Assembly: GCF_000336935.1 (NCBI RefSeq)
Contig: NZ_AOME01000054.1
Coordinates: forward strand, 106,770 to 170,769
Origin: Halococcus salifodinae DSM 8989
GTDB taxonomy: Archaea; Halobacteriota; Halobacteria; Halobacteriales; Halococcaceae
Direction: 5' to 3'
Length of the DNA: 64,000 bases
This document shows, piece by piece, positions 1 through 64,000 of this stretch; within the stretch, counting starts at the first letter, position 1, and the number at the start of each line of letters is the position of its first letter. The position numbers and the translations under genes are program-made. Under the pieces are notes generated by a model. That model was not told where the DNA came from. It searched no databases and saw only the letters and a list, made by a program, of their open reading frames with translations.

Positions 1-1640
1 TAGTCGTCCTGGGAGAAGGAGGTGTCGACGCCGGTGGCGTAGAAGCCCGAGGCCACCGAGACGAGCAGCGTCACGACCAGTAGGGCGTAGGTCGTTTCGT
101 GGCCCTGACCGTGGCCCGAGGTGCCACAGAACGCCGTGACCTTCCCGGTGGGGTGAACCCGAACGAGTCCGGACTCCCAGAGGCCGGCCTGCGCACCGAG
201 CTGGCCGGCGAGTTCCGAGGGTGCGAGACCACATGCCTCGATGTAGCTCGAAAGTCCGATCCCGAGATACCGCCCCTCCTCGCGGAGCTCTTCCTGACGC
301 TCTCGGAGGTCGTCGTAGCCGACCGCCTCCAGCGCCTTGTCGAGTGCGGGCTCGTAGTTTCCGCTGTCGTACTCCACCGCCACCGGCGTCTGGTGGGGGA
401 AGTCGTCGTCGGGAACGAAGTTCTGTCGTCTGAACGCCGCGGGGTCCATCCCCATCTCGCGCGCACCGAGGGTGATCAGCCGCTCGACGACGTACAGCGC
501 TTCGGGACGACCGGCCCCGCGATAGGCGTCGACGGGTGCGCCGTTGGTGAACGCGCCGACCACGTTGCAGTGGATCGCCGGGATGTCGTACTGCCCCGAG
601 AGCAGGGTGCCGTAGAGATAGGTCGGCACGGCGGGCGCGAACGTCGAGAGGTACGCGCCCATTCCCGCGTGGGTCTTCACGCGCATCCCAGTGATCGTCC
701 CCTCCTCGTCCATCGCGAGCTCGCCGTGGGTGATGTGATCGCGGCCGTGAGCGTCGGTGAGGTACGTTTCAGTACGGGTGGCGGTCCACTTCACCGGTCT
801 TCCAGTTTCCATCGCACACCACGACGCGAGCGCCTCGTCAGGGTAGTGGTGGATCTTCGAGCCGAACCCGCCGCCCACGTCGGGCGCGACGATGTGGATC
901 TTGTGTTCGGGCACGTCGAGCACCCCCGACATGAGCTGGCGGTGGAGGTGGGGGTTCTGGGAGGTCATGTGAACCTCCAGCTCCTCGGTGCCCGGCTTGT
1001 ACTCCGCGACCGTCGCTCGCGGCTCCATCGCGTTCGGGATCAGCCGCTGATTCGTCAGATCGACCTCGGCGGTGTGGGCCGCCTCGTCGAACGCTGCATC
1101 CGTCTCGTCGGCGTCGCCGATCTCCCAGTCGAACGCGGTGTTGTCGTCGAGATCGTCGTGGACTACTGGTGCGCCGTCCTCGACAGCCTCTTTCGGGTCG
1201 ATGACTGCATCCTTGCGGTCGTAGTCGACGTCGATTGCGTCGACTGCGTCGCTCGCGATGTAGCGCTCCTCGGCGACGACCACGGCGATCCCGTCACCCT
1301 GATACCGCGCCGTTTCGCCCGCGAGAAGTGGATGGACCGGCGTCTCCAGACTGTCGAGCAGCCAGCCGACGGGGATCTCGCCGGGGACGTCGAGGTCGTC
1401 GGCGGTGTAAACGCCGATCACGCCGTCCATTTCTTCGGCGTCGCTGGTATCGACATCGCCGATCGTCGCATGGCCGTACTGGCTCCGGAGAACACTCATG
1501 TGGGCCATGTTCGGCCGCTGGATGTCGTCGGTGTACTCGGCCTCGCCCGTGATGAGCGAGGGGTCCTCGCGGCGCTCGACCGCCGAGCCGAGCACCGATT
1601 CCACGTCGAGTTCGTCGGATTCGATGGTTTCGATTCCCAT
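1..1640 (-). CDS. coxL: CoxL-like molybdenum hydroxylase large subunit (partial, runs off left edge)
   Basis: Large, molybdopterin-binding subunit of a xanthine oxidase / aerobic CO dehydrogenase family enzyme; it would oxidise a small substrate with the CoxS Fe-S partner. The frame is open from the ATG at 1638-1640 to the window edge (about 546 codons). Visible landmarks are PDVGGGFGSKIHHYPDE, GAPVDAYRGAGRPE (507-527) and GTSGHGQGHETTYA. The AYRGAGR loop is that of form II proteins, not the AYxCSFR loop of proven CO dehydrogenases, so the substrate is uncertain. The last 27 codons before the edge (about 3-83) read LLVVTLLVSVASGFYATG..., a hydrophobic stretch unlike the QLVADELG-type sequence expected there. 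The start codon lies 2 bp after the coxS stop, so the two are co-transcribed. Confidence 0.85.
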   Translation of the reverse strand, partial: MGIETIESDELDVESVLGSAVERREDPSLITGEAEYTDDIQRPNMAHMSVLRSQYGHATIGDVDTSDAEEMDGVIGVYTADDLDVPGEIPVGWLLDSLETPVHPLLAGETARYQGDGIAVVVAEERYIASDAVDAIDVDYDRKDAVIDPKEAVEDGAPVVHDDLDDNTAFDWEIGDADETDAAFDEAAHTAEVDLTNQRLIPNAMEPRATVAEYKPGTEELEVHMTSQNPHLHRQLMSGVLDVPEHKIHIVAPDVGGGFGSKIHHYPDEALASWCAMETGRPVKWTATRTETYLTDAHGRDHITHGELAMDEEGTITGMRVKTHAGMGAYLSTFAPAVPTYLYGTLLSGQYDIPAIHCNVVGAFTNGAPVDAYRGAGRPEALYVVERLITLGAREMGMDPAAFRRQNFVPDDDFPHQTPVAVEYDSGNYEPALDKALEAVGYDDLRERQEELREEGRYLGIGLSSYIEACGLAPSELAGQLGAQAGLWESGLVRVHPTGKVTAFCGTSGHGQGHETTYALLVVTLLVSVASGFYATGVDTSFSQDD

Positions 1641-1642
1641 GG

Positions 1643-2182
1643 TCAGTCGTCACCTCCACCGTCCGCGGCGGTCGTCTCGGTCACGTCCTCGCCGCCGTCG
1701 GTCGCTGCCGCCGCACTCATCTCGTCGGCGGCGAACTCGACCGCGTTCACGATGTTCTGATAGCCGGTACACCGACAGAGATTGCCCTCGATCGCTTCCC
1801 TGATCTCCTCCTCGTCGGGATCGGGGTTGCGCTCCAAGAGATCGTTCGCCGAGAGCATCATCCCTGGTGTGCAGTACCCACATTGGAGACCGTGTTCTTT
1901 CTGGAACCCCTCCTGAATCGGGGCGTACGTGCCGTCTTCGGCGAGTCCCTCGACGGTCCCGATTTCGGCCCCGTCGGCCTGCACGGCGAGCAGCGTACAG
2001 GACTTCACCGCATCGCCGTCCAGATGCACGGTACAGGCCCCGCAGGTCGAGCTTTCACACCCGACGTTCGTCCCGGTATACCCCAACTCGTCGCGCAGGG
2101 CGTGGACCAGCAGCGTCCGGGAGTCGACCGTGAGTTCGTGTGCTGTGCCGTTGACCGTCACCTCGATGTCGTGTTCTGTCAT
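1643..2182 (-). CDS. coxS: CoxS-like [2Fe-2S] small subunit
   Basis: Iron-sulfur electron-transfer subunit of a molybdenum hydroxylase, 179 aa. The N-terminal plant-type ferredoxin domain carries the first cluster ([16 protein letters not shown]...KSC). The C-terminal helical domain carries the second (CGYCTPGM ... [11 protein letters not shown]). The last 25 or so residues form an acidic, low-complexity tail beyond the usual 155-160 aa length, which is common in haloarchaeal proteins. It sits 5 bp after coxG and 2 bp before coxL. No FAD-binding CoxM gene is visible; it could lie beyond the left edge. Confidence 0.93.
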
Positions 2183-2187
2183 GTGTG

Positions 2188-2832
2188 TTACCTGCCCTCC
2201 GACCGACCGAGAATTCGGTCGACGATGCCGCGATCGTCACCGGACTCCTCGGCCGACTCTGCGGCTTCGACCTCGCCGCCTTCGGCGATTTCGCGCTCAC
2301 GGATCTCGTCCTGGATCGACGAAAAGAACCGCTTCACGACCTGGTTCGCCGCGGGATTGATGACCCGTTGGCCCATCGAAGCGATCCGGCCGAACACGTC
2401 GGCCTCGGTCTTCCAGTCGACGCCGACGCCGTCGTCGGTCTCCGAGAGCTCCATTCCCGAGGTCATCTCGAACGAGCTATCACCGGCCGAGCCCTCGCCG
2501 GACGCTTCCATCTCGGGCTGCTCGCGGTGATCGATCGTCACGGTCGTCTCGAACGTCGGATTCACCGGCCCGATGCTGATCTGCATGACGGCGGCGTAGC
2601 GTCCTCCCTCCTCGAACGCCCGTTCGGCGATCACCTCCGGGTCCGAGGTCGGTTCGACGTCTCGGTCGGCGTGCTCCTCGCGGAGCGCGTCGAAACCGAC
2701 GTCGTCCTCGTCGACCCGGACGAGAAACTCACATCCGGGAAGCGCGCTCTCGATCATCACCGGATCCGAGAGCGCGAGCCACACCTCCTCGGTGGTCGTG
2801 TCCTCGAGTTCGAACGTTCCACTGAATTCCAT
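2188..2832 (-). CDS. coxG: CoxG-like SRPBCC protein
   Basis: Carbon monoxide dehydrogenase subunit G family protein, 214 aa. The N-terminal ~150 aa is the SRPBCC/CoxG domain (MEFSGTFELEDTTTEEVWLALSD, then ESALPGCEFL). CoxG in bacteria is implicated in membrane anchoring or assembly of the CODH complex. The C-terminal ~50 residues are a charged acidic tail with no visible domain. It is the first gene of the coxG-coxS-coxL operon on the minus strand, and the upstream gap to moeA holds promoters for both directions. Confidence 0.88.
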   Translation of the reverse strand: MEFSGTFELEDTTTEEVWLALSDPVMIESALPGCEFLVRVDEDDVGFDALREEHADRDVEPTSDPEVIAERAFEEGGRYAAVMQISIGPVNPTFETTVTIDHREQPEMEASGEGSAGDSSFEMTSGMELSETDDGVGVDWKTEADVFGRIASMGQRVINPAANQVVKRFFSSIQDEIREREIAEGGEVEAAESAEESGDDRGIVDRILGRSEGR

Positions 2833-3003
2833 GTGTCGAGTTGCTCCCGAAAGGCGTGCGAGACACCTTCACCCTAGCGTGTCGCTATGTAATGAAAAAG
2901 ATTACCATGGTTTCGCGTCGCGCGCGCACGATCGTCCGGATACCATCACCCGATCGTCCGACACCGGCGGAAGGGATATGACGTGATCGGGCCACGGGAC
3001 GGT

Positions 3004-4200
3004 ATGCCGAACCGCGAGCTGGTCTCCCGCTCGGTGGCGGTCGAACGGGTCGTCGAGGCGCGATCGACAGCGCTCGCCGACATCGCTACGGCGCACGTCG
3101 AACTGGATGCGATCGCCGGGCGAGTGCTCGCTGAGGACGTCCACGCGCCCCGCGACGTCCCGCCGCACGACTACGCCACGATGGACGGCTACGCCGCTGC
3201 GGCCGCCGACGAGCCACCGCTCGATGTCGTCGACGAGATCGCTCCCGAGGACGAGCCACCCGACATCGGCCCTGGAACTGCGGTACGGATCGCCACCGGC
3301 GCACCGCTGCCGCCACGGACCGACGCAGTGCTGAAACGCGAGAACGCGACCGTCGCGGAGGGACGACTCGCGGACTGGGAACTCGCCGCCGGAACGAACG
3401 TTCATCGTCGGGGAACCACCGCCACGGCCGACGAGCGGCTGTTCGCCGCGGGCGATCGACTCGCGCCGCGACACGCGGCGCTTTGCCGCGACGTCGGTAT
3501 CGACACCGTTCCGGTCCGCGAGCGGTTTGCGGTGGGGATCGTCGCGACCGGGACCGAGATCCACGAGGGTCGACAGCCCGACCGCGACTCCGAGTTCCTC
3601 GCCAACCTCGTCCGATCGTGGGGGCACGTTCCTGCAGAGCCACGAACCGTGCCCGACGATCCCGCTGCCGTTCGAGAAACGATCGAGAGCGCGGCCGCGG
3701 ACCACGATGTCGTCCTCACGTCTGGCGGGACGAGCGTCGGGACAGCAGACCACGTTTCGAGCACCCTCGCGGATCATGACCCGTTATTCGAGGGCGTTCG
3801 TCTCCGACCTGGTCGCCCTGTGATGGCCGCCGTGGTCGATGGTACTCCCGTCGTCGCACTCCCCGGAAAACCGATCGCGGCTCACACCGCTGCCGTGCTG
3901 GTCGCGCGACCGCTGTTCACCGGGAAAACCGATCTTTCGACAGTCACGACTACCCCCGAACACCACGTCGCAATGCCCGACGCCGACCGCGAGTACGCGG
4001 TACCAGTTGTCATGGAGGACGGGCGCGCAACGGCGCTCGGTCACGTCGACTCGTCGCTCCCGCTCTACGAGGATCGATTCGCGCCAGGGCTCGTCGCGGC
4101 GAGCACGCGAGCGACGCTCGCCGACGGGTTCGTTCTCACCGAAACCGCACTCGAACCCGACGAGCCGGTCGATGTCGTTCCGTACCCGGCCGTCGAGTGA
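3004..4200 (+). CDS. moeA: MoeA-type molybdopterin molybdenumtransferase
   Basis: Inserts molybdenum into adenylylated molybdopterin in the last step of cofactor synthesis, in the cytoplasm. The N-terminal region has the MoeA signature HDYATMDGYAAA. The central MoCF domain has VGIVATGTEI and LTSGGTSVGTADHV. The end of the MoCF region has ALPGKPIAAHT, followed by the small C-terminal MoeA domain IV. I chose the ATG at 3004; an in-frame GTG at 2983 would add 7 residues. It is divergent from the coxGSL operon, consistent with cofactor supply to that enzyme. Confidence 0.9.
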   Translation: MPNRELVSRSVAVERVVEARSTALADIATAHVELDAIAGRVLAEDVHAPRDVPPHDYATMDGYAAAAADEPPLDVVDEIAPEDEPPDIGPGTAVRIATGAPLPPRTDAVLKRENATVAEGRLADWELAAGTNVHRRGTTATADERLFAAGDRLAPRHAALCRDVGIDTVPVRERFAVGIVATGTEIHEGRQPDRDSEFLANLVRSWGHVPAEPRTVPDDPAAVRETIESAAADHDVVLTSGGTSVGTADHVSSTLADHDPLFEGVRLRPGRPVMAAVVDGTPVVALPGKPIAAHTAAVLVARPLFTGKTDLSTVTTTPEHHVAMPDADREYAVPVVMEDGRATALGHVDSSLPLYEDRFAPGLVAASTRATLADGFVLTETALEPDEPVDVVPYPAVE

Positions 4201-4300
4201 GAATCGGGCCTCGACGCTCGCCGATCGGCGCTACGGTCAGAGACGATGTCTGGCGACACGAATCCGTCTCGAACGCCGTCGCTGGTGGAGTGGAGCGCTG

Positions 4301-4305
4301 AAAAA
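4301..4305 (-). terminator. T-tract terminator after rps2 operon
   Basis: Read on the minus strand, a run of five T's follows the rps2 stop by about 12 bp. T-rich tracts without a long hairpin are the usual archaeal transcription terminators. It faces the convergent moeA gene, which ends at 4200. Confidence 0.4.
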
Positions 4306-4316
4306 CGAACGTAGGC

Positions 4317-5108
4317 TCAGATGCCCTCTTCGAAGTCGTCGAGCTCGTACATCGTGTCAGCACCGCGGCGGTCGAGCGTCTCGTTCGCGAGCAGCCAGTA
4401 GACCACCGACAGCGCCCGGCGGCCCTTGTTGTTCGTCGGGATCGCGAGATCCACGTTGCTCGTGGAGTTGTTCGAGTCACACATCGCGACCACTGGAATG
4501 CCCACTGTGATGGCCTCCGTGACGGCCTGGGCGTCGCCGATCGGGTCAGTCACCACGAGCACGTCGGGTTCGATGTACCCGTCGTAGTCGGGGTTGGTGA
4601 GCGTCCCGGGGATGAATCGGCCCGTCCGGGCGCGCGCCCCGATGGCGTCGGCGAGCTTCTCTGCCGGGAATCGGCCGTACTGGCGCGAGGAGGCCACGAG
4701 GATTCCCTCGGGGTCGTAGTTCGCGAGGAAGTCGGCAGCGGTTCGGATTCGCTGGTCGGTCTGGCCCACGTCGAGCACGTACAGCCCGTCGGTCCGGACG
4801 CGGTGGATGAACCGCTCCATCTCGTCGGTCTTCTGCTGGGTGCCGATGTGGACGCCCGCGCCGAGGTAGTCCTCGACGGGGATGAGGAGGTCGGCCTCGT
4901 CGCCGGACATGACGTCCTCGTCGAACGCCGGGCCGTCATCCTCTTCGGCCTCGTCCGCGGCCGCCTCGTCGGCGTCGGTCGTGCCCTCGATCGATTCGTC
5001 TCTGACGTCGGTTGCGGGGTCTTCTGCGGGTTCCGCGCCGGCTTCGCCGGTCGGCTCCTCCTCGATGTCGCGTTCGGCCGCGTCGAGACCCTCTTCGTTG
5101 TTGCTCAT
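4317..5108 (-). CDS. rps2: 30S ribosomal protein uS2
   Basis: Small-subunit ribosomal protein S2, 263 aa. The uS2 core starts near residue 70 ([32 protein letters not shown]) and runs through [22 protein letters not shown] and [22 protein letters not shown]. The first ~65 residues are an extra, very acidic Glu/Asp/Ala-rich extension typical of haloarchaeal S2. The ATG overlaps the eno stop by 4 bp (ATGA). It is the last gene of the rpl18e-rpl13-rps9-rpoN-rpoK-eno-rps2 operon. Confidence 0.97.
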
Positions 5109-6307
5109 GCGGTTTCCTCGGTTCTGATGAGTTCGTTCAGCTTGGCTGTGCGCTCGCCGCCGACCGCGCCCGTCTTGACGAACGGTGCGGCGGTCGCGAC
5201 GGCGAGGTGTGCGATCGTGGTGTCCTCGGTCTCGCCCGATCGGTGCGAGATCACGGGTGCGAGCCCGTTCTCGACGGCGCGCTCGGTCGCGTCGAACGCG
5301 TCCGAGAGCGTCCCGATCTGATTCGGCTTCACGAGCAGCGCGTTCGCCGCGCCCGCCTCGATCCCACGATCGAGCCGCTCGACGTTCGTCACGAACAGAT
5401 CGTCGCCACAGATCAGCGTCTCCGTTCCGACTTGGTCAGTCAGTTCGGCGAATCCCTCGAAATCCTCCTCGTCGAGCGGGTCCTCGACGTAGACGAGGTC
5501 GTACTCGTCGACGAGACCCGCGACGTACTCGATCTGTTCGTCGGGCGTCCGCTCGGTGTCGCCGTAGCGGTAGACCCCCTCGTCGGCGTCGTAGAGTTCG
5601 GTCGCCGCCACGTCGAGGCCGAACCCGATGTCGAAGCCGACCTCGTCGGCGACCTGCTTTGTGGCCTCCGCGACGATTTCGAACGCCTCGCTGTCGTCGA
5701 TCGCGGGTGCCCACGCGCCCTCGTCCCCTTTCGCTGCGGGGACGTCACGCTCGGCGAGGATCTCGCCGACTGCGGCGTGGACCTGTGCGTTCGCGAACAC
5801 CGCGTCCGCGACGCTGGGTGCGCCCACCGGTGCGGCGAGGAACTCCTGGATGTGGGTCGCCTCATTCGCGTGCTCGCCGCCGCCGATCACGTTGCCGAGC
5901 GGCGTCGGGAACTCGTTCCCGCGGAACGCCCCACCCAAATGCTGGTACAGCGGCGCACCGAGTGCGTCGGCCGCGGCGGTTGCAGTAGCCATCGAGATCG
6001 CGACTGCACTGTTTGCGCCGATCTCACCGAAGTCGTCGGTGCCGTCGGCTGCACGCAGCGCGGCGTCGACCGAGCGCTGATCGCCGGCGTACACCTGGCC
6101 CTCGATCCGCGGGACGGCGTGTTCGCGAGCGCTCGCGATCGCCTCGCTCGCGGGCAGCGATGTCGCCTCGTGCGCGCCGGTGCTCGCGCCGCTCGGTGCG
6201 GCCGCCCGACCGAACCCGCCCGATTCGGTGGTGACTTCGGCCTCCACGGTCGGATTCCCGCGCGAGTCGAGCACTCGTCGGAGCCGGACCTCGGTGATCA
6301 GCGTCAC
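5105..6307 (-). CDS. eno: Enolase
   Basis: Phosphopyruvate hydratase, 2-phosphoglycerate to PEP, 400 aa. Motifs include the N-terminal [15 protein letters not shown], the substrate loop [23 protein letters not shown] with metal-binding acids, the GDDLFVTN strand, the catalytic lysine region [13 protein letters not shown] and [17 protein letters not shown]. The start is a GTG whose GTGA overlaps the rpoK stop by 4 bp. Position between rpoK and rps2 is conserved in archaea. Confidence 0.97.
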
Positions 6308-6480
6308 TGTTTCCCCCGATTGACGGTGAAGGGCAGCACGCCGGCGTCGTACTCTTCGGCCGCGATCAGGATCGGCTCTGTACTATCGGTCCCGACCAAC
6401 ACGGGCGCGCCGTACGCGATCTGGAGCGCCCGTGCGCCGATGATCCGTGCCTTCTCGTACCGATTGTAGCGCTGCGCCAT
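6304..6480 (-). CDS. rpoK: RNA polymerase subunit K (omega homologue)
   Basis: A 58-residue RpoK/omega subunit beginning [20 protein letters not shown] and ending FTVNRGKQ. RpoK helps assemble and stabilise the archaeal RNA polymerase. The motif [17 protein letters not shown] and the downstream PI.IA.EE segment are characteristic. The ATG shares one base with the rpoN stop, and the stop overlaps the GTG of eno. The gene is short but its identity is clear from sequence and from the conserved rpoN-rpoK-eno order. Confidence 0.96.
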
Positions 6481-6671
6481 CACTGATAGGGGGCCACGAT
6501 GTCGACGAGGTCGGAGTGTGACACCAGCATTCGGCGACAGCAGTGCCGGTCCACGCCGAGGTCGTCGAGCACCTCGGCCGGGTCCTCGCCGTCCTCGACC
6601 CGAGCCTCGAACGGCTCCCAGTGCTCACCGACGACCTTCCCGCAGGTGAAACACCGCACGGGAACCATCAT
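6480..6671 (-). CDS. rpoN: RNA polymerase subunit N
   Basis: Zinc-binding subunit N (Rpb10 homologue) of archaeal RNA polymerase, 63 aa. It has the CFTCGKV motif at residues 7-10 region and the paired CC (RHCCRRML) that together bind one zinc ion. Two consecutive ATGs are available (6671 and 6668); homologues normally begin MMVPVRCF or MIIPVRCF. It lies in the operon between rps9 and rpoK. Confidence 0.97.
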
Positions 6672-6707
6672 GGCCGTCGTCCTCCCGAAACTGGTGTCCC
6701 GATCATG

Positions 6708-7103
6708 TTAACGGTAGGACTTCTGGTAGCGCGCCCGTGCACCCGGGCCGCCCCATTTCTTCGATTCGGACTGGCGGACGTCGTTCACGAGCAGCGACCG
6801 ATCGAACTCCATGTACGCGTCGCGGAGTTCGGCGTCGTTCGCGTGCTCGACGAGTCCGCGCGCGATCGCGGTCCGCACCGCGTCGGCCTGACCGACCGTG
6901 CCGCCGCCGCTCACGTCGACCGAAATATCGACGCTCTCGCGGCGCTCTTCGGCGATACGGAACGGCTCGACCATCTTCAGCCGCGCTAGTTCCGGTTCGA
7001 TCAGTTCGACTGGTTTCGCGTTCACGCGGACGCGGCCCTCGCCTTCCGAGACGGTGGCCCGCGCGATCGCGGTCTTCTTCTTGCCTGAGGTGTTCGTTAC
7101 CAT
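6708..7103 (-). CDS. rps9: 30S ribosomal protein uS9
   Basis: Small-subunit protein S9, 131 aa. It begins [18 protein letters not shown], contains the conserved [21 protein letters not shown] block and ends with the basic [11 protein letters not shown] tail that reaches the P-site tRNA. The ATG overlaps the 3' end of rpl13 by 7 bp. Confidence 0.97.
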
Positions 7104-7534
7104 GTGACGTTGGCTCCGAGGTTCTCGCTCACGTCGCCCAGTTGGACGAACTTGGTGTTCGACAGCCGATTCAGTGATGTTCCCTCCAGAACGTCCGCAT
7201 CGTCCTCGAAGGGATCACCGACGTAGACACGAAGGCGCTCGAACGCCTCGCGCCCGCGCGGGCGCTTGTACGGGATCATCCCGCGGATCGAGCGCTTCAT
7301 GATCCGGTCGGGGCGCTTCGGGTAGTACGGCCCGCTGTCCGAGCCGAGCTCGGCGCGGTCCTCGAAGACGCCCATCACGTCGTCGGTCCCGCCCGTGATG
7401 ACTGCTTCTTCGGCGTTGACCACGGCGACGCGCTCGCCATCGAGGGCGCGTTCGGCGACCTGGCTCGCGACCCGCCCCAGGATGCAGTCCCGGGCGTCGA
7501 CCACGATATCGGGGTCGAACTCCGCGGCGTTCAT
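7097..7534 (-). CDS. rpl13: 50S ribosomal protein uL13
   Basis: Large-subunit protein L13, 145 aa, starting [21 protein letters not shown]. Conserved blocks include [15 protein letters not shown], the [27 protein letters not shown] segment and the C-terminal [12 protein letters not shown]. The start at 7534 is favoured because it gives an ATGA overlap with the rpl18e stop. A longer open frame upstream of this ATG overlaps rpl18e and is not conserved. Confidence 0.97.
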
Positions 7535-7881
7535 CGGATCACCCGGACGTCCGACCCCTCGGGGTTCTGCTCGATGCACTCTTCGAGTGCGAGCGACTCC
7601 CCGACCTGGTCGATCTTCGTTTCGGCCGTACCGGAGAAGTCGACTGCCGCCACGGTGACGGGCTTTTCGAGCACGCCGCTGCCCAGGACCTTGCCTGGCA
7701 CGACGACGGTTTCCTCCTCCTTGGCGTAGCGTTCGATCCGACCGAGGTTGACCTCGGCGTGGGTGCGCCGGGGCTTCTCCAGACGGTCGGCGACCGCCCG
7801 CCAGACGGGACTGTCCGACTCGCGGGCCGTCGACTTCAGTTCAGTGATGAGACTCGTGAGCCTCGGATTGGTCTTGCTCAT
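7531..7881 (-). CDS. rpl18e: 50S ribosomal protein eL18
   Basis: Archaeal/eukaryotic-type large-subunit protein L18e, 116 aa. It begins [20 protein letters not shown], has the basic [17 protein letters not shown] block and the [22 protein letters not shown] core. It is the first protein gene after tRNA-Leu and opens the run to rps2. Confidence 0.97.
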
Positions 7882-7902
7882 AACTTGTCTCCCAAAAGAG
7901 CA

Positions 7903-7987
7903 TGCAGGGAGCAGGATTCGAACCTGCGAACTCCTACGAGACAGCGCCCTGAACGCTGCGCCGTTGACCTGACTTGGCTATCCCTGC
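7903..7987 (-). tRNA. tRNA-Leu (anticodon CAG)
   Basis: An 85-nt class II tRNA on the minus strand. The 7-bp acceptor stem (GCAGGGA / TCCCTGC) and discriminator A are visible, as are the GGTTCGAATCC T-arm, the long variable arm typical of leucine tRNAs and the anticodon loop TTCAGGG between CAGCG and CGCTG. This gives anticodon CAG, reading CUG. No intron and no encoded CCA are seen. It heads the rpl18e operon. Confidence 0.95.
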
Positions 7988-8173
7988 ACGCGAACTGCAC
8001 TCGTTTCCGTCCCCACAAACCAGTTTCGATCGACGGCACGTCACTCAGGGGTCGCACGCGTGGCGTCCGCTCGTCGTGCCGACGCGTCCGCGCGATGGAG
8101 TCGTGCCGGTGCATGCCTACTGCCGTGACTCGGCGGCGGGCACGCGACCGTCCGTGGTTTGTGGGGCGATACA

Positions 8174-8920
8174 TTACAACTGGACCGCTTCTTTGAGTTC
8201 GTTCGCGCGCGTTTCCAGCGAGTCGACTGCCGCCGTCACCAGCTCCTCGACGGTCAGCGAGCCATCGGTCTCGACGTGGAAGACGAACGCGTTCGGCACG
8301 TCCTCGACGCTGACCTCCTTGCCGGGATACCGGTTCGTGAGGTCGTTGTCGAACTCTTCGGTGAGGACGAGCTCGTCGTCCTCCTCGATGACGCCTCGCA
8401 GGATGTTCGGCTCCTCGTCGGCGAACTCCTCGCGGTCACCGACGACCTCCACCTTCTGAAGGTGGCGGTAGCCGACCGCCACGCCGCCCTGATGTTTGGC
8501 GTGGGTCTTCCCGGTGTCGAGCACGGCCTCGGCCTCGGCTTCGAGGCGCTGGTCCTCTTTGAGATCGATGATCGGGACGTTGTCCTCGGCGGGCTCGACG
8601 ACCGAATCGCTACTGACGAGATCGCCCGAGTACGCTGTGTCGGGGCCCGAAACGTCGATCCCCAGCGTGACGCCCTCGCCCGACTCGAACTCGTTCGGCG
8701 GCGCGTTCAAGGGTATCATTCCGAGCCGATGGCCGATCTGCTCGTCGAACATCACCGACGAGTTCTCGACCACGCGCACGGTGTCGATCGACAGGGTGGG
8801 AACGTCGGCCACCATCGCCCGCCGGATGCCGTTGGCGAACGCTGGCGTGATCCCTCTGACGAGGAAGCGAGCGTCGCGGTCGTCGCGGTCGATGAACGCG
8901 ACGTCGTACGCGGCGCTCAC
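8174..8920 (-). CDS. rpoD: RNA polymerase subunit D
   Basis: Subunit D (alpha/Rpb3 homologue) forming the D-L assembly platform of archaeal RNA polymerase, 248 aa. Landmarks are [25 protein letters not shown] near the N-terminus and [12 protein letters not shown]. The translation starts at GTG (8918-8920), 3 bp after the rps11 stop. The protein contains no cysteine, so it cannot carry the Fe-S cluster described in some archaeal D subunits. Confidence 0.97.
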
Positions 8921-8923
8921 TGG

Positions 8924-9313
8924 TTAGAACCCGCTCGATTTGGGGGCACGCGTGCCGTCGTGCGGGATCGGCGTCACGTCCTCGATCCGGCCGATCTCCA
9001 GTCCGGCGCGCGCGAGCGCCCGGATGGTCGCCTGTGCGCCCGGTCCCGGACTCTGCTGGAGGTTCCCGCCGGGGCCGCGGACCTTGACGTGGACGCCCTC
9101 GATCCCCTGGGCGAGCACCTCTTCGGCGACGCCTTCGGCCATCTGCATCGCAGCATACGGCGACGCCTCGTCGCGGTTCTGCTTCACGGCGGTCCCGCCG
9201 CTCGATTTGGCGAGGGTCTCCGCCCCGGTCTGGTCGGTGATCGTGATGATCGTGTTGTTGAAGGAGGCGTGGACGTGTGCGACCGCCCACCGTTCCTCGT
9301 CTTCGGCGCTCAT
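8924..9313 (-). CDS. rps11: 30S ribosomal protein uS11
   Basis: Small-subunit protein S11, 129 aa, beginning [18 protein letters not shown]. It shows the conserved [21 protein letters not shown] block and the [23 protein letters not shown] segment that lines the mRNA exit channel. The ATG overlaps the rps4 stop by 4 bp. Confidence 0.97.
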
Positions 9314-9837
9314 TCTTGTTCCTCCGCTCGTTCGGGATGCAGTTCGTCCGCGATCGGACTCGTCTCGTCGAATCCCACGAGATCCTCCTCGCTCACGTCG
9401 ACTTTCCGCGAGGGCGTCGTTACCCGCGCGCCGTCGACGACGATGTGTCCATGAGAAACGAACTGACGGGCCTGCTGGACCGTGTTCGCGAGGCCTGTGC
9501 GGTAGACGATGGTCTGGAGCCGGCGTTCGAGCACGTCCGTGACTTCGAGGCTCAACACGTCGTCGAGCCCGTCGGTTTCGTCGAGAATGCCGAGCCGTCG
9601 GAGCCGCGCGAGGAACGGTTCGCCCTCGCGTTCGGCAGCGTCGACATCGCCCTGAGCGTCGCCGAGTAGTCGTCGCGCCTCGCGGCGGAACCCGCGAAGT
9701 TCGGACTGCGCTCTCCACAGCTCCTCTTTGTTCTTCAGGCCGTAGCGCCCGACGAGGTTCGACTCCTCAGAAATGCGCTCGCCCTGGTACGGATGATTCG
9801 GCGTCTCGTAGGCCTTGGTGTTGGATCCGAGTGCCAT
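9310..9837 (-). CDS. rps4: 30S ribosomal protein uS4
   Basis: Small-subunit protein S4, 175 aa. It begins [21 protein letters not shown] and includes an S4 RNA-binding domain ([17 protein letters not shown] ... [18 protein letters not shown]) with an acidic C-terminal tail. It directly follows rps13 and overlaps rps11. Confidence 0.97.
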
Positions 9838-10356
9838 CTATTCGCCCTCCGCTTCCTCTTCCATCTCTTCCTGGATGGCTTCGACGTTCACGCCGATCGT
9901 CCCTTCCGAGCGGCCGGTGGACTTGGTGCGCTGGCCACGGACCTTCTGGCCGCGCTCGTGGCGGACGCCCTTGTACGAACTGATCATCTGCATGCGGTTG
10001 ATGTCCTGCTGACGAGTCAGCGAGAGGTCGTTGCCGACCTCGTGGGTGGTCTCGCCGGTGAAGTAATCGGCCGGGCGGTTGGTGAGCCACGCCGGCACGT
10101 CCTCGGCGAACCCTTCGACGTGCTCGATGATCGAATCGACTGCGTCGTCGTCGAGTCGACCGAGCGTCGCCGATCGGTCGACCTCCGCCTCCGCCGCGAT
10201 GATGCGAGCGGCCCGCCGTCCGACACCGTTCATGCCGGTCAGCGCCCGCTCGACGCTTTTCGTCCCGTCGAGGTCGGTCTGGCCGATTCGGACGAAGTAG
10301 CGGATGTCCTCCTCCTCTTCGTCCTCGGCCGGTGTGTCTGGGTCTTCTGCGCTCAT
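9838..10356 (-). CDS. rps13: 30S ribosomal protein uS13
   Basis: Small-subunit protein S13, 172 aa. After an acidic N-terminus the core begins DIRYFVRIGQTDLDGTKSVERAL and ends with SYKGVRHERGQKVRGQRTKSTGR, the basic segment contacting the P-site, followed by an acidic haloarchaeal tail. It is the first protein gene after tRNA-Ser; its stop abuts the rps4 ATG. Confidence 0.97.
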   Translation of the reverse strand: MSAEDPDTPAEDEEEEDIRYFVRIGQTDLDGTKSVERALTGMNGVGRRAARIIAAEAEVDRSATLGRLDDDAVDSIIEHVEGFAEDVPAWLTNRPADYFTGETTHEVGNDLSLTRQQDINRMQMISSYKGVRHERGQKVRGQRTKSTGRSEGTIGVNVEAIQEEMEEEAEGE

Positions 10357-10372
10357 ATGCTGTGGTTCGGAG

Positions 10373-10457
10373 CGTCGTGGCTGGGATTCGAACCCAGGAG
10401 GCTGTGCGCCACAGAGTTAGCAACCCTGCGCCTTGGGCCAGGCTTGGCTACCACGAC
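10373..10457 (-). tRNA. tRNA-Ser (anticodon GCT)
   Basis: An 85-nt class II tRNA on the minus strand. Acceptor stem GTCGTGG pairs with CCACGAC, and the discriminator is G as in serine tRNAs. The anticodon stem CAGGG/CTCTG encloses loop TTGCTAA, anticodon GCT (reads AGC/AGU). A long variable arm and the T-arm CTGGGTTCGAATCCCAG are clear. It lies immediately upstream of rps13. Confidence 0.95.
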
Positions 10458-10532
10458 CCACGCTGTTAGTCTCGCTCTCTCGAACTCGGGGCCGACCCCC
10501 TGCAGTACGTGTTTCGGACTAATTCGACGCGG

Positions 10533-10540
10533 GTATTTAA
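10533..10540 (-). promoter_or_regulatory. TATA-like element upstream of tRNA-Ser/rps13
   Basis: On the minus strand the sequence TTAAATAC lies about 75 bp upstream of the mature tRNA-Ser 5' end. It is the only AT-rich octamer in a GC-rich region and is the likely promoter of the tRNA-Ser/rps13-rps4-rps11-rpoD transcript. Confidence 0.4.
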
Positions 10541-10707
10541 CCCCAACGAAACCCGGGTCGGGATCGGGAACCGGCGCTGCGGCGGGTGCCCAACCATCCA
10601 CCGACGCTCCACCAGCGGCCAGCCATCCACCACGCACCGTCGAGCCGCCGTCTTCGATCGATCGGCGGGTTCCCAACCCTTATCGCTCGGGCGGAGCTAC
10701 CCTGGCC

Positions 10708-11775
10708 ATGAACGAGGACGACGTGCGATCGCTGCTTCGCGGCGTCGAGGACCCCGATCTCGGTGACAATATCGTTTCGCTCGGCCTGGTCAACGACATC
10801 GAAATGCGGGAAGGAGTCGCCCACGTCTCGCTCGCGCTCGGCGCGCCCTACTCCCCGAACGAGACCGCGATCGCGGCCGAGGTGCGCGAGGTGCTGAGCG
10901 AGGAGGGGATCGAGTGTGAACTCACCGCGAACGTCGACCGGCCGGCCGAGGGAGATGTCCTTCCCGACGTCAAGAACGTCATCGCGGTCGCCTCGGGCAA
11001 GGGCGGAGTTGGGAAATCCACTGTCGCCGTGAATCTCGCCGCCGGCCTCTCGCAACTGGGCGCGCGCGTGGGACTGTTCGATGCCGACGTGTACGGCCCG
11101 AACGTCCCGCGGATGGTCGACGCCGACGAGCGGCCCCAGGCCACCGCCGAAGAGCAAATCATCCCGCCGGAGAAGTACGGCATGAAGCTGATGAGCATGG
11201 ACTTTCTGACTGGTGAGGACGATCCCGTGATCTGGCGCGGTCCGATGGTCCACAAGCTCATCACCCAACTGTTCGAGGACGTCGAGTGGGGATCGCTCGA
11301 TTACATGGTGATCGACCTTCCGCCGGGAACGGGCGACACCCAGCTCACCCTCCTCCAGACCGTGCCGATCGCGGGCGCAGTGATCGTGACCACACCCCAG
11401 GAGGTCGCCGTCGACGACGCCAAGAAGGGCCTGGAGATGTTCGGCAAACACGAGACGCCCGTGTTGGGGATCGTCGAGAACATGAGCGGCTTTCGGTGTC
11501 CCGACTGCGGCTCCGAGCACGCGCTCTTCGGGGAGGGTGGCGGCGAGGCGTTCGCCGACGAGGTCGAGATGCCGTTCCTCGGCGAACTCCCGCTCGATCC
11601 ACGCGTCAGGGAAGGTGGCGACGATGGCGCACCGATCGTGCTCGACGACGGCGAGACTGGCGACGCGTTCCGACAGTTCACTGAACGGACCGCGAACAAC
11701 GTCGGAATCGTCCACCGCCAGCGGCTGAGCAACGGCCGCCAGGGCGAGGAACCGGCACCGGATCCTTCGTCGTAG
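10708..11775 (+). CDS. apbC: Mrp/NBP35-type Fe-S cluster carrier ATPase
   Basis: P-loop ATPase that assembles or transfers Fe-S clusters to apo-proteins in the cytoplasm, 355 aa. Residues 1-85 form a MIP18 (DUF59) domain (VRSLLRGVEDPDLGDNIVSLGLV). The deviant Walker A VASGKGGVGKSTVAVNLA follows, then LFDADVYGPNVPRM, MVIDLPPGTGDTQLTL and a CPDCG motif suited to a bridging cluster. The ATG at 10708 is chosen because the DUF59 domain begins directly after it; the long open frame upstream is antisense to tRNA-Ser/rps13. Confidence 0.93.
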   Translation: MNEDDVRSLLRGVEDPDLGDNIVSLGLVNDIEMREGVAHVSLALGAPYSPNETAIAAEVREVLSEEGIECELTANVDRPAEGDVLPDVKNVIAVASGKGGVGKSTVAVNLAAGLSQLGARVGLFDADVYGPNVPRMVDADERPQATAEEQIIPPEKYGMKLMSMDFLTGEDDPVIWRGPMVHKLITQLFEDVEWGSLDYMVIDLPPGTGDTQLTLLQTVPIAGAVIVTTPQEVAVDDAKKGLEMFGKHETPVLGIVENMSGFRCPDCGSEHALFGEGGGEAFADEVEMPFLGELPLDPRVREGGDDGAPIVLDDGETGDAFRQFTERTANNVGIVHRQRLSNGRQGEEPAPDPSS

Positions 11776-12116
11776 TACAAAACGACTGATACTCAGAAGT
11801 CGTTGTACAAAACTCTGCCCGAAATCTGCTAGAAACTGTGACGGAGTTTTCCTACGTCGCTTGACCCCGTTCAGACACCACAGTTGATTTGACCGGCTTG
11901 TTGTGTCTCGATGATGAATACGAATTATTCTGTCTACCTCCTCCCCGAAAGTCCATCTATCGTCGTTCCACGGTCGATCCCATCGCCGTCCGCGAGTGAC
12001 AGAGCTCAGTCGCGACACAGCCAAGCACGAGCAGGAGCTGGGCTAAATACAACCTTTTCTGTTCAAGAGAGTCTATCCGTAGCGGACCGCTTCGACGTTC
12101 GCCGATCCCGTAGCGG
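11776..12116. other. Intergenic stretch with short inverted repeat and lower GC
   Basis: No convincing gene. At the left end ACGACT and AGTCGT form a 6-bp inverted repeat separated by 10 bp (11782-11803), flanked on both sides by copies of GTACAAAAC; it could end the apbC transcript. The rest, to the stop of the convergent gene, is less GC-rich than its neighbours and might be an insertion-sequence relic, but I see no terminal repeats. Confidence 0.35.
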
Positions 12117-13268
12117 CTACCGATACGACTCGGTCGCCGCGTCGATCCAGTCGAGGCTGTGTTCCGGGAGCAGCCCGTCGTTATAAAAGGAGACACGCTC
12201 GACGCCGGCGTCGGCGAGGCCGTCCACGACGTCGACGAGCGCCGCTCGGTTCTCGATCGCTGGATGGCCCGCGAGGACGCCGGCGTGAACCGGCGTGTCA
12301 GTGAGTGATCGGGCTGTACGAACGCAATCGGTGATCTCTGCTCGATCCGATCCGTATGCGAGGGCTACGTGGTGATCGAGATCGGCCGCGAGTCGGTCGG
12401 GATCGGCCCCGTACTTCCACGCGTTCTCCGGTGCGAGGTTCGGGAGGTAGTACCCGAGATCCGCGTTGGCTTCCTGGCGAAGATCGGCGAACACGTCTGC
12501 AAGGGTTTCGCAGCGAACCGCCACGTACGACCGGACTGCCTGGTGGTGCATGAGCCAGGCGGCGACGTCGATGTCCGATGAGCGCTTCCCTGCTGCAATG
12601 GCGTCGAGGGTCTCGACACACTGCTCCCGCGCTCGCTCGACGTCGACACCGGCGTCGGCCGCGTTCGCTCGACACGCATCACAGAAACAGAGTCCGAACA
12701 GGAACTCGCCGAGATCTCCGAGGTCGACGTGGATCTTCTGGTGGTGCCAGCCGAACCCGGTTCCATAGAAGTAATCGAACTGTTCGAGCTCGATCCGTTC
12801 GAACGGGGCTCGTGTGTCGAGGTCCGCAACGAGCGTCGTGAGATACCGCTGCACCGCCAGCTTCGACGGACAGAGCCCGAAGACGAGTCGATCCCCGTAC
12901 GGGTTTTCGATCGCAAGGTCGCGGTTTGCCATCCCGAGCCGTGAGTTGTGACAGCCGACGGTCCACGAGTTGAGTGCGAGCGAGGTGTCGGCGATCCCGT
13001 CGACGATCTCGGCCAGCCAATCGTCCTCACTCATCTGCTCGTTCGGTACGGGTTCGAGCCGGCCGTACTCCCCGTCCGGCTGGAAGTACGCACTCGCCTG
13101 CGCGAAGAACGTGCTGCGGCCCGGCTGGCGGGGGTGGTACGTCTGGACTGCGTGGTAGTTCGTCGCGAGCGTGATCTCGTCGATCCCGATGCGTTCCAAT
13201 CGCCTCGCAGCCCGTTCGACACCCTCGTCCACGAGGCTCCACGGGTACGCCCAGATCGCGAACTCCAT
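12117..13268 (-). CDS. Hypothetical TIM-barrel-like protein with CxCxxC motif (possible glycoside hydrolase)
   Basis: A 383-aa protein of unrecognised family, with no signal peptide, so probably cytoplasmic. Alternating hydrophobic strands (MEFAIWAYPW, EITLATNYHAVQ, FGLCFCDACRANA, NADLGYYLPNL, VHAGVLAG, GVERVSFYNDGLL) suggest a TIM barrel. The CFCDAC motif after a strand is seen in several putative glycoside hydrolase families. Two genes away lies a sugar ABC transporter, and a second barrel-like protein with a CRCEHC motif (18864-19865) lies on its other side. Glycan hydrolysis or sugar metabolism is inference only. Confidence 0.6.
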   Translation of the reverse strand: MEFAIWAYPWSLVDEGVERAARRLERIGIDEITLATNYHAVQTYHPRQPGRSTFFAQASAYFQPDGEYGRLEPVPNEQMSEDDWLAEIVDGIADTSLALNSWTVGCHNSRLGMANRDLAIENPYGDRLVFGLCPSKLAVQRYLTTLVADLDTRAPFERIELEQFDYFYGTGFGWHHQKIHVDLGDLGEFLFGLCFCDACRANAADAGVDVERAREQCVETLDAIAAGKRSSDIDVAAWLMHHQAVRSYVAVRCETLADVFADLRQEANADLGYYLPNLAPENAWKYGADPDRLAADLDHHVALAYGSDRAEITDCVRTARSLTDTPVHAGVLAGHPAIENRAALVDVVDGLADAGVERVSFYNDGLLPEHSLDWIDAATESYR

Positions 13269-13348
13269 ACTCGACCGACCACCGGGGCGTACATAGATGC
13301 TCGGTGTGGTGTCGCCGGAGATCGATCGTCCACTACACCGGAGCCGGG

Positions 13349-14194
13349 CTACTCCCGTGTCGGTGCCTCGTCCGCATCGTAGACGCGCTCGTGGAACGAT
13401 TGATCGAGACCGGCGGTGAGACCGCCGTCGACCACGAGGTTCGACCCGGTGACGAACGACGATCGTTCCGATGCGAGAAACAGGGTCGCGTCAGCAACTT
13501 CGTCGGGCCGTCCGAACCGGCCGAGCGGGTACTGGTCGAGCCACTCCTCGCGCGCACTCCGCTCGTCGTCCCGATCGCCCACGTCCATCTCGTCAGCACG
13601 AGCCTCGGTCTCGATCGTACCGGGAGAAACGACGTTCGCCCGGATGCCGTGTCGACCGTACTGGGCGGCGATCAGCCGACAGAGCGAGAGGATCCCGCCC
13701 TTGGCCGCCGTGTAGCCAGTCAAGCCGATACCGGTGAGCGCGTTCGCGGTGCCCATGAACACGATCGAGCCACCGCCGCCGTCGACCATGACCGGCAGCG
13801 CCGCCTTGACCGTCCGGAACTGACCTGTGAGATTCACATCCAGGTTCGCCTCGAAGACGTCCTCGTCGATGCGATGGAGAGCATCGTCGTCGATCATCCC
13901 GCCGGCGTTCGGCACGAGGACATCGATGCCGCCGAACCGTTCCACGGCCGCCTCGATGAGCGAGTCCACGTCCCCGGAATCGGTGACATCACAGACGACG
14001 CCGTGTGCGCGGCCGGGCGTGTCGGCGTCGGTGATCGCGTTGGCGACCGCCTGAATTTCCGTGTTCGAGCGCGAACAGAGGACGAGGTTTGCGCCGGCCT
14101 CGGCCAACCGCTCGGCGATCGCTCGGCCGATCCCCGACGATGCGCCGGTGACGACGGCCGTCTCGTTCGAAAGCACGCCTTCGATGTCGGTCAT
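13349..14194 (-). CDS. Short-chain dehydrogenase/reductase
   Basis: Classical SDR of 281 aa. The cofactor motif TGASSGIG lies near residue 18; an acidic Asp (VVCDVTDSGD) precedes the NAG motif (VLVPNAGGM). The catalytic pattern is atypical: the usual Ser region reads IVFMGTANALTG and is followed by GYTAAKGG, which holds the Y and K. It probably oxidises or reduces a sugar or sugar alcohol with NAD(P). It is divergent from the sugar ABC transporter operon and co-directional with the TIM-barrel gene downstream. Confidence 0.85.
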   Translation of the reverse strand: MTDIEGVLSNETAVVTGASSGIGRAIAERLAEAGANLVLCSRSNTEIQAVANAITDADTPGRAHGVVCDVTDSGDVDSLIEAAVERFGGIDVLVPNAGGMIDDDALHRIDEDVFEANLDVNLTGQFRTVKAALPVMVDGGGGSIVFMGTANALTGIGLTGYTAAKGGILSLCRLIAAQYGRHGIRANVVSPGTIETEARADEMDVGDRDDERSAREEWLDQYPLGRFGRPDEVADATLFLASERSSFVTGSNLVVDGGLTAGLDQSFHERVYDADEAPTRE

Positions 14195-14391
14195 TGGTCG
14201 ATACCGAGAGCGCCACCCGGCAGAATCTTAACTGTACCGCCGACGGGTCGCGATAGTACTGTTCGTCGACGGCCCGGCACTATCATCGAGTCGAAACGAA
14301 ACGACTCGGTAGTGCACGCTACTGACGATCGGCCGGACAGATGGTCCGTTCTCCCGCCGACAAACGTTACGCGGGCTACAGTATAACCAAG

Positions 14392-14399
14392 TTTTATAT
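14392..14399 (+). promoter_or_regulatory. TATA box of sugar ABC transporter operon
   Basis: TTTTATAT centred about 28 bp upstream of the ATG at 14424, the spacing expected for a leaderless haloarchaeal transcript. This supports the ATG at 14424 over the GTG at 14406. Confidence 0.6.
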
Positions 14400-14423
14400 G
14401 CGTGGGTGAGTTTCACAGCCGTG

Positions 14424-15752
14424 ATGTCTGATAGAACAGCGGGTAGAGCCGAACGTAGCATCGACCGGCGGGAGATGCTTGGCGCTCTCGGCGCCGGCGG
14501 TGCGGTGGTCATCACTGGCTGCCTCGGTGACATCGGTGGCGGTGGCAACGGTAGTGACGGGAACGGTAGTGGTGGAGGCGATGGCAGCAACTCGCTCCAG
14601 TTCCTCACGATGGGTGTCGGCGAGAACATCAAGCAGTTCTTCACGGAGAACAACAAGAAATTCGAGGAGGAAAACGACGTCTCGCTCGAGTTCACGAGCG
14701 TGACGTGGGATAACGCCCAGCAGACGGTCAACAACCGCGTCGACGGCGACAAGGCACCGGACGTCGGTCGCTGGCCGGCTCGGTGGATCCCACAGCTCGT
14801 AGGCAAGGAGGCGTTGGTCCCGCTCGACGACATGATGGGTGGCGACTTCGGCGGGAAGTTCTACGAGGGAATGGCGGAGGGCTGTAAGTACGAGGGATCG
14901 TACTACGGGGCCCCGTGGGCCGCCTCGAACAAGTGTTTCTACTACAACAAGGACGTCTTCGAGTCGGCAGGTCTCGATCCAGAGAACCCCTCGCTCGACA
15001 CGTGGGACGACATGCTTGCGGCGGCCCAGACGGTCACCGAGAAGACCGACACGCCGGCGCTCGGCCTCGCGGGTGCCGACGCGATCGAGACCGGCTCCCA
15101 GTACTACCACTACCACTGGTCGCACGGTGCCGACCTCGTCGACGATGATGGGAAACCCGTGGTCAACTCCGACGCGGGCGTCGAGGCGCTGACGTTCTTC
15201 TCGGATCTGCATCTCGAGCACGGCGTGACCCAGTCCTCGCCGCTGTCCTCGACCCGTCAGGACATCCGTCAGCTGTTCGAGGGTGGCGATCTCGGGATGG
15301 TGATCGCTCACGTCTACACGGGGATCAACATCGACGATAGCGATACGGACTTCGGCTACGGCATCGTTCAGGTGCCGAAGGGGCCAACAGGCCGCTTCAG
15401 CCTGAACACCATCGACGCCGTATCGGTGTTCGCCCAGACGGAGGTCGAGGACGCTGCGAAGGACCTCCTCCGGTTTTACTTCGACGAGGATCGTCATTTC
15501 CAGTACGCGAAAAACAAGGGGTTCATGCCCACGATCGAGGCGGTCGGCGAGCGCGATTACTTCCAAGACTCGAAGAACTGGGCTCCGTACATCGAGGCGG
15601 GACAGTACGCACGTGCCCGGCCGAAGCTCACGAACTTCAACGAGTTCAACAGCCGGGTGGTCCAGGCGATTCAGGAGGCGCTGGGCGACCAGAAATCGCC
15701 GCAGAAGGCGCTCGACGACGCCCAGAGCGATCTCGAAGAACTGACCGGGTGA
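14424..15752 (+). CDS. Sugar ABC transporter substrate-binding lipoprotein
   Basis: Family 1 extracellular solute-binding protein (MalE-like), 442 aa from the ATG. It has a Tat signal (DRREMLGALGAGGAVVITGC) ending in a lipobox cysteine, then a Gly/Asn/Ser-rich linker. The mature domain has features of carbohydrate binders (APDVGRWPARWIPQL, APWAASNKCFYYNKDVFESAGLDP, LGLAGADAIETG). It would deliver an oligosaccharide to the two permeases that follow. Substrate is unknown; the neighbouring chitinases make chito-oligosaccharides possible. Confidence 0.93.
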   Translation: MSDRTAGRAERSIDRREMLGALGAGGAVVITGCLGDIGGGGNGSDGNGSGGGDGSNSLQFLTMGVGENIKQFFTENNKKFEEENDVSLEFTSVTWDNAQQTVNNRVDGDKAPDVGRWPARWIPQLVGKEALVPLDDMMGGDFGGKFYEGMAEGCKYEGSYYGAPWAASNKCFYYNKDVFESAGLDPENPSLDTWDDMLAAAQTVTEKTDTPALGLAGADAIETGSQYYHYHWSHGADLVDDDGKPVVNSDAGVEALTFFSDLHLEHGVTQSSPLSSTRQDIRQLFEGGDLGMVIAHVYTGINIDDSDTDFGYGIVQVPKGPTGRFSLNTIDAVSVFAQTEVEDAAKDLLRFYFDEDRHFQYAKNKGFMPTIEAVGERDYFQDSKNWAPYIEAGQYARARPKLTNFNEFNSRVVQAIQEALGDQKSPQKALDDAQSDLEELTG

Positions 15753-15762
15753 GGACGATCAC

Positions 15763-16701
15763 ATGGGATTCGCCGAAGACTACACCGAACCTACGTCGGA
15801 TTCGCGTCTCGAACGGGGGCTCGATCACCTCCAGCAGAACAGTCGCGCGTATCTGCTGATCGCGCCGACGATCGTGTTCTTGCTGGCGGTCATCGGCTAT
15901 CCGATCCTGGAGACGTTCCGGCTGTCGCTGTTCCGCGCTCCCTCCGAGACCAGCATCGAGACGTTCGTCGGTCTCCAGAACTACGTCGAGATTCTCAACA
16001 GCGATGTCTTCTATCAGCTACTCTGGCAGACCGGCCGGTGGGTGGTCGTCGGAGTCGCGGCCAAGACGCTGCTCGGCCTCCTCATTGCCGTCCATCTCAA
16101 CGGCGATATCGCCGGCCGGAAGTTCTTCCGGACTGCCTTCCTCGTCCCGTGGGGGATCCCCTACGCGATTTCGGCGGTGGTGTTCACGTGGATCGAACAT
16201 CCACAGTACGGCTACTTCAACGCCATCCTGATCAAACTGGGCGTGATCGAGGAAGGGATCGGCATCCTCGGAAGCCCGGAAATCGCGTGGATCGGGACGG
16301 TCGCCGCGGACGTCTGGATCGGGACGCCGTTCATGGCGATCATCCTGCTCGCCGGCCTCCAGTCGATCCCGGAGGACCTCTACGAGGCCGCCGCGGTCGA
16401 CGGGGCCGAGCGGTGGCACCAGTTCCGCCACATCACGCTGCCCCAGCTCAAAGGCGTGATCCTGATCGCCACGTTGCTCTCGACGATCTGGACGTTCGTC
16501 TCGTTCGACGTGATCTGGACGATGACCGGCGGTGGGCCGATCGACACGACCCACACCCTCGTGACGTGGATCTACCAGACCGGGCTCGAAAACGGCAATC
16601 TCGGGATGGGTGCCGCCTACAGCGTCATCGGCTTTCTCCTCCTGATGGCGTTCGCCGTCGTCTATCTCCGGGTCTACACCAGCGGGGGTGAGGAGCTGTG
16701 A
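15763..16701 (+). CDS. Sugar ABC transporter permease (MalF-like)
   Basis: Integral membrane permease of the CUT1 sugar family, 312 aa. The first membrane segment is AYLLIAPTIVFLLAVIGYPI. The cytoplasmic EAA loop (EAAAVDGAERWHQFRHITLPQLKG) that docks with the ATPase lies near residue 210. It starts 10 bp after the binding-protein stop and nearly abuts the second permease. Confidence 0.93.
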   Translation: MGFAEDYTEPTSDSRLERGLDHLQQNSRAYLLIAPTIVFLLAVIGYPILETFRLSLFRAPSETSIETFVGLQNYVEILNSDVFYQLLWQTGRWVVVGVAAKTLLGLLIAVHLNGDIAGRKFFRTAFLVPWGIPYAISAVVFTWIEHPQYGYFNAILIKLGVIEEGIGILGSPEIAWIGTVAADVWIGTPFMAIILLAGLQSIPEDLYEAAAVDGAERWHQFRHITLPQLKGVILIATLLSTIWTFVSFDVIWTMTGGGPIDTTHTLVTWIYQTGLENGNLGMGAAYSVIGFLLLMAFAVVYLRVYTSGGEEL

Positions 16702-16703
16702 CG

Positions 16704-17543
16704 ATGGCCGGCCAGGACCGAGGACGACTGCGGAAAGTGCGTCTCTACGGCGTGTTGCTCGTGCTGTTCGGGGTCATGATGTTCCCGTTCTACACGATGT
16801 TTTCGAGTACGCTCAAGCCCGAGTCGGGGCTGTTCGCCTCCCCTGCAACCCTCGTCCCGACCGAGCCCACGATCCAGAGCTATCTCGCAGTGTGGGGCCA
16901 GACCGACGTGCTGCTCTGGATCGCGAACAGCTTCCTGATCTCGGGCGGGACCGTCGTCCTGACGCTGCTGCTCGCGATCCCGGCCGCGTACTCGTGTGCG
17001 CGCAACGACTTCGTGGGCAAGCGGACGTTCCTGCTGGCCGTGCTGGTGGGGCAGATGTTCGCACCGGTGGTGTTGATCGTCGGGCTGTTCGATGTCGTCA
17101 CCGGCTTCGGGCTGTTCAACAGCTATCTCGCGGTCATCATCCCGGCCGCGGCGTTCACGCTTCCGTTCAACGTCTGGATGCTGTACGGCTACTTCGGGAC
17201 GATCCCGGTCTCCCTGGAGGAGTCGGCGCGGATCGACGGTGCGAGCCAACTCCAGATCCTGACGAAGATCGTGTTGCCGCTGACGAAGCCGGCGCTCGTC
17301 GCCAGCATCACCTACACGTTCCTCTACGCGTGGAATCGCCTGCTGTTCGTACTGACCTTCCTCACCGACGCGGGCAAGTACAACGTCCCACGGGGCGTGT
17401 TCTCGATGGTCGGCGCGCTCCAGACCGACTGGCGGATGATGCTCACGGTGTCGGTCATCGGCATCGTCCCTCTCCTGATCCTGTTCGCCTTCCTCGAAGA
17501 GTACATCGTCGCTGGGATGACCAGCGGTGCGGTGAAGGACTGA
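16704..17543 (+). CDS. Sugar ABC transporter permease (MalG-like)
   Basis: Second CUT1-type permease, about 279 aa. It has six predicted membrane segments, beginning LYGVLLVLFGVMMFPFYTMF, and an EAA loop (ESARIDGASQLQILTKIVLPLTKPAL). Two starts are possible: GTG 16698, overlapping the previous gene by 4 bp, or ATG 16704. A GAGGAG element 8 bp before the ATG favours 16704. The gene converges on the ATPase gene coded on the other strand. Confidence 0.92.
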   Translation: MAGQDRGRLRKVRLYGVLLVLFGVMMFPFYTMFSSTLKPESGLFASPATLVPTEPTIQSYLAVWGQTDVLLWIANSFLISGGTVVLTLLLAIPAAYSCARNDFVGKRTFLLAVLVGQMFAPVVLIVGLFDVVTGFGLFNSYLAVIIPAAAFTLPFNVWMLYGYFGTIPVSLEESARIDGASQLQILTKIVLPLTKPALVASITYTFLYAWNRLLFVLTFLTDAGKYNVPRGVFSMVGALQTDWRMMLTVSVIGIVPLLILFAFLEEYIVAGMTSGAVKD

Positions 17544-17570
17544 TCCACGTCGATCGTCGGCGAGGGCGTT

Positions 17571-18671
17571 TCAGGCCGTCGTCACCGTCTTCGGTTCGTC
17601 GTCGAGCGGGACACGTTCGCCGTCCTCGCCGAAGAAATGCACGTCGGCCGGATCGAAACCGAGCGAGATCGTGCTGCCCGGCTCGGGGTGGTACTCGCTG
17701 TCGACGCGTGCGGTGATCTCGCCGCTGCCCTCGGCGGGCTGGAGATAGATGAAGTTGTCAGCTCCCATCGGTTCCACGACATCGACCACGGTATCGATAT
17801 GGCCGTCACCGGTGGCGATGGCGAGGTCTTCCGGGCGGACACCGAGCGTGTATTCGCCGGCCGGGAGGTCGATCGGAAGGTTCGTCTCGAACCCCGTTCC
17901 CGCGAGCGCTACGCCGTCGTCGGTCGGTGTCGCGGTCACGTCGAAGAAGTTCATGCTCGGCGAGCCGATGAAGCCGGCGACGAACTCGTTGTTCGGCCTG
18001 TCGTAGCACGTCTTGGGTGCGGCCACTTGCTGGAGTTCGCCGTCGTCGAGGATGGCGATCCGGTCGCCCATCGTCATCGCTTCGGTCTGGTCGTGCGTGA
18101 CGTAGATCGTCGTCACGCCCAGCTCTTCCTGGATGCGCTGGAGCTCGGTCCGCATCTGGGTTCGCAGCTTCGCGTCGAGATTGCTGAGTGGTTCGTCCAT
18201 CAGGAACACGTCGGGATCGCGGACGATCGCGCGGCCGAGCGCGACGCGCTGTTGCTGGCCGCCAGAGAGCTGTTTGGGCAACTGATCGAGCAGCTCCGGG
18301 ATCTCGAGGAGCTCGGCCGCTTCCTCGACACGCGATTCGATCTCGCCGTCGTCGTGCTCGGCGAGGCGGAGCCCGAAGCTCATGTTCTCCCGCACGGTCA
18401 TGTGGGGGTACAGCGCGTAGTTCTGGAACACCATCGCGATGTCGCGGTCCTGAGGCCGGACGTCGTTGACGACCCGATCCCCGATCTCGATCTCGCCCGC
18501 GGTGGCGGTTTCGAGACCGGCGATCATCCGTAGCGTCGTCGACTTGCCGCAGCCCGAGGGGCCGACCATGACGAGGAACTCCCCGTCCTCGACCGCGAGA
18601 TCGACGTCCTCGACCGCGAGGAGATCGTCGTCGTACACCTTTGCGACCCCCGAGAGATCGACATTACTCAT
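17571..18671 (-). CDS. Sugar ABC transporter ATP-binding protein (MalK/UgpC-like)
   Basis: ATPase subunit, 366 aa, that would energise the CUT1 permeases encoded convergently at 15763-17543. The Walker A is GPSGCGKST, the signature LSGGQQQRVAL, the Walker B DVFLMDEPLSNLDAKLR and the switch histidine lies in VTHDQTEAM. The C-terminal ~120 residues are the TOBE/MalK regulatory domain. ATG at 18669-18671 is preferred to the upstream GTG at 18686. Confidence 0.93.
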   Translation of the reverse strand: MSNVDLSGVAKVYDDDLLAVEDVDLAVEDGEFLVMVGPSGCGKSTTLRMIAGLETATAGEIEIGDRVVNDVRPQDRDIAMVFQNYALYPHMTVRENMSFGLRLAEHDDGEIESRVEEAAELLEIPELLDQLPKQLSGGQQQRVALGRAIVRDPDVFLMDEPLSNLDAKLRTQMRTELQRIQEELGVTTIYVTHDQTEAMTMGDRIAILDDGELQQVAAPKTCYDRPNNEFVAGFIGSPSMNFFDVTATPTDDGVALAGTGFETNLPIDLPAGEYTLGVRPEDLAIATGDGHIDTVVDVVEPMGADNFIYLQPAEGSGEITARVDSEYHPEPGSTISLGFDPADVHFFGEDGERVPLDDEPKTVTTA

Positions 18672-18863
18672 GACAGGTCGTCTCACCCTGCGGAGTTGGG
18701 CAGCAAAAAACTATCGGCGGACGAGACTCCCTCGTGACAGTTTGCTTCACTCGGTCGAGCGTCGTTCGTGCTGACGCCTTCACGTTCGTTGGACCGAAAC
18801 CCCTCGTTCCACCGGGATTGCCGCTACCTCGTGGTTTTTGCCCCTCCCCTCGGTGGGAGTGGT

Positions 18864-19865
18864 ATGGAGACCGGAACGAGCTACTTCGGCGTCCGCGACG
18901 TAGATCACGTCACGAGCGATCTCGATCGATTCGCCGACGAGGGTCTCGATGCGATCCTCCACACGTTCAGTGAGCGCGATCGGGAGTATTATACCGGGAC
19001 GATGGGAGACATCATCGAGGCGAGCCACGACCGTGGGTTCGAGACCTACGTCAATCCGTGGTCGGTCGGCCGGGTGTTCGGTGGCGAAGCGCTCTCGGCG
19101 TTCATCGGCAAGCATCCCGATGCGTGCCAGGTGCTCTCGACGGGCGAGCGCATCCCCGCAGCCTGCTTCAACGCGCCCGAGTTCCGGGAGTATATGCGGG
19201 GCTGGACTCGTGACGCCGCCGGAATCGGAGCCGACGTGCTGTTCTGGGACGAACCCCACTGGTTCATCGCGAGCTGGCACGAGGAGGAGTACCCCGAGGA
19301 CGCGTGGGCCTGCCGATGCGAGCACTGCCAGGCCGCCTACGAGGAGGAGTACGGCGAGTCGATGCCTGACGAACAGACCGACCGGGTCACTGCGTTCCGC
19401 GAGGACGCCTTACTCGACTTCCTCGACGAGATGATGACGCTCACCCACAAGGAGGGCGCAGAGAACGCGGTCTGTCTCCTGCCGAGCGAAGATGCAGATC
19501 ACGGGCTCTCCGACTGGGAACGCCTCGCCGCGAACGATGCGCTCGACGTGCTGGCGACCGATCCCTACTGGGCGATCCACGCTCCCGACGAGGCGGGGGA
19601 GTTCGTCGGTTACTTCACCGATCTCGTGGAGTCGCTCGCCGAGGAGTACGACAAGCGCAGCCAGATCTGGATCCAGGGGTTCCGGCTCGACGGCAGCGAC
19701 GCCACCATCGAGGACGTCCACACCGCGACCCGGACCGTCGCCGACAGCGACGTCGACAGCGTGTTCATGTGGGGCTACGACGCCTGCCGGATCATCTCCG
19801 ATATCGCGTGCGAGGACCCCGAGGCGGTCTGGAACGCGTACATCGACGAGCTTCCGGCGGAGTAA
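18864..19865 (+). CDS. Hypothetical TIM-barrel-like protein with CxCxxC motif (possible glycoside hydrolase)
   Basis: A 333-aa protein, no signal peptide, family not recognised by name. Barrel-like strands are seen at FGVRDVDHV, GLDAILHTF, GFETYVNPW, ADVLFWDEPHWF, NAVCLLPS, LATDPYWAI, IWIQGF and SVFMWGYDA. The acidic residues of VLFWDEPHW sit where many retaining glycosidases place the acid/base. The downstream CRCEHCQAAYEEEYG motif parallels CFCDAC of the gene at 12117. It is divergent from the sugar transporter ATPase gene, so a role with the imported oligosaccharide is inferred. Confidence 0.65.
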   Translation: METGTSYFGVRDVDHVTSDLDRFADEGLDAILHTFSERDREYYTGTMGDIIEASHDRGFETYVNPWSVGRVFGGEALSAFIGKHPDACQVLSTGERIPAACFNAPEFREYMRGWTRDAAGIGADVLFWDEPHWFIASWHEEEYPEDAWACRCEHCQAAYEEEYGESMPDEQTDRVTAFREDALLDFLDEMMTLTHKEGAENAVCLLPSEDADHGLSDWERLAANDALDVLATDPYWAIHAPDEAGEFVGYFTDLVESLAEEYDKRSQIWIQGFRLDGSDATIEDVHTATRTVADSDVDSVFMWGYDACRIISDIACEDPEAVWNAYIDELPAE

Positions 19866-19907
19866 CCGTTCGTCGTCGCGCTGCTTGCGAATCGGGATCG
19901 ACGCTTC

Positions 19908-19913
19908 AAAAAA
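19908..19913 (-). terminator. T6 tract after the chitin-cluster operon
   Basis: On the minus strand six T's lie 18 bp after the stop of the last gene of the chitin cluster. This is a plausible archaeal terminator and separates the cluster from the convergent gene ending at 19865. Confidence 0.4.
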
Positions 19914-19930
19914 CGTCCGCCGACGGGCCG

Positions 19931-21556
19931 CTAGTTCCCGTAGCGATTCTTCATATCGAGCGTGGCGACCAGCTCGGTGTTCTGGTCGATGCTGGACATC
20001 TGTTCACGGAACTCGACGTGGCAGGTGTCGAGCATCACGTCGACCAGGTCGGTGAGCGGCCAGTCGTACTGGCCGGGGCCCGTGACGTTGTGGTAGGTCA
20101 TCGAGAACTTCTGATTGGGGTAGCACGTCCTGTACATGTACGGGTTGTTGTGCTGTGCGATACGGACCCCGTACGCCGAGAGCGGTGCGTCGGTTCCCTG
20201 GAACGGACCTGGTTTGTCCGCTGGCGGTAGGTTTACCTCGATGACGTCGCGCTGTGGGTGGCCCACCGAGAAGTTCTTCCGTTGTGCGTTGTCGTAGGAG
20301 AACTGATCCAGACCCCGTCCGTCTTTCGACGCACCGACCCACCAGACGACCGCGCCATCGATCAGCAGCGGCACGTTGGTGGTGTTTTCGAATACCAGCG
20401 ACTGGTCGAAGATCCAGCCATCGCCGTGGAGTTCGGCAGTTCCCTTTAACGGCGCGTTCGCGGTGAATCCACTCCCGAGCGACGCACCCGTGACCGGATG
20501 GTTCTTCTTCGTAGTGGCGTCGACGATCGGATTGCCGGCGTTTTCGTACTGGCTGTCGCTGACACCGCTGCTCCAGTCGGACCGCTGGGACTGGTGGTAG
20601 ACGTCGTCGAACTGTGATCCACTCGGCCACGCGTCCTGCACGAACACCGGTGGATCGTTCGTTGCCGAAACTGGTCCCGTGTCGGCCGTGAGGCCACCAT
20701 CCCGTCCGCTCCCGTCGTTGAACGGGATCGGTTCGGTCTTCTCGGGCAGCGACGTCAGCCACGGCATGAGCCGCGCGGTGGTCTCCCGTGGCACCCCGTC
20801 GGCGGTGAACCGCTTGACCAACCCGAGCCCCCGGCCACCGAGCGCAGCGAGTTGCATCGAACCGTCGTCAGCGTTGTTCTGGATCGCCTTGAGATCCACG
20901 CCGTGCTCGCTGGCGTCGGCGGGCAGCTCGTTTTTGAGCAGCCCGGGAACGCCGCCTTCGGTCTCCTTCGGGTAGAAGTCCTTGTCGTACGCCGAGTAGA
21001 ACTCCGAGAGGGTGGTGTTGGCAGAGACGTTGCCTCCGCCGCTGGTACCGCCGACGCTGACCGTCGTCGATGTGGCGGCGCTCGCACCGGCGTCGTCGGT
21101 CACCGTCAGCGTCACGGTGTAGCTCCCGTTCGACGAGTACGCGTGCGTGGCGGTCTTGCCTGTCGCGCTTGCGCCGTCGCCGAAAGTCCACTCGTAGGAC
21201 GCGATCGAACCGTCCGCATCCGACGAGCCCGATGCGTCGAACGTGACCGACGCACCCGGGTCGGGCGCGGACGGACTCGCCGTGAACGAGGCCGTCGGCC
21301 CTCCGTTCACGGGTCCACACGCGCCCTCACGGGTCCAGACGTTTTGGCTGGCGGCGGGTGCGGTGCCTTTGGTCCACCATTCGGCGGTCCAGAGCGCCCC
21401 CTCGTGGGTTACCCGATCACCGCCCGAATAGGCGGTCCCCGAGTCGTACGCCGGGACGCCGCTGCAGTCGGCCGCCGCTGCGATTCCACTGAGGCCGTAC
21501 GCCGCGATGGGTACTGTCGATACCTTCTGGAGCAGGCTTCGTCGTGTGTGTTTCAT
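19931..21556 (-). CDS. Secreted chitin-binding/PKD protein with unknown C-terminal domain
   Basis: A 541-aa exported protein. The N-terminus [21 protein letters not shown] ends in a hydrophobic segment with AAAAD, a Tat-type signal. Next is a CBM5/12-type chitin-binding module ([20 protein letters not shown] ... [11 protein letters not shown]), a PKD domain (about 75-165) and then about 340 residues from [13 protein letters not shown] to the end. That last part has no GH18 DxDxE motif and I do not recognise it; it holds a pair of well-separated cysteines (YRTCYPNQ and LDTCHVEF) and aromatic-rich strands. It lies at the 3' end of a five-gene chitin-degradation cluster. It could be a new polysaccharide-active or binding domain. 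Confidence 0.8.
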
Positions 21557-21713
21557 CGTTGTTTCGTCGTGTCGTCTTTCGTTTCGTGTGCGATCCGGCG
21601 GCAAGTGATGGGATCGGGGATCGTCGTGGCGACTTCCTCGGCGAGCCATCGGGAGCCAACCGGGGAAATCGAGGTCGTCCTCGATCCCGTTCGAGCGGCT
21701 CAGTCCCCGTCAG

Positions 21714-22823
21714 TTACCCGAACTGCGTGAAGATGTCCGAGAACTTGCCGTTGGTATCCTTGTTCAGTGCCCACGGCGCGATGCTGTACATGCCCTTTCG
21801 CTCGGCGTAATCGACCAGTTGCGTCGCGTCCTGGGTCGATATCTGGCTGAGCAGGGGCGTCACGCCCACCATCGACCAGATCGCGCTCCGGGACTTCCCG
21901 GTGTAGACCGTCTCCAGGAAGTCCACAGTACCTTCGAGCGACTGGGAGATCGAACCGAAGTTCTCGTCGCCCTGGAAGTACATCGTCATCGGCTGGACGT
22001 AATCGAGGCCGACGCCTTTCTTTTCGGCGTCCTTGATCCACGTCTTGCCACGCGAGTGGCCGTAACTCACGATGCCATCCGCGGTCGCAGAGACCGTGAA
22101 GCCGACCGTGACGTTCGGTCGCTCCGCTTTGAGCATCGCCAGCGCCTCGTTGCGCATCCCGTAGAGCGTCTCGGAGCGCTGGTCGGCGTTCTCGTCGTCG
22201 ATGTCGAGCGTGCTGACGCCGAGCGTGTCGAGGATGTTGGCGTAGGCGTTTTTGAGTTCGGTGGCGCTGCTCGCGTCCCGAGCCACGACACGCCCGTCCG
22301 CGCCGCCGATCGAGACTCGCACCTCGACGCCGTTGTTCTGAAGCGCTTGGATCGTGTCGGTCTGTGTCGAGAGTGGCTTCTGGCTGCACGAGCCCGTGTT
22401 GCAGCCCGAGAGCCACCCGGCGTTCACCTTGCCGTCGTCCGTGGCGTCGCCGAGGACCGTCAGGTAGACGTGATCGAGGTTCCGGCTCGTCACACCGTCG
22501 ACCGGATTCATCCACGTACCCGCGTAGAGGGAGTAAATCCCACCGGCGCTCCCGCCACCGCCGCCTCCGCCTCCGCCGCGGCACGTCCCCTCGCGGGTCC
22601 AGACGCTCTTGCTTTCGGCGGGCGTGCTCCCACGAGTCCACCACTCGGCGGTCCAGAGTGATCCGTCGTGGACCACCTGATCGCCGCCCGAGTAGGCGGT
22701 ATCGGCGTTCCACTGTGGCACGCCGCTACAGTCAGTCGCCGCCGAAACGGTTCCGCTCGCGCCGATCGCCAGCGCCGAGAGTCCCGCTGCCTTGCGCAGT
22801 ACGTTCCGTCGTGTATGGTTCAT
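21714..22823 (-). CDS. Secreted GH18 chitinase with one chitin-binding module
   Basis: A 369-aa exported enzyme. It has a Tat signal ([21 protein letters not shown]), a CBM5/12 module (QWNADTAYSGGDQVV ... AEWWTRGSTPA), a poly-glycine linker of nine glycines and a short GH18 barrel. The catalytic motif is VSTLDIDDE with Asp207, Asp209 and the proton donor Glu211; the first Asp of the DxxDxDxE consensus is replaced by Ser. VRVSIGGADGR is the conserved SxGG strand. Lacking the insertion domain of larger GH18 enzymes, it is likely an endo-acting form. No PKD domain is present. Confidence 0.88.
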   Translation of the reverse strand: MNHTRRNVLRKAAGLSALAIGASGTVSAATDCSGVPQWNADTAYSGGDQVVHDGSLWTAEWWTRGSTPAESKSVWTREGTCRGGGGGGGGGSAGGIYSLYAGTWMNPVDGVTSRNLDHVYLTVLGDATDDGKVNAGWLSGCNTGSCSQKPLSTQTDTIQALQNNGVEVRVSIGGADGRVVARDASSATELKNAYANILDTLGVSTLDIDDENADQRSETLYGMRNEALAMLKAERPNVTVGFTVSATADGIVSYGHSRGKTWIKDAEKKGVGLDYVQPMTMYFQGDENFGSISQSLEGTVDFLETVYTGKSRSAIWSMVGVTPLLSQISTQDATQLVDYAERKGMYSIAPWALNKDTNGKFSDIFTQFG

Positions 22824-23069
22824 GGTTCGTGTTCGTGGTGTCGTCTTCCGCATCGTTCGTCGAATGCTGTGCGCCGAGCACACGCCCGTCGCGACGAGTC
22901 CGTTGGATCGAAACGCCGCTCGAATCGGCAATCCCGATCCTCGATCGTCCGTCGTTCGTCACGGGTGGTGGCACACCCCGCTGGATCGGCGGGCACGTCG
23001 ACCGCCGATCGGGCGTGTCGCGTCGTGTGTGGTTCATCGGTGGATCGATCGACGACCGCCGGCCAGCGA

Positions 23070-25220
23070 TCAGATCGTGGCGAGGATCGCGTCGAGCAGC
23101 GTCTCGTTCCAGTCCTGGGAGAGCTCCCAGAACATCACGCCCTGCATGCCGCGCTTCTTCGCGAACTTGACCTTCTCCTCGATCGCCTGCTCGTCGTCGT
23201 AGCTGATGATCGTGTTCTCGGCTTCGTTGACGAGGTACGGCACCGAGCCGGGCTGGTGACGGTACTTCGTCCATCCACTCGTGTTCTGATAGTTCGCTTC
23301 CAGATCGCCGAAGTCGAACGCGCCCGTCGGATCCGCACCCTTTTCGAGCTGGTCGTGCCACGTCCCCTTCGGCAGTCCGCTGTAGCTGCCGTAGAGTTCG
23401 GTGCCGTTGAACCCGCGTCCGTAGAACGGCAGCCCGAGCACGAGCTCGTTGTGGGCGGCGGGCTCGGCGGGCGGGTACTTCCACTGGCCGGGCCAGTAGC
23501 CCGTCTCGCCGTGATTGCCTGCGTACAGCTTGTCCACGGAGTACTCGACGTAGTACTGAGCGGTGTAGGTCTCGCCGTACTGGGAGTTCTCGGTCGGATG
23601 GCCCGAGCCGTACAGCGGCGCGTTCAGTCCGGCGACGTCCATCCACGATCCGGTGAAGTCGTACGCCATGATCATGGTGTAGTCACAGATCTCGCCGATC
23701 TTGCCGTGACGGAGCCCACCCGCGTTCCAGTCCGAGCCACCGTTGGCGACCGAGAGGTAGTACTTCTGACCGTCTTCCTTCCCGGCGGCGTCGAGCGCGT
23801 CGCGCAGCGCCTGCAGCAGCTTGATGTGGTTCTCGTAGTCCGCGTTGCGACCACACTGGCACTTGCCCTGGGAGCTACCGGGATGCTCCCAGTCGATGTC
23901 GACGCCGTCGAGGTCGTACTTCCGGACGATCTCGACGCTCCGGTCGGCGAACGTCTGGCGCTTGCTCTGGCTCGCCGCGATGTCGCTGAACCCCTCCGAG
24001 TCGGCCCACCCGCCGATCGAGACCTTCACGCGAGTGTCCGACGCCGGACCCGATTTGAGCTTCTTGAACCGCTTCAGGTTCTTCCGATCCTGTTCGCTCA
24101 TGATCGTGGGGACGGCCTTCTTCGCGTCGACGCCGAGGAAGGCGTACTGCACGTCCGTGACCTTGCTCCACGGGATGTCCTTGGGGTAGTAGTCGTACTC
24201 CGGCGTGGCCTTCCAGCCGGGGTAGTAACCGATGACTTTGAACTCGTCCGAGGGACCGGTCCCGACCGTCACATCGCTCGTGGTGGTCGCACTCGCACCC
24301 GCGCCGTCCGTGACGGTCAGCGAGACCGTGTAGGTCCCCTTCGAGCTGTAGGTGTGACTCACAGTCTTCCCCGAGCCCGTCGACCCGTCGCCGAAATCCC
24401 ATTCGTAGCTGCTGATCGAGCCGTCGGGGTCCGACGAGCCCGACGCGTCGAACGTGGCCGCCTTTCCGGGCGCGGGCATCGATGGATCGACCGCAAACGA
24501 CGCAGTCGGCACCTCGTTGGGATCGCCCACCGTGAGCGTCGAAGTCGTGGATGCGGTCTTGCCGCCATCGTCGGTCACCGTCAGTTCGACGGTGTACTTC
24601 CCGACGGCGTCGTAGGTGTGGCTCGCGGTCTTTCCGGTCCCCGAGGTGCCGTCGCCGAAGGTCCACTCGTAGGACGCGATCGAGCCGTCGTCCGAGGAGC
24701 CCGACGCGTCGAACGTGACCGACGCGCCCGGGCCGGGTGCGGATGGACTCACCGTGAACGAGACGATCGGCATTTCGTTGGCGGGCCCGCAGTCGCCCTG
24801 TTTGGTCCAGACGTTCTCGCTGGCGGCGGGTGCAGTCCCTTTGGTCCACCATTCGGCGCTCCAAAGTGACCCCTCGTAGGTCACCTGATCGCCGCCCGAG
24901 TAGGCAGTGTTCGCATCGTACGCCGAAACGCCGCTGCAGTCAGTGGCGCTCGCCTCACTGCCGGAGCCACCGTTGGCGCTACAGTCGCCCTGTTTGGTCC
25001 AGGCGTTCTCACTCGCGGCGGGTGCGGTACCCTTGGTCCACCATTCGGCGGTCCAGAGCGATCCGTCGTAGGTCACCTGATCACCACCCGAATAGGCGGT
25101 CCCCGAGTCGTACGCCGGGATGCCGCTGCAGTCGGCCGCCGCTGCGATCCCACTGAGGCCGTATGCCGCGATGGGAACTGTCGATACTTTTCGCAACAGA
25201 TCGCGTCGTGAATCGTTCAT
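23070..25220 (-). CDS. Secreted multidomain GH18 chitinase (2 CBM, 2 PKD)
   Basis: A 716-aa exported chitinase. Tat signal ([21 protein letters not shown]), two CBM5/12 modules (about 30-75 and 88-130, each ending [23 protein letters not shown]), two PKD domains (about 135-305) and a C-terminal GH18 domain. The catalytic motif is DGVDIDWEHPG with proton donor Glu445; VKVSIGGWAD, MIMAYDFTGSW and VLGLPFYGRGF complete the family signature. The CBM and PKD modules are near-duplicates of those in neighbouring genes. It hydrolyses chitin outside the cell. Confidence 0.95.
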   Translation of the reverse strand: MNDSRRDLLRKVSTVPIAAYGLSGIAAAADCSGIPAYDSGTAYSGGDQVTYDGSLWTAEWWTKGTAPAASENAWTKQGDCSANGGSGSEASATDCSGVSAYDANTAYSGGDQVTYEGSLWSAEWWTKGTAPAASENVWTKQGDCGPANEMPIVSFTVSPSAPGPGASVTFDASGSSDDGSIASYEWTFGDGTSGTGKTASHTYDAVGKYTVELTVTDDGGKTASTTSTLTVGDPNEVPTASFAVDPSMPAPGKAATFDASGSSDPDGSISSYEWDFGDGSTGSGKTVSHTYSSKGTYTVSLTVTDGAGASATTTSDVTVGTGPSDEFKVIGYYPGWKATPEYDYYPKDIPWSKVTDVQYAFLGVDAKKAVPTIMSEQDRKNLKRFKKLKSGPASDTRVKVSIGGWADSEGFSDIAASQSKRQTFADRSVEIVRKYDLDGVDIDWEHPGSSQGKCQCGRNADYENHIKLLQALRDALDAAGKEDGQKYYLSVANGGSDWNAGGLRHGKIGEICDYTMIMAYDFTGSWMDVAGLNAPLYGSGHPTENSQYGETYTAQYYVEYSVDKLYAGNHGETGYWPGQWKYPPAEPAAHNELVLGLPFYGRGFNGTELYGSYSGLPKGTWHDQLEKGADPTGAFDFGDLEANYQNTSGWTKYRHQPGSVPYLVNEAENTIISYDDEQAIEEKVKFAKKRGMQGVMFWELSQDWNETLLDAILATI

Positions 25221-25269
25221 GATTCGTGGTTCGTGTTTTGTGGTTGTCGTGGTTGGTTGGCGAGCGATA

Positions 25270-26709
25270 CTATTTCGAGACGCCGTTGTAGATCCCCGAG
25301 AACGCGTAGGGGTTCTGGGAGATCCCGCTACAGGTCGCCGAAACCGAGCCGTCCGCACAGCCGCCGTTGTCCCGATCGAGCGACCAGAACGACACGAGAC
25401 CGATCCCCTTTTTCTGCACGAACGACGCTACCTCGCGCGCGTCGTCGAGGTGGTGGGTGCCGCCCGCGTTGTTCACCCCGATCATCGGGGTGATGCCCAC
25501 CATGCTCCAGGCCGCCGCCGACGAGAGGCCGGGGAAGATGGACATGAGATCGTCGTGGGTGCCGTTCGCGGTGTCCTTGACGGTGCTCGCGGTCGGCGCG
25601 ACCCAGCCGTAGTTCATCGTCATCACGTTGACGAACTCCAGATCGACCCCGTGGCTCTTGGCGTTCTCGACGATGTACGTGCCGTGGCTGGTCAGTCCCG
25701 TCGTGCGAGCCCGGAGTGTGTAGGACACCTTCAGATCGGGGTTGGTTTTCTGAAGTTCGGCGAGCGCCTGGTTGCGCCGATCCACGGCGGCCTCGTTGAC
25801 CGACTCCACGTCGAAGTCGAGGTGAGTCACGCCGTAGGTGTCGATCACCGTCTGGTACTCGGCCTTGATAGCGCCCACGCTCGTGATACTCTGTGCGATC
25901 GGCGTGCCGACCGCGCCGCCGAAGGAGATGATCACTGTGCCGCCGGTGTCCTGGTAGGCCTGGATCTCGCTTTTCATGCCTGCCTCGCCGACCAGCATGT
26001 CGGGCGCGCCGTCCCACGCCGCGTTCCCGTTGCCGTCCGACAGCACGAACGCCGCCGTCACAGCGTCGTTTCCGGCCTGTTTCGCGTGGTCAACCAGGCT
26101 CGTGCCCGGCTGGGTCGTCATGTGCCCGTACGGCGCGAACACGGTCTTGCCGGTCGGCTCGCTGCCGCCACCACCGCCCGCGGTCTCGACCGTGACCGTC
26201 GACGAGGACGACGCACTCGCGCCGGCGTCGTCGGTGACCGTCAGCGTGACGGTGTAGTTACCGCTTGACGCGTACGCGTGCGAAACCGTCTGGCCGGTCG
26301 CGGTCGCGCCGTCGCCAAACGCCCACTCGTAGGACGTGATCGAGCCGTCCGCATCCGACGAGCCGGCCGCATCGAACGTGACCGACTCGTTGGGCGTCAC
26401 CGTCGCCGACGAGGTGGTGAACGCGGCGGTGGGAGCCTGATTACCGTTGCCACCACCACCGCTACCGCTACAGTCGCCGACCTTCGTCCAGACGTTCTTG
26501 CTCACCGCCGGCTCCCGACCTCTTGTCCACCATTCGGCCTCCCACAGCGCGCCGTCGTGAACGACTCTGTTACCCCCGTTGTAGGTCGCCCCCGACTCCC
26601 ACTGTGGATAGCTGGCGCAGTCGGCCGCCGAGGCCACGCCACTGGTACCGACCGCCAGCGCCGACAGCCCCGCTACCTTGCGTAGCACGTTTCGTCGTGT
26701 CTGTGTCAT
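25270..26709 (-). CDS. Secreted GH18 chitinase (CBM-PKD-GH18)
   Basis: A 479-aa exported enzyme. Tat signal ([21 protein letters not shown]), one CBM5/12 module ([15 protein letters not shown] ... [11 protein letters not shown]), one PKD domain (about 95-175), a glycine linker and a GH18 domain of the short, ChiD-like type. Catalytic motif [11 protein letters not shown] with Glu302 as proton donor; [11 protein letters not shown] is the SxGG strand. It differs clearly from the GH18 domains of the genes on either side, so the cluster combines two GH18 subtypes. The start is followed by the next gene after only 49 bp. Confidence 0.93.
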
Positions 26710-26806
26710 GGTCGTTGTCTCCTGCCGTCGTGTCGTTTGTCGGGTGATACGTCGTCCATTGGCCGGCCGCCGTCACGCCGACGACGGCAGGCCCGGCCGG
26801 GTTCGA

Positions 26807-28861
26807 TTACCTGTTGAGCGTGTTCCAGAGCGTCGTGATGAGTTTCCCGTCCTTGGTGTCCCCACCGATGGCCCACAGCATCGTGCCGCCGTAGCTCGAA
26901 CTGCTGAGCCACTCCATCTTCTTCCGGATGGATTTCTGAGTCGGATGCGAGATCATCAGCCCCTTGCTCGGGTTGTAGCTCCACGACGAGACCGCCACGT
27001 CGTCGTAGTAGGTCGTCCAGTCGCTGCTGCCGAGGTCGACCGGATTGCTCCCGGTCCGCCCGTTGCCGATCAGATCGAACGCCTCCCAGATCCCGCCGAG
27101 GTTCGTCCCGCCGTCGCCGAACGTGGGGTACGAACCGTCGCCGCTGGCGTCCTTGCCCTCGCCGGTGTACTCCTGGAACAGCCCGTCGTCCGTCCCGTTC
27201 CCGAAGTCACCCTTGGGTGGTTTGACGCCCGACCAGCTCCGCCCGTAGAACGGCACAGCCATGTTGAGCTGGGCCGGATTCCAGCCCTGGGCCTCGTACC
27301 AACTGAGCGCGGACGAGGCGTTGAACTCGCTGGGGTTCTTGTTCGGACTGTTGGGATTTGCCTTGAGGGGCGACTGGTGGCCCGTGTACTGGCTGAAGAT
27401 GCCCCGGTAGTCGAACGTCATCACGCTGGTGTAGTCGAGCAGGTTCGAGAGCTTCCCGTGCTCGAGCCCCTTCACGATCTCTGGGTTCGCGCTCATCGCC
27501 GCCGAGAGCACGTAGGGCTCGCTCCGGTTGGGATCGTTGGCCGCGGCCTCGTCGAGTGCGTCCCGAACCGCCTTCACCAGCTTCGTGAACGCCTTCTGAT
27601 CGCCGGGCTGGGAGACGTTATCGATGTCACACACCGGTGACGCCGAGGTGCAGCCACCTCCGCCGGGGTACTCCCAGTCGAGGTCGATACCGTCGAGACC
27701 GTAGCTCTCCACGAGCTCGACGCAGTCTTGAGCGAATATCTTGCGCTTGTCGGGGTCCTGGGCTACGTAGGAGAAGTACTCCGAGTCACCCCACCCGCCC
27801 ACCGACGCGATGAAGTTGGTGTTGTCGCGCATCTGGGCCTGGGCGCTGAACGCCTTGTCACCGACGTTCTGCCAGTCCTCGACCGCTCCCTGCTTCAGGA
27901 AGCTCCCTTCGTTGCCGTTGTGCATGAACCGCGAGCCGTAGAAGTCCTGGCCGCCGTTGGCGTGCAGGAACTCCAGCGACCCGTCCTTCTCGGGACGCAA
28001 GAATGCGTACTGCACGTCGGTGACCTTGTCGTACGGGATCATGTCCGGCGTGTACTCGCGCTGGTACTGCGCCCACTGCCGCCAGTACGCGATCACGCGC
28101 TTCTTGCCGCTACCGCCGCTGTTCGATTGGACGTTGACCGTCCTCGTGAACGTCGCGCTCGCGCCCGCGTCGTCGGTGACCGTGAGCGTCACCGTGTACT
28201 CACCCGCGGAGTTGTAGGTGTGACTCACGGACTGACCGGTAGCGGTCGCGCCGTCACCGAACTTCCACTCGTAGCTGCCGATCGAGCCGTCCGCATCCGA
28301 CGAACCCGACGCGTCGAACGTGACCGACGTCCCTGGCGTGGGGAACGACTCGGATGCGGTGAACGTAGCGCTCGGCGCGGTGTTGCCGCCACCGCCACCA
28401 CCGCCACCGCCGCCGCCGCCGGACCCACAGTCGCCCTGTTTGGTCCAGACGTTTTCGCTCGTGGCAGGTGCGGTACCTTTCGTCCACCACTCGGCGCTCC
28501 AGAGTGACCCCTCGTAGGTCACCTGATCGCCGCCGGAGTAGGCAGTCCCCGAGTCGTACGCCGAGACGCTGCTGCAGTCCGTGGTCCCGCTGCTTTCGTT
28601 CCCTCCACCGCTGGCGGGATCGGTTTTCGTCCACGCGTCCGCGCTCTCGGCCGGTTCGGTACCTTTGGTCCACCACTCCGCCTCCCAGACGGAGCCGTTG
28701 TGGGTAACGCGATCTCCGCCGCTGTACGCAGTGCTCGCGTCCCATGCGGGGTACTGCGACTGTGCGGCGACCGTCGCACCTGTGCCGGCAGCCGCGGCGA
28801 GCAGCGCCGACGTCGTCCGAAGGATGTTGCGCCTGGTTCGTTCGATTGGTTGTCGTGACAT
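26807..28861 (-). CDS. Secreted multidomain GH18 chitinase (2 CBM, 1 PKD)
   Basis: A 684-aa exported chitinase, first gene of the cluster. The Tat signal is PIERTRRNILRTTSALLAAAAG. Two CBM5/12 modules follow ([17 protein letters not shown] and [14 protein letters not shown]), then an 11-residue poly-glycine linker, a PKD domain and a GH18 domain. The catalytic motif is GIDLDWEYPGG with proton donor Glu397; FIASVGGWGDS, VMTFDYRGIF and MAVPFYGRSW agree with the family. The start at 28861 places the twin-arginine motif near the N-terminus; an upstream in-frame start would move it to residue 27. Confidence 0.95.
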   Translation of the reverse strand: MSRQPIERTRRNILRTTSALLAAAAGTGATVAAQSQYPAWDASTAYSGGDRVTHNGSVWEAEWWTKGTEPAESADAWTKTDPASGGGNESSGTTDCSSVSAYDSGTAYSGGDQVTYEGSLWSAEWWTKGTAPATSENVWTKQGDCGSGGGGGGGGGGGGNTAPSATFTASESFPTPGTSVTFDASGSSDADGSIGSYEWKFGDGATATGQSVSHTYNSAGEYTVTLTVTDDAGASATFTRTVNVQSNSGGSGKKRVIAYWRQWAQYQREYTPDMIPYDKVTDVQYAFLRPEKDGSLEFLHANGGQDFYGSRFMHNGNEGSFLKQGAVEDWQNVGDKAFSAQAQMRDNTNFIASVGGWGDSEYFSYVAQDPDKRKIFAQDCVELVESYGLDGIDLDWEYPGGGGCTSASPVCDIDNVSQPGDQKAFTKLVKAVRDALDEAAANDPNRSEPYVLSAAMSANPEIVKGLEHGKLSNLLDYTSVMTFDYRGIFSQYTGHQSPLKANPNSPNKNPSEFNASSALSWYEAQGWNPAQLNMAVPFYGRSWSGVKPPKGDFGNGTDDGLFQEYTGEGKDASGDGSYPTFGDGGTNLGGIWEAFDLIGNGRTGSNPVDLGSSDWTTYYDDVAVSSWSYNPSKGLMISHPTQKSIRKKMEWLSSSSYGGTMLWAIGGDTKDGKLITTLWNTLNR

Positions 28862-28968
28862 GGTTGTGGTCGATCGAGACGGCGGCATCGGATCGGTCGT
28901 CGTCCGATTCACGATCGCCGAACTCGCATCCGGTCCGCTTGCTTGCCCCCGTCATCCTTCGTACACGG

Positions 28969-28984
28969 CCAGGTAATAAATAGT
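28969..28984 (-). promoter_or_regulatory. Candidate promoter of the chitinase cluster
   Basis: On the minus strand an AT-rich run containing ACTATTTATTACC lies about 110 bp upstream of the first chitinase ATG. It matches the haloarchaeal TATA consensus better than anything closer, implying a leader of about 85 nt. Confidence 0.4.
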
Positions 28985-29266
28985 TTTTCTAGCTATAGAA
29001 TCAATTTTTTCTTGTCCTATATCTTCGTTCAGCGGTCACAGGACGAACAACTACGGTGGCTCGATTCCGGTTCCGACAGTAGCTCGTGGCGGTCAGTGGT
29101 GCTTCCGAAGCTTTACACCGGCGAACCGCACTGATCGTGCGGCCAGTGACCACGAGCACAGACATGCTAACACAGTACGATATACCACCGACTAGTATAT
29201 AATCGTTTCCATGGATAGATAGATAGTTTATCGCTGTACTGGCTGCATTTTTGAGGGAGAGACGGC

Positions 29267-29293
29267 CACTGCTGTCACTGCTGTCACTGCTGT
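29267..29293 (+). repeat. Three tandem copies of CACTGCTGT
   Basis: Three perfect, uninterrupted 9-bp units occupy 29267-29293 in the noncoding gap. Function unknown; replication slippage is the simple explanation. Confidence 0.85.
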
Positions 29294-29491
29294 GCTTACG
29301 GCCGAACGATTGTCGATCGTTGTCGTTTCGATGGAGCGGAGAAGACACCCCCTCTCTCAGCCGTACACCACGGAGAGATACGGTGACTGGTATCGTGTGG
29401 TGCCCACCGTCAGCAGTCGCTGCTTCGTGTTCCGAGCATGCGTGTGTAGTGGTTCGCCCCGGGCAGGATACAGTCGAGATGACGTGTGCGA

Positions 29492-30487
29492 TCAGACGGA
29501 GTTCGTGCCGGACAGTTCGCGAACGGCGGAATCGTAGGCGATCCACCGCTCGAAACCGAACTGTTCGTAGTAGCCGGGGAGATCGGTCCAGTCGATCACC
29601 GCGGCCTCGTAGCCCGCGTCCCGCAGCCGACAGACGATCTCGCTGATCATGTACAGTCCCCACCCGCGACCGCGGTAGTCCGCGTGAACCCCGAGTGGGC
29701 CGACACCGCAGTGCGCGTCGGCGAGTCGCCACCCCCAGTTCACGTTCGCGCCGCGATACGCGCCGTCGTGGCGGTTCGAGCGGGCGAAACCGACCACGCC
29801 GCCCTCGTACAGCAGCACCCAGTAGTCCTCGGGGCCACCTGGAACCCGACAGATGTTCCCTGCTTCGTAGTGCCATCGACCAGGAAACTGATCGGCGAGG
29901 AAGGACTGCAGCGCCGACTCGTGATCGGTCGCCCGTTCGACCCCCAGTCCGGGCCACTCGCGGCCGGTCGCCAGAGCGGCGTCCGGCGGCGTGAATTCGG
30001 TGATGGTCCGCTGGAGGTCGTACACGACGTCGTCGGTGTCGATCGCGAACCCGGCCGCCGTCAGCACGTCGCGATACGTCGGATTGGCGGTGTTCGGCAC
30101 ACCCGCGACGAAGTTCTGTGGATCGCCGCCGAAGCGGAGTCGTGCCGCGCCACTCTCGATCGCCGTCTCGCCGATCGTGGTCAGCAGCTCCTCGGCGATC
30201 GGTCGACCACGATCGGCATCAGCGTCGAACGCGAACAGCGAGAGCCACGCGGTATCGGTCACGTCGTAGCCGTCGACCGAGCGAGTGAGCCGTTTCAGCA
30301 CGCCGAACGCGACCAGTTCCTCACCGGCGTATCCTCCATAACACCGGACATCGAGCCCGGAAAACGGCGCGAAAACGTTAGCCGTGAGACGATCGCTGAT
30401 CCGGAGGTCCGGGTGCTGGTCGTTCCAGAGCGAGATGCCATCGCGGATCGCCGCACGATCCGTGAGTCGCTCGACGGTAGCCGTCAT
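29492..30487 (-). CDS. GNAT family N-acetyltransferase
   Basis: A 331-aa protein with a C-terminal GNAT domain. The acetyl-CoA binding segment is GVGPLGVHADYRGRGWGLYMISE near residue 265, followed by the AVIDWTDLPGYYEQFGFERW C-terminal block. The N-terminal half looks like a second, degenerate GNAT fold (FGVLKRL ... RGRPIAEELLTTIGETA). Duplicated GNAT proteins of this kind often act on small amines. Between the chitinase cluster and glucose dehydrogenase, an amino-sugar substrate is conceivable but unproven. Confidence 0.82.
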   Translation of the reverse strand: MTATVERLTDRAAIRDGISLWNDQHPDLRISDRLTANVFAPFSGLDVRCYGGYAGEELVAFGVLKRLTRSVDGYDVTDTAWLSLFAFDADADRGRPIAEELLTTIGETAIESGAARLRFGGDPQNFVAGVPNTANPTYRDVLTAAGFAIDTDDVVYDLQRTITEFTPPDAALATGREWPGLGVERATDHESALQSFLADQFPGRWHYEAGNICRVPGGPEDYWVLLYEGGVVGFARSNRHDGAYRGANVNWGWRLADAHCGVGPLGVHADYRGRGWGLYMISEIVCRLRDAGYEAAVIDWTDLPGYYEQFGFERWIAYDSAVRELSGTNSV

Positions 30488-30598
30488 ACCACGTCTCCGG
30501 CGATCGCTCGTATAACGTTGGTGCTTACGGTACTGTCGCCGAATTTCCGTTCGTGCTTTCCGATCATCCTGTGGGCCACCGAAATTGCGGTCTGCCGT

Positions 30599-31669
30599 TC
30601 AGACCGTGTCGAACTCGACGACGGTCTTGATCGTCTCGTCGCTGGTTTCGAAGGCGGCCGGGGCTGCTGCCGGTTCGTGGACGCCGGTAATGAGATCATC
30701 CACGAGCCAGTCGGGAAACGCCGAAAGCGAGTCGATCGCGGCCTCGTAATGGCGCACGTTCGAGTTGACGCTGCCGAACAGGGCCTTGTTCTGGAGCACT
30801 ATTTCGCGGTGGAATGCACCCCCATCGATCTCGAACGTCCAGTCGTCGGGAATCCCGAGCAGCGCGCCCACACCGTTGGAACGGAGCGCGTGGACGGTTT
30901 CGAAGGCGTGTTTCGCATAACCGGTCGCCTCGTACACGAAATCCATCGGTTCGTGGGCGTCGGGGATCGCCGCCACCGGCGTCTCGCGCGAATCGACGTA
31001 GGTCGCGCCGAGCCGTTCGATGATGTCGATCGTGGGGTCCGGACGATCCCGCCGTCCCAGACAGTACGTCCGGGAGAAATCCGTCGGTTCACTCGCCAAC
31101 ATTGCGAGGGTCAGCAGTCCGAGCGGGCCGTTCCCGAGCACGAGGCCGGTTTCCGGCGTCCACTCGAACGCCGACCGCGTCGCGTGGGCGTGTTCGAGCG
31201 CTTTCTCGGTGTTACTGATCGGTTCGACGAGAAAACCCGATTCGGCGAACGCATCCGGCACCGGAACCAGATATCGTGGTGCGCTCGTGAAGAGCTCGGT
31301 CATGTAGCCGTGCGCGCCCACGATCCCGCGCTCGACGTACTGGCCGTCGGGAGCCATATCGGGCTCGCCACGTTCGAAGTACTCGTTGCCATCTTCGCGG
31401 GGACGGCGGACCGTCGGGACCACGAGCTGCCCCTCGTCGAGATCGGTGCCGTTCGCGTCCGCCACGACCGCAACCGCCTCGTGGCCGAGGATCTGATACT
31501 CGTCGCCGTCGGGGAACCCCCCGTGGTTGCCCTCGATGACCTCGTGATCGGTCCCGTCGATGCCGACCCGCAGCGTCCGAAGCAGCGCTTCCCCCGGCTC
31601 GGGCGTCGGCTCGTCGACCTCGATGACCGTGGGTTCGGTTTCGCCCTGCCGGACGACGACGGCCTTCAT
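30599..31669 (-). CDS. gdh: Glucose 1-dehydrogenase (zinc MDR, haloarchaeal type)
   Basis: Oxidises glucose to gluconolactone with NAD(P), the first step of the haloarchaeal semi-phosphorylative Entner-Doudoroff pathway; 356 aa. Residues match the known haloarchaeal GlcDH metal site: Asp38 (GIDGTDHE), His63-Glu64 (LGHEAVA) and Glu149 (FLVEPISN). The Rossmann motif is LVLGNGPLGLL. Asp rather than Cys as the first zinc ligand is typical of this halophilic branch. Its setting among amino-sugar-type genes suggests glucosamine may also be a substrate (inference). Confidence 0.93.
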   Translation of the reverse strand: MKAVVVRQGETEPTVIEVDEPTPEPGEALLRTLRVGIDGTDHEVIEGNHGGFPDGDEYQILGHEAVAVVADANGTDLDEGQLVVPTVRRPREDGNEYFERGEPDMAPDGQYVERGIVGAHGYMTELFTSAPRYLVPVPDAFAESGFLVEPISNTEKALEHAHATRSAFEWTPETGLVLGNGPLGLLTLAMLASEPTDFSRTYCLGRRDRPDPTIDIIERLGATYVDSRETPVAAIPDAHEPMDFVYEATGYAKHAFETVHALRSNGVGALLGIPDDWTFEIDGGAFHREIVLQNKALFGSVNSNVRHYEAAIDSLSAFPDWLVDDLITGVHEPAAAPAAFETSDETIKTVVEFDTV

Positions 31670-32003
31670 CCGTCGTCACCGTTCCTCGCACACTCTTGAC
31701 CCCACACTGCTCGGTACATCGCATGCGTGATACCATCCATCGTGCCCAGTTCCGCGTACCGACAAATAAATCCTCTGACGATGGCGGGATGAACGGATCA
31801 CGTCCGACTCTCCCATCGAACGGATGCGGAACGTCGTGTTCACCGCGTCTGTTTCGACAGGGTGAACGGGTCCGATGGCGGCTTCCCCGACCACCGCCGC
31901 TGCTTCCTCGCTCGACGAACACGTACTTCGTCAACCGGTCCCGTTCACAACTGCCTCGGCGTTTCGGCCGCCTGTCGATCGGTTGTTCACTATGAGTGGA
32001 CAA
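31670..32003. other. Intergenic region upstream of gdh
   Basis: A 334-bp gap. A minus-strand TTTATTTG element near 31765-31772 is a candidate gdh promoter, about 95 bp upstream of its ATG. The rest, up to the stop of the IclR gene, shows no open frame with haloarchaeal coding character. Confidence 0.4.
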
Positions 32004-32765
32004 CTACTCCGCGGCGAGAAAGCGCTTCGTCACCTCGTTGGCCGCGCTCAGGAGAATCCCGGGGATGTCCTCCTCGATACGCTTGCTCGAGAGTCGCTCG
32101 GCACTGCCTGCGACGTAGATCGCCACGTTCGGGGTGAGATCGGTGAGCGGTACGGCGACGCTGTTGACGCCCTCGTACTGTTCTTCGCGTTCGATGGCGA
32201 CGCCACGCTCGCTGACGCGTCGGACGGCGTTCATGAGGTGTTCCACATCGGTGATCGTGTTCTGGGTCCGCGGCGGAAGGCCGAGCTCCGCGACGATCGA
32301 CTCGGCGTATGAATCCGAGCACTGCGAGAGTATCGCCTTCCCAGGAGCGCTGCAGTGTGGGTGTTTCGAGGTGCCGGCCGCGCTGATCGCGCTATCGCTG
32401 CGCGAATCCCAGTAGAGGTCCGCCACGCGACCCCGACTCTCGACCGCGATACCGGCCGTTTCGTCGGTTAGCTCCGCCAATCGTTCGATCTGTGGCTTCG
32501 CCGCGGGGTAGAGGTCGGTCCGTGCGAGCGAGTGCTGCCCGAGATCCACCATCCGGGCTCCCAGTGCGTACGTTCCGTCGTCACGCTCCAAATATCCGAG
32601 CTCCACGAGCGTGTTGAGATGTTTGTACACGGTGCTTTTCGGCATCTCACACGCAGTTGCCACCTCCGTCACGCCGGCGGTGCCGCCGCGTTCGGCGACC
32701 GTCGCCAGCAGCGAAAACGCTGTCCGCACCGCACCGACCGTGTTTGGCGACCCGTTCGATTCCAT
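32004..32765 (-). CDS. IclR family transcriptional regulator
   Basis: A 253-aa regulator. The N-terminal winged helix-turn-helix is AVRTAFSLLATVAERGGTAG through CEMPKSTVYKHLNTLVELGYL (about 10-65). The C-terminal IclR effector domain (about 85-250) includes HCSAPGKAILS. It is divergent from the AGE-family isomerase gene, with a 103-bp shared promoter region, and upstream of gdh on the same strand. It likely controls the sugar genes on both sides. Confidence 0.92.
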   Translation of the reverse strand: MESNGSPNTVGAVRTAFSLLATVAERGGTAGVTEVATACEMPKSTVYKHLNTLVELGYLERDDGTYALGARMVDLGQHSLARTDLYPAAKPQIERLAELTDETAGIAVESRGRVADLYWDSRSDSAISAAGTSKHPHCSAPGKAILSQCSDSYAESIVAELGLPPRTQNTITDVEHLMNAVRRVSERGVAIEREEQYEGVNSVAVPLTDLTPNVAIYVAGSAERLSSKRIEEDIPGILLSAANEVTKRFLAAE

Positions 32766-32868
32766 ACCGTGGTTTCTCGTCCGGACGCATAACGTTCACG
32801 AAGAGTGGACGGCCGTCCGCGCTTCCCGTCGACCTGGCACTTATCCCTCGGCCGTTCGATCACGACGT

Positions 32869-34062
32869 ATGATAGGCACACACCGTGATCCGGAACGGAT
32901 CCGTTCCAATCTGTGTCGAGTGCTTCAGTTTTACTGGCCCGACGTCGTGGATCGACGGTTCGGCGGCTACATCGCCCAGCTCGACGAACGCGACGGCCAC
33001 GTCTACGATGGTCGCTCGAAACACCTCGTCGCGACGTGCCGCGCCATCCACAACTTCGCGATCGGCGTCGCGATCGACGGGCCGACGTACTGTCGTGCGG
33101 CCGCCGAGCACGGGCTCCACTTCCTCCGGCACGTCCTGTGGGACGCCGACAACGAGGGGTACGACTGGCTTCTTTCCGGGCGCGAGACGGCCGACGACAC
33201 GCGCCACTGCTACGGCCACGCGTTCGCCGTCCTCGCGACCGCGCGTGCGGTCGAGGTCGGACTCCCCGATGCGGACGCGGAACTGGAGCGCGCCCTCGGC
33301 GTTCTGAACGGCCGCTTCTTCGAACCCGAGTACGGGCTCTACGCGGACGCGGCGACCGGGGACTGGAGCGACTACCAGTCCTACAGGGGACAGAACGCGA
33401 ACATGCACGCGTGCGAGGCGATGCTCGCGGCGTACGAGGCAACCGGCAACGAGACTCACCTCGATCGTGCCACCACCGTTGCCCGATCGCTCGTTTGCGA
33501 TCGTGCGGACGAGGCCGGCCGTGTCTGGGAACATTACACCCCGGAGTGGGAGCCCGATTTCGCGTACAACCGCGACGAGCCCGACCACCTGTTTCGTCCG
33601 TGGGGGTACCAGCCGGGCCACCACGCCGAATGGGCGAAGCTCCTCTGTCACCTCGCCGAACACCGCGACGACGACTGGCTCGTACCGCGCGCGATGGAGC
33701 TGTTCGACACCGCCGTCGAAATCGGTTGGGACGACGACCACGGCGGGTTCCACTACACGGTTGATCGGAGCGGCGAACCGGTCGTGGCCGAGAAGTACGG
33801 GTGGGCGCTGGCCGAAGGGATCGGCGCAGCCGCTCGTCTCGCGGTTCACGACGAGACGTATCTCGAGTGGTACGACCGTCTCCAGCGGTGTGCGACCGAG
33901 CACGTCGTCAACCCACGGTTCGGGAACTGGTACGAGCGCCTGGACTCCGACTGGAGTCGAGACGGACCGAACCACGGAACTGCGGTCGAACCCGGCTATC
34001 ATCCGATCGCCAACCACTACGCAGCGATGACCGTGTTCAAGCAGCACGGCGAACTCCGATAG
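32869..34062 (+). CDS. AGE family sugar isomerase/epimerase
   Basis: N-acylglucosamine 2-epimerase / mannose isomerase (YihS-like) family, 397 aa, the usual length. The alpha6/alpha6 barrel motifs include FGGYIAQLDERDGHVYDGRSKHLV, the active-site HCYGHAFAVLA, WSDYQSYRGQNANMHACEAML and QPGHHAEWAKLL, which holds the paired catalytic histidine region. Reactions in the family are GlcNAc/ManNAc epimerisation or mannose, glucose or sulfoquinovose isomerisation; sequence alone cannot decide. The ATG at 32869 starts right where homology begins. Confidence 0.9.
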   Translation: MIGTHRDPERIRSNLCRVLQFYWPDVVDRRFGGYIAQLDERDGHVYDGRSKHLVATCRAIHNFAIGVAIDGPTYCRAAAEHGLHFLRHVLWDADNEGYDWLLSGRETADDTRHCYGHAFAVLATARAVEVGLPDADAELERALGVLNGRFFEPEYGLYADAATGDWSDYQSYRGQNANMHACEAMLAAYEATGNETHLDRATTVARSLVCDRADEAGRVWEHYTPEWEPDFAYNRDEPDHLFRPWGYQPGHHAEWAKLLCHLAEHRDDDWLVPRAMELFDTAVEIGWDDDHGGFHYTVDRSGEPVVAEKYGWALAEGIGAAARLAVHDETYLEWYDRLQRCATEHVVNPRFGNWYERLDSDWSRDGPNHGTAVEPGYHPIANHYAAMTVFKQHGELR

Positions 34063-34745
34063 CGAACGGAGCGCTCGATCCGATCGTACACACAGTGTGA
34101 ACGTACGACGTGCCAACACACAACTGGCCGAGAGCCCTCCGCAGGTCGATATCGTAACGCGAACCCAGAGAGTAACAATGATATAGCTGTTATTTGAGTC
34201 GATCATCGACGAACCAGCCGACTTGTTTGTCGCTCAAACGGGTGCGTCTGCTTCGGATCGGAGTGTCGTGGCGCGACACGCACGATCCACGGTTCGAAAC
34301 GGTACTGTATCGACCGTGTTCCCGTCTCGGCGGTGCTCGTCCACTATCGAGAAACGATCGTTTACGGTAGTCCCTGGTGGATGCCGGAGCTCCTGTGTCG
34401 GAGATGTTCGGGGAACCCCTATCTCATGGACGACATCGATCGTGAACGATCGGGGTTCGTGCCATCGACTACCGTTCACCCTGTGTGGACGAACGTGTCG
34501 AAACCCGCGTCTACGGGTCGGTCGTTCGCCCCACCGACTGGTTGGAGGGGGAGACGAGATCGAACGAGCCGATCGACGATCGGGACGTAGACGGGATGGG
34601 ATTGACCTCGGTCACGATGGCGAACGTCTCGTGGGGTGGATTACTGTCGTCGGAGCGCAGCGGCTTTCGGGTCGTTCGGTGCCGACTACCCCAATCACAA
34701 CGATTATGATTACCGGCAGTATGAGTGTGTACACCGCAATCAACA
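34063..34745. other. Long noncoding region with palindromes upstream of the SelA-like gene
   Basis: A 683-bp gap without a believable gene; the longest open frames are Arg/Ser-rich and lack haloarchaeal acid bias. Two perfect palindromes with an ACGATCG core occur at 34352-34363 (AAACGATCGTTT) and 34437-34452 (CGATCGT, 2-bp spacer, ACGATCG). A GATTATGATTA element just upstream of 34746 is a likely TATA box. Operators for an IclR-type regulator are possible. Confidence 0.45.
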
Positions 34746-35954
34746 ATGAGTGAGGACGATTCCATCTACCGCGAGCTAGACGTGACGCCCGTCGTGAACG
34801 CAGCGGGGACGAAGACCCGCATCGGTGGGAGCCGGATTCGACCTGGCGCGCTCGACGCCATGCGGCGGGCTGCCGACGAGTTCGTCGAGATCGGCGATCT
34901 CGAAGCACGAGCCTCAACGGCGATCGCCGACGTCACGGGTGCGGAGGCCGGCTACGTCACCAGCGGGGCCAGCGCGGGACTGTTGCTGTGTGCGGCGGCC
35001 GCCATCGTGGGCCGTGACGTCGGCGTGATGAACGCCCTCCCGGACACGGCCGACGTGCCGAGCGAGATCGTCATGCCCCGCACTCACCGGACGGGCTACG
35101 ACCACGCGTTCCGGACCGCTGGCGCGACGATCGTCGACGTCGGGACCAACGATCGCCACCTCGGTACTGGCGCAACCGACGTCGAGCCGTGGCAGCTCGA
35201 TCGCGCGATCACCGACGAAACCGTCGCCGTCGGCTACATGCAGAAATCCTACACTCAGCCGTCGCTGTCGTCGGTCGTCGCGGTCGCCCACGAGAACGAC
35301 GTCCCGGTGATCGTCGACGCCGCAGCGGAGGTCCCGCCGCGCGAGAACCTCTCGGCGTTCGTGGAGACGGGTGCGGACATGGTGGTGTTCAGCGGTGGCA
35401 AGGGGATCCGTGGCCCCCAAACTACTGGATTCGTCGCGGGCAAGCGCGAGTACGTCGCGTCGATCGCGGCCCAGCACCTCGACATGCACGTCGCGAACGA
35501 TCTCTGGGATCCGCCAACCGACCTCATCGACCGGGAACGGCTCGACGGCGTGCCGCGTCAGGGAATCGGCCGACCGCTGAAGGTCGGGAAGGAAGAGCTC
35601 GTCGGCGCGATCCGCGCACTCGAACTGTTCGTCGCGGAGGATCACGGCCAGCTCGAAGCGGGGTGGATCGATCTCGCCGAGGCGATGGCGGAGCGACTCG
35701 CCGAGACCGGGCTCGGTGTGCATGTGACGAGCCCCAACGGCACCAGCGTCGCCCCGGAGATCGTCGTCGACGTCGAGGCGACCGGTATCGGGACGAACGC
35801 CACGGAACTCGCACGCACGCTCCGCGACGAAGATCCTCGGGTGTACGTCGGCACCGACGATCTCCCTGACGGCGAAATCGTCGTGAATCCGATGTGTCTC
35901 GATCAGAACGAGGCCGAGTACGTGATCGATCGCATCGTCGCGAACGTCGAGTAG
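34746..35954 (+). CDS. SelA/DgaE-like PLP-dependent enzyme (possible glucosaminate ammonia-lyase)
   Basis: A 402-aa fold-type I PLP enzyme of the SelA-related family. It is not a selenium transferase in context. The motif VVFSGGKGIRGPQTTGFVAG holds the PLP lysine, Lys219; GYVTSGASAGLLLCAAA is the phosphate-binding region and VPVIVDAAAEVPP the Asp that pairs with the pyridine nitrogen. The characterised relative with this local pattern is DgaE, D-glucosaminate-6-phosphate ammonia-lyase. With RidA, a LmbE deacetylase and glucose dehydrogenase nearby, a beta-elimination of an amino-sugar acid to 2-keto-3-deoxygluconate is my inference. ATG at 34746 fits the TATA spacing. Confidence 0.85.
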   Translation: MSEDDSIYRELDVTPVVNAAGTKTRIGGSRIRPGALDAMRRAADEFVEIGDLEARASTAIADVTGAEAGYVTSGASAGLLLCAAAAIVGRDVGVMNALPDTADVPSEIVMPRTHRTGYDHAFRTAGATIVDVGTNDRHLGTGATDVEPWQLDRAITDETVAVGYMQKSYTQPSLSSVVAVAHENDVPVIVDAAAEVPPRENLSAFVETGADMVVFSGGKGIRGPQTTGFVAGKREYVASIAAQHLDMHVANDLWDPPTDLIDRERLDGVPRQGIGRPLKVGKEELVGAIRALELFVAEDHGQLEAGWIDLAEAMAERLAETGLGVHVTSPNGTSVAPEIVVDVEATGIGTNATELARTLRDEDPRVYVGTDDLPDGEIVVNPMCLDQNEAEYVIDRIVANVE

Positions 35955-36034
35955 CGTCAATCCACGATCGAAACCCATTCTCCCAACGCTTCGTCGATCA
36001 CAAACTATTTGGTGCCGGTTTCCGCATTCACTGT

Positions 36035-36739
36035 ATGCACGTGGTAGCAGTTGTCGCCCATCCAGACGATGCCGACATCTTCTGTGGTGGAACGCTCGCG
36101 AAACACGCAGCCCGCGGCGACCGGGTATCGATCGCCCACATGACCCGCGGCGAGTACGGCGGTCTCGGGACCGATACTGAGGCGGAGATCGCCGACGCCC
36201 GCGAGAAGGAGGCTCGCGCGTCCGGCGAGGTGCTCGGGGCCGACGCGGTGGAGTTCCTCGGGTTCGAGGACGGACGTATCACTTACTCGCTCGACAACCG
36301 ACTGCGGATCGTCGACGCGCTCCGACGGTACGATCCCGACGTGGTTCTCACGCATTTCCGCGACGATATGCATCCCGATCATCGAGCCACCTCCCGGCTG
36401 GTGACGGACGCGTACTACATGGCGTCGCTCCCGCTCGCCGAAACCGACCACGAACCGTGTGATCCGGACAACGTCTACTACTTCGGGAAACCCACTGCCG
36501 AGTTCGAGCCATCGACGTTCGTCGACATCAGCGAGCACATCGATCGGAAGCTCAGAGCGATCGAACAGCACGAATCCCAGATCGCCTTCCTCGCCGAACA
36601 CGGCGGGATCGACGCCGAGTTCGACAACCTCCTCGACGGGATCTACGCCGAGGGGGTCGTGCTCGGCAAACGGACCGGCGTCGGGAGCGCCGAAGGGTTC
36701 GCCCCGCTCCACGAGCGTGCGCGCGAGTATCTCGGGTGA
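36035..36739 (+). CDS. LmbE/PIG-L family N-deacetylase
   Basis: A zinc-dependent N-acetyl-sugar deacetylase family protein, 234 aa. The metal-binding AHPDDADIFCGGTL lies at residues 8-21 and the HPDHRATSRLV motif near residue 112. Family members remove acetyl groups from GlcNAc-containing compounds; archaeal relatives include the diacetylchitobiose deacetylases of Thermococcales chitin catabolism. It stands between the SelA-like gene and ridA on the same strand, about 80 bp after the former, consistent with one operon. Confidence 0.92.
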   Translation: MHVVAVVAHPDDADIFCGGTLAKHAARGDRVSIAHMTRGEYGGLGTDTEAEIADAREKEARASGEVLGADAVEFLGFEDGRITYSLDNRLRIVDALRRYDPDVVLTHFRDDMHPDHRATSRLVTDAYYMASLPLAETDHEPCDPDNVYYFGKPTAEFEPSTFVDISEHIDRKLRAIEQHESQIAFLAEHGGIDAEFDNLLDGIYAEGVVLGKRTGVGSAEGFAPLHERAREYLG

Positions 36740-36812
36740 ACTGCCGGCCATCTCACGCCTGTGTGAACCGCCGGCTATCTCGCCTCCGTGCGAGCCACCG
36801 GTCATCGATCGT
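36736..36812 (+). repeat. Imperfect tandem repeats between the LmbE and RidA genes
   Basis: Two 25-bp copies of a GTGAACYGCCGGCYATCTC-type unit at 36736-36760 and 36763-36787 are followed by a more diverged third copy from about 36788. The first overlaps the LmbE stop codon. The GCCGGC core is self-complementary. Function unknown. Confidence 0.7.
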
Positions 36813-36886
36813 GCCGCCACGGATCGGTAGCGTTTTGGGACGTGTCGCTGGTAGAGTATCCACTGTCGCATCGCGACAGACCCACC

Positions 36887-37282
36887 ATGCACGAACTCGA
36901 AACCGACGACGCACCGGCAAGTATCGGCCCGTTCTCGCAGGGAATCGTCGAGGGCGACACGATCTACGTTTCGGGACAGGGACCAGTCGATCCCGACACC
37001 GGCGACGTGATCGAAGGGTCGCCCGGTGAACAGACCAGACGCACGCTCGAAAACGTCGACGCGGTCCTGCGGGCTGCGGACGCCAGCCTCGACGACATCG
37101 TGAAGACGACGGTCTATCTCAAGGACATGCGCTACTACGACGAGGTCAACGACGTCTACGGCGAGCTCCTCTCGGAGCCGTATCCCGCGCGCAGCGCGTT
37201 CGAAGTGGTGAAACTCCCCGTCGATATCGACGTCGAGATCGAAGCGATGGCAGCGGTCCCCGAAACCGGCGGTCCTGACTGA
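36887..37282 (+). CDS. ridA: RidA family enamine/imine deaminase
   Basis: Hydrolyses reactive 2-aminoacrylate-type enamine/imine intermediates released by PLP-dependent lyases; 131 aa, cytoplasmic trimer. Conserved blocks are GPFSQGIVEGDTIYVSGQGP, the TRRTLENVDAVLRAA helix and YPARSAFEVVKLP with the substrate-binding arginine. Start at the ATG 36887 gives the canonical N-terminus. Placement beside a PLP enzyme that would form such intermediates supports a working partnership. Confidence 0.93.
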   Translation: MHELETDDAPASIGPFSQGIVEGDTIYVSGQGPVDPDTGDVIEGSPGEQTRRTLENVDAVLRAADASLDDIVKTTVYLKDMRYYDEVNDVYGELLSEPYPARSAFEVVKLPVDIDVEIEAMAAVPETGGPD

Positions 37283-37456
37283 CGACGGGGATCGCCACGC
37301 ACGCCGCTGCGGTTCGCGCTACTGTGAGACTGTGCTACCGCCGAACCCGTTCGGCTGAACGCACCTCCTTCCGGACGCTAGGGCGGACTCGATGGCCGTC
37401 GCAGCGATGTCGGTCGAACACCGTAGCATTAAGACACTATGGGCAGACCATCCCGT

Positions 37457-38608
37457 ATGCAAATCACCGGTTACGAACTGTACGAAGTCCCGCCGCGCTG
37501 GCTCTTCCTCAAGATCGAGACGAGCACGGGGCTGGTGGGGTGGGGCGAGCCGATCGTCGAGGGGCGCGCGAAGACGGTACGAACGGCGGTCGAGGAACTG
37601 CTCGACAGCTACCTCGTCGGCAAGGACCCGCTCCGCATCGAGGACCACTGGCAGGCGATGTACCGCGGCGGGTTCTACCGTGGTGGCCCGATCTTGATGA
37701 GCGCGATCGCGGGCGTCGACCAGGCGCTCTGGGACATCAAGGGTCGTCACTACGAGGCTCCGGTCTACGATCTGCTCGGTGGCAAGAGCCGGGAGAGGAT
37801 TCGGGTGTACAAGTGGATCGGCGGGGATCGACCGGGTGACGTCGCAAGCGAGGCGACCCGGCTCGCGGAGGCCGGCTACACCGCCTTGAAGATGGACGCA
37901 ACCAACCAGACCCGCCACGTCGAGGGGCGCGAGGTGCTAGAGGGGATCGTCTCGCGGATCGAGCACGTTCGGAGCGAGGTCGACGACGCGGTGGACATGG
38001 CGGTCGACTGTCGCGGTCGGGTCTCGAAGTCGATGGCGAAGACGTTGACCCGCCGGCTGACCGAGTTCGACCTGCTGTTCGTCGAGGAGCCGGTGTTGCC
38101 GGAGAACCTCGAATACCTCCCCGTGATCGCGAACCAGTCGGGCACTCCGCTCGCCGCGGGCGAACGGCTCTACTCGCGGTGGGACTACCAGCCGGTGTTC
38201 GAGGACGGCGCGATCGACGTGATCCAACCCGACGTCTCCCACGCTGGCGGCATCTCCGAGATGCGTCGACTGGCGAGCGCCGCCGAGACCCACGATGTCG
38301 CGGTCGCGCCCAACTGCCCGCTCGGGCCGATCGCGCTCGCGTCCTCGCTCCAGGTCGTGACCCACGCCCCGAACTTCCTCGTTCAGGATCACGGGTTCGA
38401 CGTCCATTCGGACGCGCGGGGGCCCGCCCACGAGTACCTCGCGGGAGAGTCGCCGTTCGTGTTCGACGACGGCTATCTCGACACGCTCGACGGCCCTGGA
38501 CTGGGTATCGAGATCGACGAGTCGGTGGTCGCGGAGAAATCCGCGATGGAGACCGACTGGCACAACCCCATCTGGCGGCACGAGGACGGCAGCATCGCCG
38601 ACTGGTGA
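37457..38608 (+). CDS. DgoD-like enolase-superfamily sugar acid dehydratase, catalytic His replaced
   Basis: A 383-aa protein that matches E. coli D-galactonate dehydratase (DgoD, 382 aa) along its length: PPRWLFLKIETSTGLVGWGEP, YRGGFYRGGPILMSAIAGVDQALWDIKG, FVEEPVLPENLEYLP, AAGERLYSRWDYQPV, QPDVSHAGGISE and the C-terminal NPIWRHEDGSIADW. The metal-ligand Asp184 is kept, but the two catalytic histidines of DgoD are not: D-F-H is D-C-R here (Arg186) and P-H-C is P-N-C (Asn286). Substrate or chemistry may therefore differ. Start: ATG 37457 matches the family N-terminus; ATG 37439 is also in frame. Confidence 0.9.
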   Translation: MQITGYELYEVPPRWLFLKIETSTGLVGWGEPIVEGRAKTVRTAVEELLDSYLVGKDPLRIEDHWQAMYRGGFYRGGPILMSAIAGVDQALWDIKGRHYEAPVYDLLGGKSRERIRVYKWIGGDRPGDVASEATRLAEAGYTALKMDATNQTRHVEGREVLEGIVSRIEHVRSEVDDAVDMAVDCRGRVSKSMAKTLTRRLTEFDLLFVEEPVLPENLEYLPVIANQSGTPLAAGERLYSRWDYQPVFEDGAIDVIQPDVSHAGGISEMRRLASAAETHDVAVAPNCPLGPIALASSLQVVTHAPNFLVQDHGFDVHSDARGPAHEYLAGESPFVFDDGYLDTLDGPGLGIEIDESVVAEKSAMETDWHNPIWRHEDGSIADW

Positions 38609-38717
38609 CCGCGAGGATCGTGTCGGAGTTGGTACGGACTTACTGGATCACTGACATCCTCACCGAGCGTTCCGCTGATCGGTCCTGGTGAACGGGTTCG
38701 CCATCGACCGCGTGGCG

Positions 38718-39500
38718 TCACTCAACCCAGCCGCGGTAGGCGGTGTTGATCTCGATGACGCCGGCGACGTTCTGGAGAGCCTGGGGGAACTCCTCCTCAA
38801 AGATTTCGTCCGAGATGTTCGCGGTGGAACTGCTCACGCTGAGCGCGCCGAGGAGGCCCCCGGCGTCGGTGACGAGGGGGGTCGAAACACACCGGACGCC
38901 CTCGAACTGTTCGTTATCGTCAAACGCGATCCCCCGGGAACGGACGTCGGCTATCTCCGCGCGCAGGGTCGCCGGGTCCACGATGGTGTTTCGGGTGTGT
39001 CGCGTCAGCTCTCCTCGTTCGAGGAACCCATCGAGGGACGAGTCGTCAAGGGCGGCGAGCATCGCCTTCCCCGCGGCGGTGCTATGGAGATCCTCGCGCG
39101 TGCCGAGCGTGGTTGGGATCTCCTCGGGAGGGCGTTCCGAGGACTGATACAGCGTGACGGCGTACCCGTTGCGCTCGACGACGAGTCGGGCGGTCTCGCC
39201 GGTGGTGGCCGCGAGCCTGTCGACGCCTTCCTTTCCGGACTGAAACACCGCCTCGCGCTCGCGGGCCGCGCCGCCATACGAGAGCGGCCGGAGGCCGAGG
39301 CGGTAGGTTCCATCGACCTGCTGGACGAACCCGTGTCGCCGGAGGGTCGTCAAGTAGTGATGGACGGTGGCCTTCGAGAGACCGACCGCCTCGCCCAACT
39401 CCGTGACCCCTGCGGTCTCCCGAGCGAGGAGTTCGTCGAGGATGCGAACCGCGTTGTCGACCGAGTTGATCGTCTTCGCGCCGTCGGCGTCCGGGGTCAT
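38718..39500 (-). CDS. IclR family transcriptional regulator
   Basis: A 260-aa regulator, paralogue of the one at 32004. The winged helix-turn-helix is NAVRILDELLARETAGVTELGEAVGLSKATVHHYLTTLRRHGFV (about 15-60), written here as separate blocks VGLSKATVHHYLTTL and HGFVQQVDGTYRLGL. The effector domain contains HSTAAGKAMLAALD. It converges on the DgoD-like gene and is co-directional with the upstream Gfo/Idh/MocA gene, 54 bp away. Confidence 0.92.
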   Translation of the reverse strand: MTPDADGAKTINSVDNAVRILDELLARETAGVTELGEAVGLSKATVHHYLTTLRRHGFVQQVDGTYRLGLRPLSYGGAAREREAVFQSGKEGVDRLAATTGETARLVVERNGYAVTLYQSSERPPEEIPTTLGTREDLHSTAAGKAMLAALDDSSLDGFLERGELTRHTRNTIVDPATLRAEIADVRSRGIAFDDNEQFEGVRCVSTPLVTDAGGLLGALSVSSSTANISDEIFEEEFPQALQNVAGVIEINTAYRGWVE

Positions 39501-39554
39501 GTCGGGGGTTGTGCGTGTCGATATAAATATCCGGCCCTCGTCGCGGGTCGTGAT

Positions 39555-40619
39555 TCACTCGCTTTCGGCATAGATACAGTCGACGACGTGCTGGACGGCG
39601 AGCGCCTGTTCGGTGGTGTTCATCGATGGTGGAGCGTCCTCGGTGATCGCCGTCGTGAACGCGCGCAACTGCTCTCGGTACGGATCGTTCGAGTTCACCG
39701 TGACGGAAGCGTCGAGGTAGTGATCCATGCCGCCCGTGTTTGCGCCGTAAAATCGGAGGCTCTGGTCGACCTCGGCCATACCGTTGAGGCGATCGGTGAT
39801 GTCGAGTACCGCGCCACCCTCGGTGCCGTAGAGCTGGTATCTGTGGACCGACTCGGCGTTGGCCGCCCACGCGACTTCGAGCGTTGCGGTGGTCCCGTCC
39901 TCGTAGGTCAAAAATCCCGACGCCGAGTCCTCGACGTCGAACATGTTCGCGTCGGCGTCCTCGCCCCACATGTCGAGGTAGGCGTAGGATTCGCGGTGGC
40001 CGAAGTCCTGACGCGTCGTGGCGGCGACGTCGTCGATCACCGGCGCGTCGAGAAAGTGGTCGAGGAGGTCGATCAAGTGAATGCCGATATCGATCACCGC
40101 GCCGCCGCCGGCGATCTCCGAGGAGGTGTACCACGACCCGCGACCCGGCACCCCACGCCGCCGGATGTACGCCGCCTGAACGTGCCTGATCTCTCCGAGG
40201 TATCCCTCGTCGATGTACCACTTGAGGACCTTACAGACGTTCAAAAATCGGTTTTGGAAGCCGACCATGCAGAGACAGTCCGTTTCGCGCGCGATCTCGG
40301 CGATCCGTTCGGCGCTTTCGAGGGTGTGAGCCAGTGGCTTCTCGACAAACACGTCGAACCCGCGCTCCATCGCTGCCGTGGCGACCGGCTCGTGGAATTT
40401 GTTCGGTGTCGTGACGAGAACGCCATCGAGGTCGCGTTCGAAGAGTTCGGCGGGGCGTTCGAACACCCCGGTACCGACGCGGCGCTCGAACTCCTTGCGG
40501 GCGTCCGGGCTCGCGTCCGAACCGTAGACGGTGTGGCCGAACTCGGTGAGGATTTCCGCCCGGAGGAGACCGTAGGTCCCGAGCCCCGCGACCCCGATTT
40601 CGAGCGTGTCCTCGGTCAT
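39555..40619 (-). CDS. Gfo/Idh/MocA family oxidoreductase
   Basis: A 354-aa NAD(P)-dependent sugar dehydrogenase. The N-terminal Rossmann motif is IGVAGLGTYGLLRAEIL; the cofactor-domain signature FVEKPLAHTLESAERI holds the EKP motif; the C-terminal domain has GGGAVIDIGIHLIDLLDHFL with the usual D..H pair. Substrate unknown. It starts about 100 bp from the left end of the insertion sequence and precedes the IclR gene. Confidence 0.9.
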   Translation of the reverse strand: MTEDTLEIGVAGLGTYGLLRAEILTEFGHTVYGSDASPDARKEFERRVGTGVFERPAELFERDLDGVLVTTPNKFHEPVATAAMERGFDVFVEKPLAHTLESAERIAEIARETDCLCMVGFQNRFLNVCKVLKWYIDEGYLGEIRHVQAAYIRRRGVPGRGSWYTSSEIAGGGAVIDIGIHLIDLLDHFLDAPVIDDVAATTRQDFGHRESYAYLDMWGEDADANMFDVEDSASGFLTYEDGTTATLEVAWAANAESVHRYQLYGTEGGAVLDITDRLNGMAEVDQSLRFYGANTGGMDHYLDASVTVNSNDPYREQLRAFTTAITEDAPPSMNTTEQALAVQHVVDCIYAESE

Positions 40620-40709
40620 AGCTGAACCTCCGGAGCGAGCGTAATACGGGTTTCGACCATCGAGGTTCGAAAATTGTTTGCCAATATCAAACGAACTGGA
40701 AGGGCTTCA

Positions 40710-40718
40710 CACTCACAC
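40710..40718 (+). repeat. Target-site duplication, left copy (CACTCACAC)
   Basis: Nine bases bordering the left inverted repeat, repeated exactly at 41656-41664 on the right. This marks the insertion as target duplication of 9 bp. Confidence 0.9.
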
Positions 40719-41655
40719 GGCTCTATTGAATCCGCAGAGGGCAACGGGATTCACGGTTTGAGGGCTAGTTCGAGGTTGTAGACCGCGGCGGTGAGCGTGA
40801 TCTCGCGGAACTGGCGGTACCATGCTCGCGCTCGGACGGCGGAGCCGTACGAGCGCTTGATCACCGAGTTCACGGTCTCACAGATCGACCGCTGGTTGTA
40901 GAGTTCGTCCTCGATCCGCGCGTTGTGTGCGTGATCGTACGGCGCGAAGACACGGTGTTTGATCAGTGGACGCACGTCTTCGGCATGCAACTCCTCGCGG
41001 AAGCTCATATCATCGTATCCCTTGTCGGCGGCCAGACTGAGCAGGTCGCCTGCGTTCCGCAGGGCGACCTGCGGGCCAACGTTCGTTCCGTTGGGCCACT
41101 TCGCACTACAGTGAACGTCGATAACCGCGCCCTGCGCGGTATCGACGAGAAACGTGGCCTGAACGGTCTGTACATCTCGCTCACACCGCTTGAGATAGTG
41201 ACTCGATGCTTCTCTGCGGTCGAAGTAGGTGGCATCGATGGCGGCGTGACCGGACTGGTCGAGCAGCTCCGACGAGAGTCGGAGCAGCTCTCGCCAGACA
41301 GTCATCGGCGCTCGATCAAGGGACCTGCACAGCGCAGATGGACCAAGGAACTCGCCGCGCTCGAGGACGAGCGCGGCTCGTACGCGTTCCATCTCTTCAG
41401 CCCAATCGAGGACTTCGACGAGTGTCGCGTCCATGTGTTCGCGGAGAAAGTGCAAGACGGCGTGCTTCCAGCCGGCAACTCCGTTGCCGGCGGGATGGCT
41501 GATCTGCATCAGCGCTGCATCAGTAAGTTTTCGTGCGATCGAGACAGCCTGTTTGACGAAGCGGAAGAGAATCTTCTGCACAAAGACTCCTCTTCCGCTT
41601 CGTCTCAATCGTTCTGACGACTCACCCCGACGCCGTCGGCGGATTCAATAGAGCC
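40719..41655 (-). mobile_element. IS5-type insertion sequence, 937 bp, intact
   Basis: The ends are perfect 17-bp inverted repeats (GGCTCTATTGAATCCGC at 40719-40735 and its complement at 41639-41655). They are flanked by a perfect 9-bp direct repeat, CACTCACAC, at 40710-40718 and 41656-41664. A single transposase gene fills the element. Intact ends, exact target duplication and full-length transposase indicate a recent insertion between the Gfo/Idh/MocA gene and the aldehyde dehydrogenase gene. Confidence 0.95.
40751..41581 (-). CDS. IS5 family transposase
   Basis: DDE transposase of the common haloarchaeal IS5-type group, about 276 aa. Catalytic acids are visible in HAAIDATYFDRREASSHYLKR, LLSLAADKGYDDMSFR and the C-terminal ARIEDELYNQRSICETVNSVIKRSYG region holding the late Glu. 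I chose the GTG at 41579-41581, giving a start MQKILFRF; a TTG at 41608 would add 9 residues. The reading frame is uninterrupted, so the element may be active. Confidence 0.9.
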   Translation of the reverse strand: MQKILFRFVKQAVSIARKLTDAALMQISHPAGNGVAGWKHAVLHFLREHMDATLVEVLDWAEEMERVRAALVLERGEFLGPSALCRSLDRAPMTVWRELLRLSSELLDQSGHAAIDATYFDRREASSHYLKRCERDVQTVQATFLVDTAQGAVIDVHCSAKWPNGTNVGPQVALRNAGDLLSLAADKGYDDMSFREELHAEDVRPLIKHRVFAPYDHAHNARIEDELYNQRSICETVNSVIKRSYGSAVRARAWYRQFREITLTAAVYNLELALKP

Positions 41656-41782
41656 CACTCACACAGACACACCCGTCATGACATCTCGATTCAAAAAAAA
41701 CGTCGCGGCGGGTCAGTCGATTGCCACGGCATTTATTCGGTCCAAAGTAAATCTTTTACCGATTCGACCCCAACCATCGTGC

Positions 41783-43213
41783 ATGGCTACCACATCAACG
41801 GCGCACGACGAACGGGCCTACATCGACGGGCAGTGGGAGAGCGGCGACGGCGTCATCGAAGTAAATGATCTCGCCGAGGGTGGCGTATTCGCCCGAATCA
41901 CCGCAACGAGCCCGCTCCAGGCCGAAGCAGCGCTCGATGCGGCAGAGGGTGCACAGCCATCGATGGCCGCCTCGACGATTCCCGAGCGGGTGGCGTGGCT
42001 CGAAGCCATCGCCGCAGGCCTGCGCGACCGGAAGGACGAACTCGCAGACGTGATCGTTCGCGAGGCGGGCAAGCCGATCGCGAGCGCGCGCGGCGAGGTC
42101 GAGTCGGCCGCCGAGCGATTCGAGCGCGCGGTCGAGGAGGCCCGAGGGCTAAAGGGCGAGTTCCGGCCGGGGACGACCGCCGGGCACGAGGGTTGGGAGG
42201 CGATCACCAAGCCCGAACCCCGCGGAACCGTGCTCTGCATCACGCCGTACAACTACCCGCTTTCGACGACCGCGCTCCAGGTCGCGCCCGCGCTCGCGGC
42301 CGGCAACAGCGTCGTGCTCAAACCTGCGAGCAAAACCCCCGTGAGCGCCGCGATCCTGACCGACGTCATCGCTGCGACCGACGTTCCGGCAGGCGGGTTC
42401 AACTTCGTTCCGGGGCACGCGAGCACGATCGGCGACGTGCTCGCTGGTTCGGATCAGATCGATGCGATCGCGATGACCGGCTCGTCGGGCGCAGGCGAAC
42501 ACGTCGCCCGCCAGAGTGGGATCGTGAACCTCCACATGGAGCTCGGGGGCAACGCGCCCGCCGTGGTCTTTCCCGACGCCGACCTCGATGCAGCCGCCGC
42601 GGCGTGTGCGAAAGGCGGGCTCAAGTACGCCGGCCAGCGGTGTTCGGCGGTCAGCCGCGTGCTGGTCCACGAGTCGATCCACGACGATCTCGTCGAGCGG
42701 ATCGAGAGCGAGATGGACGCCTACCCCACCGGCGATCTGTTCGAGGAGGAAACGGCTCTCGGACCGCTCATCAGCGACGAGCAGGCTGACTGGGTCGAGG
42801 AGCTCGTCACCGACGCCACCGATCGGGGTGGCGAGATCGTTCGCGGCGGCGGGCGCGACGGCCAGTTCGTCGAGCCGACGCTGCTCGGCGGGGTTCCCGA
42901 GACCGCACGCCTCGTCACCGAGGAGCAGTTCGGCCCCGTGATCCCGGTGACGACGTTCGCCGACGAGGACCACGCCATCGAGATCGCCAACGGCACCGAC
43001 CTCGCACTCGACGGCTGCGTCTTTACGACTGAGTACGACCGCGCGCTCCGGGTTGCCGAACGGATCGACGCCGGCGCAGTCCGGATCAACGGCGCGCCCT
43101 CCCACGGTCTCGGCGACATCCCGTTCGGCGGGAACGAGGACTCGGGGATCGGGCGCGAGGGCATCGGGACGAGTATCGAAGGGTTCATTCGATACAAGAG
43201 TATCGTGCTCTAA
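41783..43213 (+). CDS. Aldehyde dehydrogenase (GapN-like)
   Basis: NAD(P)-dependent aldehyde dehydrogenase, 476 aa. ALDH motifs: ITPYNYPLSTTALQVAPALAAGNSVVLKPASKTP, MTGSSGAGEHV (cofactor), MELGGNAPAVVF with the general base Glu, and KYAGQRCSAVSRV with the nucleophile Cys287. The GQRCSAVSRV form is close to non-phosphorylating glyceraldehyde-3-phosphate dehydrogenase (GapN). This would oxidise glyceraldehyde-3-phosphate or another aldehyde of sugar breakdown. It is followed by ppc after only 7 bp, so co-transcription is likely. Confidence 0.9.
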   Translation: MATTSTAHDERAYIDGQWESGDGVIEVNDLAEGGVFARITATSPLQAEAALDAAEGAQPSMAASTIPERVAWLEAIAAGLRDRKDELADVIVREAGKPIASARGEVESAAERFERAVEEARGLKGEFRPGTTAGHEGWEAITKPEPRGTVLCITPYNYPLSTTALQVAPALAAGNSVVLKPASKTPVSAAILTDVIAATDVPAGGFNFVPGHASTIGDVLAGSDQIDAIAMTGSSGAGEHVARQSGIVNLHMELGGNAPAVVFPDADLDAAAAACAKGGLKYAGQRCSAVSRVLVHESIHDDLVERIESEMDAYPTGDLFEEETALGPLISDEQADWVEELVTDATDRGGEIVRGGGRDGQFVEPTLLGGVPETARLVTEEQFGPVIPVTTFADEDHAIEIANGTDLALDGCVFTTEYDRALRVAERIDAGAVRINGAPSHGLGDIPFGGNEDSGIGREGIGTSIEGFIRYKSIVL

Positions 43214-43220
43214 CAACACG

Positions 43221-45908
43221 ATGACGCTACACAATCGCACGGTTGAGCGGGACGTTCGGGAACTCGGCGCGCTGGTTGGCGAGGTGCTCGAAACACAGAC
43301 CTCGACCGACGCGTTCGAGACGGTCGAAGAGCTCCGTACCACCGCCATCGACTACCGCAACGGCGAGATCGACTCGCGCAACGGCCTCGATCGCACACTG
43401 GGCGGCCTCGAACCCGAGACCGCCGTCACGGTCGCGCGCGCGTTCACGACCTATTTCGAGATGGTGAACCTCGCCGAGGAACGCGAGCGGGTCCGAGCCA
43501 TCCGGACCGCCTCCCAAGAGGGATCGCTCGCCGACAGTTTGAGCGCCGCCGTCGAGAGTCTCGCCGACCGCGATCCCGAGGTCGTCGAGCGGATCCTTGG
43601 CGACGTGCTGATCGAGCCGACCTTCACTGCTCACCCCACGGAGGCCCACCGCAAGACGGTGAAAGCGAAACTCCGGACCATCGCCGACCACCTCGTCGCA
43701 CTCGACGAGCGCCGGTTGACCGACACCGAGTGCGCACAGCTCGAGGCCGCACTCGAAGCCCAGGTCACGAGCCTCTGGGGCACCCGCCAGATCCGCGAGC
43801 GCCAGCCCGAACCGCTCGATGAGGCGCGAAACGTCCACTGGTATCTCGAGAACACTCTCTTCGATACGACTGGCGAGGTCTACCGCGAGATCGAGGACAC
43901 GCTCGGGGCGGAGTTCGACGATATCGGAGTGCCCAAACTCTTCGAATTCCGATCGTGGGCCGGCAGCGACCGCGACGGCAACCCCTACGTCACCCCCGAG
44001 GTGACGAGCGAGACCCTCGCGCGACAGCGCCGCAGTGTTCTGGAGAAGTATCAGGAAGCGCTCGCCGATCTGTCGAGCGTGCTCGCCCACGACGCCGACC
44101 GGCTCGACACGGGCGAGGCGTTCGACGATCGGCTCGCCGCGAACCGCAAGCGCTTCCCCACGCTCGCCGATCAGGCCCGCGAGCGCTACCCCGACGAACC
44201 CTACCGTCAGCACCTCCGACTGATGGGCGAGCGTCTCGAACGCATCGGCGACGTCCGCCCGAACGGGTACGACGAGGTGGCCGAGTTCACCGCCGATCTC
44301 GACGCGCTGGCGACGAGCCTCCAGGCGAACGGCGGTGAGCGGATCGCCGCGGTCCACGTCGACCCGCTCGAACGCCAGGCCCACACATTTGGATTCTGCC
44401 TCGCGGGTCTCGACCTCCGGGATCACCAGGAAAAACACACCGAGGCGATCACTGCGGCACTCGGCCGCGAGGACATCGCCTATGAATCGCTCGACGAGGA
44501 CGAGCGCGTCGAACTCCTGACCGAGGCCATCCTCCAGGACGCGCCGCTGATCGACGTCACCGATCGCGAGGGATTGTTCGACCCCGCTGCACGCGTGCTC
44601 GAACGGTTCGACCGGCTGAACGACTGGCAGCGCGAGTACGGCGCGGACGCCATCGACACCTACTGCATCTCGATGGCGGAGAAGCCGAGTCACGTGCTCG
44701 AAGTCCTGTTCCTCGCCGATCAGGCGGGCGCGGTCGAGCTCCCCGAATATTGTGGAATCGATGTCGTGCCGCTGCTCGAAACCGAGGCCGCCCTCGACGG
44801 CGCGCGCGAGATCATGGAGACGCTGTTCGACAACGAGGCGTACGGCCAGGCGCTCGCCGCGCGCGGCAACCTCCAGGAAGTGATGTTGGGCTACTCCGAC
44901 TCGAACAAGGAGAACGGCTTCTTCGCGGCGAACTGGGACCTCTACCGCAACCAGCGCCGACTCGCCGACATCGTGGACGATCACGATGTCGACCTCCGGC
45001 TGTTCCACGGCCGTGGTGGCTCGATCTCGCGGGGTGGCGGCCCGATGAACGAGGCGCTGCTTGCGCTGCCGAACGAGACCGTCACCGGCCAGGTCAAGTT
45101 CACCGAGCAGGGCGAGGCGATCGCGGAGAAGTACGCCAACCCACGCATCGCCGAGCGCAATCTCGAACAGATGCTGAACGCCCAGATTCGCGCACGGGCG
45201 CAGGCGCTCGATCAGCCCAAAGACGACGTGCCGGAGGAGTGGCTCGACGCGGCCGCGACGATCGCCGACGCGGCGCGGACGGCGTATCAGGACCTGCTCA
45301 CCATGGATGGGTTCGTCTCGTACTTCGAGCAGGCCACGCCCATCACGGTGATCGAGGAGCTCAACATGGGCTCGCGGCCGGCGTCGCGGTCGGGCGAGCG
45401 CACCGTTGAGGACCTCCGGGCGATTCCGTGGGTGTTCTCGTGGACCCAGTCGCGGTGCATTCTGCCTGGCTGGTACGGCCTCGGGGCGGGGATCGAGGCC
45501 TACCTCGACGAGGGCGGTTCGACGGACACGCTCCAGGCGATGTACGACGACTGGGCCTTTTTCCGGACGACGATCGACAACGCCGCGCTCGCGCTCGCGC
45601 GCACCGACATGGAGATCGCGGGTGAGTACGCCGCGGTCGCCGACGACGACCTCGAAGCACGCTTTTTCCCGGTGTTCGAGGCGGAGTACGAGCGGGCCGC
45701 CGACCTCGCCACGACCATCGGCGACCGTGACGACCTCGTGAACCGTGGGTGGCTCCGCGAGAGCCTCCGTCGCCGGAACCCCTACGTCGACCCGCTGAAC
45801 GTGCTCCAGACCCACCTGTTGGATCGTGAGCACCGGACCGAGACCGAAAAGCGGGCACTGCGCCTGACGGTCAAGGGGATCGCCGCCGGCATGAAGAACA
45901 CCGGGTAG
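43221..45908 (+). CDS. ppc: Phosphoenolpyruvate carboxylase
   Basis: Bacterial-type PEP carboxylase, 895 aa, producing oxaloacetate from PEP and bicarbonate (anaplerosis). The catalytic histidine lies in EPTFTAHPTEAHRKTV. Other signatures are FRSWAGSDRDGNPYV, LGYSDSNKENGFFAANW, LFHGRGGSISRGGGPMNEALL and the C-terminal RRNPYVDPLNVLQ. The ATG at 43221 begins directly after the aldehyde dehydrogenase stop, so the much longer upstream open frame is antisense or alternate-frame to that gene. Confidence 0.97.
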   Translation: MTLHNRTVERDVRELGALVGEVLETQTSTDAFETVEELRTTAIDYRNGEIDSRNGLDRTLGGLEPETAVTVARAFTTYFEMVNLAEERERVRAIRTASQEGSLADSLSAAVESLADRDPEVVERILGDVLIEPTFTAHPTEAHRKTVKAKLRTIADHLVALDERRLTDTECAQLEAALEAQVTSLWGTRQIRERQPEPLDEARNVHWYLENTLFDTTGEVYREIEDTLGAEFDDIGVPKLFEFRSWAGSDRDGNPYVTPEVTSETLARQRRSVLEKYQEALADLSSVLAHDADRLDTGEAFDDRLAANRKRFPTLADQARERYPDEPYRQHLRLMGERLERIGDVRPNGYDEVAEFTADLDALATSLQANGGERIAAVHVDPLERQAHTFGFCLAGLDLRDHQEKHTEAITAALGREDIAYESLDEDERVELLTEAILQDAPLIDVTDREGLFDPAARVLERFDRLNDWQREYGADAIDTYCISMAEKPSHVLEVLFLADQAGAVELPEYCGIDVVPLLETEAALDGAREIMETLFDNEAYGQALAARGNLQEVMLGYSDSNKENGFFAANWDLYRNQRRLADIVDDHDVDLRLFHGRGGSISRGGGPMNEALLALPNETVTGQVKFTEQGEAIAEKYANPRIAERNLEQMLNAQIRARAQALDQPKDDVPEEWLDAAATIADAARTAYQDLLTMDGFVSYFEQATPITVIEELNMGSRPASRSGERTVEDLRAIPWVFSWTQSRCILPGWYGLGAGIEAYLDEGGSTDTLQAMYDDWAFFRTTIDNAALALARTDMEIAGEYAAVADDDLEARFFPVFEAEYERAADLATTIGDRDDLVNRGWLRESLRRRNPYVDPLNVLQTHLLDREHRTETEKRALRLTVKGIAAGMKNTG

Positions 45909-45978
45909 CTCGGTTCCGTCGCTTCACTAACTGACCATCGGGAGAAACCGTTTTACCGCCGACCCGAGATGCAGGACT

Positions 45979-46710
45979 ATGGCACGATCAGCCATCCAAC
46001 TGTACACGCTGCGCGCGCTCGACGAACCGCTCGACGAACTGCTCGCCCGAGTCCGTGACGCGGGGTTCGAGGGCGTGGAGTACGCCAACCGGATCGGCGA
46101 TGCGGACGCCGACGCCGTCCGGACCGCGCTCGACGAGACGGGCCTCGAATCGGTCGCGGCCCACGTCGGGATCGACGAGATCGAGGACGATCCGGAGGCC
46201 ACCATCGAATTCTACCGATCGCTCGGCTGTGACCACCTCGTGGTGCCGTGGCTCGATCCCGAATGCTTCGAGACCGAGAGTGACATCGAGGCAACCGCGG
46301 ATCGGCTGTTGAGGGTGGCCGAGACGGTCGACGACCACGACATGGCGCTGTCCTATCACAACCACGACCACGAGTTCGCCGCGGTGAACGGCCGGCCGGC
46401 GTTCGAGCACCTCGCGGAAGCCACCCGAGAACCGCTCGGCTTCGAACTCGACTGCGGGTGGACCGCGGCCGCGGGTGTGGACCCGACCGCCGTCCTCGAT
46501 CGGTGGGGTGACCGAGTGTCGCTCGTCCACATCTCCGACGCCGACGAGACGCGGTCGTCCGTGGAGGTCGGCGACGGCGTGCTCGACGTGGAAGCCTGTG
46601 CGGCAGCAGTTCGGGCGCACGACGTCGAGTGGGCGATCTACGAGCACGACGATCCCGACGATCAGATGGCGTCGGTCGCCCACGGTGCGGACGTGCTGGA
46701 ACGGTTCTGA
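45979..46710 (+). CDS. Sugar phosphate isomerase/epimerase (xylose isomerase-like TIM barrel)
   Basis: A 243-aa AP-endonuclease-2-type TIM barrel protein. Visible strands include IQLYTLRAL, GFEGVEYANRIG, ESVAAHVGID and CDHLVVPWLD. Metal ligands typical of the family lie in LSYHNHDHEFA, GFELDCGWTAAAG, VSLVHISDAD and WAIYEHDDPDDQ. Substrate unknown. It is the first of three sugar-related genes (isomerase, epimerase, Gfo/Idh/MocA) at 45.9-49.0 kb. Confidence 0.88.
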   Translation: MARSAIQLYTLRALDEPLDELLARVRDAGFEGVEYANRIGDADADAVRTALDETGLESVAAHVGIDEIEDDPEATIEFYRSLGCDHLVVPWLDPECFETESDIEATADRLLRVAETVDDHDMALSYHNHDHEFAAVNGRPAFEHLAEATREPLGFELDCGWTAAAGVDPTAVLDRWGDRVSLVHISDADETRSSVEVGDGVLDVEACAAAVRAHDVEWAIYEHDDPDDQMASVAHGADVLERF

Positions 46711-46769
46711 GGGTCTTGCGGTGGGCTCTCGGTCGAGTGACTGAGTAATCGAACGACTCGACGTGGCAC

Positions 46770-47786
46770 TTAAGAGCCGTCGAGCGCGTCGACGAACGAC
46801 GCCTCGGCGTCGCGCCACGCCGCAACCACCCGATCGTACTCGGGGTCGTTCTCGGCGTCGTCGATCCGGTCGTGCTCGTCGAGCCAATCGACGGTGCGAC
46901 GGACGCCTTCCTCCCAGCCGATGGTCTGCTCGAACCCGAGATCACGGCGGGCTTTCGACGTATCGAACACCGTGCTGAACCGGAAATGATCCTCGAGACC
47001 GCCGGTCCGGTCGGGAACGGCTGCGGTGAGCGCGTCAGTCGGAACGTGGACGAGATCGGGGGCGGGCGCGTCGAGCGCATCGGCCGCGCGGCGGTGGTAC
47101 TGGTTCCACGTCATCGGCCGTTCGCACGTCACGTGGTAGGCTTCGCCGATCGCCGCTCGGTTGTCGAGCGCCCCGACGAACGCGTTCGCGACGTCGTCGC
47201 GGTGACACGGCCCCCAGATCGACGTGCCGTCGCCGTGGACCACGATCGGTTTTCCCTCCCGAAGCCGGTCGATGTAGGCGGTGCCGTCGCCGAGCGTGTG
47301 GATCAGCGTTCCACCTTCACCGTAGGTGTGCCACGGCCGGAGCACCGTCACCGGAAATCCGCGGGCGCTGTGGGCTTCGAACAGCCGGTCCTCGCAGGCG
47401 GCCTTGTCGGCTCCGTACTCGCTGACCGCGGGACTGCGTGCCGCCGACTCGACGATCGGCATGTCCGCAACGGGTCGATGGTAGACGTCGATCGTGCTGC
47501 AGAAGACGTACTGCTCGATTTCGCCCTCGAACGCACGGATCGCGGATTCGACGTCCGCCGGCTCGAAGGCCACCATGTCGATCACGCAGTCGACGTCGAG
47601 ATCCGCCATCTGTTCTTCGAAGCGGTCGTAGTCGGTTCGGTCGCCGGTGACGTGCGCGACGCCTTGCGGGAGGTCGGCGTCGGTGCGGCCACGGTTGTAC
47701 ACCGTCACGTCGTGCCCGACGTCGACGAGCTGGCGCGTGATTCCCGTGCTGATCAACCCCGTGCCGCCGATGACAAGGATGTGCAC
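46770..47786 (-). CDS. NAD-dependent epimerase/dehydratase
   Basis: Extended SDR, 338 aa. The cofactor motif is ILVIGGTGLISTGITRQL at the N-terminus. VFCSTIDVYHRP and EYGADKAACEDRL hold the catalytic Ser/Thr and the Y-x3-K. VLRPWHTYGEGG and the WGPCHRDDVANAFV segment are typical of sugar epimerases. The start is a GTG at 47784-47786, giving MHILVIGG; longer starts upstream add a basic, non-conserved leader. It is divergent from the next Gfo/Idh/MocA gene. Confidence 0.88.
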   Translation of the reverse strand: MHILVIGGTGLISTGITRQLVDVGHDVTVYNRGRTDADLPQGVAHVTGDRTDYDRFEEQMADLDVDCVIDMVAFEPADVESAIRAFEGEIEQYVFCSTIDVYHRPVADMPIVESAARSPAVSEYGADKAACEDRLFEAHSARGFPVTVLRPWHTYGEGGTLIHTLGDGTAYIDRLREGKPIVVHGDGTSIWGPCHRDDVANAFVGALDNRAAIGEAYHVTCERPMTWNQYHRRAADALDAPAPDLVHVPTDALTAAVPDRTGGLEDHFRFSTVFDTSKARRDLGFEQTIGWEEGVRRTVDWLDEHDRIDDAENDPEYDRVVAAWRDAEASFVDALDGS

Positions 47787-47925
47787 GTATCGACCTCGAT
47801 CGTGGTCCGGATAAACGTCTCGGCGATCTCGGGATCGCATCCGTCGATGTCGATCGCCGGCCCACATCGCCTGCATCGATCGAACGAAAGCACTATGTCA
47901 CTAGTCCTCGCTGTCTGCAAACGAA

Positions 47926-49026
47926 ATGAATCAGTACACGGTCGCCATCGTCGGTACTGGCCCAGACCCGCGAAACCCCACTGTCGAAGGGTTCGCGATG
48001 GGGTATCGACACGCCGAGGCGTATCGGAACAACGAGAACTGCCGGCTCGTCGCCTGCGCCGACCTCGTTCCCGAGAACGCTCGGGCGTTCGCCGATGAGT
48101 TCGGTGTCGACGAGGACGGTATCTACGCGGACTACGAGGACATGCTCGCCGCGGTCGAACCCGACGTCGTCAGCGTCGCCGTGCCACCCGCGATCCACGA
48201 GCAGGTCGTCGTGGACTGTGCGCAGAGCGGTGTCGTCGACGCCGTCCACTGTGAGAAACCGATGGCACTGACGTGGCCGAGCGCCGAGCGGATGGTCCAG
48301 GCCTGCTGGCGGCGCGACGTCCAGCTCACGTTCAACCGCCAGCGTCGGTTCGGCCGACCGTTCACCGAGGCCGACCGGCTGCTCGACGCTGGTGAGATCG
48401 GCGCACTCCGGCGGATCGAGATCGGGTGGGGCGACTTCTTCGACACCGGCGCACACACCGTCGATCTCGCGGGGATGTTCAACGACGACCGACCGGCCGA
48501 GTGGGTCATCGCCCAGCTCGACTACCGCGAGGAGGACGTCCGGTTCGGCGCACACCAGGAAAACCAGATGTTCGCCCAGTGGCGCTACGACAACGGCATC
48601 CACGGGGTGCTCTCGACCGGCCCTGGCGCGTCGCTGACCGACGCCGCGATCGTGCTTCGAGGGACCGACGGGACGCTCCGGATCGACGTCGACGACGGTC
48701 CAATGCTCGAACTCAAACAGGATGGCCGGCGGGAGGCGATCGACGTCGGCGGCGAGACGATGCACGGTACGGCCGACGACGGCGATCGGTTCGGCTCGCG
48801 GTTCCACGACCGTTCGATCGGCGACGCGATCGACGCGCTCCGGAGCGACGAGGAGTCACAGCTCGCCGGCCGGATCGGCCTCAACACTGCCGAAATCCTC
48901 TTCGGCGGCTACGAGTCGGTCCGCCAACGAGGACGGGTCGACCTCCCACTCGATGTCGACGACAGTCCGCTCGAAGCGATGGTGGAATCGGGTGCACTCT
49001 CGCCGACGCTCGACGACGCGGAATAG
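47926..49026 (+). CDS. Gfo/Idh/MocA family oxidoreductase
   Basis: A 366-aa putative sugar dehydrogenase. It has an N-terminal Rossmann domain (YTVAIVGTGPDPRNP ... GYRHAEAYRNNENCRLVACADL) and the VHCEKPMALTWPSAERM EKP motif; the later DFFDTGAHTVDLAGMFN segment holds the D..H pair. Compared with the one at 39555 it has an insert in the glycine loop. Substrate unknown, likely a sugar or cyclitol handled with the neighbouring isomerase and epimerase. Confidence 0.88.
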   Translation: MNQYTVAIVGTGPDPRNPTVEGFAMGYRHAEAYRNNENCRLVACADLVPENARAFADEFGVDEDGIYADYEDMLAAVEPDVVSVAVPPAIHEQVVVDCAQSGVVDAVHCEKPMALTWPSAERMVQACWRRDVQLTFNRQRRFGRPFTEADRLLDAGEIGALRRIEIGWGDFFDTGAHTVDLAGMFNDDRPAEWVIAQLDYREEDVRFGAHQENQMFAQWRYDNGIHGVLSTGPGASLTDAAIVLRGTDGTLRIDVDDGPMLELKQDGRREAIDVGGETMHGTADDGDRFGSRFHDRSIGDAIDALRSDEESQLAGRIGLNTAEILFGGYESVRQRGRVDLPLDVDDSPLEAMVESGALSPTLDDAE

Positions 49027-49122
49027 GACCGTCGCGGCACGGGCTATCCACCAGCCGTCGAATCGTCGTATCGACGCCACCGACCGTTACGCATATGTCT
49101 CTCGCCGCCGCCGTTCGTGGCA

Positions 49123-50037
49123 ATGACACACGCAACCGCGGACGACGTTCGAGAGCTCGATCCCGACGAAATCACGCCAGCCGACATCGACATCGAACGC
49201 GTTCGAGCTGGACTCACCGACGAGGAGAACCTCGTTCGGACCCACGCCGCCAAAATCGCTGGCGCGCTCGCGGACCAGGATCCCGACGTGGTGGTTCCCG
49301 TGGTGCCGACGCTTCTCGATCGGCTCGCGGAGGATCACTCGGTCGTCCTGAAAGAGAGCCTCACGGCGCTCGCTCTCGTCGCCGACGAACGGCCCGCCGA
49401 ACTCACCGACGGAGTGCCAGCCCTCGTCGATCTACTCGATCACGACCTCCCGCTAGTGCGGACGTTCGCCGCACGCGTCGTCCGTCCGCTCGCGGCCGAG
49501 CACCCCGAGTGGTTCGCGACCGAACTCGACGACCTCCTCGCGACGCTCGACAGCGAGATCACGAATCTCGTCGAGGGGCTCGAAGAGCCACCGATGGGCG
49601 GCCTCTCGACGTTCGAGCAGTACCGTGCCATCGGCGAGGAGGGACGGAAGCGACAGCTCGCTGCGCGGGCGGTCGCGGCGAACGTCGTCGTGGCGGTCGC
49701 CGAGGCCGACAGCGGTGCGCTGGTCGAACACGTCCCGGCGGTCGTCGATCTCCTCGACAGCGACGATACCCTCTTGGTCACGACGAGCGCCGACGTGATC
49801 GCGAGCGTCGCCGAGGACTATCCCGAGGCTGTGAGTGACGCGACCGACCCACTGTGTGCGTGTCTCGACACCCACGACGGTGCCGTGAGAGCGAACGCCG
49901 TCACCGCACTCGGATACATCGGCGACGATAGCGCAGTCGGTCCGCTCCGGGAGGTCGCGAACGACGCCGAAGCCGACGAGGATCTCCGTGCGCTCGCCGC
50001 CGAAACCGCCGACTGGCTCGCTCGCGACGCCGCTTGA
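49123..50037 (+). CDS. HEAT-repeat protein
   Basis: A 304-aa all-helical protein built from about seven HEAT-like repeats (for example VRTHAAKIAGALADQDPDVV, VRTFAARVVRPLAAEHPEWF, LLVTTSADVIASVAEDYPEAV, VRANAVTALGYIGDDSAVG). Such repeats mediate protein-protein binding. No catalytic motif is visible. It is very acidic and without signal or membrane segments, so cytoplasmic. The ATG at 49123 is preferred to a GTG two codons upstream. Confidence 0.85.
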   Translation: MTHATADDVRELDPDEITPADIDIERVRAGLTDEENLVRTHAAKIAGALADQDPDVVVPVVPTLLDRLAEDHSVVLKESLTALALVADERPAELTDGVPALVDLLDHDLPLVRTFAARVVRPLAAEHPEWFATELDDLLATLDSEITNLVEGLEEPPMGGLSTFEQYRAIGEEGRKRQLAARAVAANVVVAVAEADSGALVEHVPAVVDLLDSDDTLLVTTSADVIASVAEDYPEAVSDATDPLCACLDTHDGAVRANAVTALGYIGDDSAVGPLREVANDAEADEDLRALAAETADWLARDAA

Positions 50038-50039
50038 GA

Positions 50040-50273
50040 TCAGGGCTCGCGCTGGCGACGCGCGGCGTACCAGTACGTCCCGATCGCGGTCACCCCCAAT
50101 CCCACGATCAGGATGAGATTGACGTACGCGATCGCTCGCGACTCGGTGCCGGGCTGCCCGAACGCAAACGTGATCGCACTCAGCAGCATCATCAACACCA
50201 AAAACGCCCAGAGCAATCGGAAGTACTCCCGTGATTCGTAAACCAGCGTCCAGAACTCGTCACGCCACGACAT
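50040..50273 (-). CDS. Small two-helix membrane protein
   Basis: A 77-aa protein starting MSWRDEFWTLVYESREYFRL. Two hydrophobic segments, about residues 21-37 (LLWAFLVLMMLLSAITFAF) and 50-66 (YVNLILIVGLGVTAIGTYW), are followed by a short basic tail. I do not recognise a family. It is convergent with the HEAT-repeat gene, ending 3 bp from its stop. The acidic N-terminus and clean ATG make it a plausible real gene. Confidence 0.75.
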   Translation of the reverse strand: MSWRDEFWTLVYESREYFRLLWAFLVLMMLLSAITFAFGQPGTESRAIAYVNLILIVGLGVTAIGTYWYAARRQREP

Positions 50274-50343
50274 GTTCGCCGTATCGACGCGCCGTCGCAA
50301 AGAAGCTTCGCCCGCAGGTCGACTGAGAACGACTCGAAGAAGA

Positions 50344-51417
50344 TCAGTCGGTGAGTTCCGGACTATCCCAGTATTCGTGATCCTCGTCCTCGCGGAAGCA
50401 CGCTACTCGCTGGCCGTCGTGCTGGTAGTCCGGCGGCGATGCCTGCCAACAGGCCTCGCGGGCCTCCGGACACCGGGTGTGGAACCGACAGCCCGACGGC
50501 GGGTTCACCGGATCCGGGATGTCGATCTTCCGCATCGGCGGCTCGCCCGCCTCTCGGAGCGAGAGATCCGGCGTCGCCCACCGTAACACGTTGGTGTATG
50601 GGTGGTGTGGGTCGTTCACCATGTCCTCGGCGGGACCGATCTCGGCGAGCTCGCCGAGGTACATCACACCGATCTTGCCGTCGCCGTGTTGGGTGAAGTA
50701 CCGTGCGTTCGAGAGGTCGTGGCTGATGAACACGTAGGAGGTGTCGAACTCCTCTTGGAGATCGAGCATGAGATCCATCATCTCCACCCGCAGCGAGACG
50801 TCGAGTGCACTGATCGCCTCGTCGGCGAGGATCACGTCGGGGTTCATGAGGAGTGCGCGACACAGCGCGACGCGCTGTTTCTCCCCGCCCGAGAGCTCGT
50901 GGGGGTACCGATCGGCGAAATCGGAGGCCGGTGTCATCCCGACGTGTTCGAGGAGCCCGTAGATGCGCTCGCGGCGCTCCCCGCGGCTGAGGTCCGCACC
51001 CGTCAGCCGGAGCGGCTCCGAGAGGATCGAGACCAGGCGACGGTTCGGATTGAGCGAACTCCCGGGATCCTGGTGGATGATCTGGAGTGACTGGCGGATC
51101 TCGTCCCACGTGATGTCGGCGTCGCTGTTGCCGTCTCGAACGTCCCAGATGTCGTGACCACGATATTTCACGCTACCGCCGGTCGGGCGCTGGAGCCCGA
51201 TCGAGGTCTTGCCGAGCGTGGTCTTCCCACAGCCCGACTCGCCGACCAGCGAGAGCACGTCGCGCTCTTCGAGATCGAAGCTCACGCCGTCGACAGCCCG
51301 CACGGTTTCCGTCTCGTCACCGAAATCGAGCAGACCGGGTCGGTTCTCGAAGTGGACCTCCACGTCGGACAGCGAGAGCACTGGCTCCGAGCCCGCAGTG
51401 TCGTCGTTACTGCTCAT
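50344..51417 (-). CDS. Dpp/Opp-type ABC transporter ATP-binding protein (DppF-like)
   Basis: Second ATPase of a peptide/oligosaccharide importer, 357 aa. Walker A GESGCGKTT, signature LSGGEKQRVAL, Walker B DVILADEAISALDVS (Ala in place of the usual Pro after the Glu). The C-terminal oligopeptide/dipeptide domain is NPPSGCRFHTRCPEAREAC, with cysteines that may bind an Fe-S cluster. It overlaps the upstream ATPase gene by 11 bp and is the last gene of the operon. Confidence 0.93.
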   Translation of the reverse strand: MSSNDDTAGSEPVLSLSDVEVHFENRPGLLDFGDETETVRAVDGVSFDLEERDVLSLVGESGCGKTTLGKTSIGLQRPTGGSVKYRGHDIWDVRDGNSDADITWDEIRQSLQIIHQDPGSSLNPNRRLVSILSEPLRLTGADLSRGERRERIYGLLEHVGMTPASDFADRYPHELSGGEKQRVALCRALLMNPDVILADEAISALDVSLRVEMMDLMLDLQEEFDTSYVFISHDLSNARYFTQHGDGKIGVMYLGELAEIGPAEDMVNDPHHPYTNVLRWATPDLSLREAGEPPMRKIDIPDPVNPPSGCRFHTRCPEAREACWQASPPDYQHDGQRVACFREDEDHEYWDSPELTD

Positions 51418-52495
51418 CGGCAGCACCCCCTCCAGTCGCCGCGGTGTCTCCGAGCGAGTCGGCGTAGTTCAGCGGGATCTCCTCAATCGCCTCCTCCCAG
51501 TGGAAACACGCCGCGCCGTGTCCTTCTGTAACCTCGTGGTATCCAGGGACCTCCTCGCGACACTGCTCGGTCGCGAGCGGACACCGCGGATGGTACGCAC
51601 AGCCGCTCGGGAGGTTGATCGGGGCCGGACTCTTCCCGTCGATCGGTCGCATCTCTTCGAGTGGTGCGTCGAGGTTCGGCGTCGAGTTCAAGAGTGCACG
51701 CGTGTAGGGATGACCAGCGTCCGTGATCATCTCGCGCGTATCGGCGATCTCGACCAGCTTGAACGCGTACATCACCGCGAGCCGGTCGGCGAGCGCCGCG
51801 ACCAGCGGCAGGTCGTGGGTGATGAACACCATCGTGAGATCGTACTTCTCGCGCAGATCTCCCAGCAGTTGCAGGATCGAGCGCTGCATCAGGAGATCGA
51901 GCGCGGCGGTCGGCTCGTCCATCACCAGCAGGTCGGGATCGAGCACGAGCGAGAGCGCGATCAGCGCGCGCTGAGTCATCCCACCCGAGAGTTCGTGAGG
52001 GTACGAGTCGAGCACGCGATCGGGATCGAGGTAGAGATCCGAGAGGAGCTCGCGCGCTCGCTCCATCCCCGCTCCCTTCTCGGCGTCGTGGGCGTCGAGC
52101 GTCTCTACGAAGTGGCCACGGATCTTCATCGTGGGGTTGAACGAGCTCATCGCGCCCTGGAACACCATCGAGATCTCCTCCCACCGCATCGAGCGGAGCT
52201 CCGACTGGGAGAGTTCGAGGACGTCGGTTTCGGTCCCGTCGCTCGATCGGTGGACGATCTCGCCCGAGAGGAGTCCGGGGTTCGGCACCGCATCGAGCAT
52301 CGCCGACGCGAGCATCGACTTCCCCGAACCGCTCTCGCCGACGATACCGAGGACCTCGCCCCGTTCGATCTCGAGCGAGACACCGTCGAGCACGTACGAT
52401 TCACCGTCGTCGTAAGTCACCGACGCGTCGTTCATCCGGATGATCGGATCGGACGCACCGATGGCATCGTGTTGTTGGGTTCGTTCCATCGACAT
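51407..52495 (-). CDS. Dpp/Opp-type ABC transporter ATP-binding protein (DppD-like)
   Basis: First ATPase of the importer, 362 aa. Walker A GESGSGKSM, signature LSGGMTQRALIAL, Walker B LLVMDEPTAALD and switch FITHDLPLV. The C-terminal domain has LPSGCAYHPRCPLATEQC. The ATG shares one base with the stop of the permease gene upstream (TGATG), so the genes are translationally coupled. Confidence 0.93.
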   Translation of the reverse strand: MSMERTQQHDAIGASDPIIRMNDASVTYDDGESYVLDGVSLEIERGEVLGIVGESGSGKSMLASAMLDAVPNPGLLSGEIVHRSSDGTETDVLELSQSELRSMRWEEISMVFQGAMSSFNPTMKIRGHFVETLDAHDAEKGAGMERARELLSDLYLDPDRVLDSYPHELSGGMTQRALIALSLVLDPDLLVMDEPTAALDLLMQRSILQLLGDLREKYDLTMVFITHDLPLVAALADRLAVMYAFKLVEIADTREMITDAGHPYTRALLNSTPNLDAPLEEMRPIDGKSPAPINLPSGCAYHPRCPLATEQCREEVPGYHEVTEGHGAACFHWEEAIEEIPLNYADSLGDTAATGGGAADEQ

Positions 52496-53532
52496 CAGGT
52501 CATCACCTCGTTGCTTGCGGTCGTTTCGTCCTCGTTACTCGTGGTTGATTCGGACCCGCCCGCAAGCCGCGTCCGGACTCGGGGGTTGAACACCCGGTCG
52601 AGCCCCTGGGACAGCAGGATGAGCGCCAGCGCGATCCCCATGATCGCGAGCATCGGGACGATCAGCTGGTAGAGCGCGCCGGTGCCGACGAGCGCTCCAG
52701 CCTGCTTGTAGGCGTTGTTGAGCTGGAGTCCCCAGTTCGCCACCGAGGTCGGGAGGATCCCGAGGTAGTACAGCCCGACCGAAGTGAACACGACATAGCG
52801 GGCGGCGTTCGCGAAGTTCACCAACACGTACGGCATCAGGTTCGGGATGATGTCCTTGAACAGGATCCGCGGCGTGCTCGCACCCATCGTCCGCGAGGCT
52901 TCGACGTAGGAGTTCTCCCGGAGCGTGAGCACCTGCGACCGAATTGCCCGTGCGAGCCCTGCCCAGTAGTTGATCGTGATCAGAATGCCGATAACTGCAG
53001 GATTTGTCGGACTGAACACCACCGCGAGCACCATCACCAGCGGAAGACCGGGGATCGACATCATCACGTCCGAAAACGAGGTCAGTCCTCGATCGACGAT
53101 GCCGCCCTTGTAGCCGGCGACGGTCCCGATCAGGACGGCAACGCCGGTGGCGAACACCCCGCCGGTGGCGATCATGATCAGCATGGAGGGTGTGGCGTGG
53201 ATCACCATCGCGAGGATGTCCTCACCCGATGCAGTCGATCCGAGCGGTGCGCTCCACACCTCGAACGGGCGGAGGCCTCGGGTGGCCTGGTTCGACGTCG
53301 GCACTCGGTAGAACCACGCGCCAACGGTCGCCATCAGGACGTACACCATGAGAATGGCCCCGCCGATCTTGGTTCGCCGGTCGTTCCACGCGACGAGACC
53401 TGGCTTGTAGATGAACTCCTCGTAGAAGTCACGAAGGCGTTCGCCCCACGTGACCTCGACGTCCGAGCTGGTCGTCTCGAAGGAGAACTCGCCGCTGACG
53501 GATTCGGATTCAGTAGGTTTCACTGGACTCAC
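52495..53532 (-). CDS. Dpp/Opp-type ABC transporter permease (DppC-like)
   Basis: Integral membrane subunit of 345 aa. A long cytoplasmic N-terminus precedes the first helix (GGAILMVYVLMATVGAWFY); several helices follow, and the EAA loop reads YVEASRTMGASTPRILFKDIIPN. The start is GTG at 53530-53532, inside the end of the DppB-like gene (23-bp overlap). Together with DppB it forms the channel. Confidence 0.92.
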   Translation of the reverse strand: MSPVKPTESESVSGEFSFETTSSDVEVTWGERLRDFYEEFIYKPGLVAWNDRRTKIGGAILMVYVLMATVGAWFYRVPTSNQATRGLRPFEVWSAPLGSTASGEDILAMVIHATPSMLIMIATGGVFATGVAVLIGTVAGYKGGIVDRGLTSFSDVMMSIPGLPLVMVLAVVFSPTNPAVIGILITINYWAGLARAIRSQVLTLRENSYVEASRTMGASTPRILFKDIIPNLMPYVLVNFANAARYVVFTSVGLYYLGILPTSVANWGLQLNNAYKQAGALVGTGALYQLIVPMLAIMGIALALILLSQGLDRVFNPRVRTRLAGGSESTTSNEDETTASNEVMT

Positions 53533-54511
53533 CCGATTTGATCCGCGGATCGATCTTGCCGTACGTGAGATCGGCGATGTACACCGAGAGCACCAGCGCG
53601 ATCGTGATGACGAGGAAGATCCCCATCATCAGCGGGTAGTCCCGGTTTTCGAGCGCCTGGAACAGGTAGTAACCGATGCCGGGGTAGGTGAACACCTCTT
53701 CGAGAATCGGCGAGCCACCGAAGTAAAACCCGATCAGCGTGAGGAACCCGGTGTACATCGGGAGGATGGCGTTTCGCGCGACGTATCGCGTCGAAATACG
53801 TCGGTCGGAGAGACCACGCAGCCGGGCGACCCGGACGTAGTCCTCACCGAGCACCGAGATGGAGTTACCCCGCATCGCGAGCGCCTGGAGCCCCGCGCCA
53901 GTGATGACCAGCGAGGCGATCGGCAGGGCGGCGTGGCGGAGTGCGTCAACGATGAACTTGACGGAAAGACCAGCCTCGACCCCGGGACTCGTCCGATATC
54001 GGGCCGGCAGGATCTGGAACTTGTACGAGAAGAGCACGACGAGGCCGATCGCAAGCACGTAGAACGGCATCGACCCGAGGAGGATCGAGACGCTGCTCGA
54101 TGCCACGTCGAACGTGGAACCTTCTCGGTAGGCCATGACCGCCCCCCAGACGATGGCGATGGCGAAGATGAGGACCACCGACGTGATCATGATGAACATC
54201 GTCCACGGAAGCGCGTCGCCGATGATAGAGGCGACCGAATTGGGGTTCGTGATCGACTGGCCGAGATCGCCCTGCAAGAGCGACGTGACGTAATCGAAGT
54301 ACTGGACGTACAACGGCTGATCCGGTTGGACGTTCTGGTAGTTCTCGATGAGGGCGTTGATTCGCGAGGCCGAGTAGCCCTGTCGGCTCAACTCCGCGCG
54401 GAGTTGTACCAGCGGCCCACCGGGGAGCAGCCGGATCATGCCGAAAGTGAGCGTGATGACGAGCCATACTGTCAACAGTGCACGTATCGTCCGTTCGACG
54501 TAGTAGTTCAT
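53510..54511 (-). CDS. Dpp/Opp-type ABC transporter permease (DppB-like)
   Basis: Integral membrane subunit of 333 aa beginning MNYYVERTIRALLTVWLVITL. Family features include the N-terminal helix followed by RLLPGGPLVQLRAEL and the EAA loop YVRVARLRGLSDRRISTRYVARNAILP. The last periplasm-facing segment is YPGIGYYLFQALENRDYPLMM. It overlaps the DppC-like gene by 23 bp. Confidence 0.93.
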   Translation of the reverse strand: MNYYVERTIRALLTVWLVITLTFGMIRLLPGGPLVQLRAELSRQGYSASRINALIENYQNVQPDQPLYVQYFDYVTSLLQGDLGQSITNPNSVASIIGDALPWTMFIMITSVVLIFAIAIVWGAVMAYREGSTFDVASSSVSILLGSMPFYVLAIGLVVLFSYKFQILPARYRTSPGVEAGLSVKFIVDALRHAALPIASLVITGAGLQALAMRGNSISVLGEDYVRVARLRGLSDRRISTRYVARNAILPMYTGFLTLIGFYFGGSPILEEVFTYPGIGYYLFQALENRDYPLMMGIFLVITIALVLSVYIADLTYGKIDPRIKSGESSETY

Positions 54512-54668
54512 GGATTAAGTCGTGTGTGGTGGTTTCGTGTCCTCGATCGTCGACACCCGTTCGGGTGCCGAACTCGGCGTACGGTCTAGTATAGGTCTTT
54601 CCATGACCATGTGTAACGCGATACAGCTAATCCGCAATATGAATTGTGGTCGGTCGCTGGTAGCCGGC

Positions 54669-56579
54669 TTAGTTGCCAGCGTACTGCATCTCGCCTTGTC
54701 GGGGGAGCCACGTGTTGGCCCACCGAACCTGTGAGATTTCAGCCCCTTCCTCGGGGATGTTCCACTCGTTGCCGCCAGTGAGGAACGTCTGTTCGAGCTT
54801 CTCCATCACCGGGATCATCGGTAGGTCCTGATTGGCAACCCACGCCTGCTCGACGGTGATCTCGTTGATCGTGGACTCCTCGGTGGCCTGGGAGAGTTCG
54901 CCGATTCGGTCGGACGGATTGACCGTCATTTCGCCCGACCCTCCTCGCGCAGGGACGGTGATGTCGGCGTTCGAGCCACCTCGTTCCTGGTTGGACGCGG
55001 GGTAGTTGTAGCCGTAGCCCCGATCGTTGTAGACCAACTGATGGCGCAGCGAGAAGTAGGGGTACGCTCCGGACGGCGCGCCGTCGAGCCACCCACCTGC
55101 AGTGAGTACGAAGTCACCGTTCGGCCACGTGCTCCCGAGCAGCGTGCCGAACTGGCGTGCGTCGATGGCGCTCTCGAAGCCGAACGAAGCGAGCTGGTCG
55201 GCGACGGTCTGGGCGGCAGTGTTCCAGTCACTCCACCCCGCAGGCACCATGACCGGAAGACTGACCGTGTTGCCCTCGGAATCCTGCCACGTACCGCCTG
55301 ATTTCGAGTAGCCGGCCTCTTCGAGAACCTGCGTGGCCTTCTCTGTCTGTGAACTGTCCATCCCATAGCTCTCGAAGTCATCCATCGCGTCACCGAGATA
55401 CTGTTCGAGGGTGTCGGGTGTGATCCCGGTCGGGATCGGCGTCGGCTGCTTCGAGGGTTTCGAGACGTTGTTGACGGCTTGCTGTCGGTTGATGACGTAC
55501 TGGATCGCCTGCCGAACGGCGCGGTCGCCGGCGTGCCGATGGTTGTGGTTCGGAACCAGTCCGAAGCCGAACGCCGATGGCGTCTGGACCTGCTGGATCG
55601 CGTCGGGCATCTGATTCACGATCCGTGGCGGGGTGAACAGGGTGAACACCGAATCGATCTGCTGGTTGATCAGCGCCTGTTGGGCCGCCTGGTTCCCGTC
55701 GAGGAACCGGCAGGCGTACTCGCTGAAGTTGATGTTCCCCGAGTCCGGATGATCGTCGCGTCGTTCGAGGAGTATTTGCTGTTGACTGGTGCCACCAAGC
55801 GACCACGGGCCACTGGCGATCGGATCGGTCCACGTGAACTCCTGGAGGCTCCTGAGTCCTTCTTCCTCGTTCTGGTTGATCTGTTCGACGAACTTGCCGA
55901 AGACGCTTTTCGGCTGGTTGACCCAGTTCCCGCTCAGTACCTGGAACTGAACGATCTGCTGGTTGACTTCCGAACCGAAGTTCATCCGGACAGTGCTGTC
56001 GTCGACCGCTTCGATGGATTCGGTGTAGTCCGCGAACCCGAGGCCAAGACTCAACCCGAGTCGAAGTTGGGTGACGATGTCGGCCGACGTCACGTCGTCG
56101 CCGTTCGACCACGTGAGACCGTCGCGGATCGTCATCTCGAACGTGTCGCCGCCGTAGTTCCACTCCGAGATGGCGTACGGCACGAACTCGCTCTGCGCGA
56201 AATTGTACTTGGCGAAGTGGTCGAACAGTAGATCGTCCGAAATCTGTGCGAGACCCGACGTGTTACTGGAGTTCCACTGGATGTTCGACGGCTGCTGATT
56301 GGTGTAGGTGAGATGCTGCGTGTCGTACACTTGGCCGCCGCCACCTCCACCGCTTTCGTTGCCGCTGCCGCCACCGCTCCCACTGCTGCCACCCTCGGAT
56401 CCGTTGCTTCCGTTGCCACCACTGCCACCGCCGCCACCGCCGCCACCACCACCACTGTCGTTGTTGCTTCCGTCGCCGCCAGAACAACCTGCAAGTGCGG
56501 CGGCACCGGAGATGCCGGAAATCTCGATGAACCGGCGTCGGCTCACTATGTCGCTGTAACTATTGGCGTCGTCTGCCAT
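54669..56579 (-). CDS. Dpp/Opp-type ABC transporter substrate-binding lipoprotein
   Basis: Family 5 extracellular solute-binding protein, 636 aa, first gene of the transporter operon. A Tat signal (SRRRFIEISGISGAAALAGC) ends in a lipobox cysteine; a long Gly/Ser/Asn linker (about 33-80) tethers the domain. The body shows SBP family 5 features such as FEMTIRDGLTWSNGDDVTSADIVTQLRLG. In archaea and Thermotoga, transporters of this type often carry beta-linked oligosaccharides rather than peptides. The GH3 glycosidase gene 1.3 kb away hints at a sugar substrate. Confidence 0.93.
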   Translation of the reverse strand: MADDANSYSDIVSRRRFIEISGISGAAALAGCSGGDGSNNDSGGGGGGGGGGSGGNGSNGSEGGSSGSGGGSGNESGGGGGGQVYDTQHLTYTNQQPSNIQWNSSNTSGLAQISDDLLFDHFAKYNFAQSEFVPYAISEWNYGGDTFEMTIRDGLTWSNGDDVTSADIVTQLRLGLSLGLGFADYTESIEAVDDSTVRMNFGSEVNQQIVQFQVLSGNWVNQPKSVFGKFVEQINQNEEEGLRSLQEFTWTDPIASGPWSLGGTSQQQILLERRDDHPDSGNINFSEYACRFLDGNQAAQQALINQQIDSVFTLFTPPRIVNQMPDAIQQVQTPSAFGFGLVPNHNHRHAGDRAVRQAIQYVINRQQAVNNVSKPSKQPTPIPTGITPDTLEQYLGDAMDDFESYGMDSSQTEKATQVLEEAGYSKSGGTWQDSEGNTVSLPVMVPAGWSDWNTAAQTVADQLASFGFESAIDARQFGTLLGSTWPNGDFVLTAGGWLDGAPSGAYPYFSLRHQLVYNDRGYGYNYPASNQERGGSNADITVPARGGSGEMTVNPSDRIGELSQATEESTINEITVEQAWVANQDLPMIPVMEKLEQTFLTGGNEWNIPEEGAEISQVRWANTWLPRQGEMQYAGN

Positions 56580-56778
56580 GGTCCATCCTCACTCGGGGTA
56601 TCATTCACAATAAGCGTTGTGGTGAAATCTATCATATAGCCCCGTCGATTACCGGCAAAGATTGCGTCGACTGCTCGGAAAATCGCCTGATTCCGGCACC
56701 CAATCATCGTGGGGATACAGGTGGTACCGATCGGAACACGGACTGTGAATTTGTTCGCTTCCGACAATCGGACGAGGG

Positions 56779-56787
56779 TTTTATTAC
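56779..56787 (+). promoter_or_regulatory. TATA box upstream of 125-aa gene
   Basis: TTTTATTAC lies 22-30 bp before the ATG at 56809, correct for a leaderless transcript, and supports the reality of that small gene. Confidence 0.55.
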
Positions 56788-56808
56788 TGTCATCCCAAAC
56801 AAGGGGGC

Positions 56809-57186
56809 ATGAAACGGTACGAGACAGACGTTCAGGATGACGTGCTCTACATCGAGACCGACGACGACTGGCTCGAAATCGGATCGATGGCCGACATCCG
56901 TCGTCTCGTCGGCGGGGCGACGTATACCCTCGAATACGACGAACGACAGCGCGCCGTCGGGTGGCTCGACACCGATTCCGACGGGACGCTCAGCTTCGAG
57001 GTCGACGAGACGGTCGCAGGAATGGATTTCGAGCGGGAGTTCGTCGCTACCCTCGAAGCGATCGACCGCGACGAGACCGACGTCAAGGGGGTTCCCCGCC
57101 GCGCAGCCGTGTTTGCGGACCTCATGACGTCGATCTGGGACGCGAAAGGCTCCCTCGACCGTACGGCGGAATCGGATTCCGTCTGA
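56809..57186 (+). CDS. Hypothetical acidic protein
   Basis: A 125-aa soluble protein with no recognised domain. It begins MKRYETDVQDDVLYIETDDDWLEIG and alternates short strands and turns, then ends in a helix (RRAAVFADLMTSIWDAKG). It has about 28% Asp+Glu, typical of haloarchaea. It is divergent from the transporter operon and convergent with the UspA gene. A TATA box at the right distance supports expression. Confidence 0.75.
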   Translation: MKRYETDVQDDVLYIETDDDWLEIGSMADIRRLVGGATYTLEYDERQRAVGWLDTDSDGTLSFEVDETVAGMDFEREFVATLEAIDRDETDVKGVPRRAAVFADLMTSIWDAKGSLDRTAESDSV

Positions 57187-57260
57187 CGCGAGCGGCGTTC
57201 GGGACGAACGATCGAGCGTTGGAACAGATCAACTGTGAACCACGAGGATCCCTTTTCGTT

Positions 57261-57716
57261 TCAGCCGGTGTTCAGCGTGACGTACCCATCGAAGTCGAGC
57301 ACGATTCGCTGGGCGACGTCGCCGAACAGCGCTTTGCCGGCGGGCGAGCGATGACGGCCGAGGACGAAGACGTGATCGCAGTCGTGATCGGCTACGGTGT
57401 CGAGGACGGCGGTGGCGATATCGTCCTCGTCGGTCGCTTTGGCGACGATATCGACACCGACGTTCTCGGGGAGGACGTCGCGTGCCATCTCCTGGAGGTC
57501 GTTCGCAGCGGCGTCGAGGACGGCTCGACTGTCGTAGCTGACGTTCTCGACCGAACCGATCGACGCGAGCGTCTCGGCGTCGGTCTCGTACTCCGCCTCG
57601 GTCATCAATCGGAGGAGGACGAGTTCGGCGTTCGCCCCGTTCGCGTGCTCCCCGGCCTCCCGAAGGAGTGCCCGGTGTTCGTCGGTTCGCTCGGCAACGA
57701 CTAGTCCACGTTCCAT
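57261..57716 (-). CDS. UspA family universal stress protein
   Basis: A 151-aa single-domain Usp. The N-terminal strand is MERGLVVAERTDEHRALL. The ATP-binding pattern of the family is kept at the end: HVFVLGRHRSPAGKALFGDVAQRIVLDFDGYVT, close to the G-2x-G-9x-G(S/T) motif though the final Ser/Thr is not obvious. The start ATG at 57716 matches the family N-terminus. It is divergent from the GH3 gene. Confidence 0.85.
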   Translation of the reverse strand: MERGLVVAERTDEHRALLREAGEHANGANAELVLLRLMTEAEYETDAETLASIGSVENVSYDSRAVLDAAANDLQEMARDVLPENVGVDIVAKATDEDDIATAVLDTVADHDCDHVFVLGRHRSPAGKALFGDVAQRIVLDFDGYVTLNTG

Positions 57717-57823
57717 GTTCGAGCCACTCACGGCTCTCGTTGATAAAGCCACTGGGGCGATGACCCGACACCGAACGGTGCCATCAGGGACCGATTTCGG
57801 GACGACGGAACATCGCCGGAACG

Positions 57824-57836
57824 TTTTTACTTATTT
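57824..57836 (+). promoter_or_regulatory. TATA box of the GH3 glycosidase gene
   Basis: TTTTTACTTATTT ends 17 bp before the ATG at 57853, the spacing of a leaderless haloarchaeal promoter. It decides in favour of this ATG over more upstream in-frame ones. Confidence 0.55.
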
Positions 57837-57852
57837 GAGTGAATTTCGGGCC

Positions 57853-60084
57853 ATGGGTTCGAACGACGCGAACGTCCCGTACCGTCAGTCGGAGCAATCC
57901 ACGTCGGTGCGTGTCGACGACCTTCTCGATCGGATGAACACGGCCGAAAAGGCCGGCCAGCTCGTCGGAACGTGGTGTGGACAGCTCCGTCACGAAAACG
58001 ACAGCGAGGACGCGAAGGCCGCGATCCGCGACCACCACATCGGCGTCGCCGCGCCGTTCGGCTGGGCCGGTGCGCTGTGTACGGGGATCGAGGAGACGGT
58101 CGAGACGGTCAACGACCTCCAGCGGTTCGCGATGGAGGAAACCGACTTGGGGATCCCGCTCCTGTTGAACGTCGACGCGGTCCACGGAAACGCGTACGTC
58201 GCCGGCGCGACGGTGTTCCCGAACGCGCTCGGGACGGGGGCGACGTGGGACACCGCAACCGCCGAAACCGTCGCGGGAATCACGGCGACCGAGGTGCGCC
58301 GAATGGGCGCTCACCAGAACTACTCGCCGACCTGTGACGTGGGCCGTGATCCGCGGTGGGGCCGGATCTTCGAGACGTTCGGCGAGAGTCCGCGGCTGTG
58401 TGCCGACCTGGCCGCGGCGAAAGTGCGCGGCTACCAGAGCGACGGGATCGATCACGGGGATTCGGTCATCGCCACCGCCAAACACTTCCCGGCGTACAGC
58501 GAGCCCGAGCGCGGTGAGGACGCCTCGCCGGTCGACGTCTCGGCGTACAAGCTCCGGAACACCTTCCTCCCCGGCTTCGAGGCGGCGCTCGACGCGGGTG
58601 TCGAATCGGTGATGCCATCGTACAACTCGATCAACGGCGAACCCGTTCACGGCTCCGAGTCGTTTCTCAGCGATCTCCTCCGTGACGACCTCGGGTTCGA
58701 GGGCCACGTCGTCTCGGACTGGAACGGCGTCCGCCACCTCGCCGACGACCACCGGACGGCCACAGACCAGCGTGACGGCGTGCGCCAGTCCCACGCCGCC
58801 GGGCTCGATATCGCCTCCGTGGGCCACGTCGAGCACGCCGACCACCTCGTCGACCTGGTCGAAACGGGCGAGATCGACGAAGAGCGACTCGACGAGAGCG
58901 TTCGTCGGATCCTTCGCGTGAAGTTCGAGATGGGGCTGTTCGAGGATCCGTTCGTCGACGCGGACGCAGCCCACGAGACCCTCGGCAGCGCCGACCACCG
59001 GCAGATCGCGCGCGAGGCCGCCCGCGACAGCATGACCCTGCTGAAAAACGACGGGCTCCTTCCGCTCGACGGGGACAAGGACGTGTTCGTCGGGGGGCCG
59101 AACGCCGACGACATCGTCCACCAGCTCGGCGGCTGGAGCGTTCCCCAGTCCGCGGGCGTGCCTGGCGATACGGTACTCGACGCCATCGAAGACCAAAGCG
59201 AGGGAAGCGTGACTTACGAGCAAGGGGCGACACTGAACGAGAACCGCGATATCGACGCCGCAGTAGAGAAAGCAGCGGCGGCCGACGTGGCGGTGCTCGC
59301 ACTCGGCGAGGGGTGGTATCTCCACGAGTTCGGGCCGTCCGCGCAGGCGGGTGTCGAGACTGGTTCGTGGCCGACACGCTCGGATCTCCATCTCTCGGAC
59401 GCTCAGCGTGACCTGGTGCGACGAGTCCACGACACCGGCACGCCGGTCGTCGGTGTTCTCGTGACTGGTCGGCCGCTAATTGTCGACTGGATGGCCCAGA
59501 ACGTCCCATCGATCCTCATGGCGTACTACCCCGGAACCGAGGGCGGCACCGCGATCGCCGAGACCCTGTTCGGCGACAACGACCCCAGCGGACGACTCCC
59601 GGTCTCGATCCCGCGCTCGATGGGCGACCTGCCGCAGCACCACGACCACCTCGCACATCCCACTCCCATCGGCGACGACGAGCATCCCGACTCCTACGAT
59701 CCACTCTATCCGTTCGGTCACGGACTGAGCTACACCGAGTTCGCGGTCGACGATCTCCGGGTTCGATCGGACGACATTGGCCCGGCGGACGACGTGGACG
59801 TGACGGTGACGGTCTCGAACACCGGCGACCGGCGCGGCACCGAAACGGTTCAGGTCTTCGCCACCCAGGAGACGAGTTCGCGCGTTCGCCCGCGGCGCTT
59901 TCTGGTGGGGTTCGAGCGCGTCGATCTCGACGCCAGCGAGTCGGCGGATGTACGCCTCTCGATCCCTGTGACCAACTTCGGGTTCCACAAACCGGGTGAA
60001 GGACACGTCATCGAAAGCGGCAGGTACCGTGTCCTGGTGAACGATCTCGAGTCGTCGTTCGAGATTCGTCCCGACGAGAAGTGA
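57853..60084 (+). CDS. GH3 family beta-glycosidase (cytoplasmic)
   Basis: A 743-aa three-domain GH3 enzyme. The N-terminal barrel has the substrate-binding GTGATWDTATAETVAGI, YSPTCDVGRDPRWGRIFETFGE and KHFPAYSEPERGEDASP. The nucleophile Asp289 lies in VVSDWNGV. The C-terminal alpha/beta domain (about 370-600) has MTLLKNDGLLPL, and a fibronectin III-like domain ends the protein. No signal peptide, so imported oligosaccharides are its substrates. The KHFPAYSEP form resembles beta-glucosidases rather than NagZ-type N-acetylglucosaminidases, so chitobiose cleavage is uncertain. Confidence 0.93.
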   Translation: MGSNDANVPYRQSEQSTSVRVDDLLDRMNTAEKAGQLVGTWCGQLRHENDSEDAKAAIRDHHIGVAAPFGWAGALCTGIEETVETVNDLQRFAMEETDLGIPLLLNVDAVHGNAYVAGATVFPNALGTGATWDTATAETVAGITATEVRRMGAHQNYSPTCDVGRDPRWGRIFETFGESPRLCADLAAAKVRGYQSDGIDHGDSVIATAKHFPAYSEPERGEDASPVDVSAYKLRNTFLPGFEAALDAGVESVMPSYNSINGEPVHGSESFLSDLLRDDLGFEGHVVSDWNGVRHLADDHRTATDQRDGVRQSHAAGLDIASVGHVEHADHLVDLVETGEIDEERLDESVRRILRVKFEMGLFEDPFVDADAAHETLGSADHRQIAREAARDSMTLLKNDGLLPLDGDKDVFVGGPNADDIVHQLGGWSVPQSAGVPGDTVLDAIEDQSEGSVTYEQGATLNENRDIDAAVEKAAAADVAVLALGEGWYLHEFGPSAQAGVETGSWPTRSDLHLSDAQRDLVRRVHDTGTPVVGVLVTGRPLIVDWMAQNVPSILMAYYPGTEGGTAIAETLFGDNDPSGRLPVSIPRSMGDLPQHHDHLAHPTPIGDDEHPDSYDPLYPFGHGLSYTEFAVDDLRVRSDDIGPADDVDVTVTVSNTGDRRGTETVQVFATQETSSRVRPRRFLVGFERVDLDASESADVRLSIPVTNFGFHKPGEGHVIESGRYRVLVNDLESSFEIRPDEK

Positions 60085-60538
60085 GGCCGATCGCGGCCGG
60101 AGAATCAGGATAATTATAAGTAATTTCACTATGCTCGTCAACCACTCATCGAAAGCGACTGATCGCTTTAGAGAGCAATATATTAGTTTGTATCTTTTTG
60201 AAGAGCAGATTTGCCGATTGGATCGTGAAGCCAAGACTCTGAGGCGACAGGGAAGCAACTAAAGTCGATGAAGTGTGGAAGTTCCCTCAGCGAATATTCA
60301 ATTTTATTTGTCGAACGTGGTGGAGGGAGACATGGAGCCAGAAATCGGCTATAAGTGGATATTGCGTGCAAAAAACGTATTTCTACGATCGGTCTCGGTG
60401 TTCCCGACGGCATCTTCTCACAGTCGATTTTTGAGTTTTCAGTTCTAAAGTATAGTGTATAGTGTGTCTATCGGTGCCGTTGGTTACTACCGGGGATCGA
60501 AGGGAATCGCTTAACCGCACTCACGGGGCAGAGAGCGT
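60085..60538. other. Low-GC intergenic island
   Basis: A 454-bp AT-rich stretch with no convincing gene, sharply different in composition from both flanks. It holds TATAATTATAAG-like runs, poly-T blocks and a GTATAGTGTATAGTGTG direct repeat near 60449-60465. A minus-strand frame of 76 codons (60183-60413) is not acidic and looks like a decayed mobile-element fragment, but I cannot name it. The weak promoter of tyrS (CTTAACC near 60510) is at its right end. Confidence 0.5.
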
Positions 60539-61573
60539 ATGGACCACGCGGAGCGAAAGCGGCTCGTGGCGCGGAACACGGCCGAGGTCGTCACCAACGA
60601 GGAGCTCGACGGACTGCTGGCCGACGACGATCCCACGGTGTACATCGGCTACGCGCCGACCGGCGAGATGCATATCGGTCACTTCACCACGATCCGCAAG
60701 CTCGCCGACTTCCTCCGCGCCGATCTCGACGTCACGGTGCTGATCGCGGACCTCCACGCCCACCTCGACGACGAGAAGAGCCCGTTCGACCTGCTCGACG
60801 CCCGCTCTGCGTACTACCGCGAGGCGATCGAGGGGATGGTTGAGGCCGCTGGGGCTGACCCCGACGACATCGAGTTCGTCCGCGGACGCGAGTTCGAACT
60901 CGATGCGGACTACTCGCTCGAACTCCTTCGAATGGCGGCCGACACCACGATCTCGCGGGTCCAACGCGCCGGCAGCGAGGTGGTTCGCCAGGCGGAGAAC
61001 CCCAACCTCGGCGGGCTGCTCTACCCGCTGATGCAGACTCTCGATGTCGACGCGCTCGACGCCGACATCGCCTACGGCGGGATCGACCAGCGCGGCATCT
61101 ACATGCTCAGCCGTGAACTGTTCGACGACCGCGGCGAGGACCCGCCAATCTGTGTGTTCGCCCCGCTGCTTTCCGGTCTCGCGGGTGGGAAGATGAGCGC
61201 TTCCGACGAGCAATCAAAGGTCAACCTCACCGACGATCCCGACACCGTGGTCGAGAAACTCCAAGGGGCGTACTGCCCGCAGGGCGAGGTCGAGGACAAC
61301 GGCGTGCTCGAGTACGTCGAATACCTCGTCTTCCCGATCCTCGACGAGCGTGGGGAGGCCTTTCGCATCGAGCGCCCCGAGGAGTACGGCGGCGATCTCG
61401 TCTACGAGAGCTACGACGACCTCGAAGCGGACTTCGTGAGCGAGGAGCTCCACCCCCAGGACCTCAAAAACGCTGCCGCCGAATCCATCTCGTCGGCTAT
61501 CGATCCGATCCGCCAGCGCTTCGCCGATCGGCCCGACCTGCTGGCCGACGCGTACCCCGAGAACTACGACTGA
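60539..61573 (+). CDS. tyrS: Tyrosyl-tRNA synthetase
   Basis: Class I aminoacyl-tRNA synthetase, archaeal type without the bacterial S4 domain, 344 aa. The HIGH motif is TGEMHIGHFTTIRKL; the KMSKS counterpart is GGKMSASDEQSKVNL. YGGIDQRGIYML and ENPNLGGLLYPLMQ line the tyrosine pocket. It joins tyrosine to tRNA-Tyr. A single-gene transcript is likely because the next gene is on the other strand. Confidence 0.97.
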   Translation: MDHAERKRLVARNTAEVVTNEELDGLLADDDPTVYIGYAPTGEMHIGHFTTIRKLADFLRADLDVTVLIADLHAHLDDEKSPFDLLDARSAYYREAIEGMVEAAGADPDDIEFVRGREFELDADYSLELLRMAADTTISRVQRAGSEVVRQAENPNLGGLLYPLMQTLDVDALDADIAYGGIDQRGIYMLSRELFDDRGEDPPICVFAPLLSGLAGGKMSASDEQSKVNLTDDPDTVVEKLQGAYCPQGEVEDNGVLEYVEYLVFPILDERGEAFRIERPEEYGGDLVYESYDDLEADFVSEELHPQDLKNAAAESISSAIDPIRQRFADRPDLLADAYPENYD

Positions 61574-61585
61574 TCGGAGTCCTGG

Positions 61586-61924
61586 CTACGAGCGACCCGC
61601 GCCATTGAGCCACTCGTCGGCCCACGCCTCGATCTCGTCGAAAACGGGACACAGCGCCTCGCCCTTCTCGGTGAGTCGATAATACGTGGCGATCGGGGCG
61701 TCCTCTTCGATCCGGCGATGCACGAGGTCCGCCGTCTGGAGATCATCGAGCACCCGCGAGAGGGTGCGTGAGCTCGCGTCGGTCGAGCGCTTGAGCTCGT
61801 TGAACCGCTTCTCGCCGTCTTGGAGGTCGTGGAGGACCACTAGACGCCACTGCGACCCGATCTGGTCGAGCGAATCCACGACGGCGCACGCCTCCTCGCC
61901 GTGGCGTGATTGCTGGGATGACAT
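61586..61924 (-). CDS. HxlR (DUF24) family redox-type regulator
   Basis: A 112-aa winged helix protein of the HxlR family: SLDQIGSQWRLVVLHDLQDGEKRFNELKRS, then SSRTLSRVLDDLQTADLVHRR and a beta wing with TYYRLTEKGEAL. Cys13 precedes the DNA-binding domain, the place of the redox-sensing Cys in bacterial YodB, CatR and HypR; a second Cys lies near the C-terminus (ALCPVF). It is divergent from the doxX genes. A GGTATC half-site of the doxX operators lies directly before its own ATG, suggesting autoregulation. Confidence 0.92.
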   Translation of the reverse strand: MSSQQSRHGEEACAVVDSLDQIGSQWRLVVLHDLQDGEKRFNELKRSTDASSRTLSRVLDDLQTADLVHRRIEEDAPIATYYRLTEKGEALCPVFDEIEAWADEWLNGAGRS

Positions 61925-61934
61925 CGGTGATACC
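61925..61934 (-). promoter_or_regulatory. Operator half-site at the HxlR gene start
   Basis: On the minus strand GGTATCACCG ends at the base before the ATG. GGTATC is one arm of the palindrome found at both doxX promoters; no second arm is visible here. The shared TATA run at 61959-61968 would put a minus-strand start near this site. Confidence 0.4.
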
Positions 61935-61958
61935 TGATTACATACGTGTCCGCGAGAG

Positions 61959-61968
61959 AATATATAAG
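61959..61968 (+). promoter_or_regulatory. TATA box of first doxX gene (possibly bidirectional)
   Basis: AATATATAAG is the strongest TATA-like element in this part of the window. Reading right, it lies about 21 bp before the operator palindrome at 61984; reading left, it is nearly symmetrical and could also serve the HxlR gene. Confidence 0.55.
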
Positions 61969-61983
61969 TTCGGATTCCAACTA

Positions 61984-62000
61984 GGTAACGTTGTGATACC
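61984..62000 (+). promoter_or_regulatory. Palindromic operator 1 (GGTAAC-N5-GATACC)
   Basis: Inverted repeat with arms GGTAAC and GATACC around 5 bp. It overlaps the predicted transcription start 25 bp after the TATA box. A near-identical element, again followed by GACT, occurs at 62619. Most likely the binding site of the divergent HxlR protein. Confidence 0.6.
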
Positions 62001-62072
62001 GACTTGCGGATACTCCGACGACACCCGGAATCGTTCGACGATCGATCGGCCGGTCTCCACGGGAAATCATCC

Positions 62073-62510
62073 GTGATCGCGCTCCAGGCTGGCATTTTCG
62101 ATGCGTCGGGCGCTGGAATCGTCTTCCTGGTCGCGCGGCTCCTGTTCGGTGGCGTGCTCGCGTTCATGGGTATGAACCACTTCATGAACGCCGACCAGAT
62201 GGTTCCCTACGCGGACGCGAAGGGCATCCCGGCCGCAAGTCTGCTGGTTCCGTTCAGCGGCGGCCAGCTGCTCTTCGGCGGCCTCGCAATCGTCTTCGGG
62301 ATCTATCCCGTGCTCGGGGGAGGCGCGATCGCCGTGTTCCTCCCGATCGCGGCGGTCATGATGCACGATTTCTGGGCGGTTTCCGAGGAGGAACAGCAGT
62401 CAGAGCTGACCGACTTCCTCAAGAACGTCGCCATGACCGGCGGGGCGCTGGCCTTCCTCGCGGCCGGCGGCGTCGACTGGCCGTTCGCGCTCGGCATCGG
62501 CGCGTTCTGA
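62073..62510 (+). CDS. DoxX family membrane protein
   Basis: A 145-aa four-helix membrane protein of the DoxX family. Signature parts are VARLLFGGVLAFMGMNHFM, LLVPFSGGQLLFGGLAIVFGIYP, the basic/acid MMHDFWAVSEEEQQSELTDFLKNVAMTGGALAFL. CatD, the bacterial relative, works with a thiol-dependent dioxygenase in quinone/catechol resistance. I chose GTG 62073 because helix 1 begins soon after; a TTG at 62004 would add a basic leader. A paralogue follows at 62699. Confidence 0.85.
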   Translation: MIALQAGIFDASGAGIVFLVARLLFGGVLAFMGMNHFMNADQMVPYADAKGIPAASLLVPFSGGQLLFGGLAIVFGIYPVLGGGAIAVFLPIAAVMMHDFWAVSEEEQQSELTDFLKNVAMTGGALAFLAAGGVDWPFALGIGAF

Positions 62511-62593
62511 TCGCGGTTTTGCCCCGTGGAAACGGATCGAGATAATCGGTGCGATGGCATCGATGTCACCTCGTTACATCGGCGTCCGGGAAG

Positions 62594-62601
62594 TGATATA
62601 C
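62594..62601 (+). promoter_or_regulatory. TATA box of second doxX gene
   Basis: TGATATAC lies about 21 bp before the operator at 62619, the same spacing as at the first doxX gene. Confidence 0.45.
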
Positions 62602-62618
62602 GTGCCCGACGCTAACCC

Positions 62619-62635
62619 GGTATCGAAGTGATACC
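62619..62635 (+). promoter_or_regulatory. Palindromic operator 2 (GGTATC-N5-GATACC)
   Basis: A perfect inverted repeat, arms GGTATC and GATACC with a 5-bp spacer, at the predicted transcription start of the second doxX gene. Like operator 1, it is followed by GACT and then by a related sequence up to the gene, showing that promoter and gene were duplicated together. Confidence 0.65.
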
Positions 62636-62698
62636 GACTACTACTCTCCGACGACGCATCGCGAATCGATCGCCGGCTCACGGGACGGTGAGTGTCTG

Positions 62699-63070
62699 AT
62701 GGGACGACTCTCGACACTCGGGCGCGCGCTGTTCGGCGGCGTACTCGCGTTCACCGCGATCGACAACCTCCGGGACATCGACGGGATGGCCGCGTACGCC
62801 GAGTCGAACGGCGTGCCCGCGGCCGACCGACTCGTGCCGCTTTCGAGCGGCATGTTGCTGGCCGGCAGTCTCGGGGTCGTCCTCGGTCGTGCCCCGCGGC
62901 TGTCCGCCGGCGCGATCGCGGCGTTTCTCGTCGGCGTGACGCCCACGATGCACGACTTCTGGAACCGGGAGGACGGGGAGCGCGAACAGCAGGTGATCCA
63001 CTTCCTGAAGAACACCGCGCTGCTCGGCGGTGCGCTCTTTTTCCTCTCGCGCGGTCCCGCCGACGAATAG
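62699..63070 (+). CDS. DoxX family membrane protein (paralogue)
   Basis: A 123-aa relative of the previous gene: LGRALFGGVLAFTAIDNLRD, LVPLSSGMLLAGSLGVVLG, PTMHDFWNREDGEREQQVIHFLKNTALLGGALFFL. The HDFW and HFLKN blocks align with HDFW and DFLKN of the upstream copy. It lacks the upstream gene's longer N-terminus and C-terminus. The ATG at 62699 is the only good start. It is followed by the VOC gene after 29 bp. Confidence 0.85.
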   Translation: MGRLSTLGRALFGGVLAFTAIDNLRDIDGMAAYAESNGVPAADRLVPLSSGMLLAGSLGVVLGRAPRLSAGAIAAFLVGVTPTMHDFWNREDGEREQQVIHFLKNTALLGGALFFLSRGPADE

Positions 63071-63099
63071 CTCGCGAAGCCACCCCGAATTTTCGATTT

Positions 63100-63588
63100 A
63101 TGCCAGACACACCACCCACCACCGGCCTGCACCACGTGACGAACATCTGTACCGACATGGAACGGACGAAGGAGTTCTACGAGGAGGTGCTCGGGTTCCA
63201 TACCGTCAAAATGACCGAGAACTACGACGACCCAGGAACACCGCACTACTACTTCTCGCTGACGCCCGAGGGCGAACCCGGGATGACGGTGACGTACTTC
63301 GAGTACCCGAACTCGCAGGGCCAGCCCGGTCCGGGGGCGTCCCACCACTTCGCCATCGGGGTCGAGAACGAGGAGACCCTTCGAGAGTGGCGCGAGCACC
63401 TGATGGACCACGACGTTCGCGTGTCGCGCGTTCGTGACCGCACCTATTTCAAGAGCATCTACTTCAACGATCCCGACGGGCTGGTGTTCGAGATCGCCAC
63501 GCATGGCCCGGGGTTCACCGTCGACGAGGCTGAACCGGGCAGCGAGAAGATCGACTCGCCGGACGAGCGGGGCGGCCCAACAGCGTGA
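63100..63588 (+). CDS. VOC family ring-cleaving dioxygenase/glyoxalase-like protein
   Basis: A 162-aa single VOC domain. It starts TGLHHVTNICTDMERTKEFYEEVLGF, the start of extradiol-dioxygenase-like (CatE/MhqO) VOC proteins. Metal ligands are the His in LHHVT, the His in ASHHFAIGV and the Glu in GLVFEIATHGPG. Bacterial CatE-type enzymes usually have two VOC halves (about 300 aa); only one is present, so it would act as a dimer or differ in reaction. Its stop overlaps the next gene by 4 bp (GTGA). Confidence 0.88.
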   Translation: MPDTPPTTGLHHVTNICTDMERTKEFYEEVLGFHTVKMTENYDDPGTPHYYFSLTPEGEPGMTVTYFEYPNSQGQPGPGASHHFAIGVENEETLREWREHLMDHDVRVSRVRDRTYFKSIYFNDPDGLVFEIATHGPGFTVDEAEPGSEKIDSPDERGGPTA

Positions 63589-64000
63589 CCCGCATCGATC
63601 CCGACGAGCTCGACGGCTCGCTGTACCGTACGCTCGCGGGCGCGGTGATCCCGCGGCCGATCGCGTGGGTGAGCTCGCTCTCCCCGGAAGGCGTCGAGAA
63701 CCTCGCGCCGTACTCGTTTTTCAACGTCGTCAGTACGTCGCCGCCGGTCGTGATGTTCGCGCCGACCGATCGATCGAATCAGCCCGAGGGCCTCTCGGAT
63801 ACGGCGCGTAACGCGCTCGACACCGAGGAGTTCGTCGTCAACGTCGTCACCGAGCCGCTCGCCGAGGCGATGAACGTCACGAGCGCGACGCTTCCACCGG
63901 AGGAAAGCGAGTTCGATCACGCAAGTCTCGAACGGACAGCCTCCGAAACGGTCGCGCCGCCGCGGGTCGCCGTGGCCGAGGTCGCGTTCGAGTGCGAGCT
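63585..64000 (+). CDS. Flavin reductase-like FMN-binding protein (partial, runs off right edge)
   Basis: N-terminal 138 residues of a FMN-binding split-barrel protein of the flavin reductase/DIM6 type. The start is GTG, giving MTRIDPDELDGSLYRTLAGA. Conserved features are IPRPIAWVSSLSPEGVENLAPYSFFNVVSTSPPVVMF and FVVNVVTEPLAEAMN, the flavin-binding strands. Translationally coupled to the VOC gene, it may reduce quinone or flavin in the same stress response (inference). Confidence 0.88.
   Translation, partial: MTRIDPDELDGSLYRTLAGAVIPRPIAWVSSLSPEGVENLAPYSFFNVVSTSPPVVMFAPTDRSNQPEGLSDTARNALDTEEFVVNVVTEPLAEAMNVTSATLPPEESEFDHASLERTASETVAPPRVAVAEVAFECE

Follow-up and report, generated by a model that had tools for sequence, protein, structure and literature searches.

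Two predicted Cys4 barrel proteins beside a sugar importer in a haloarchaeal chitin island: candidate cytosolic enzymes of a GH42-related branch

A CUT1 sugar importer of Halococcus salifodinae is flanked by two proteins that each carry a CxCxxC motif, which raises the questions of whether these proteins belong together and what they do with the imported sugar. The whole analyzed stretch of 64,000 nucleotides is herein called the window. The original prediction described two unrelated-looking TIM-barrel proteins that may work inside the cell as glycosidases on the imported oligosaccharide and have a metal or disulfide site near the active center. The two proteins and their families are named fam1 and fam2:

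12117..13268, minus strand: fam1, 383 aa, distantly homologous to fam2, with a predicted GH-type barrel (ORF, alignment, profile comparison)
13349..14194, minus strand: SDR dehydrogenase, directly upstream of fam1 on the same strand (PF13561, 2.2e-63)
14406..15752, plus strand: CUT1 sugar-binding protein, SBP (PF01547, 3.2e-39)
15763..16701, plus strand: CUT1 permease A (PF00528)
16698..17543, plus strand: CUT1 permease B (PF00528)
17571..18686, minus strand: UgpC/MalK-type ATPase (NF008653, 459 bits, cut-off 432)
18864..19865, plus strand: fam2, 333 aa, GH42-like barrel, predicted cytosolic β-N-acetylglucosaminidase (model, structural matches, gene contexts)

Both open reading frames are real, and Pfam and NCBIfam recognize the CUT1 importer and the SDR dehydrogenase between them. 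Neither protein has a signal peptide, as predicted; each begins directly at its first predicted barrel strand. Searched as single sequences against Pfam, NCBIfam, and the PDB, fam1 and fam2 match no family. Three alignments were used. A1 holds 30 of 31 fam1 places; A2 holds 13 of 16 full-length fam2 places, with L031 being the window itself, L040, L041, and L045 left out (frame or stop), and the fragments L047 and L048 unused; A3 holds 53 of 56 fam2 loci plus the window, with L125, L131, and L132 left out as short. PDB profile searches with all three gave weak or unconvincing matches only, among them 4s1a with A1 (E 2.7e-4 over 86 columns), and viral contigs scanned with three fam1 proteins contained no relative. 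The residues that stand out in A1 and A3 are as follows:

12870..12872, minus strand: fam1 fourth cysteine C133, invariant in 30/30 rows, aligned with fam2 C101
12783..12785, minus strand: fam1 E162 closing predicted strand 4, candidate for a catalytic role, invariant in 30/30 rows
12672..12689, minus strand: fam1 CFCDAC, residues 194–199, with C194, F195, C196, and C199 invariant in 30/30 rows
19164..19166, plus strand: fam2 fourth cysteine C101, 54/54 rows
19248..19253, plus strand: fam2 D129–E130 pair closing strand 4, proposed as the catalytic dyad, 54/54 rows
19311..19328, plus strand: fam2 CRCEHC, residues 150–155, with C150, C152, and C155 in 54/54 rows

The Cys trio is hence genuine in both proteins, and its invariance in two families rules out a chance motif. 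One further invariant cysteine per family (C133 and C101) had been overlooked, and the spacing from cysteine to invariant Glu is 29 residues in fam1 and fam2 alike. Since the 56 fam2 loci were gathered by the patterns FWDEPHW and LHTFSERD, conservation within these stretches is partly selected; CRCEHC lies outside them, unlike D129–E130, and this pair is also invariant in the 13/13 rows of A2, which were collected without FWDEPHW. A disulfide is unlikely because both proteins read as cytosolic. Judged from the sequences, the Cys4 site of both families probably holds zinc, bracing the barrel.

The description of the two proteins as unrelated-looking does not hold. Profile–profile comparison of fam1 with fam2 yields P values of 1.3e-5 and 9.2e-6, and of 2.1e-8 in global mode; the score of 48 compares with a maximum of 22.9 over 30 column shuffles and is still 40 after masking the Cys columns. 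With these controls, unrelated proteins are excluded, and fam1 and fam2 are distant homologues. In the global profile alignment, fam1 E162 coincides with the position of fam2 D129/E130.

The predicted barrel is well supported for fam2, whose model reaches a pLDDT of 93.5 and a pTM of 0.92. Its best VIA match is the GH42 structure 1kwg (Z 26.9, rmsd 2.7, 304 aligned); the exo-glucosaminidase GlmA (5gsl; Z 24.8, rmsd 3.1, 318 aligned), PgaB of GH153 (4p7q; Z 24.4, rmsd 3.2, 298 aligned), and Cwp19 (5oq2; Z 24.1, rmsd 3.3, 284 aligned) also rank above the TIM-barrel epimerases, which appear further down the Foldseek list. For fam1, the barrel is weakly supported: the model, built from three sequences, has a pLDDT of 49. 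Because it is poor, only a hint can be drawn from its matches, which are GH164 (Z 14.7, rmsd 6.4, 247 aligned) and, at about Z 12, GH42, PgaB, GH20C, and Cwp19.

Gene contexts bear on the probable substrate of fam2. Bacterial fam2 is found in CUT1–fam2–MurQ–AnmK operons, MurQ being the MurNAc-6-phosphate etherase. At 11 of 29 bacterial loci, fam2 and MurQ are read in one frame; the fusion at L102 is called MurQ by NCBIfam (304 bits, cut-off 302), and a SIS/GKRP_SIS_N domain is present in 8/10 scanned. The 29 loci also contain CUT1 permease B (19), SIS NagB (11), NagA (9), AnmK (7), and NagZ (2), counts that are not independent because many loci are from related MAGs and for which some reference proteins (MurQ, NagA, NagB, NagK, NamZ, and GntR) were drawn from the counted loci. 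NagZ accompanies fam2 at L102 and L103 and would make a second glucosaminidase redundant there. The in-frame fusion would also suit a muramidase-type, MupG-like enzyme that frees MurNAc or MurNAc-6-phosphate for the fused MurQ, the chitin-island copies having been repurposed; in Staphylococcus aureus, MurNAc-GlcNAc is recovered by MurP and the 6-phospho-N-acetylmuramidase MupG (PMC6262408). We consider this very unlikely: the adjoining AnmK suggests that anhydroMurNAc arises once GlcNAc is removed, haloarchaeal fam2 in chitin loci has no MurNAc gene nearby, and neither AnmK nor NamZ was found in the genome of the window.

The window is a chitin island, as seen from the genes following fam2:

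19931..21649, minus strand: CBM5/12 and PKD with a C-terminal domain without family (domain scan)
21714..22931, minus strand: CBM5/12 with weak GH18 (domain scan)
23070..25358, minus strand: GH18 chitinase with CBM5/12 and PKD (PF00704, 1.5e-67)
25270..26709, minus strand: CBM5/12 and PKD with weak GH18 (domain scan)
26807..28912, minus strand: GH18 chitinase with CBM5/12 and PKD (PF00704, 1.4e-66)
30599..31669, minus strand: glucose dehydrogenase family (PF16912, 4.8e-92)
34746..35954, plus strand: DgaE-like PLP ammonia lyase, candidate glucosaminate lyase (TIGR01437, 2e-59, 201 bits, below the cut-off of 385)
35894..36739, plus strand: PIG-L/CE14-type N-deacetylase, true start probably inside the ORF (PF02585, 1.4e-34)
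36788..37282, plus strand: RidA (TIGR00004, 143 bits, cut-off 106)
37457..38608, plus strand: galactonate dehydratase (NF010624, 567 bits, cut-off 311)
57715..60084, plus strand: GH3 with C-terminal and Fn3-like domains (domain scan), the only GH3 found in the genome

Across 146 haloarchaeal genomes, GH18 is present in 13/14 with fam2 and in 10/132 others (p 1.2e-11; by genus 0.004), and GH20 in 0/14 with fam2. The 27 haloarchaeal fam2 loci contain PIG-L (13), DgaE-like lyase (11), RidA (11), and GH18 (6). An Opp-type (peptide) permease at 14 of them, where CUT1 was expected, speaks against the proposal made below, as does the genome G049, which has fam2 but no GH18. Also against it, amino-sugar, murein, or chitinase markers are absent from the fetched DNA at 7/29 bacterial loci, including all five from Eisenbacteria, and at 9/27 haloarchaeal loci.

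The frequent PIG-L gene, together with GlmA standing among the best structural matches, allows for a GlmA-like fam2 that works after deacetylation and takes glucosamine off PIG-L-made GlcN-GlcNAc; GlmA of Thermococcus/Pyrococcus, kin to GH35/GH42, converts chitosan oligosaccharides to glucosamine (PMC6566704). Yet PIG-L occurs at 0/29 bacterial fam2 loci, with MurQ, NagA, and NagB-type genes in its place, and the Glu nucleophile of GlmA, which aligns with that of GH42 (PMC6566704), has no counterpart in fam2. Among the 54 rows, no conserved acid is present at residues 265–275, the strand-7 site as judged by strand position without superposition; at position 271, 46 rows have Q and the other 8 have P. 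A GlmA-like role is therefore quite improbable.

For the fam2 protein, the anticipated role as an intracellular glycosidase for the imported sugar, with a metal site, is the best-supported reading, given the GH-type barrel, the chitin island, and the bacterial MurQ/AnmK/NagA neighbors. In the proposed explanation, to which we give about an even chance, fam1 and fam2 are cytosolic enzymes of one new GH42-related Cys4 (probably zinc) superfamily branch for imported amino-sugar oligosaccharides, fam2 being an exo-β-N-acetylglucosaminidase and fam1 a sister enzyme. The homology, the fam2 fold, the conserved residues, the gene contexts, and the fusions are results of the analysis; from them we infer the reaction, substrate, metal, and order of steps as follows. 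Fam2 would split imported disaccharides whose non-reducing sugar is GlcNAc. In chitin users, among them the archaeon of the window, this would be diacetylchitobiose, and in bacterial MurQ/AnmK operons GlcNAc-(anhydro)MurNAc. E130 would be the acid/base and D129 would orient the 2-acetamido group of the substrate, which is proposed as a GH20-like nucleophile because the strand-7 Glu, the GH42 nucleophile, is missing. In the window, secreted GH18 chitinases would release diacetylchitobiose, the CUT1 importer would take it up, and fam2 would cleave it; the PIG-L enzyme would then deacetylate GlcNAc, glucose dehydrogenase would turn GlcN into glucosaminate, and the DgaE-like lyase with RidA would yield a 2-keto-3-deoxy acid.

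For fam1, the same role is backed by homology to fam2 and by one branch with NamZ, AnmK, and NagZ as neighbors, while the poor model and the near-branch contexts count against it. Far-branch fam1 is present in 12/12 haloarchaeal genomes with AnmK and NamZ and in 5/134 others. Fam1 is also carried by Haloferax mediterranei on pHME505. Near-branch fam1 has no link to AnmK across the 146 genomes, and its neighbors (creatininase family, mandelate-racemase family, and RidA) are not plainly amino-sugar genes. Beside the SDR dehydrogenase and with E162 as the single conserved active-site carboxylate, fam1 may have a different amino sugar as its substrate, one that is related or modified. In the 30-row alignment, it also conserves H39, H107, and H176 beside E162 and could accordingly be a metal-dependent isomerase or lyase.

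These three His and one Glu, as well as the epimerases in the lower Foldseek ranks, also fit a different division of labor, in which the GH3 protein splits chitobiose and fam1 and fam2, for instance, isomerize, epimerize, or open a modified amino sugar. The genome's one GH3 sits in the window, and GH3 in Natrarchaeobius clusters is read as a β-N-acetylhexosaminidase (PMC12343721). Against this unlikely reading, the GH3 gene lies 38 kb from fam2, the genome G049 has fam2 but no GH3, and GH42, GlmA, PgaB, and Cwp19 outrank epimerases for fam2. The C-terminal and Fn3-like domains of the GH3 protein are of a kind associated with β-glucosidases.

Returning to the Cys4 branch, a wider form of the proposal is tentative and somewhat doubtful: fam1 and fam2 would be the founding members of new glycosidase families, their GH42-type barrel, braced by zinc, having moved to substrate-assisted catalysis in the manner of GH20, and haloarchaea would catabolize murein sugars. 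To our knowledge, haloarchaea have no murein. Some of their loci combine NamZ, NagZ, AnmK, an Opp importer, and fam1; as MurQ was not seen nearby, the lactyl ether would be removed by another enzyme, with fam1 as a candidate. If true, one barrel would have altered its catalytic strategy yet retained its zinc site. The intracellular half of haloarchaeal chitin use is unsettled, and fam2 offers a concrete candidate for the enzyme that splits the disaccharide; the natural fam2–MurQ fusion ties chitin use to bacterial cell-wall recycling.

Compared with known systems, fam2 is closest to GH42 (PF02449; 1kwg, 6lvw), with which it shares the barrel fold, the Glu after strand 4, and the zinc-site motifs C-F-N-[SA]-P and CxCxxC. 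Four cysteines of fam1 and fam2 lie at sequence positions matching those in part of GH42, whose structural zinc site has a Cys4 layout (PMC8573354), and fam2 compares with three haloarchaeal GH42 sequences at a profile P of 8e-5; global hhalign of A3 against GH42 gave no sensible alignment. Nevertheless, a plain GH42 enzyme is rejected: PF02449 matches neither window protein above cut-off and reaches E 0.04 for a single fam2 member among 13; the Asn-Glu after strand 4 is Asp-Glu in fam2 (54/54) and a single Glu in fam1; and the strand-7 Glu as well as the trimerization and C-terminal domains are missing from fam2, which stops with the barrel.

GlmA (GH35; 5gsl, 6jow, 8oug) belongs to an archaeal chitin pathway (PMC6566704) and shares the barrel (Z 24–25), but has three domains and two catalytic Glu, whereas fam2 is half as long and single-domain; no sequence match to GlmA was detectable in the PDB profile searches. 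GH20 β-N-acetylhexosaminidases share the adjacent Asp-Glu ending strand 4, as in D183–E184 of DspB (PMC5933820), and amino-sugar contexts, but fam2 has no PF00728 match, a search that is empty for the whole genome of the window, and has the Cys4 site and GH42-like layout. The PgaB C-terminal domain (GH153) and Cwp19 (GHL10, PF02638) share the barrel with fam2 (Z about 24) and have GlcNAc polymers or murein as substrates. PgaB and Cwp19 are periplasmic or cell-wall proteins and are not known to have a Cys4 site. PF02638 is weak in 11/30 fam1 relatives (best E 0.0044, under cut-off) and does not match the window fam1. The chitin clusters of Natrarchaeobius, whose haloarchaeal pathway is called hypothetical (PMC12343721), are described in the accessible part of that source without naming fam1, fam2, or murein loci; they share with the window CBM5–PKD–GH18, ABC importer, CE14, GDH, DGA, GAD, and IclR, and fam2 is present in this genus too (L077, L078).

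The window (G000:C54:106770-170769, a haloarchaeal genome) contains both CxCxxC proteins, an SDR dehydrogenase and a CUT1 importer, which ORF and family searches place where they were originally predicted:

12117-13268, minus strand: fam1, the CFCDAC protein, with the SDR gene upstream on the same strand
Between fam1 and fam2, plus strand: SBP and permeases of the CUT1 importer
Between fam1 and fam2, minus strand: importer ATPase
18864-19865, plus strand: fam2, the CRCEHC protein, facing a row of GH18/CBM5/PKD genes

Further along the window, a glucose dehydrogenase, a GlcNAc 2-epimerase family protein, a DgaE-like PLP lyase, a PIG-L deacetylase, RidA and a galactonate dehydratase are encoded. 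The last four form one row (34746-38608), which is likely an oxidative glucosamine route. The CBM5/12 and PKD protein at 19931-21649 has a C-terminal part of ~370 residues that matched no Pfam family; its relatives occur in chitin clusters of Natrialba and Halobiforma (L079, L086). Two proteins (21714-22931 and 25270-26709) show only weak GH18 matches and are perhaps diverged or non-catalytic; two full GH18 chitinases lie alongside. A genome-wide search of G000 gave no match to GH20, AnmK or NamZ and a single GH3, the one inside the window.

The two CxCxxC proteins had been described as unrelated-looking, and BLASTP found no similarity between them. Profile comparison with shuffle, reversal and masking controls nevertheless joins them, and judged from these profiles fam1 and fam2 are homologous. 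As single comparisons, fam1 (30 rows) against fam2 gave P 1.3e-5 with 13 fam2 rows and P 9.2e-6 with 54 (2.1e-8 in global mode). The score of 48 compares with at most 22.9 among 30 column shuffles and with 21.3 for a reversed profile, and it is still 40 after the Cys columns are masked. The alignment pairs C101 of fam2 with C133 of fam1, and CRCEHC with CFCDAC. The spacing from the first Cys to an invariant Glu (E162 in fam1, E130 in fam2) is 29 residues in each protein; the global alignment places fam1 E162 on fam2 D129, off by one residue.

Against three haloarchaeal GH42 sequences, the profiles of fam2 and fam1 gave P 8e-5 and P 0.0016, respectively. With Cys masked, the fam2 score drops to 26.4, slightly above the unmasked shuffle maximum of 23.0; hence, the fam2-GH42 link is mostly one of metal-site motif and structure. 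In the accessible part of PMC8573354, Gal42 (GH42) has the zinc ligands Cys113, 153, 155 and 158 and the acid/base Glu148, and the zinc ligands are absent from part of GH42.

A barrel had been predicted for both proteins. For fam2 this is borne out by a confident model (54 sequences, pLDDT 93.5, pTM 0.92) with GH-type matches. VIA ranks 1kwg (GH42) first (Z 26.9, rmsd 2.7, 304 aligned), followed by GlmA 5gsl (Z 24.8, 3.1, 318), PgaB 4p7q (Z 24.4, 3.2, 298) and Cwp19 5oq2 (Z 24.1, 3.3, 284). Foldseek alone puts beta-amylases on top (3voc, E 2.3e-11), with GH42 6lvw at rank 7. Since every one of the best 50 VIA matches listed has Z of at least 23, the fold indicates a GH-type barrel rather than one family. 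The fam1 model (3 sequences) is poor (pLDDT 49); eight predicted strands and the structural matches agree with a barrel, short of proof. Across the 54 fam2 rows, E37, D39, D129, E130 and D233 are invariant carboxylates, D306 is variable, and strand 7 has Q or P at position 271. As far as the available text of PMC5933820 goes, the probable catalytic acid D474 of PgaB superposes on D183 of DspB (GH20), whose partner is E184; fam2 holds both residues of such an Asp-Glu pair. Cwp19 (GHL10) is given as a murein lytic transglycosylase in the accessible part of PMC6016235.

One scan of a genome collection (84,980 species) yielded 56 fam2 loci, 27 haloarchaeal and 29 bacterial, the latter from Actinomycetota, Chloroflexota, Paenibacillus, Thermotogota, Gemmatimonadota and Eisenbacteria. 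A branch supported at 100/99 separates the haloarchaeal rows from the others. In 11/29 bacterial loci (L102, L104, L107, L109, L112, L113, L115-L118, L123), fam2 is fused in frame to MurQ, the MurNAc-6-phosphate etherase, whose part is broken in L113; these fusions are in actinobacterial MAGs (L102, 9317-11221). MurQ directly follows fam2 in L106, L110, L119, L125 and L131. The L102 fusion scores 304 bits against TIGR00274 (cut-off 302), the separate MurQ of L110 340 against NF003915 (168) and the L109 NagA 264 against TIGR00221 (226). Other bacterial neighbours are CUT1 permease B (19), GntR (15), SIS NagB (11), NagA (9), AnmK (7), NagK (3), NagZ (2) and NamZ (1). Haloarchaeal loci have OppB (14), PIG-L (13), DgaE-like lyase and RidA (11 each), GlcDH and CUT1 permease B (8 each), GH18 (6), and AnmK and fam1 (2 each), with MurQ in 0/27. 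Murein, amino-sugar and chitinase markers are absent from 7/29 bacterial and 9/27 haloarchaeal loci. In Mesoaciditogaceae (L120, L121), the gene directly 3' of fam2 was named a GNAT-like acetyltransferase by reading its sequence; a GNAT also occurs at 29492-30487 of the window, and another adjoins AnmK in Haladaptatus (L070).

The protein fam1 is present in 29/146 relatives, with 13 genomes in the window's own, near branch (identity at least 49%) and 17 in a far branch (~30%); G113 has both. A further 152 plasmid records, 113 of these Rhizobium, contain matches. Far-branch neighbours (18 regions) are NamZ and Opp permease (11 each), and AnmK, NagZ, serine hydrolase and creatininase family (9 each). 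In 12 near-branch regions, window excluded, CUT1, creatininase family, RidA, MR/MLE and SDR reach 7 each, and NamZ and AnmK 0/12; by these neighbours, the near branch, window fam1 included, has a weaker amino-sugar link than the far branch. Haloferax mediterranei and Haloarcula share the order ugpC, creatininase, SBP, two permeases, fam1, MR/MLE, SDR, RidA. The haloarchaeal plasmid operon ugpC-creatininase-CUT1-fam1-MR/MLE is conserved, with SDR, in L063, L064 and L067, and RidA is found in the first two. Genes close to fam1 in Rhizobium etli and Aureimonas include an amidohydrolase and one of amino-acid deaminase or alanine-racemase type, and R. etli also has RidA there; sugar and amino-acid importers are likewise close by in the two alphaproteobacterial regions (L065, L073).

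Haloarchaea themselves lack murein. The haloarchaeal loci L066, L070 and L157-L167 combine NamZ, NagZ, AnmK, serine hydrolase and an Opp importer with fam1, no MurQ being seen in these regions, an apparent case of archaea scavenging bacterial murein. Across the same 146 genomes, in tests that ignore tree structure apart from genus counts, AnmK and NamZ occur in an identical 12. Far fam1 is present in 12/12 of these versus 5/134 others (p 5e-14; by genus 6/6 versus 2/50, p 9e-7), and fam2 in 9/12. Near fam1 has no association with AnmK (1/13; p 0.69) and a mild one with GH18 (6/13; p 0.007). GH18 is found in 13/14 fam2 genomes versus 10/132 genomes without fam2 (p 1.2e-11, or p 0.004 when counted by genus).

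By sequence, fam1 and fam2 of the window belong to no Pfam, NCBIfam or PDB family. Titles and abstract starts of the open-access papers listed by literature searches, a scope that omits most subscription journals and gives weak evidence of absence, hold no account of either protein, of the fam2-MurQ fusion or of murein-sugar use by haloarchaea. GH171 (NamZ) is listed without comment among Natrarchaeobius enzymes in the accessible part of PMC12343721.

The neighbours of fam2 vary by organism: in the window they are chitinases and a deacetylase, many bacteria have MurQ and AnmK, and in other cases NagA and NagB accompany it. Common to these contexts is a GlcNAc residue ending an imported disaccharide. 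Given this shared terminal GlcNAc, the Asp-Glu pair, a strand 7 that has lost its Glu and a genome search that detected GH20 in 0/14 fam2 genomes, the most economical reading is that fam2 is a predicted cytosolic beta-N-acetylglucosaminidase, an assignment we consider evenly balanced between right and wrong. For fam1, we argue for superfamily membership and a general amino-sugar role, no more; given H39, H107, H176 and E162, its chemistry may be of another kind. The gene set of the window is comparable to that of the Natrarchaeobius chitin clusters, for which the available portion of PMC12343721 gives a similar set and a hypothetical route from GlcNAc via GlcN to glucosaminate.

Follow-up and report, generated by a model that had tools for sequence, protein, structure and literature searches.

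In Bacillus subtilis, two systems come closest to the locus described here: catDE, which like azoR1 and yodC is controlled by the HxlR/DUF24 regulators YodB and CatR and in which CatD is a DoxX-family protein, and the mhqNOP and mhqED operons of the MhqR regulon, of which mhqNOP encodes a nitroreductase, the dioxygenase MhqO and a DoxX protein. A third system is the QsrR regulon of Staphylococcus aureus; among the genes under YodB, CatR and QsrR are those for ring-cleavage dioxygenases, quinone reductases and nitroreductases (PMC6798810; PMC6212828). Haloarchaea possess a thiol-based redox regulator as well, OxsR of Haloferax (PMC9426492), but it belongs to the TrmB family and is unrelated to HxlR/DUF24. 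A published study has called a chemical-defence switch of this sort hard to find in archaea, and a search of the open-access literature, which was the scope of our survey, found no haloarchaeal HxlR-DoxX or MhqO-DoxX module.

Results

The window analysed here is a stretch of 64,000 nucleotides from Halococcus salifodinae DSM 8989, corresponding to bases 106770-170769 of contig C54 (281 kb) in the 4.2-Mb genome. Towards its end, a regulator gene is divergent from a series of genes on the opposite strand:

61586..61924, minus strand: HxlR/DUF24 regulator, 112 aa, with Cys13 and a second Cys at 92 (PF01638, E=6e-22)
62073..62510, plus strand: doxX1, DoxX-family membrane protein with a GTG start (PF07681, E=7e-8; 33.4 bits against a cut-off of 23.6)
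62699..63070, plus strand: doxX2, DoxX-family membrane protein (PF07681, E=4e-11; 43.9 bits against a cut-off of 23.6)
63100..63588, plus strand: single-domain VOC protein related to MhqO/PcpA, 162 aa (PF00903, E=6e-20), with predicted metal ligands His12, His83 and Glu131
63585-64184, plus strand: FMN split-barrel reductase, nitroreductase/flavin reductase-like (PF01613, E=1e-25), of which 63585..64000 is in the window

An earlier note on this DNA had described an HxlR gene with Cys13 divergent from two doxX genes, a VOC gene and a flavin reductase-like gene, and all five are indeed in place; the final 184 bases of the reductase gene, outside the window, were taken from the genome contig. All five proteins exceed the curated Pfam cut-offs, the PF01638 winged-helix domain of the regulator scoring 77.7 bits against a cut-off of 20.8. 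The VOC gene overlaps the reductase gene by 4 bases, and a gap of 29 bases separates the end of doxX2 from the VOC gene; doxX2, the VOC gene and the reductase gene are therefore very probably carried on one transcript, whereas doxX1 precedes a second promoter cassette. The two DoxX proteins are 47% identical. Elsewhere in the haloarchaea, the DoxX protein Hlac_0953 is reported as 12.6-fold changed in an Fe(III)-reduction proteome (PMC13104607).

Among all solved structures, the best match of the regulator is YodB (E=2.4e-16), followed by HypR/YybR, HxlR and QsrR; in this ranking by match score alone, the four reach 63, 56, 46 and 42 bits, respectively. The VOC protein matches the solved structures 1zsw (E=9e-36) and 3oaj of the MhqO group (E=2.6e-32), and its sequence matches extend to the hydroquinone dioxygenase PcpA and to the one-domain homogentisate dioxygenase 9u42. 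A structure search with its predicted model, which is only fair (pLDDT 77.5, pTM 0.74), gave 1zsw, 9u42 and MhqO as the top three. His12, His83 and Glu131 are unchanged in 24 sequences, two-domain bacterial relatives included, and align with the corresponding residues of MhqO and PcpA, which in PcpA we take to be the metal-ligand positions. Proteins of the MhqO/PcpA type have two VOC domains in one chain, and at this locus there is one only. An origin of the one-domain protein by fusion of the first and last quarters of MhqO was considered and rejected: in the two-domain Chloroflexi proteins, either half is by itself a complete relative (47-52% identity). Nor is it a two-domain catechol 2,3-dioxygenase of the CatE type, the catechol_2_3 model scoring 23 bits against a cut-off of 320; of the earlier label "CatE/MhqO-like", the second half is the better fit. 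The reductase is closest to the 2-nitrobenzoate nitroreductase 4z85 (E=9.5e-36).

Since the VOC protein is MhqO-like and the reductase nitroreductase-like, and DoxX accompanies them, the operon resembles mhqNOP more than catDE; judged by sequence, the unit looks more like mhqNOP/QsrR enzymes placed under a YodB-type regulator than like CatR-CatDE. With the YodB/CatR-catDE system it shares an HxlR/DUF24 regulator with an N-terminal cysteine, DoxX and VOC targets, and operators, here putative, over the promoter. It differs from that system in its one-domain VOC protein of the MhqO group, in the FMN split-barrel reductase within the operon, in the divergent regulator gene with a shared archaeal BRE/TATA promoter, and in having up to two doxX genes. 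The likeness to mhqNOP/mhqED lies in the nitroreductase, the MhqO-type dioxygenase and DoxX, to which a second copy of the module on contig C22 adds an MhqD-type carboxylesterase; the regulator in Bacillus, however, is of the MarR type, and the reductase here is a split-barrel protein. The QsrR regulon likewise sets a YodB-type cysteine repressor over ring-cleavage dioxygenases, a nitroreductase and quinone reductases (PMC6798810), but the haloarchaeal genes are compactly arranged as a divergent unit and have an archaeal promoter.

The regulatory DNA comprises the following elements:

61926..61941, unstranded: operator-like site A, GGTGATACCTGATTAC, adjoining the regulator start codon, from the footprint of 34 intergenic regions (consensus GTGTTACCTGGTNAC)
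61958..61968, unstranded: shared TATA region of two overlapping divergent BRE/TATA promoters, GAATATATAAG, from the EM motif search and the footprint
61984..62000, plus strand: operator-like site B, GGTAACGTTGTGATACC, an imperfect inverted repeat GGTATC-N5-GATACC at the expected transcription start of the operon (footprint consensus CCAGGTAAC...GATNNTACC)
62562..62577, unstranded: site A', where the duplicated cassette repeats site A
62593..62602, plus strand: TATA-like region of the duplicated cassette, GTGATATACG
62619..62635, plus strand: operator-like site B' before doxX2, GGTATC-GAAGT-GATACC, a perfect inverted repeat that two sister species also retain

An unsupervised EM motif search independently gave not operators but the divergent BRE/TATA promoter (log-likelihood 466, against 86-102 in shuffles), and a promoter-anchored alignment was thus used for the operators. 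The 34 regulator-operon intergenic regions align gap-free around the promoter, with conservation falling to about zero beyond +32 (about 32 bases past the promoter anchor), and the TATA boxes have site A on one side and site B on the other, a position over promoter and start that would suit operators. With both expected transcription starts covered, the arrangement fits repression together with autoregulation; we infer the sign of regulation from operator position, since in B. subtilis HxlR itself acts as an activator.

The cassette, of about 150 bp, is duplicated ahead of doxX2 (local alignment score 46; the highest among 500 shuffles was 24). In the doxX1/doxX2 interval (62511-62698), the whole divergent promoter cassette is copied, together with a remnant resembling the start region of the regulator. 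The "matching operators" of the earlier note are confirmed by AACTAGGTAACGTTGTGATACCGACT (61979) and AACCCGGTATCGAAGTGATACCGACT (62614), which are 81% identical and both within the duplicated cassette. Two sister species without doxX1 retain both cassettes, and this gene was therefore gained or lost between species. A regulon search of the organism's own genome with GGTANCGNNGTGATACC, allowing up to two mismatches, gave 19 matches, compared with 13 for the reversed control; none stood out other than the two sites of the unit, and module genes were absent around the other matches examined (L118, L119, L122-L124).

The regulator is present in 182 of the 194 sampled Halobacteriales genomes, often adjoining quinone-defence genes, and an orthologue of the VOC gene in 39. 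In 32 of these 39, an HxlR gene adjoins the VOC gene divergently: 29 have a divergent HxlR within 3 kb by listed positions, and three (G011, G077 and G082; loci L074, L079 and L080) were added by direct tblastn. Conservation of the unit in related genomes, which the earlier note had set as a check on its proposal, is thereby borne out. A divergent doxX lies within 1 kb in 67 of the 150 HxlR loci listed, where 0.12 would be expected, and a non-divergent one in a single locus. In a scan of named genomes, the VOC orthologue was seen in Halostagnicola, Halogranum, Halalkalicoccus, Natronosalvus, Halorubrum, Halorussus, Haladaptatus and others, where HxlR is usually divergent from it, and DoxX and/or the reductase in line with it; one haloarchaeal genus (f11/g13) has the VOC orthologue without an adjacent HxlR. 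In a sample of genomes without this VOC gene, the usual neighbour of the regulator is doxX, an MhqO homologue with two domains or an MhqD-like carboxylesterase, and some of its loci there have no such neighbour. The conserved pairing and switch sites across so many related archaea indicate that this is probably a real archaeal version of the chemical-defence switch. Of the features that the earlier note took to suggest a haloarchaeal variant, the pair of DoxX genes is restricted to this species, its nearest relatives with the unit having one. In Chloroflexi and Clostridiales, a two-domain VOC gene recurs beside an esterase or FMN split-barrel reductase gene (reductase pairs in L028, L034, L036, L038 and L040), so the enzyme set is not archaeal only.

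The second copy on C22 (L005 7731-12647) consists of an HxlR gene divergent from doxX, a gene for an MhqO homologue with both VOC domains (E=1.1e-81 against B. subtilis MhqO) and a carboxylesterase gene; alongside it, a further HxlR gene is divergent from a pair of SDR and two-domain VOC genes, with an operator-like site. Only four HxlR proteins in the genome are above the Pfam cut-off, and three of the four are in modules of this kind. The C22 copy is fuller than the window unit, and a closer counterpart. The window unit had been put forward as a possible counterpart of CatR/YodB-CatDE; this stands as far as YodB is the best solved relative of its regulator, while its gene set is nearer mhqNOP and the closer match is on C22. 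Transposase-like ORFs adjoin the C22 detoxification island. Its enzyme homologues in another genome (G163) are 83-86% identical, which together with these ORFs suggests recent transfer, or contamination; assembly contamination is listed as 2.33%, and the origin of C22 needs care.

Discussion

We consider it reasonably likely that these genes form a haloarchaeal module for quinone/electrophile detoxification, and that their divergent HxlR/DUF24 regulator is a repressor of the YodB/CatR/QsrR kind that works as a thiol switch. In its reduced form, the repressor would occupy as a dimer each of the two matching operators, lying over the two expected starts on either side of the shared divergent promoter, and would silence the doxX-(doxX)-VOC-reductase genes as well as its own. 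On the model of YodB, CatR and QsrR, quinones or other thiol-reactive compounds would modify the N-terminal cysteine, whereupon the dimer would leave the DNA and the genes would be induced. The FMN reductase may convert quinones into hydroquinones, the small VOC protein, as a one-domain relative of MhqO/PcpA, may cleave hydroquinone or quinone-thiol adducts, and DoxX would act in the membrane, probably beside the menaquinone pool. VOC proteins have many different activities, and the flavin reductase could instead supply another monooxygenase. That the module in its minimal form is a one-domain hydroquinone dioxygenase plus an FMN nitroreductase-like quinone reductase is an evenly balanced proposition, this estimate applying jointly to the larger reading.

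The N-terminal cysteine stands at the matching position in all 60 homologue matches read, as the earlier note had required of Cys13 in close homologues, and this position is that of Cys6 in YodB, Cys7 in CatR and Cys5 in QsrR (PMC6798810). Such a cysteine is common to the whole MarR/DUF24 family (PMC7835342) and is found also in the DUF24 formaldehyde activator HxlR; quinone sensing is thus not proven by it, and as a weak discriminator it permits thiol sensing without identifying the inducer. It bears nonetheless on a rather unlikely alternative, in which the unit does detoxify quinones or other aromatics but its regulator senses the ligand non-covalently, like MhqR, without a thiol switch. 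S. aureus MhqR has been proposed to bind quinones in a pocket in this manner (PMC6798810), a further study solved the crystal structure of this protein with 2-methylbenzoquinone in place (PMC12893000), and the MhqO- and MhqD-type genes beside this kind of regulator are MhqR targets in Bacillus. Against this, the regulator is an HxlR/DUF24 protein outside the MhqR branch, and its cysteine does not vary among the 60 matches.

Aldehyde defence, in which an HxlR-type formaldehyde/aldehyde sensor would drive a glyoxalase-like VOC enzyme, appears improbable. B. subtilis HxlR, of the same family, does sense formaldehyde, but this requires a Cys-x-Lys pair (Cys11-Lys13; PMC7835342), which is replaced by Cys-x-Val/Ile in all haloarchaeal relatives read. 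The VOC family also includes glyoxalase I, and the protein encoded here weakly matches lactoylglutathione lyase; it matches MhqO and 1zsw, however, at 1e-32 to 1e-35, no lactoylglutathione lyase is among its solved-structure matches at 1e-3, and the partners DoxX, FMN reductase and MhqD-like esterase are no aldehyde enzymes. Little probability also attaches to a response to broader oxidative or nitro-compound stress (hypochlorite, nitroaromatics) in which quinones would be incidental: DUF24 regulators such as HypR sense hypochlorite (PMC6943732), and the nearest relative of the reductase acts on a nitroaromatic, but the frequent partnership with a ring-cleaving-type dioxygenase points to aromatic diols. 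Respiratory-quinone maintenance, with the module serving menaquinone turnover, is very improbable and was set aside. It was suggested by menF and menD, which follow the unit at a distance of about 1.3 kb (L004 6303-9571) here and in three sister genomes; men genes by the module are, however, confined to the window's genus and were not found near it in loci of other genera, where many flanks span only 1.5 kb and the longer loci mainly decide.

Quinone/electrophile detoxification under a thiol-switched repressor is the reading that we retain. What is new is that known families, with a one-domain dioxygenase among them, are combined in a conserved arrangement around an archaeal promoter, and the regulator offers a concrete candidate with defined putative operators and one testable cysteine. 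If it is quinone-responsive, archaea would have their own equivalent of a thoroughly studied bacterial stress switch, a move of the module between domains would be suggested, and haloarchaeal genetics would have a compact inducible promoter.
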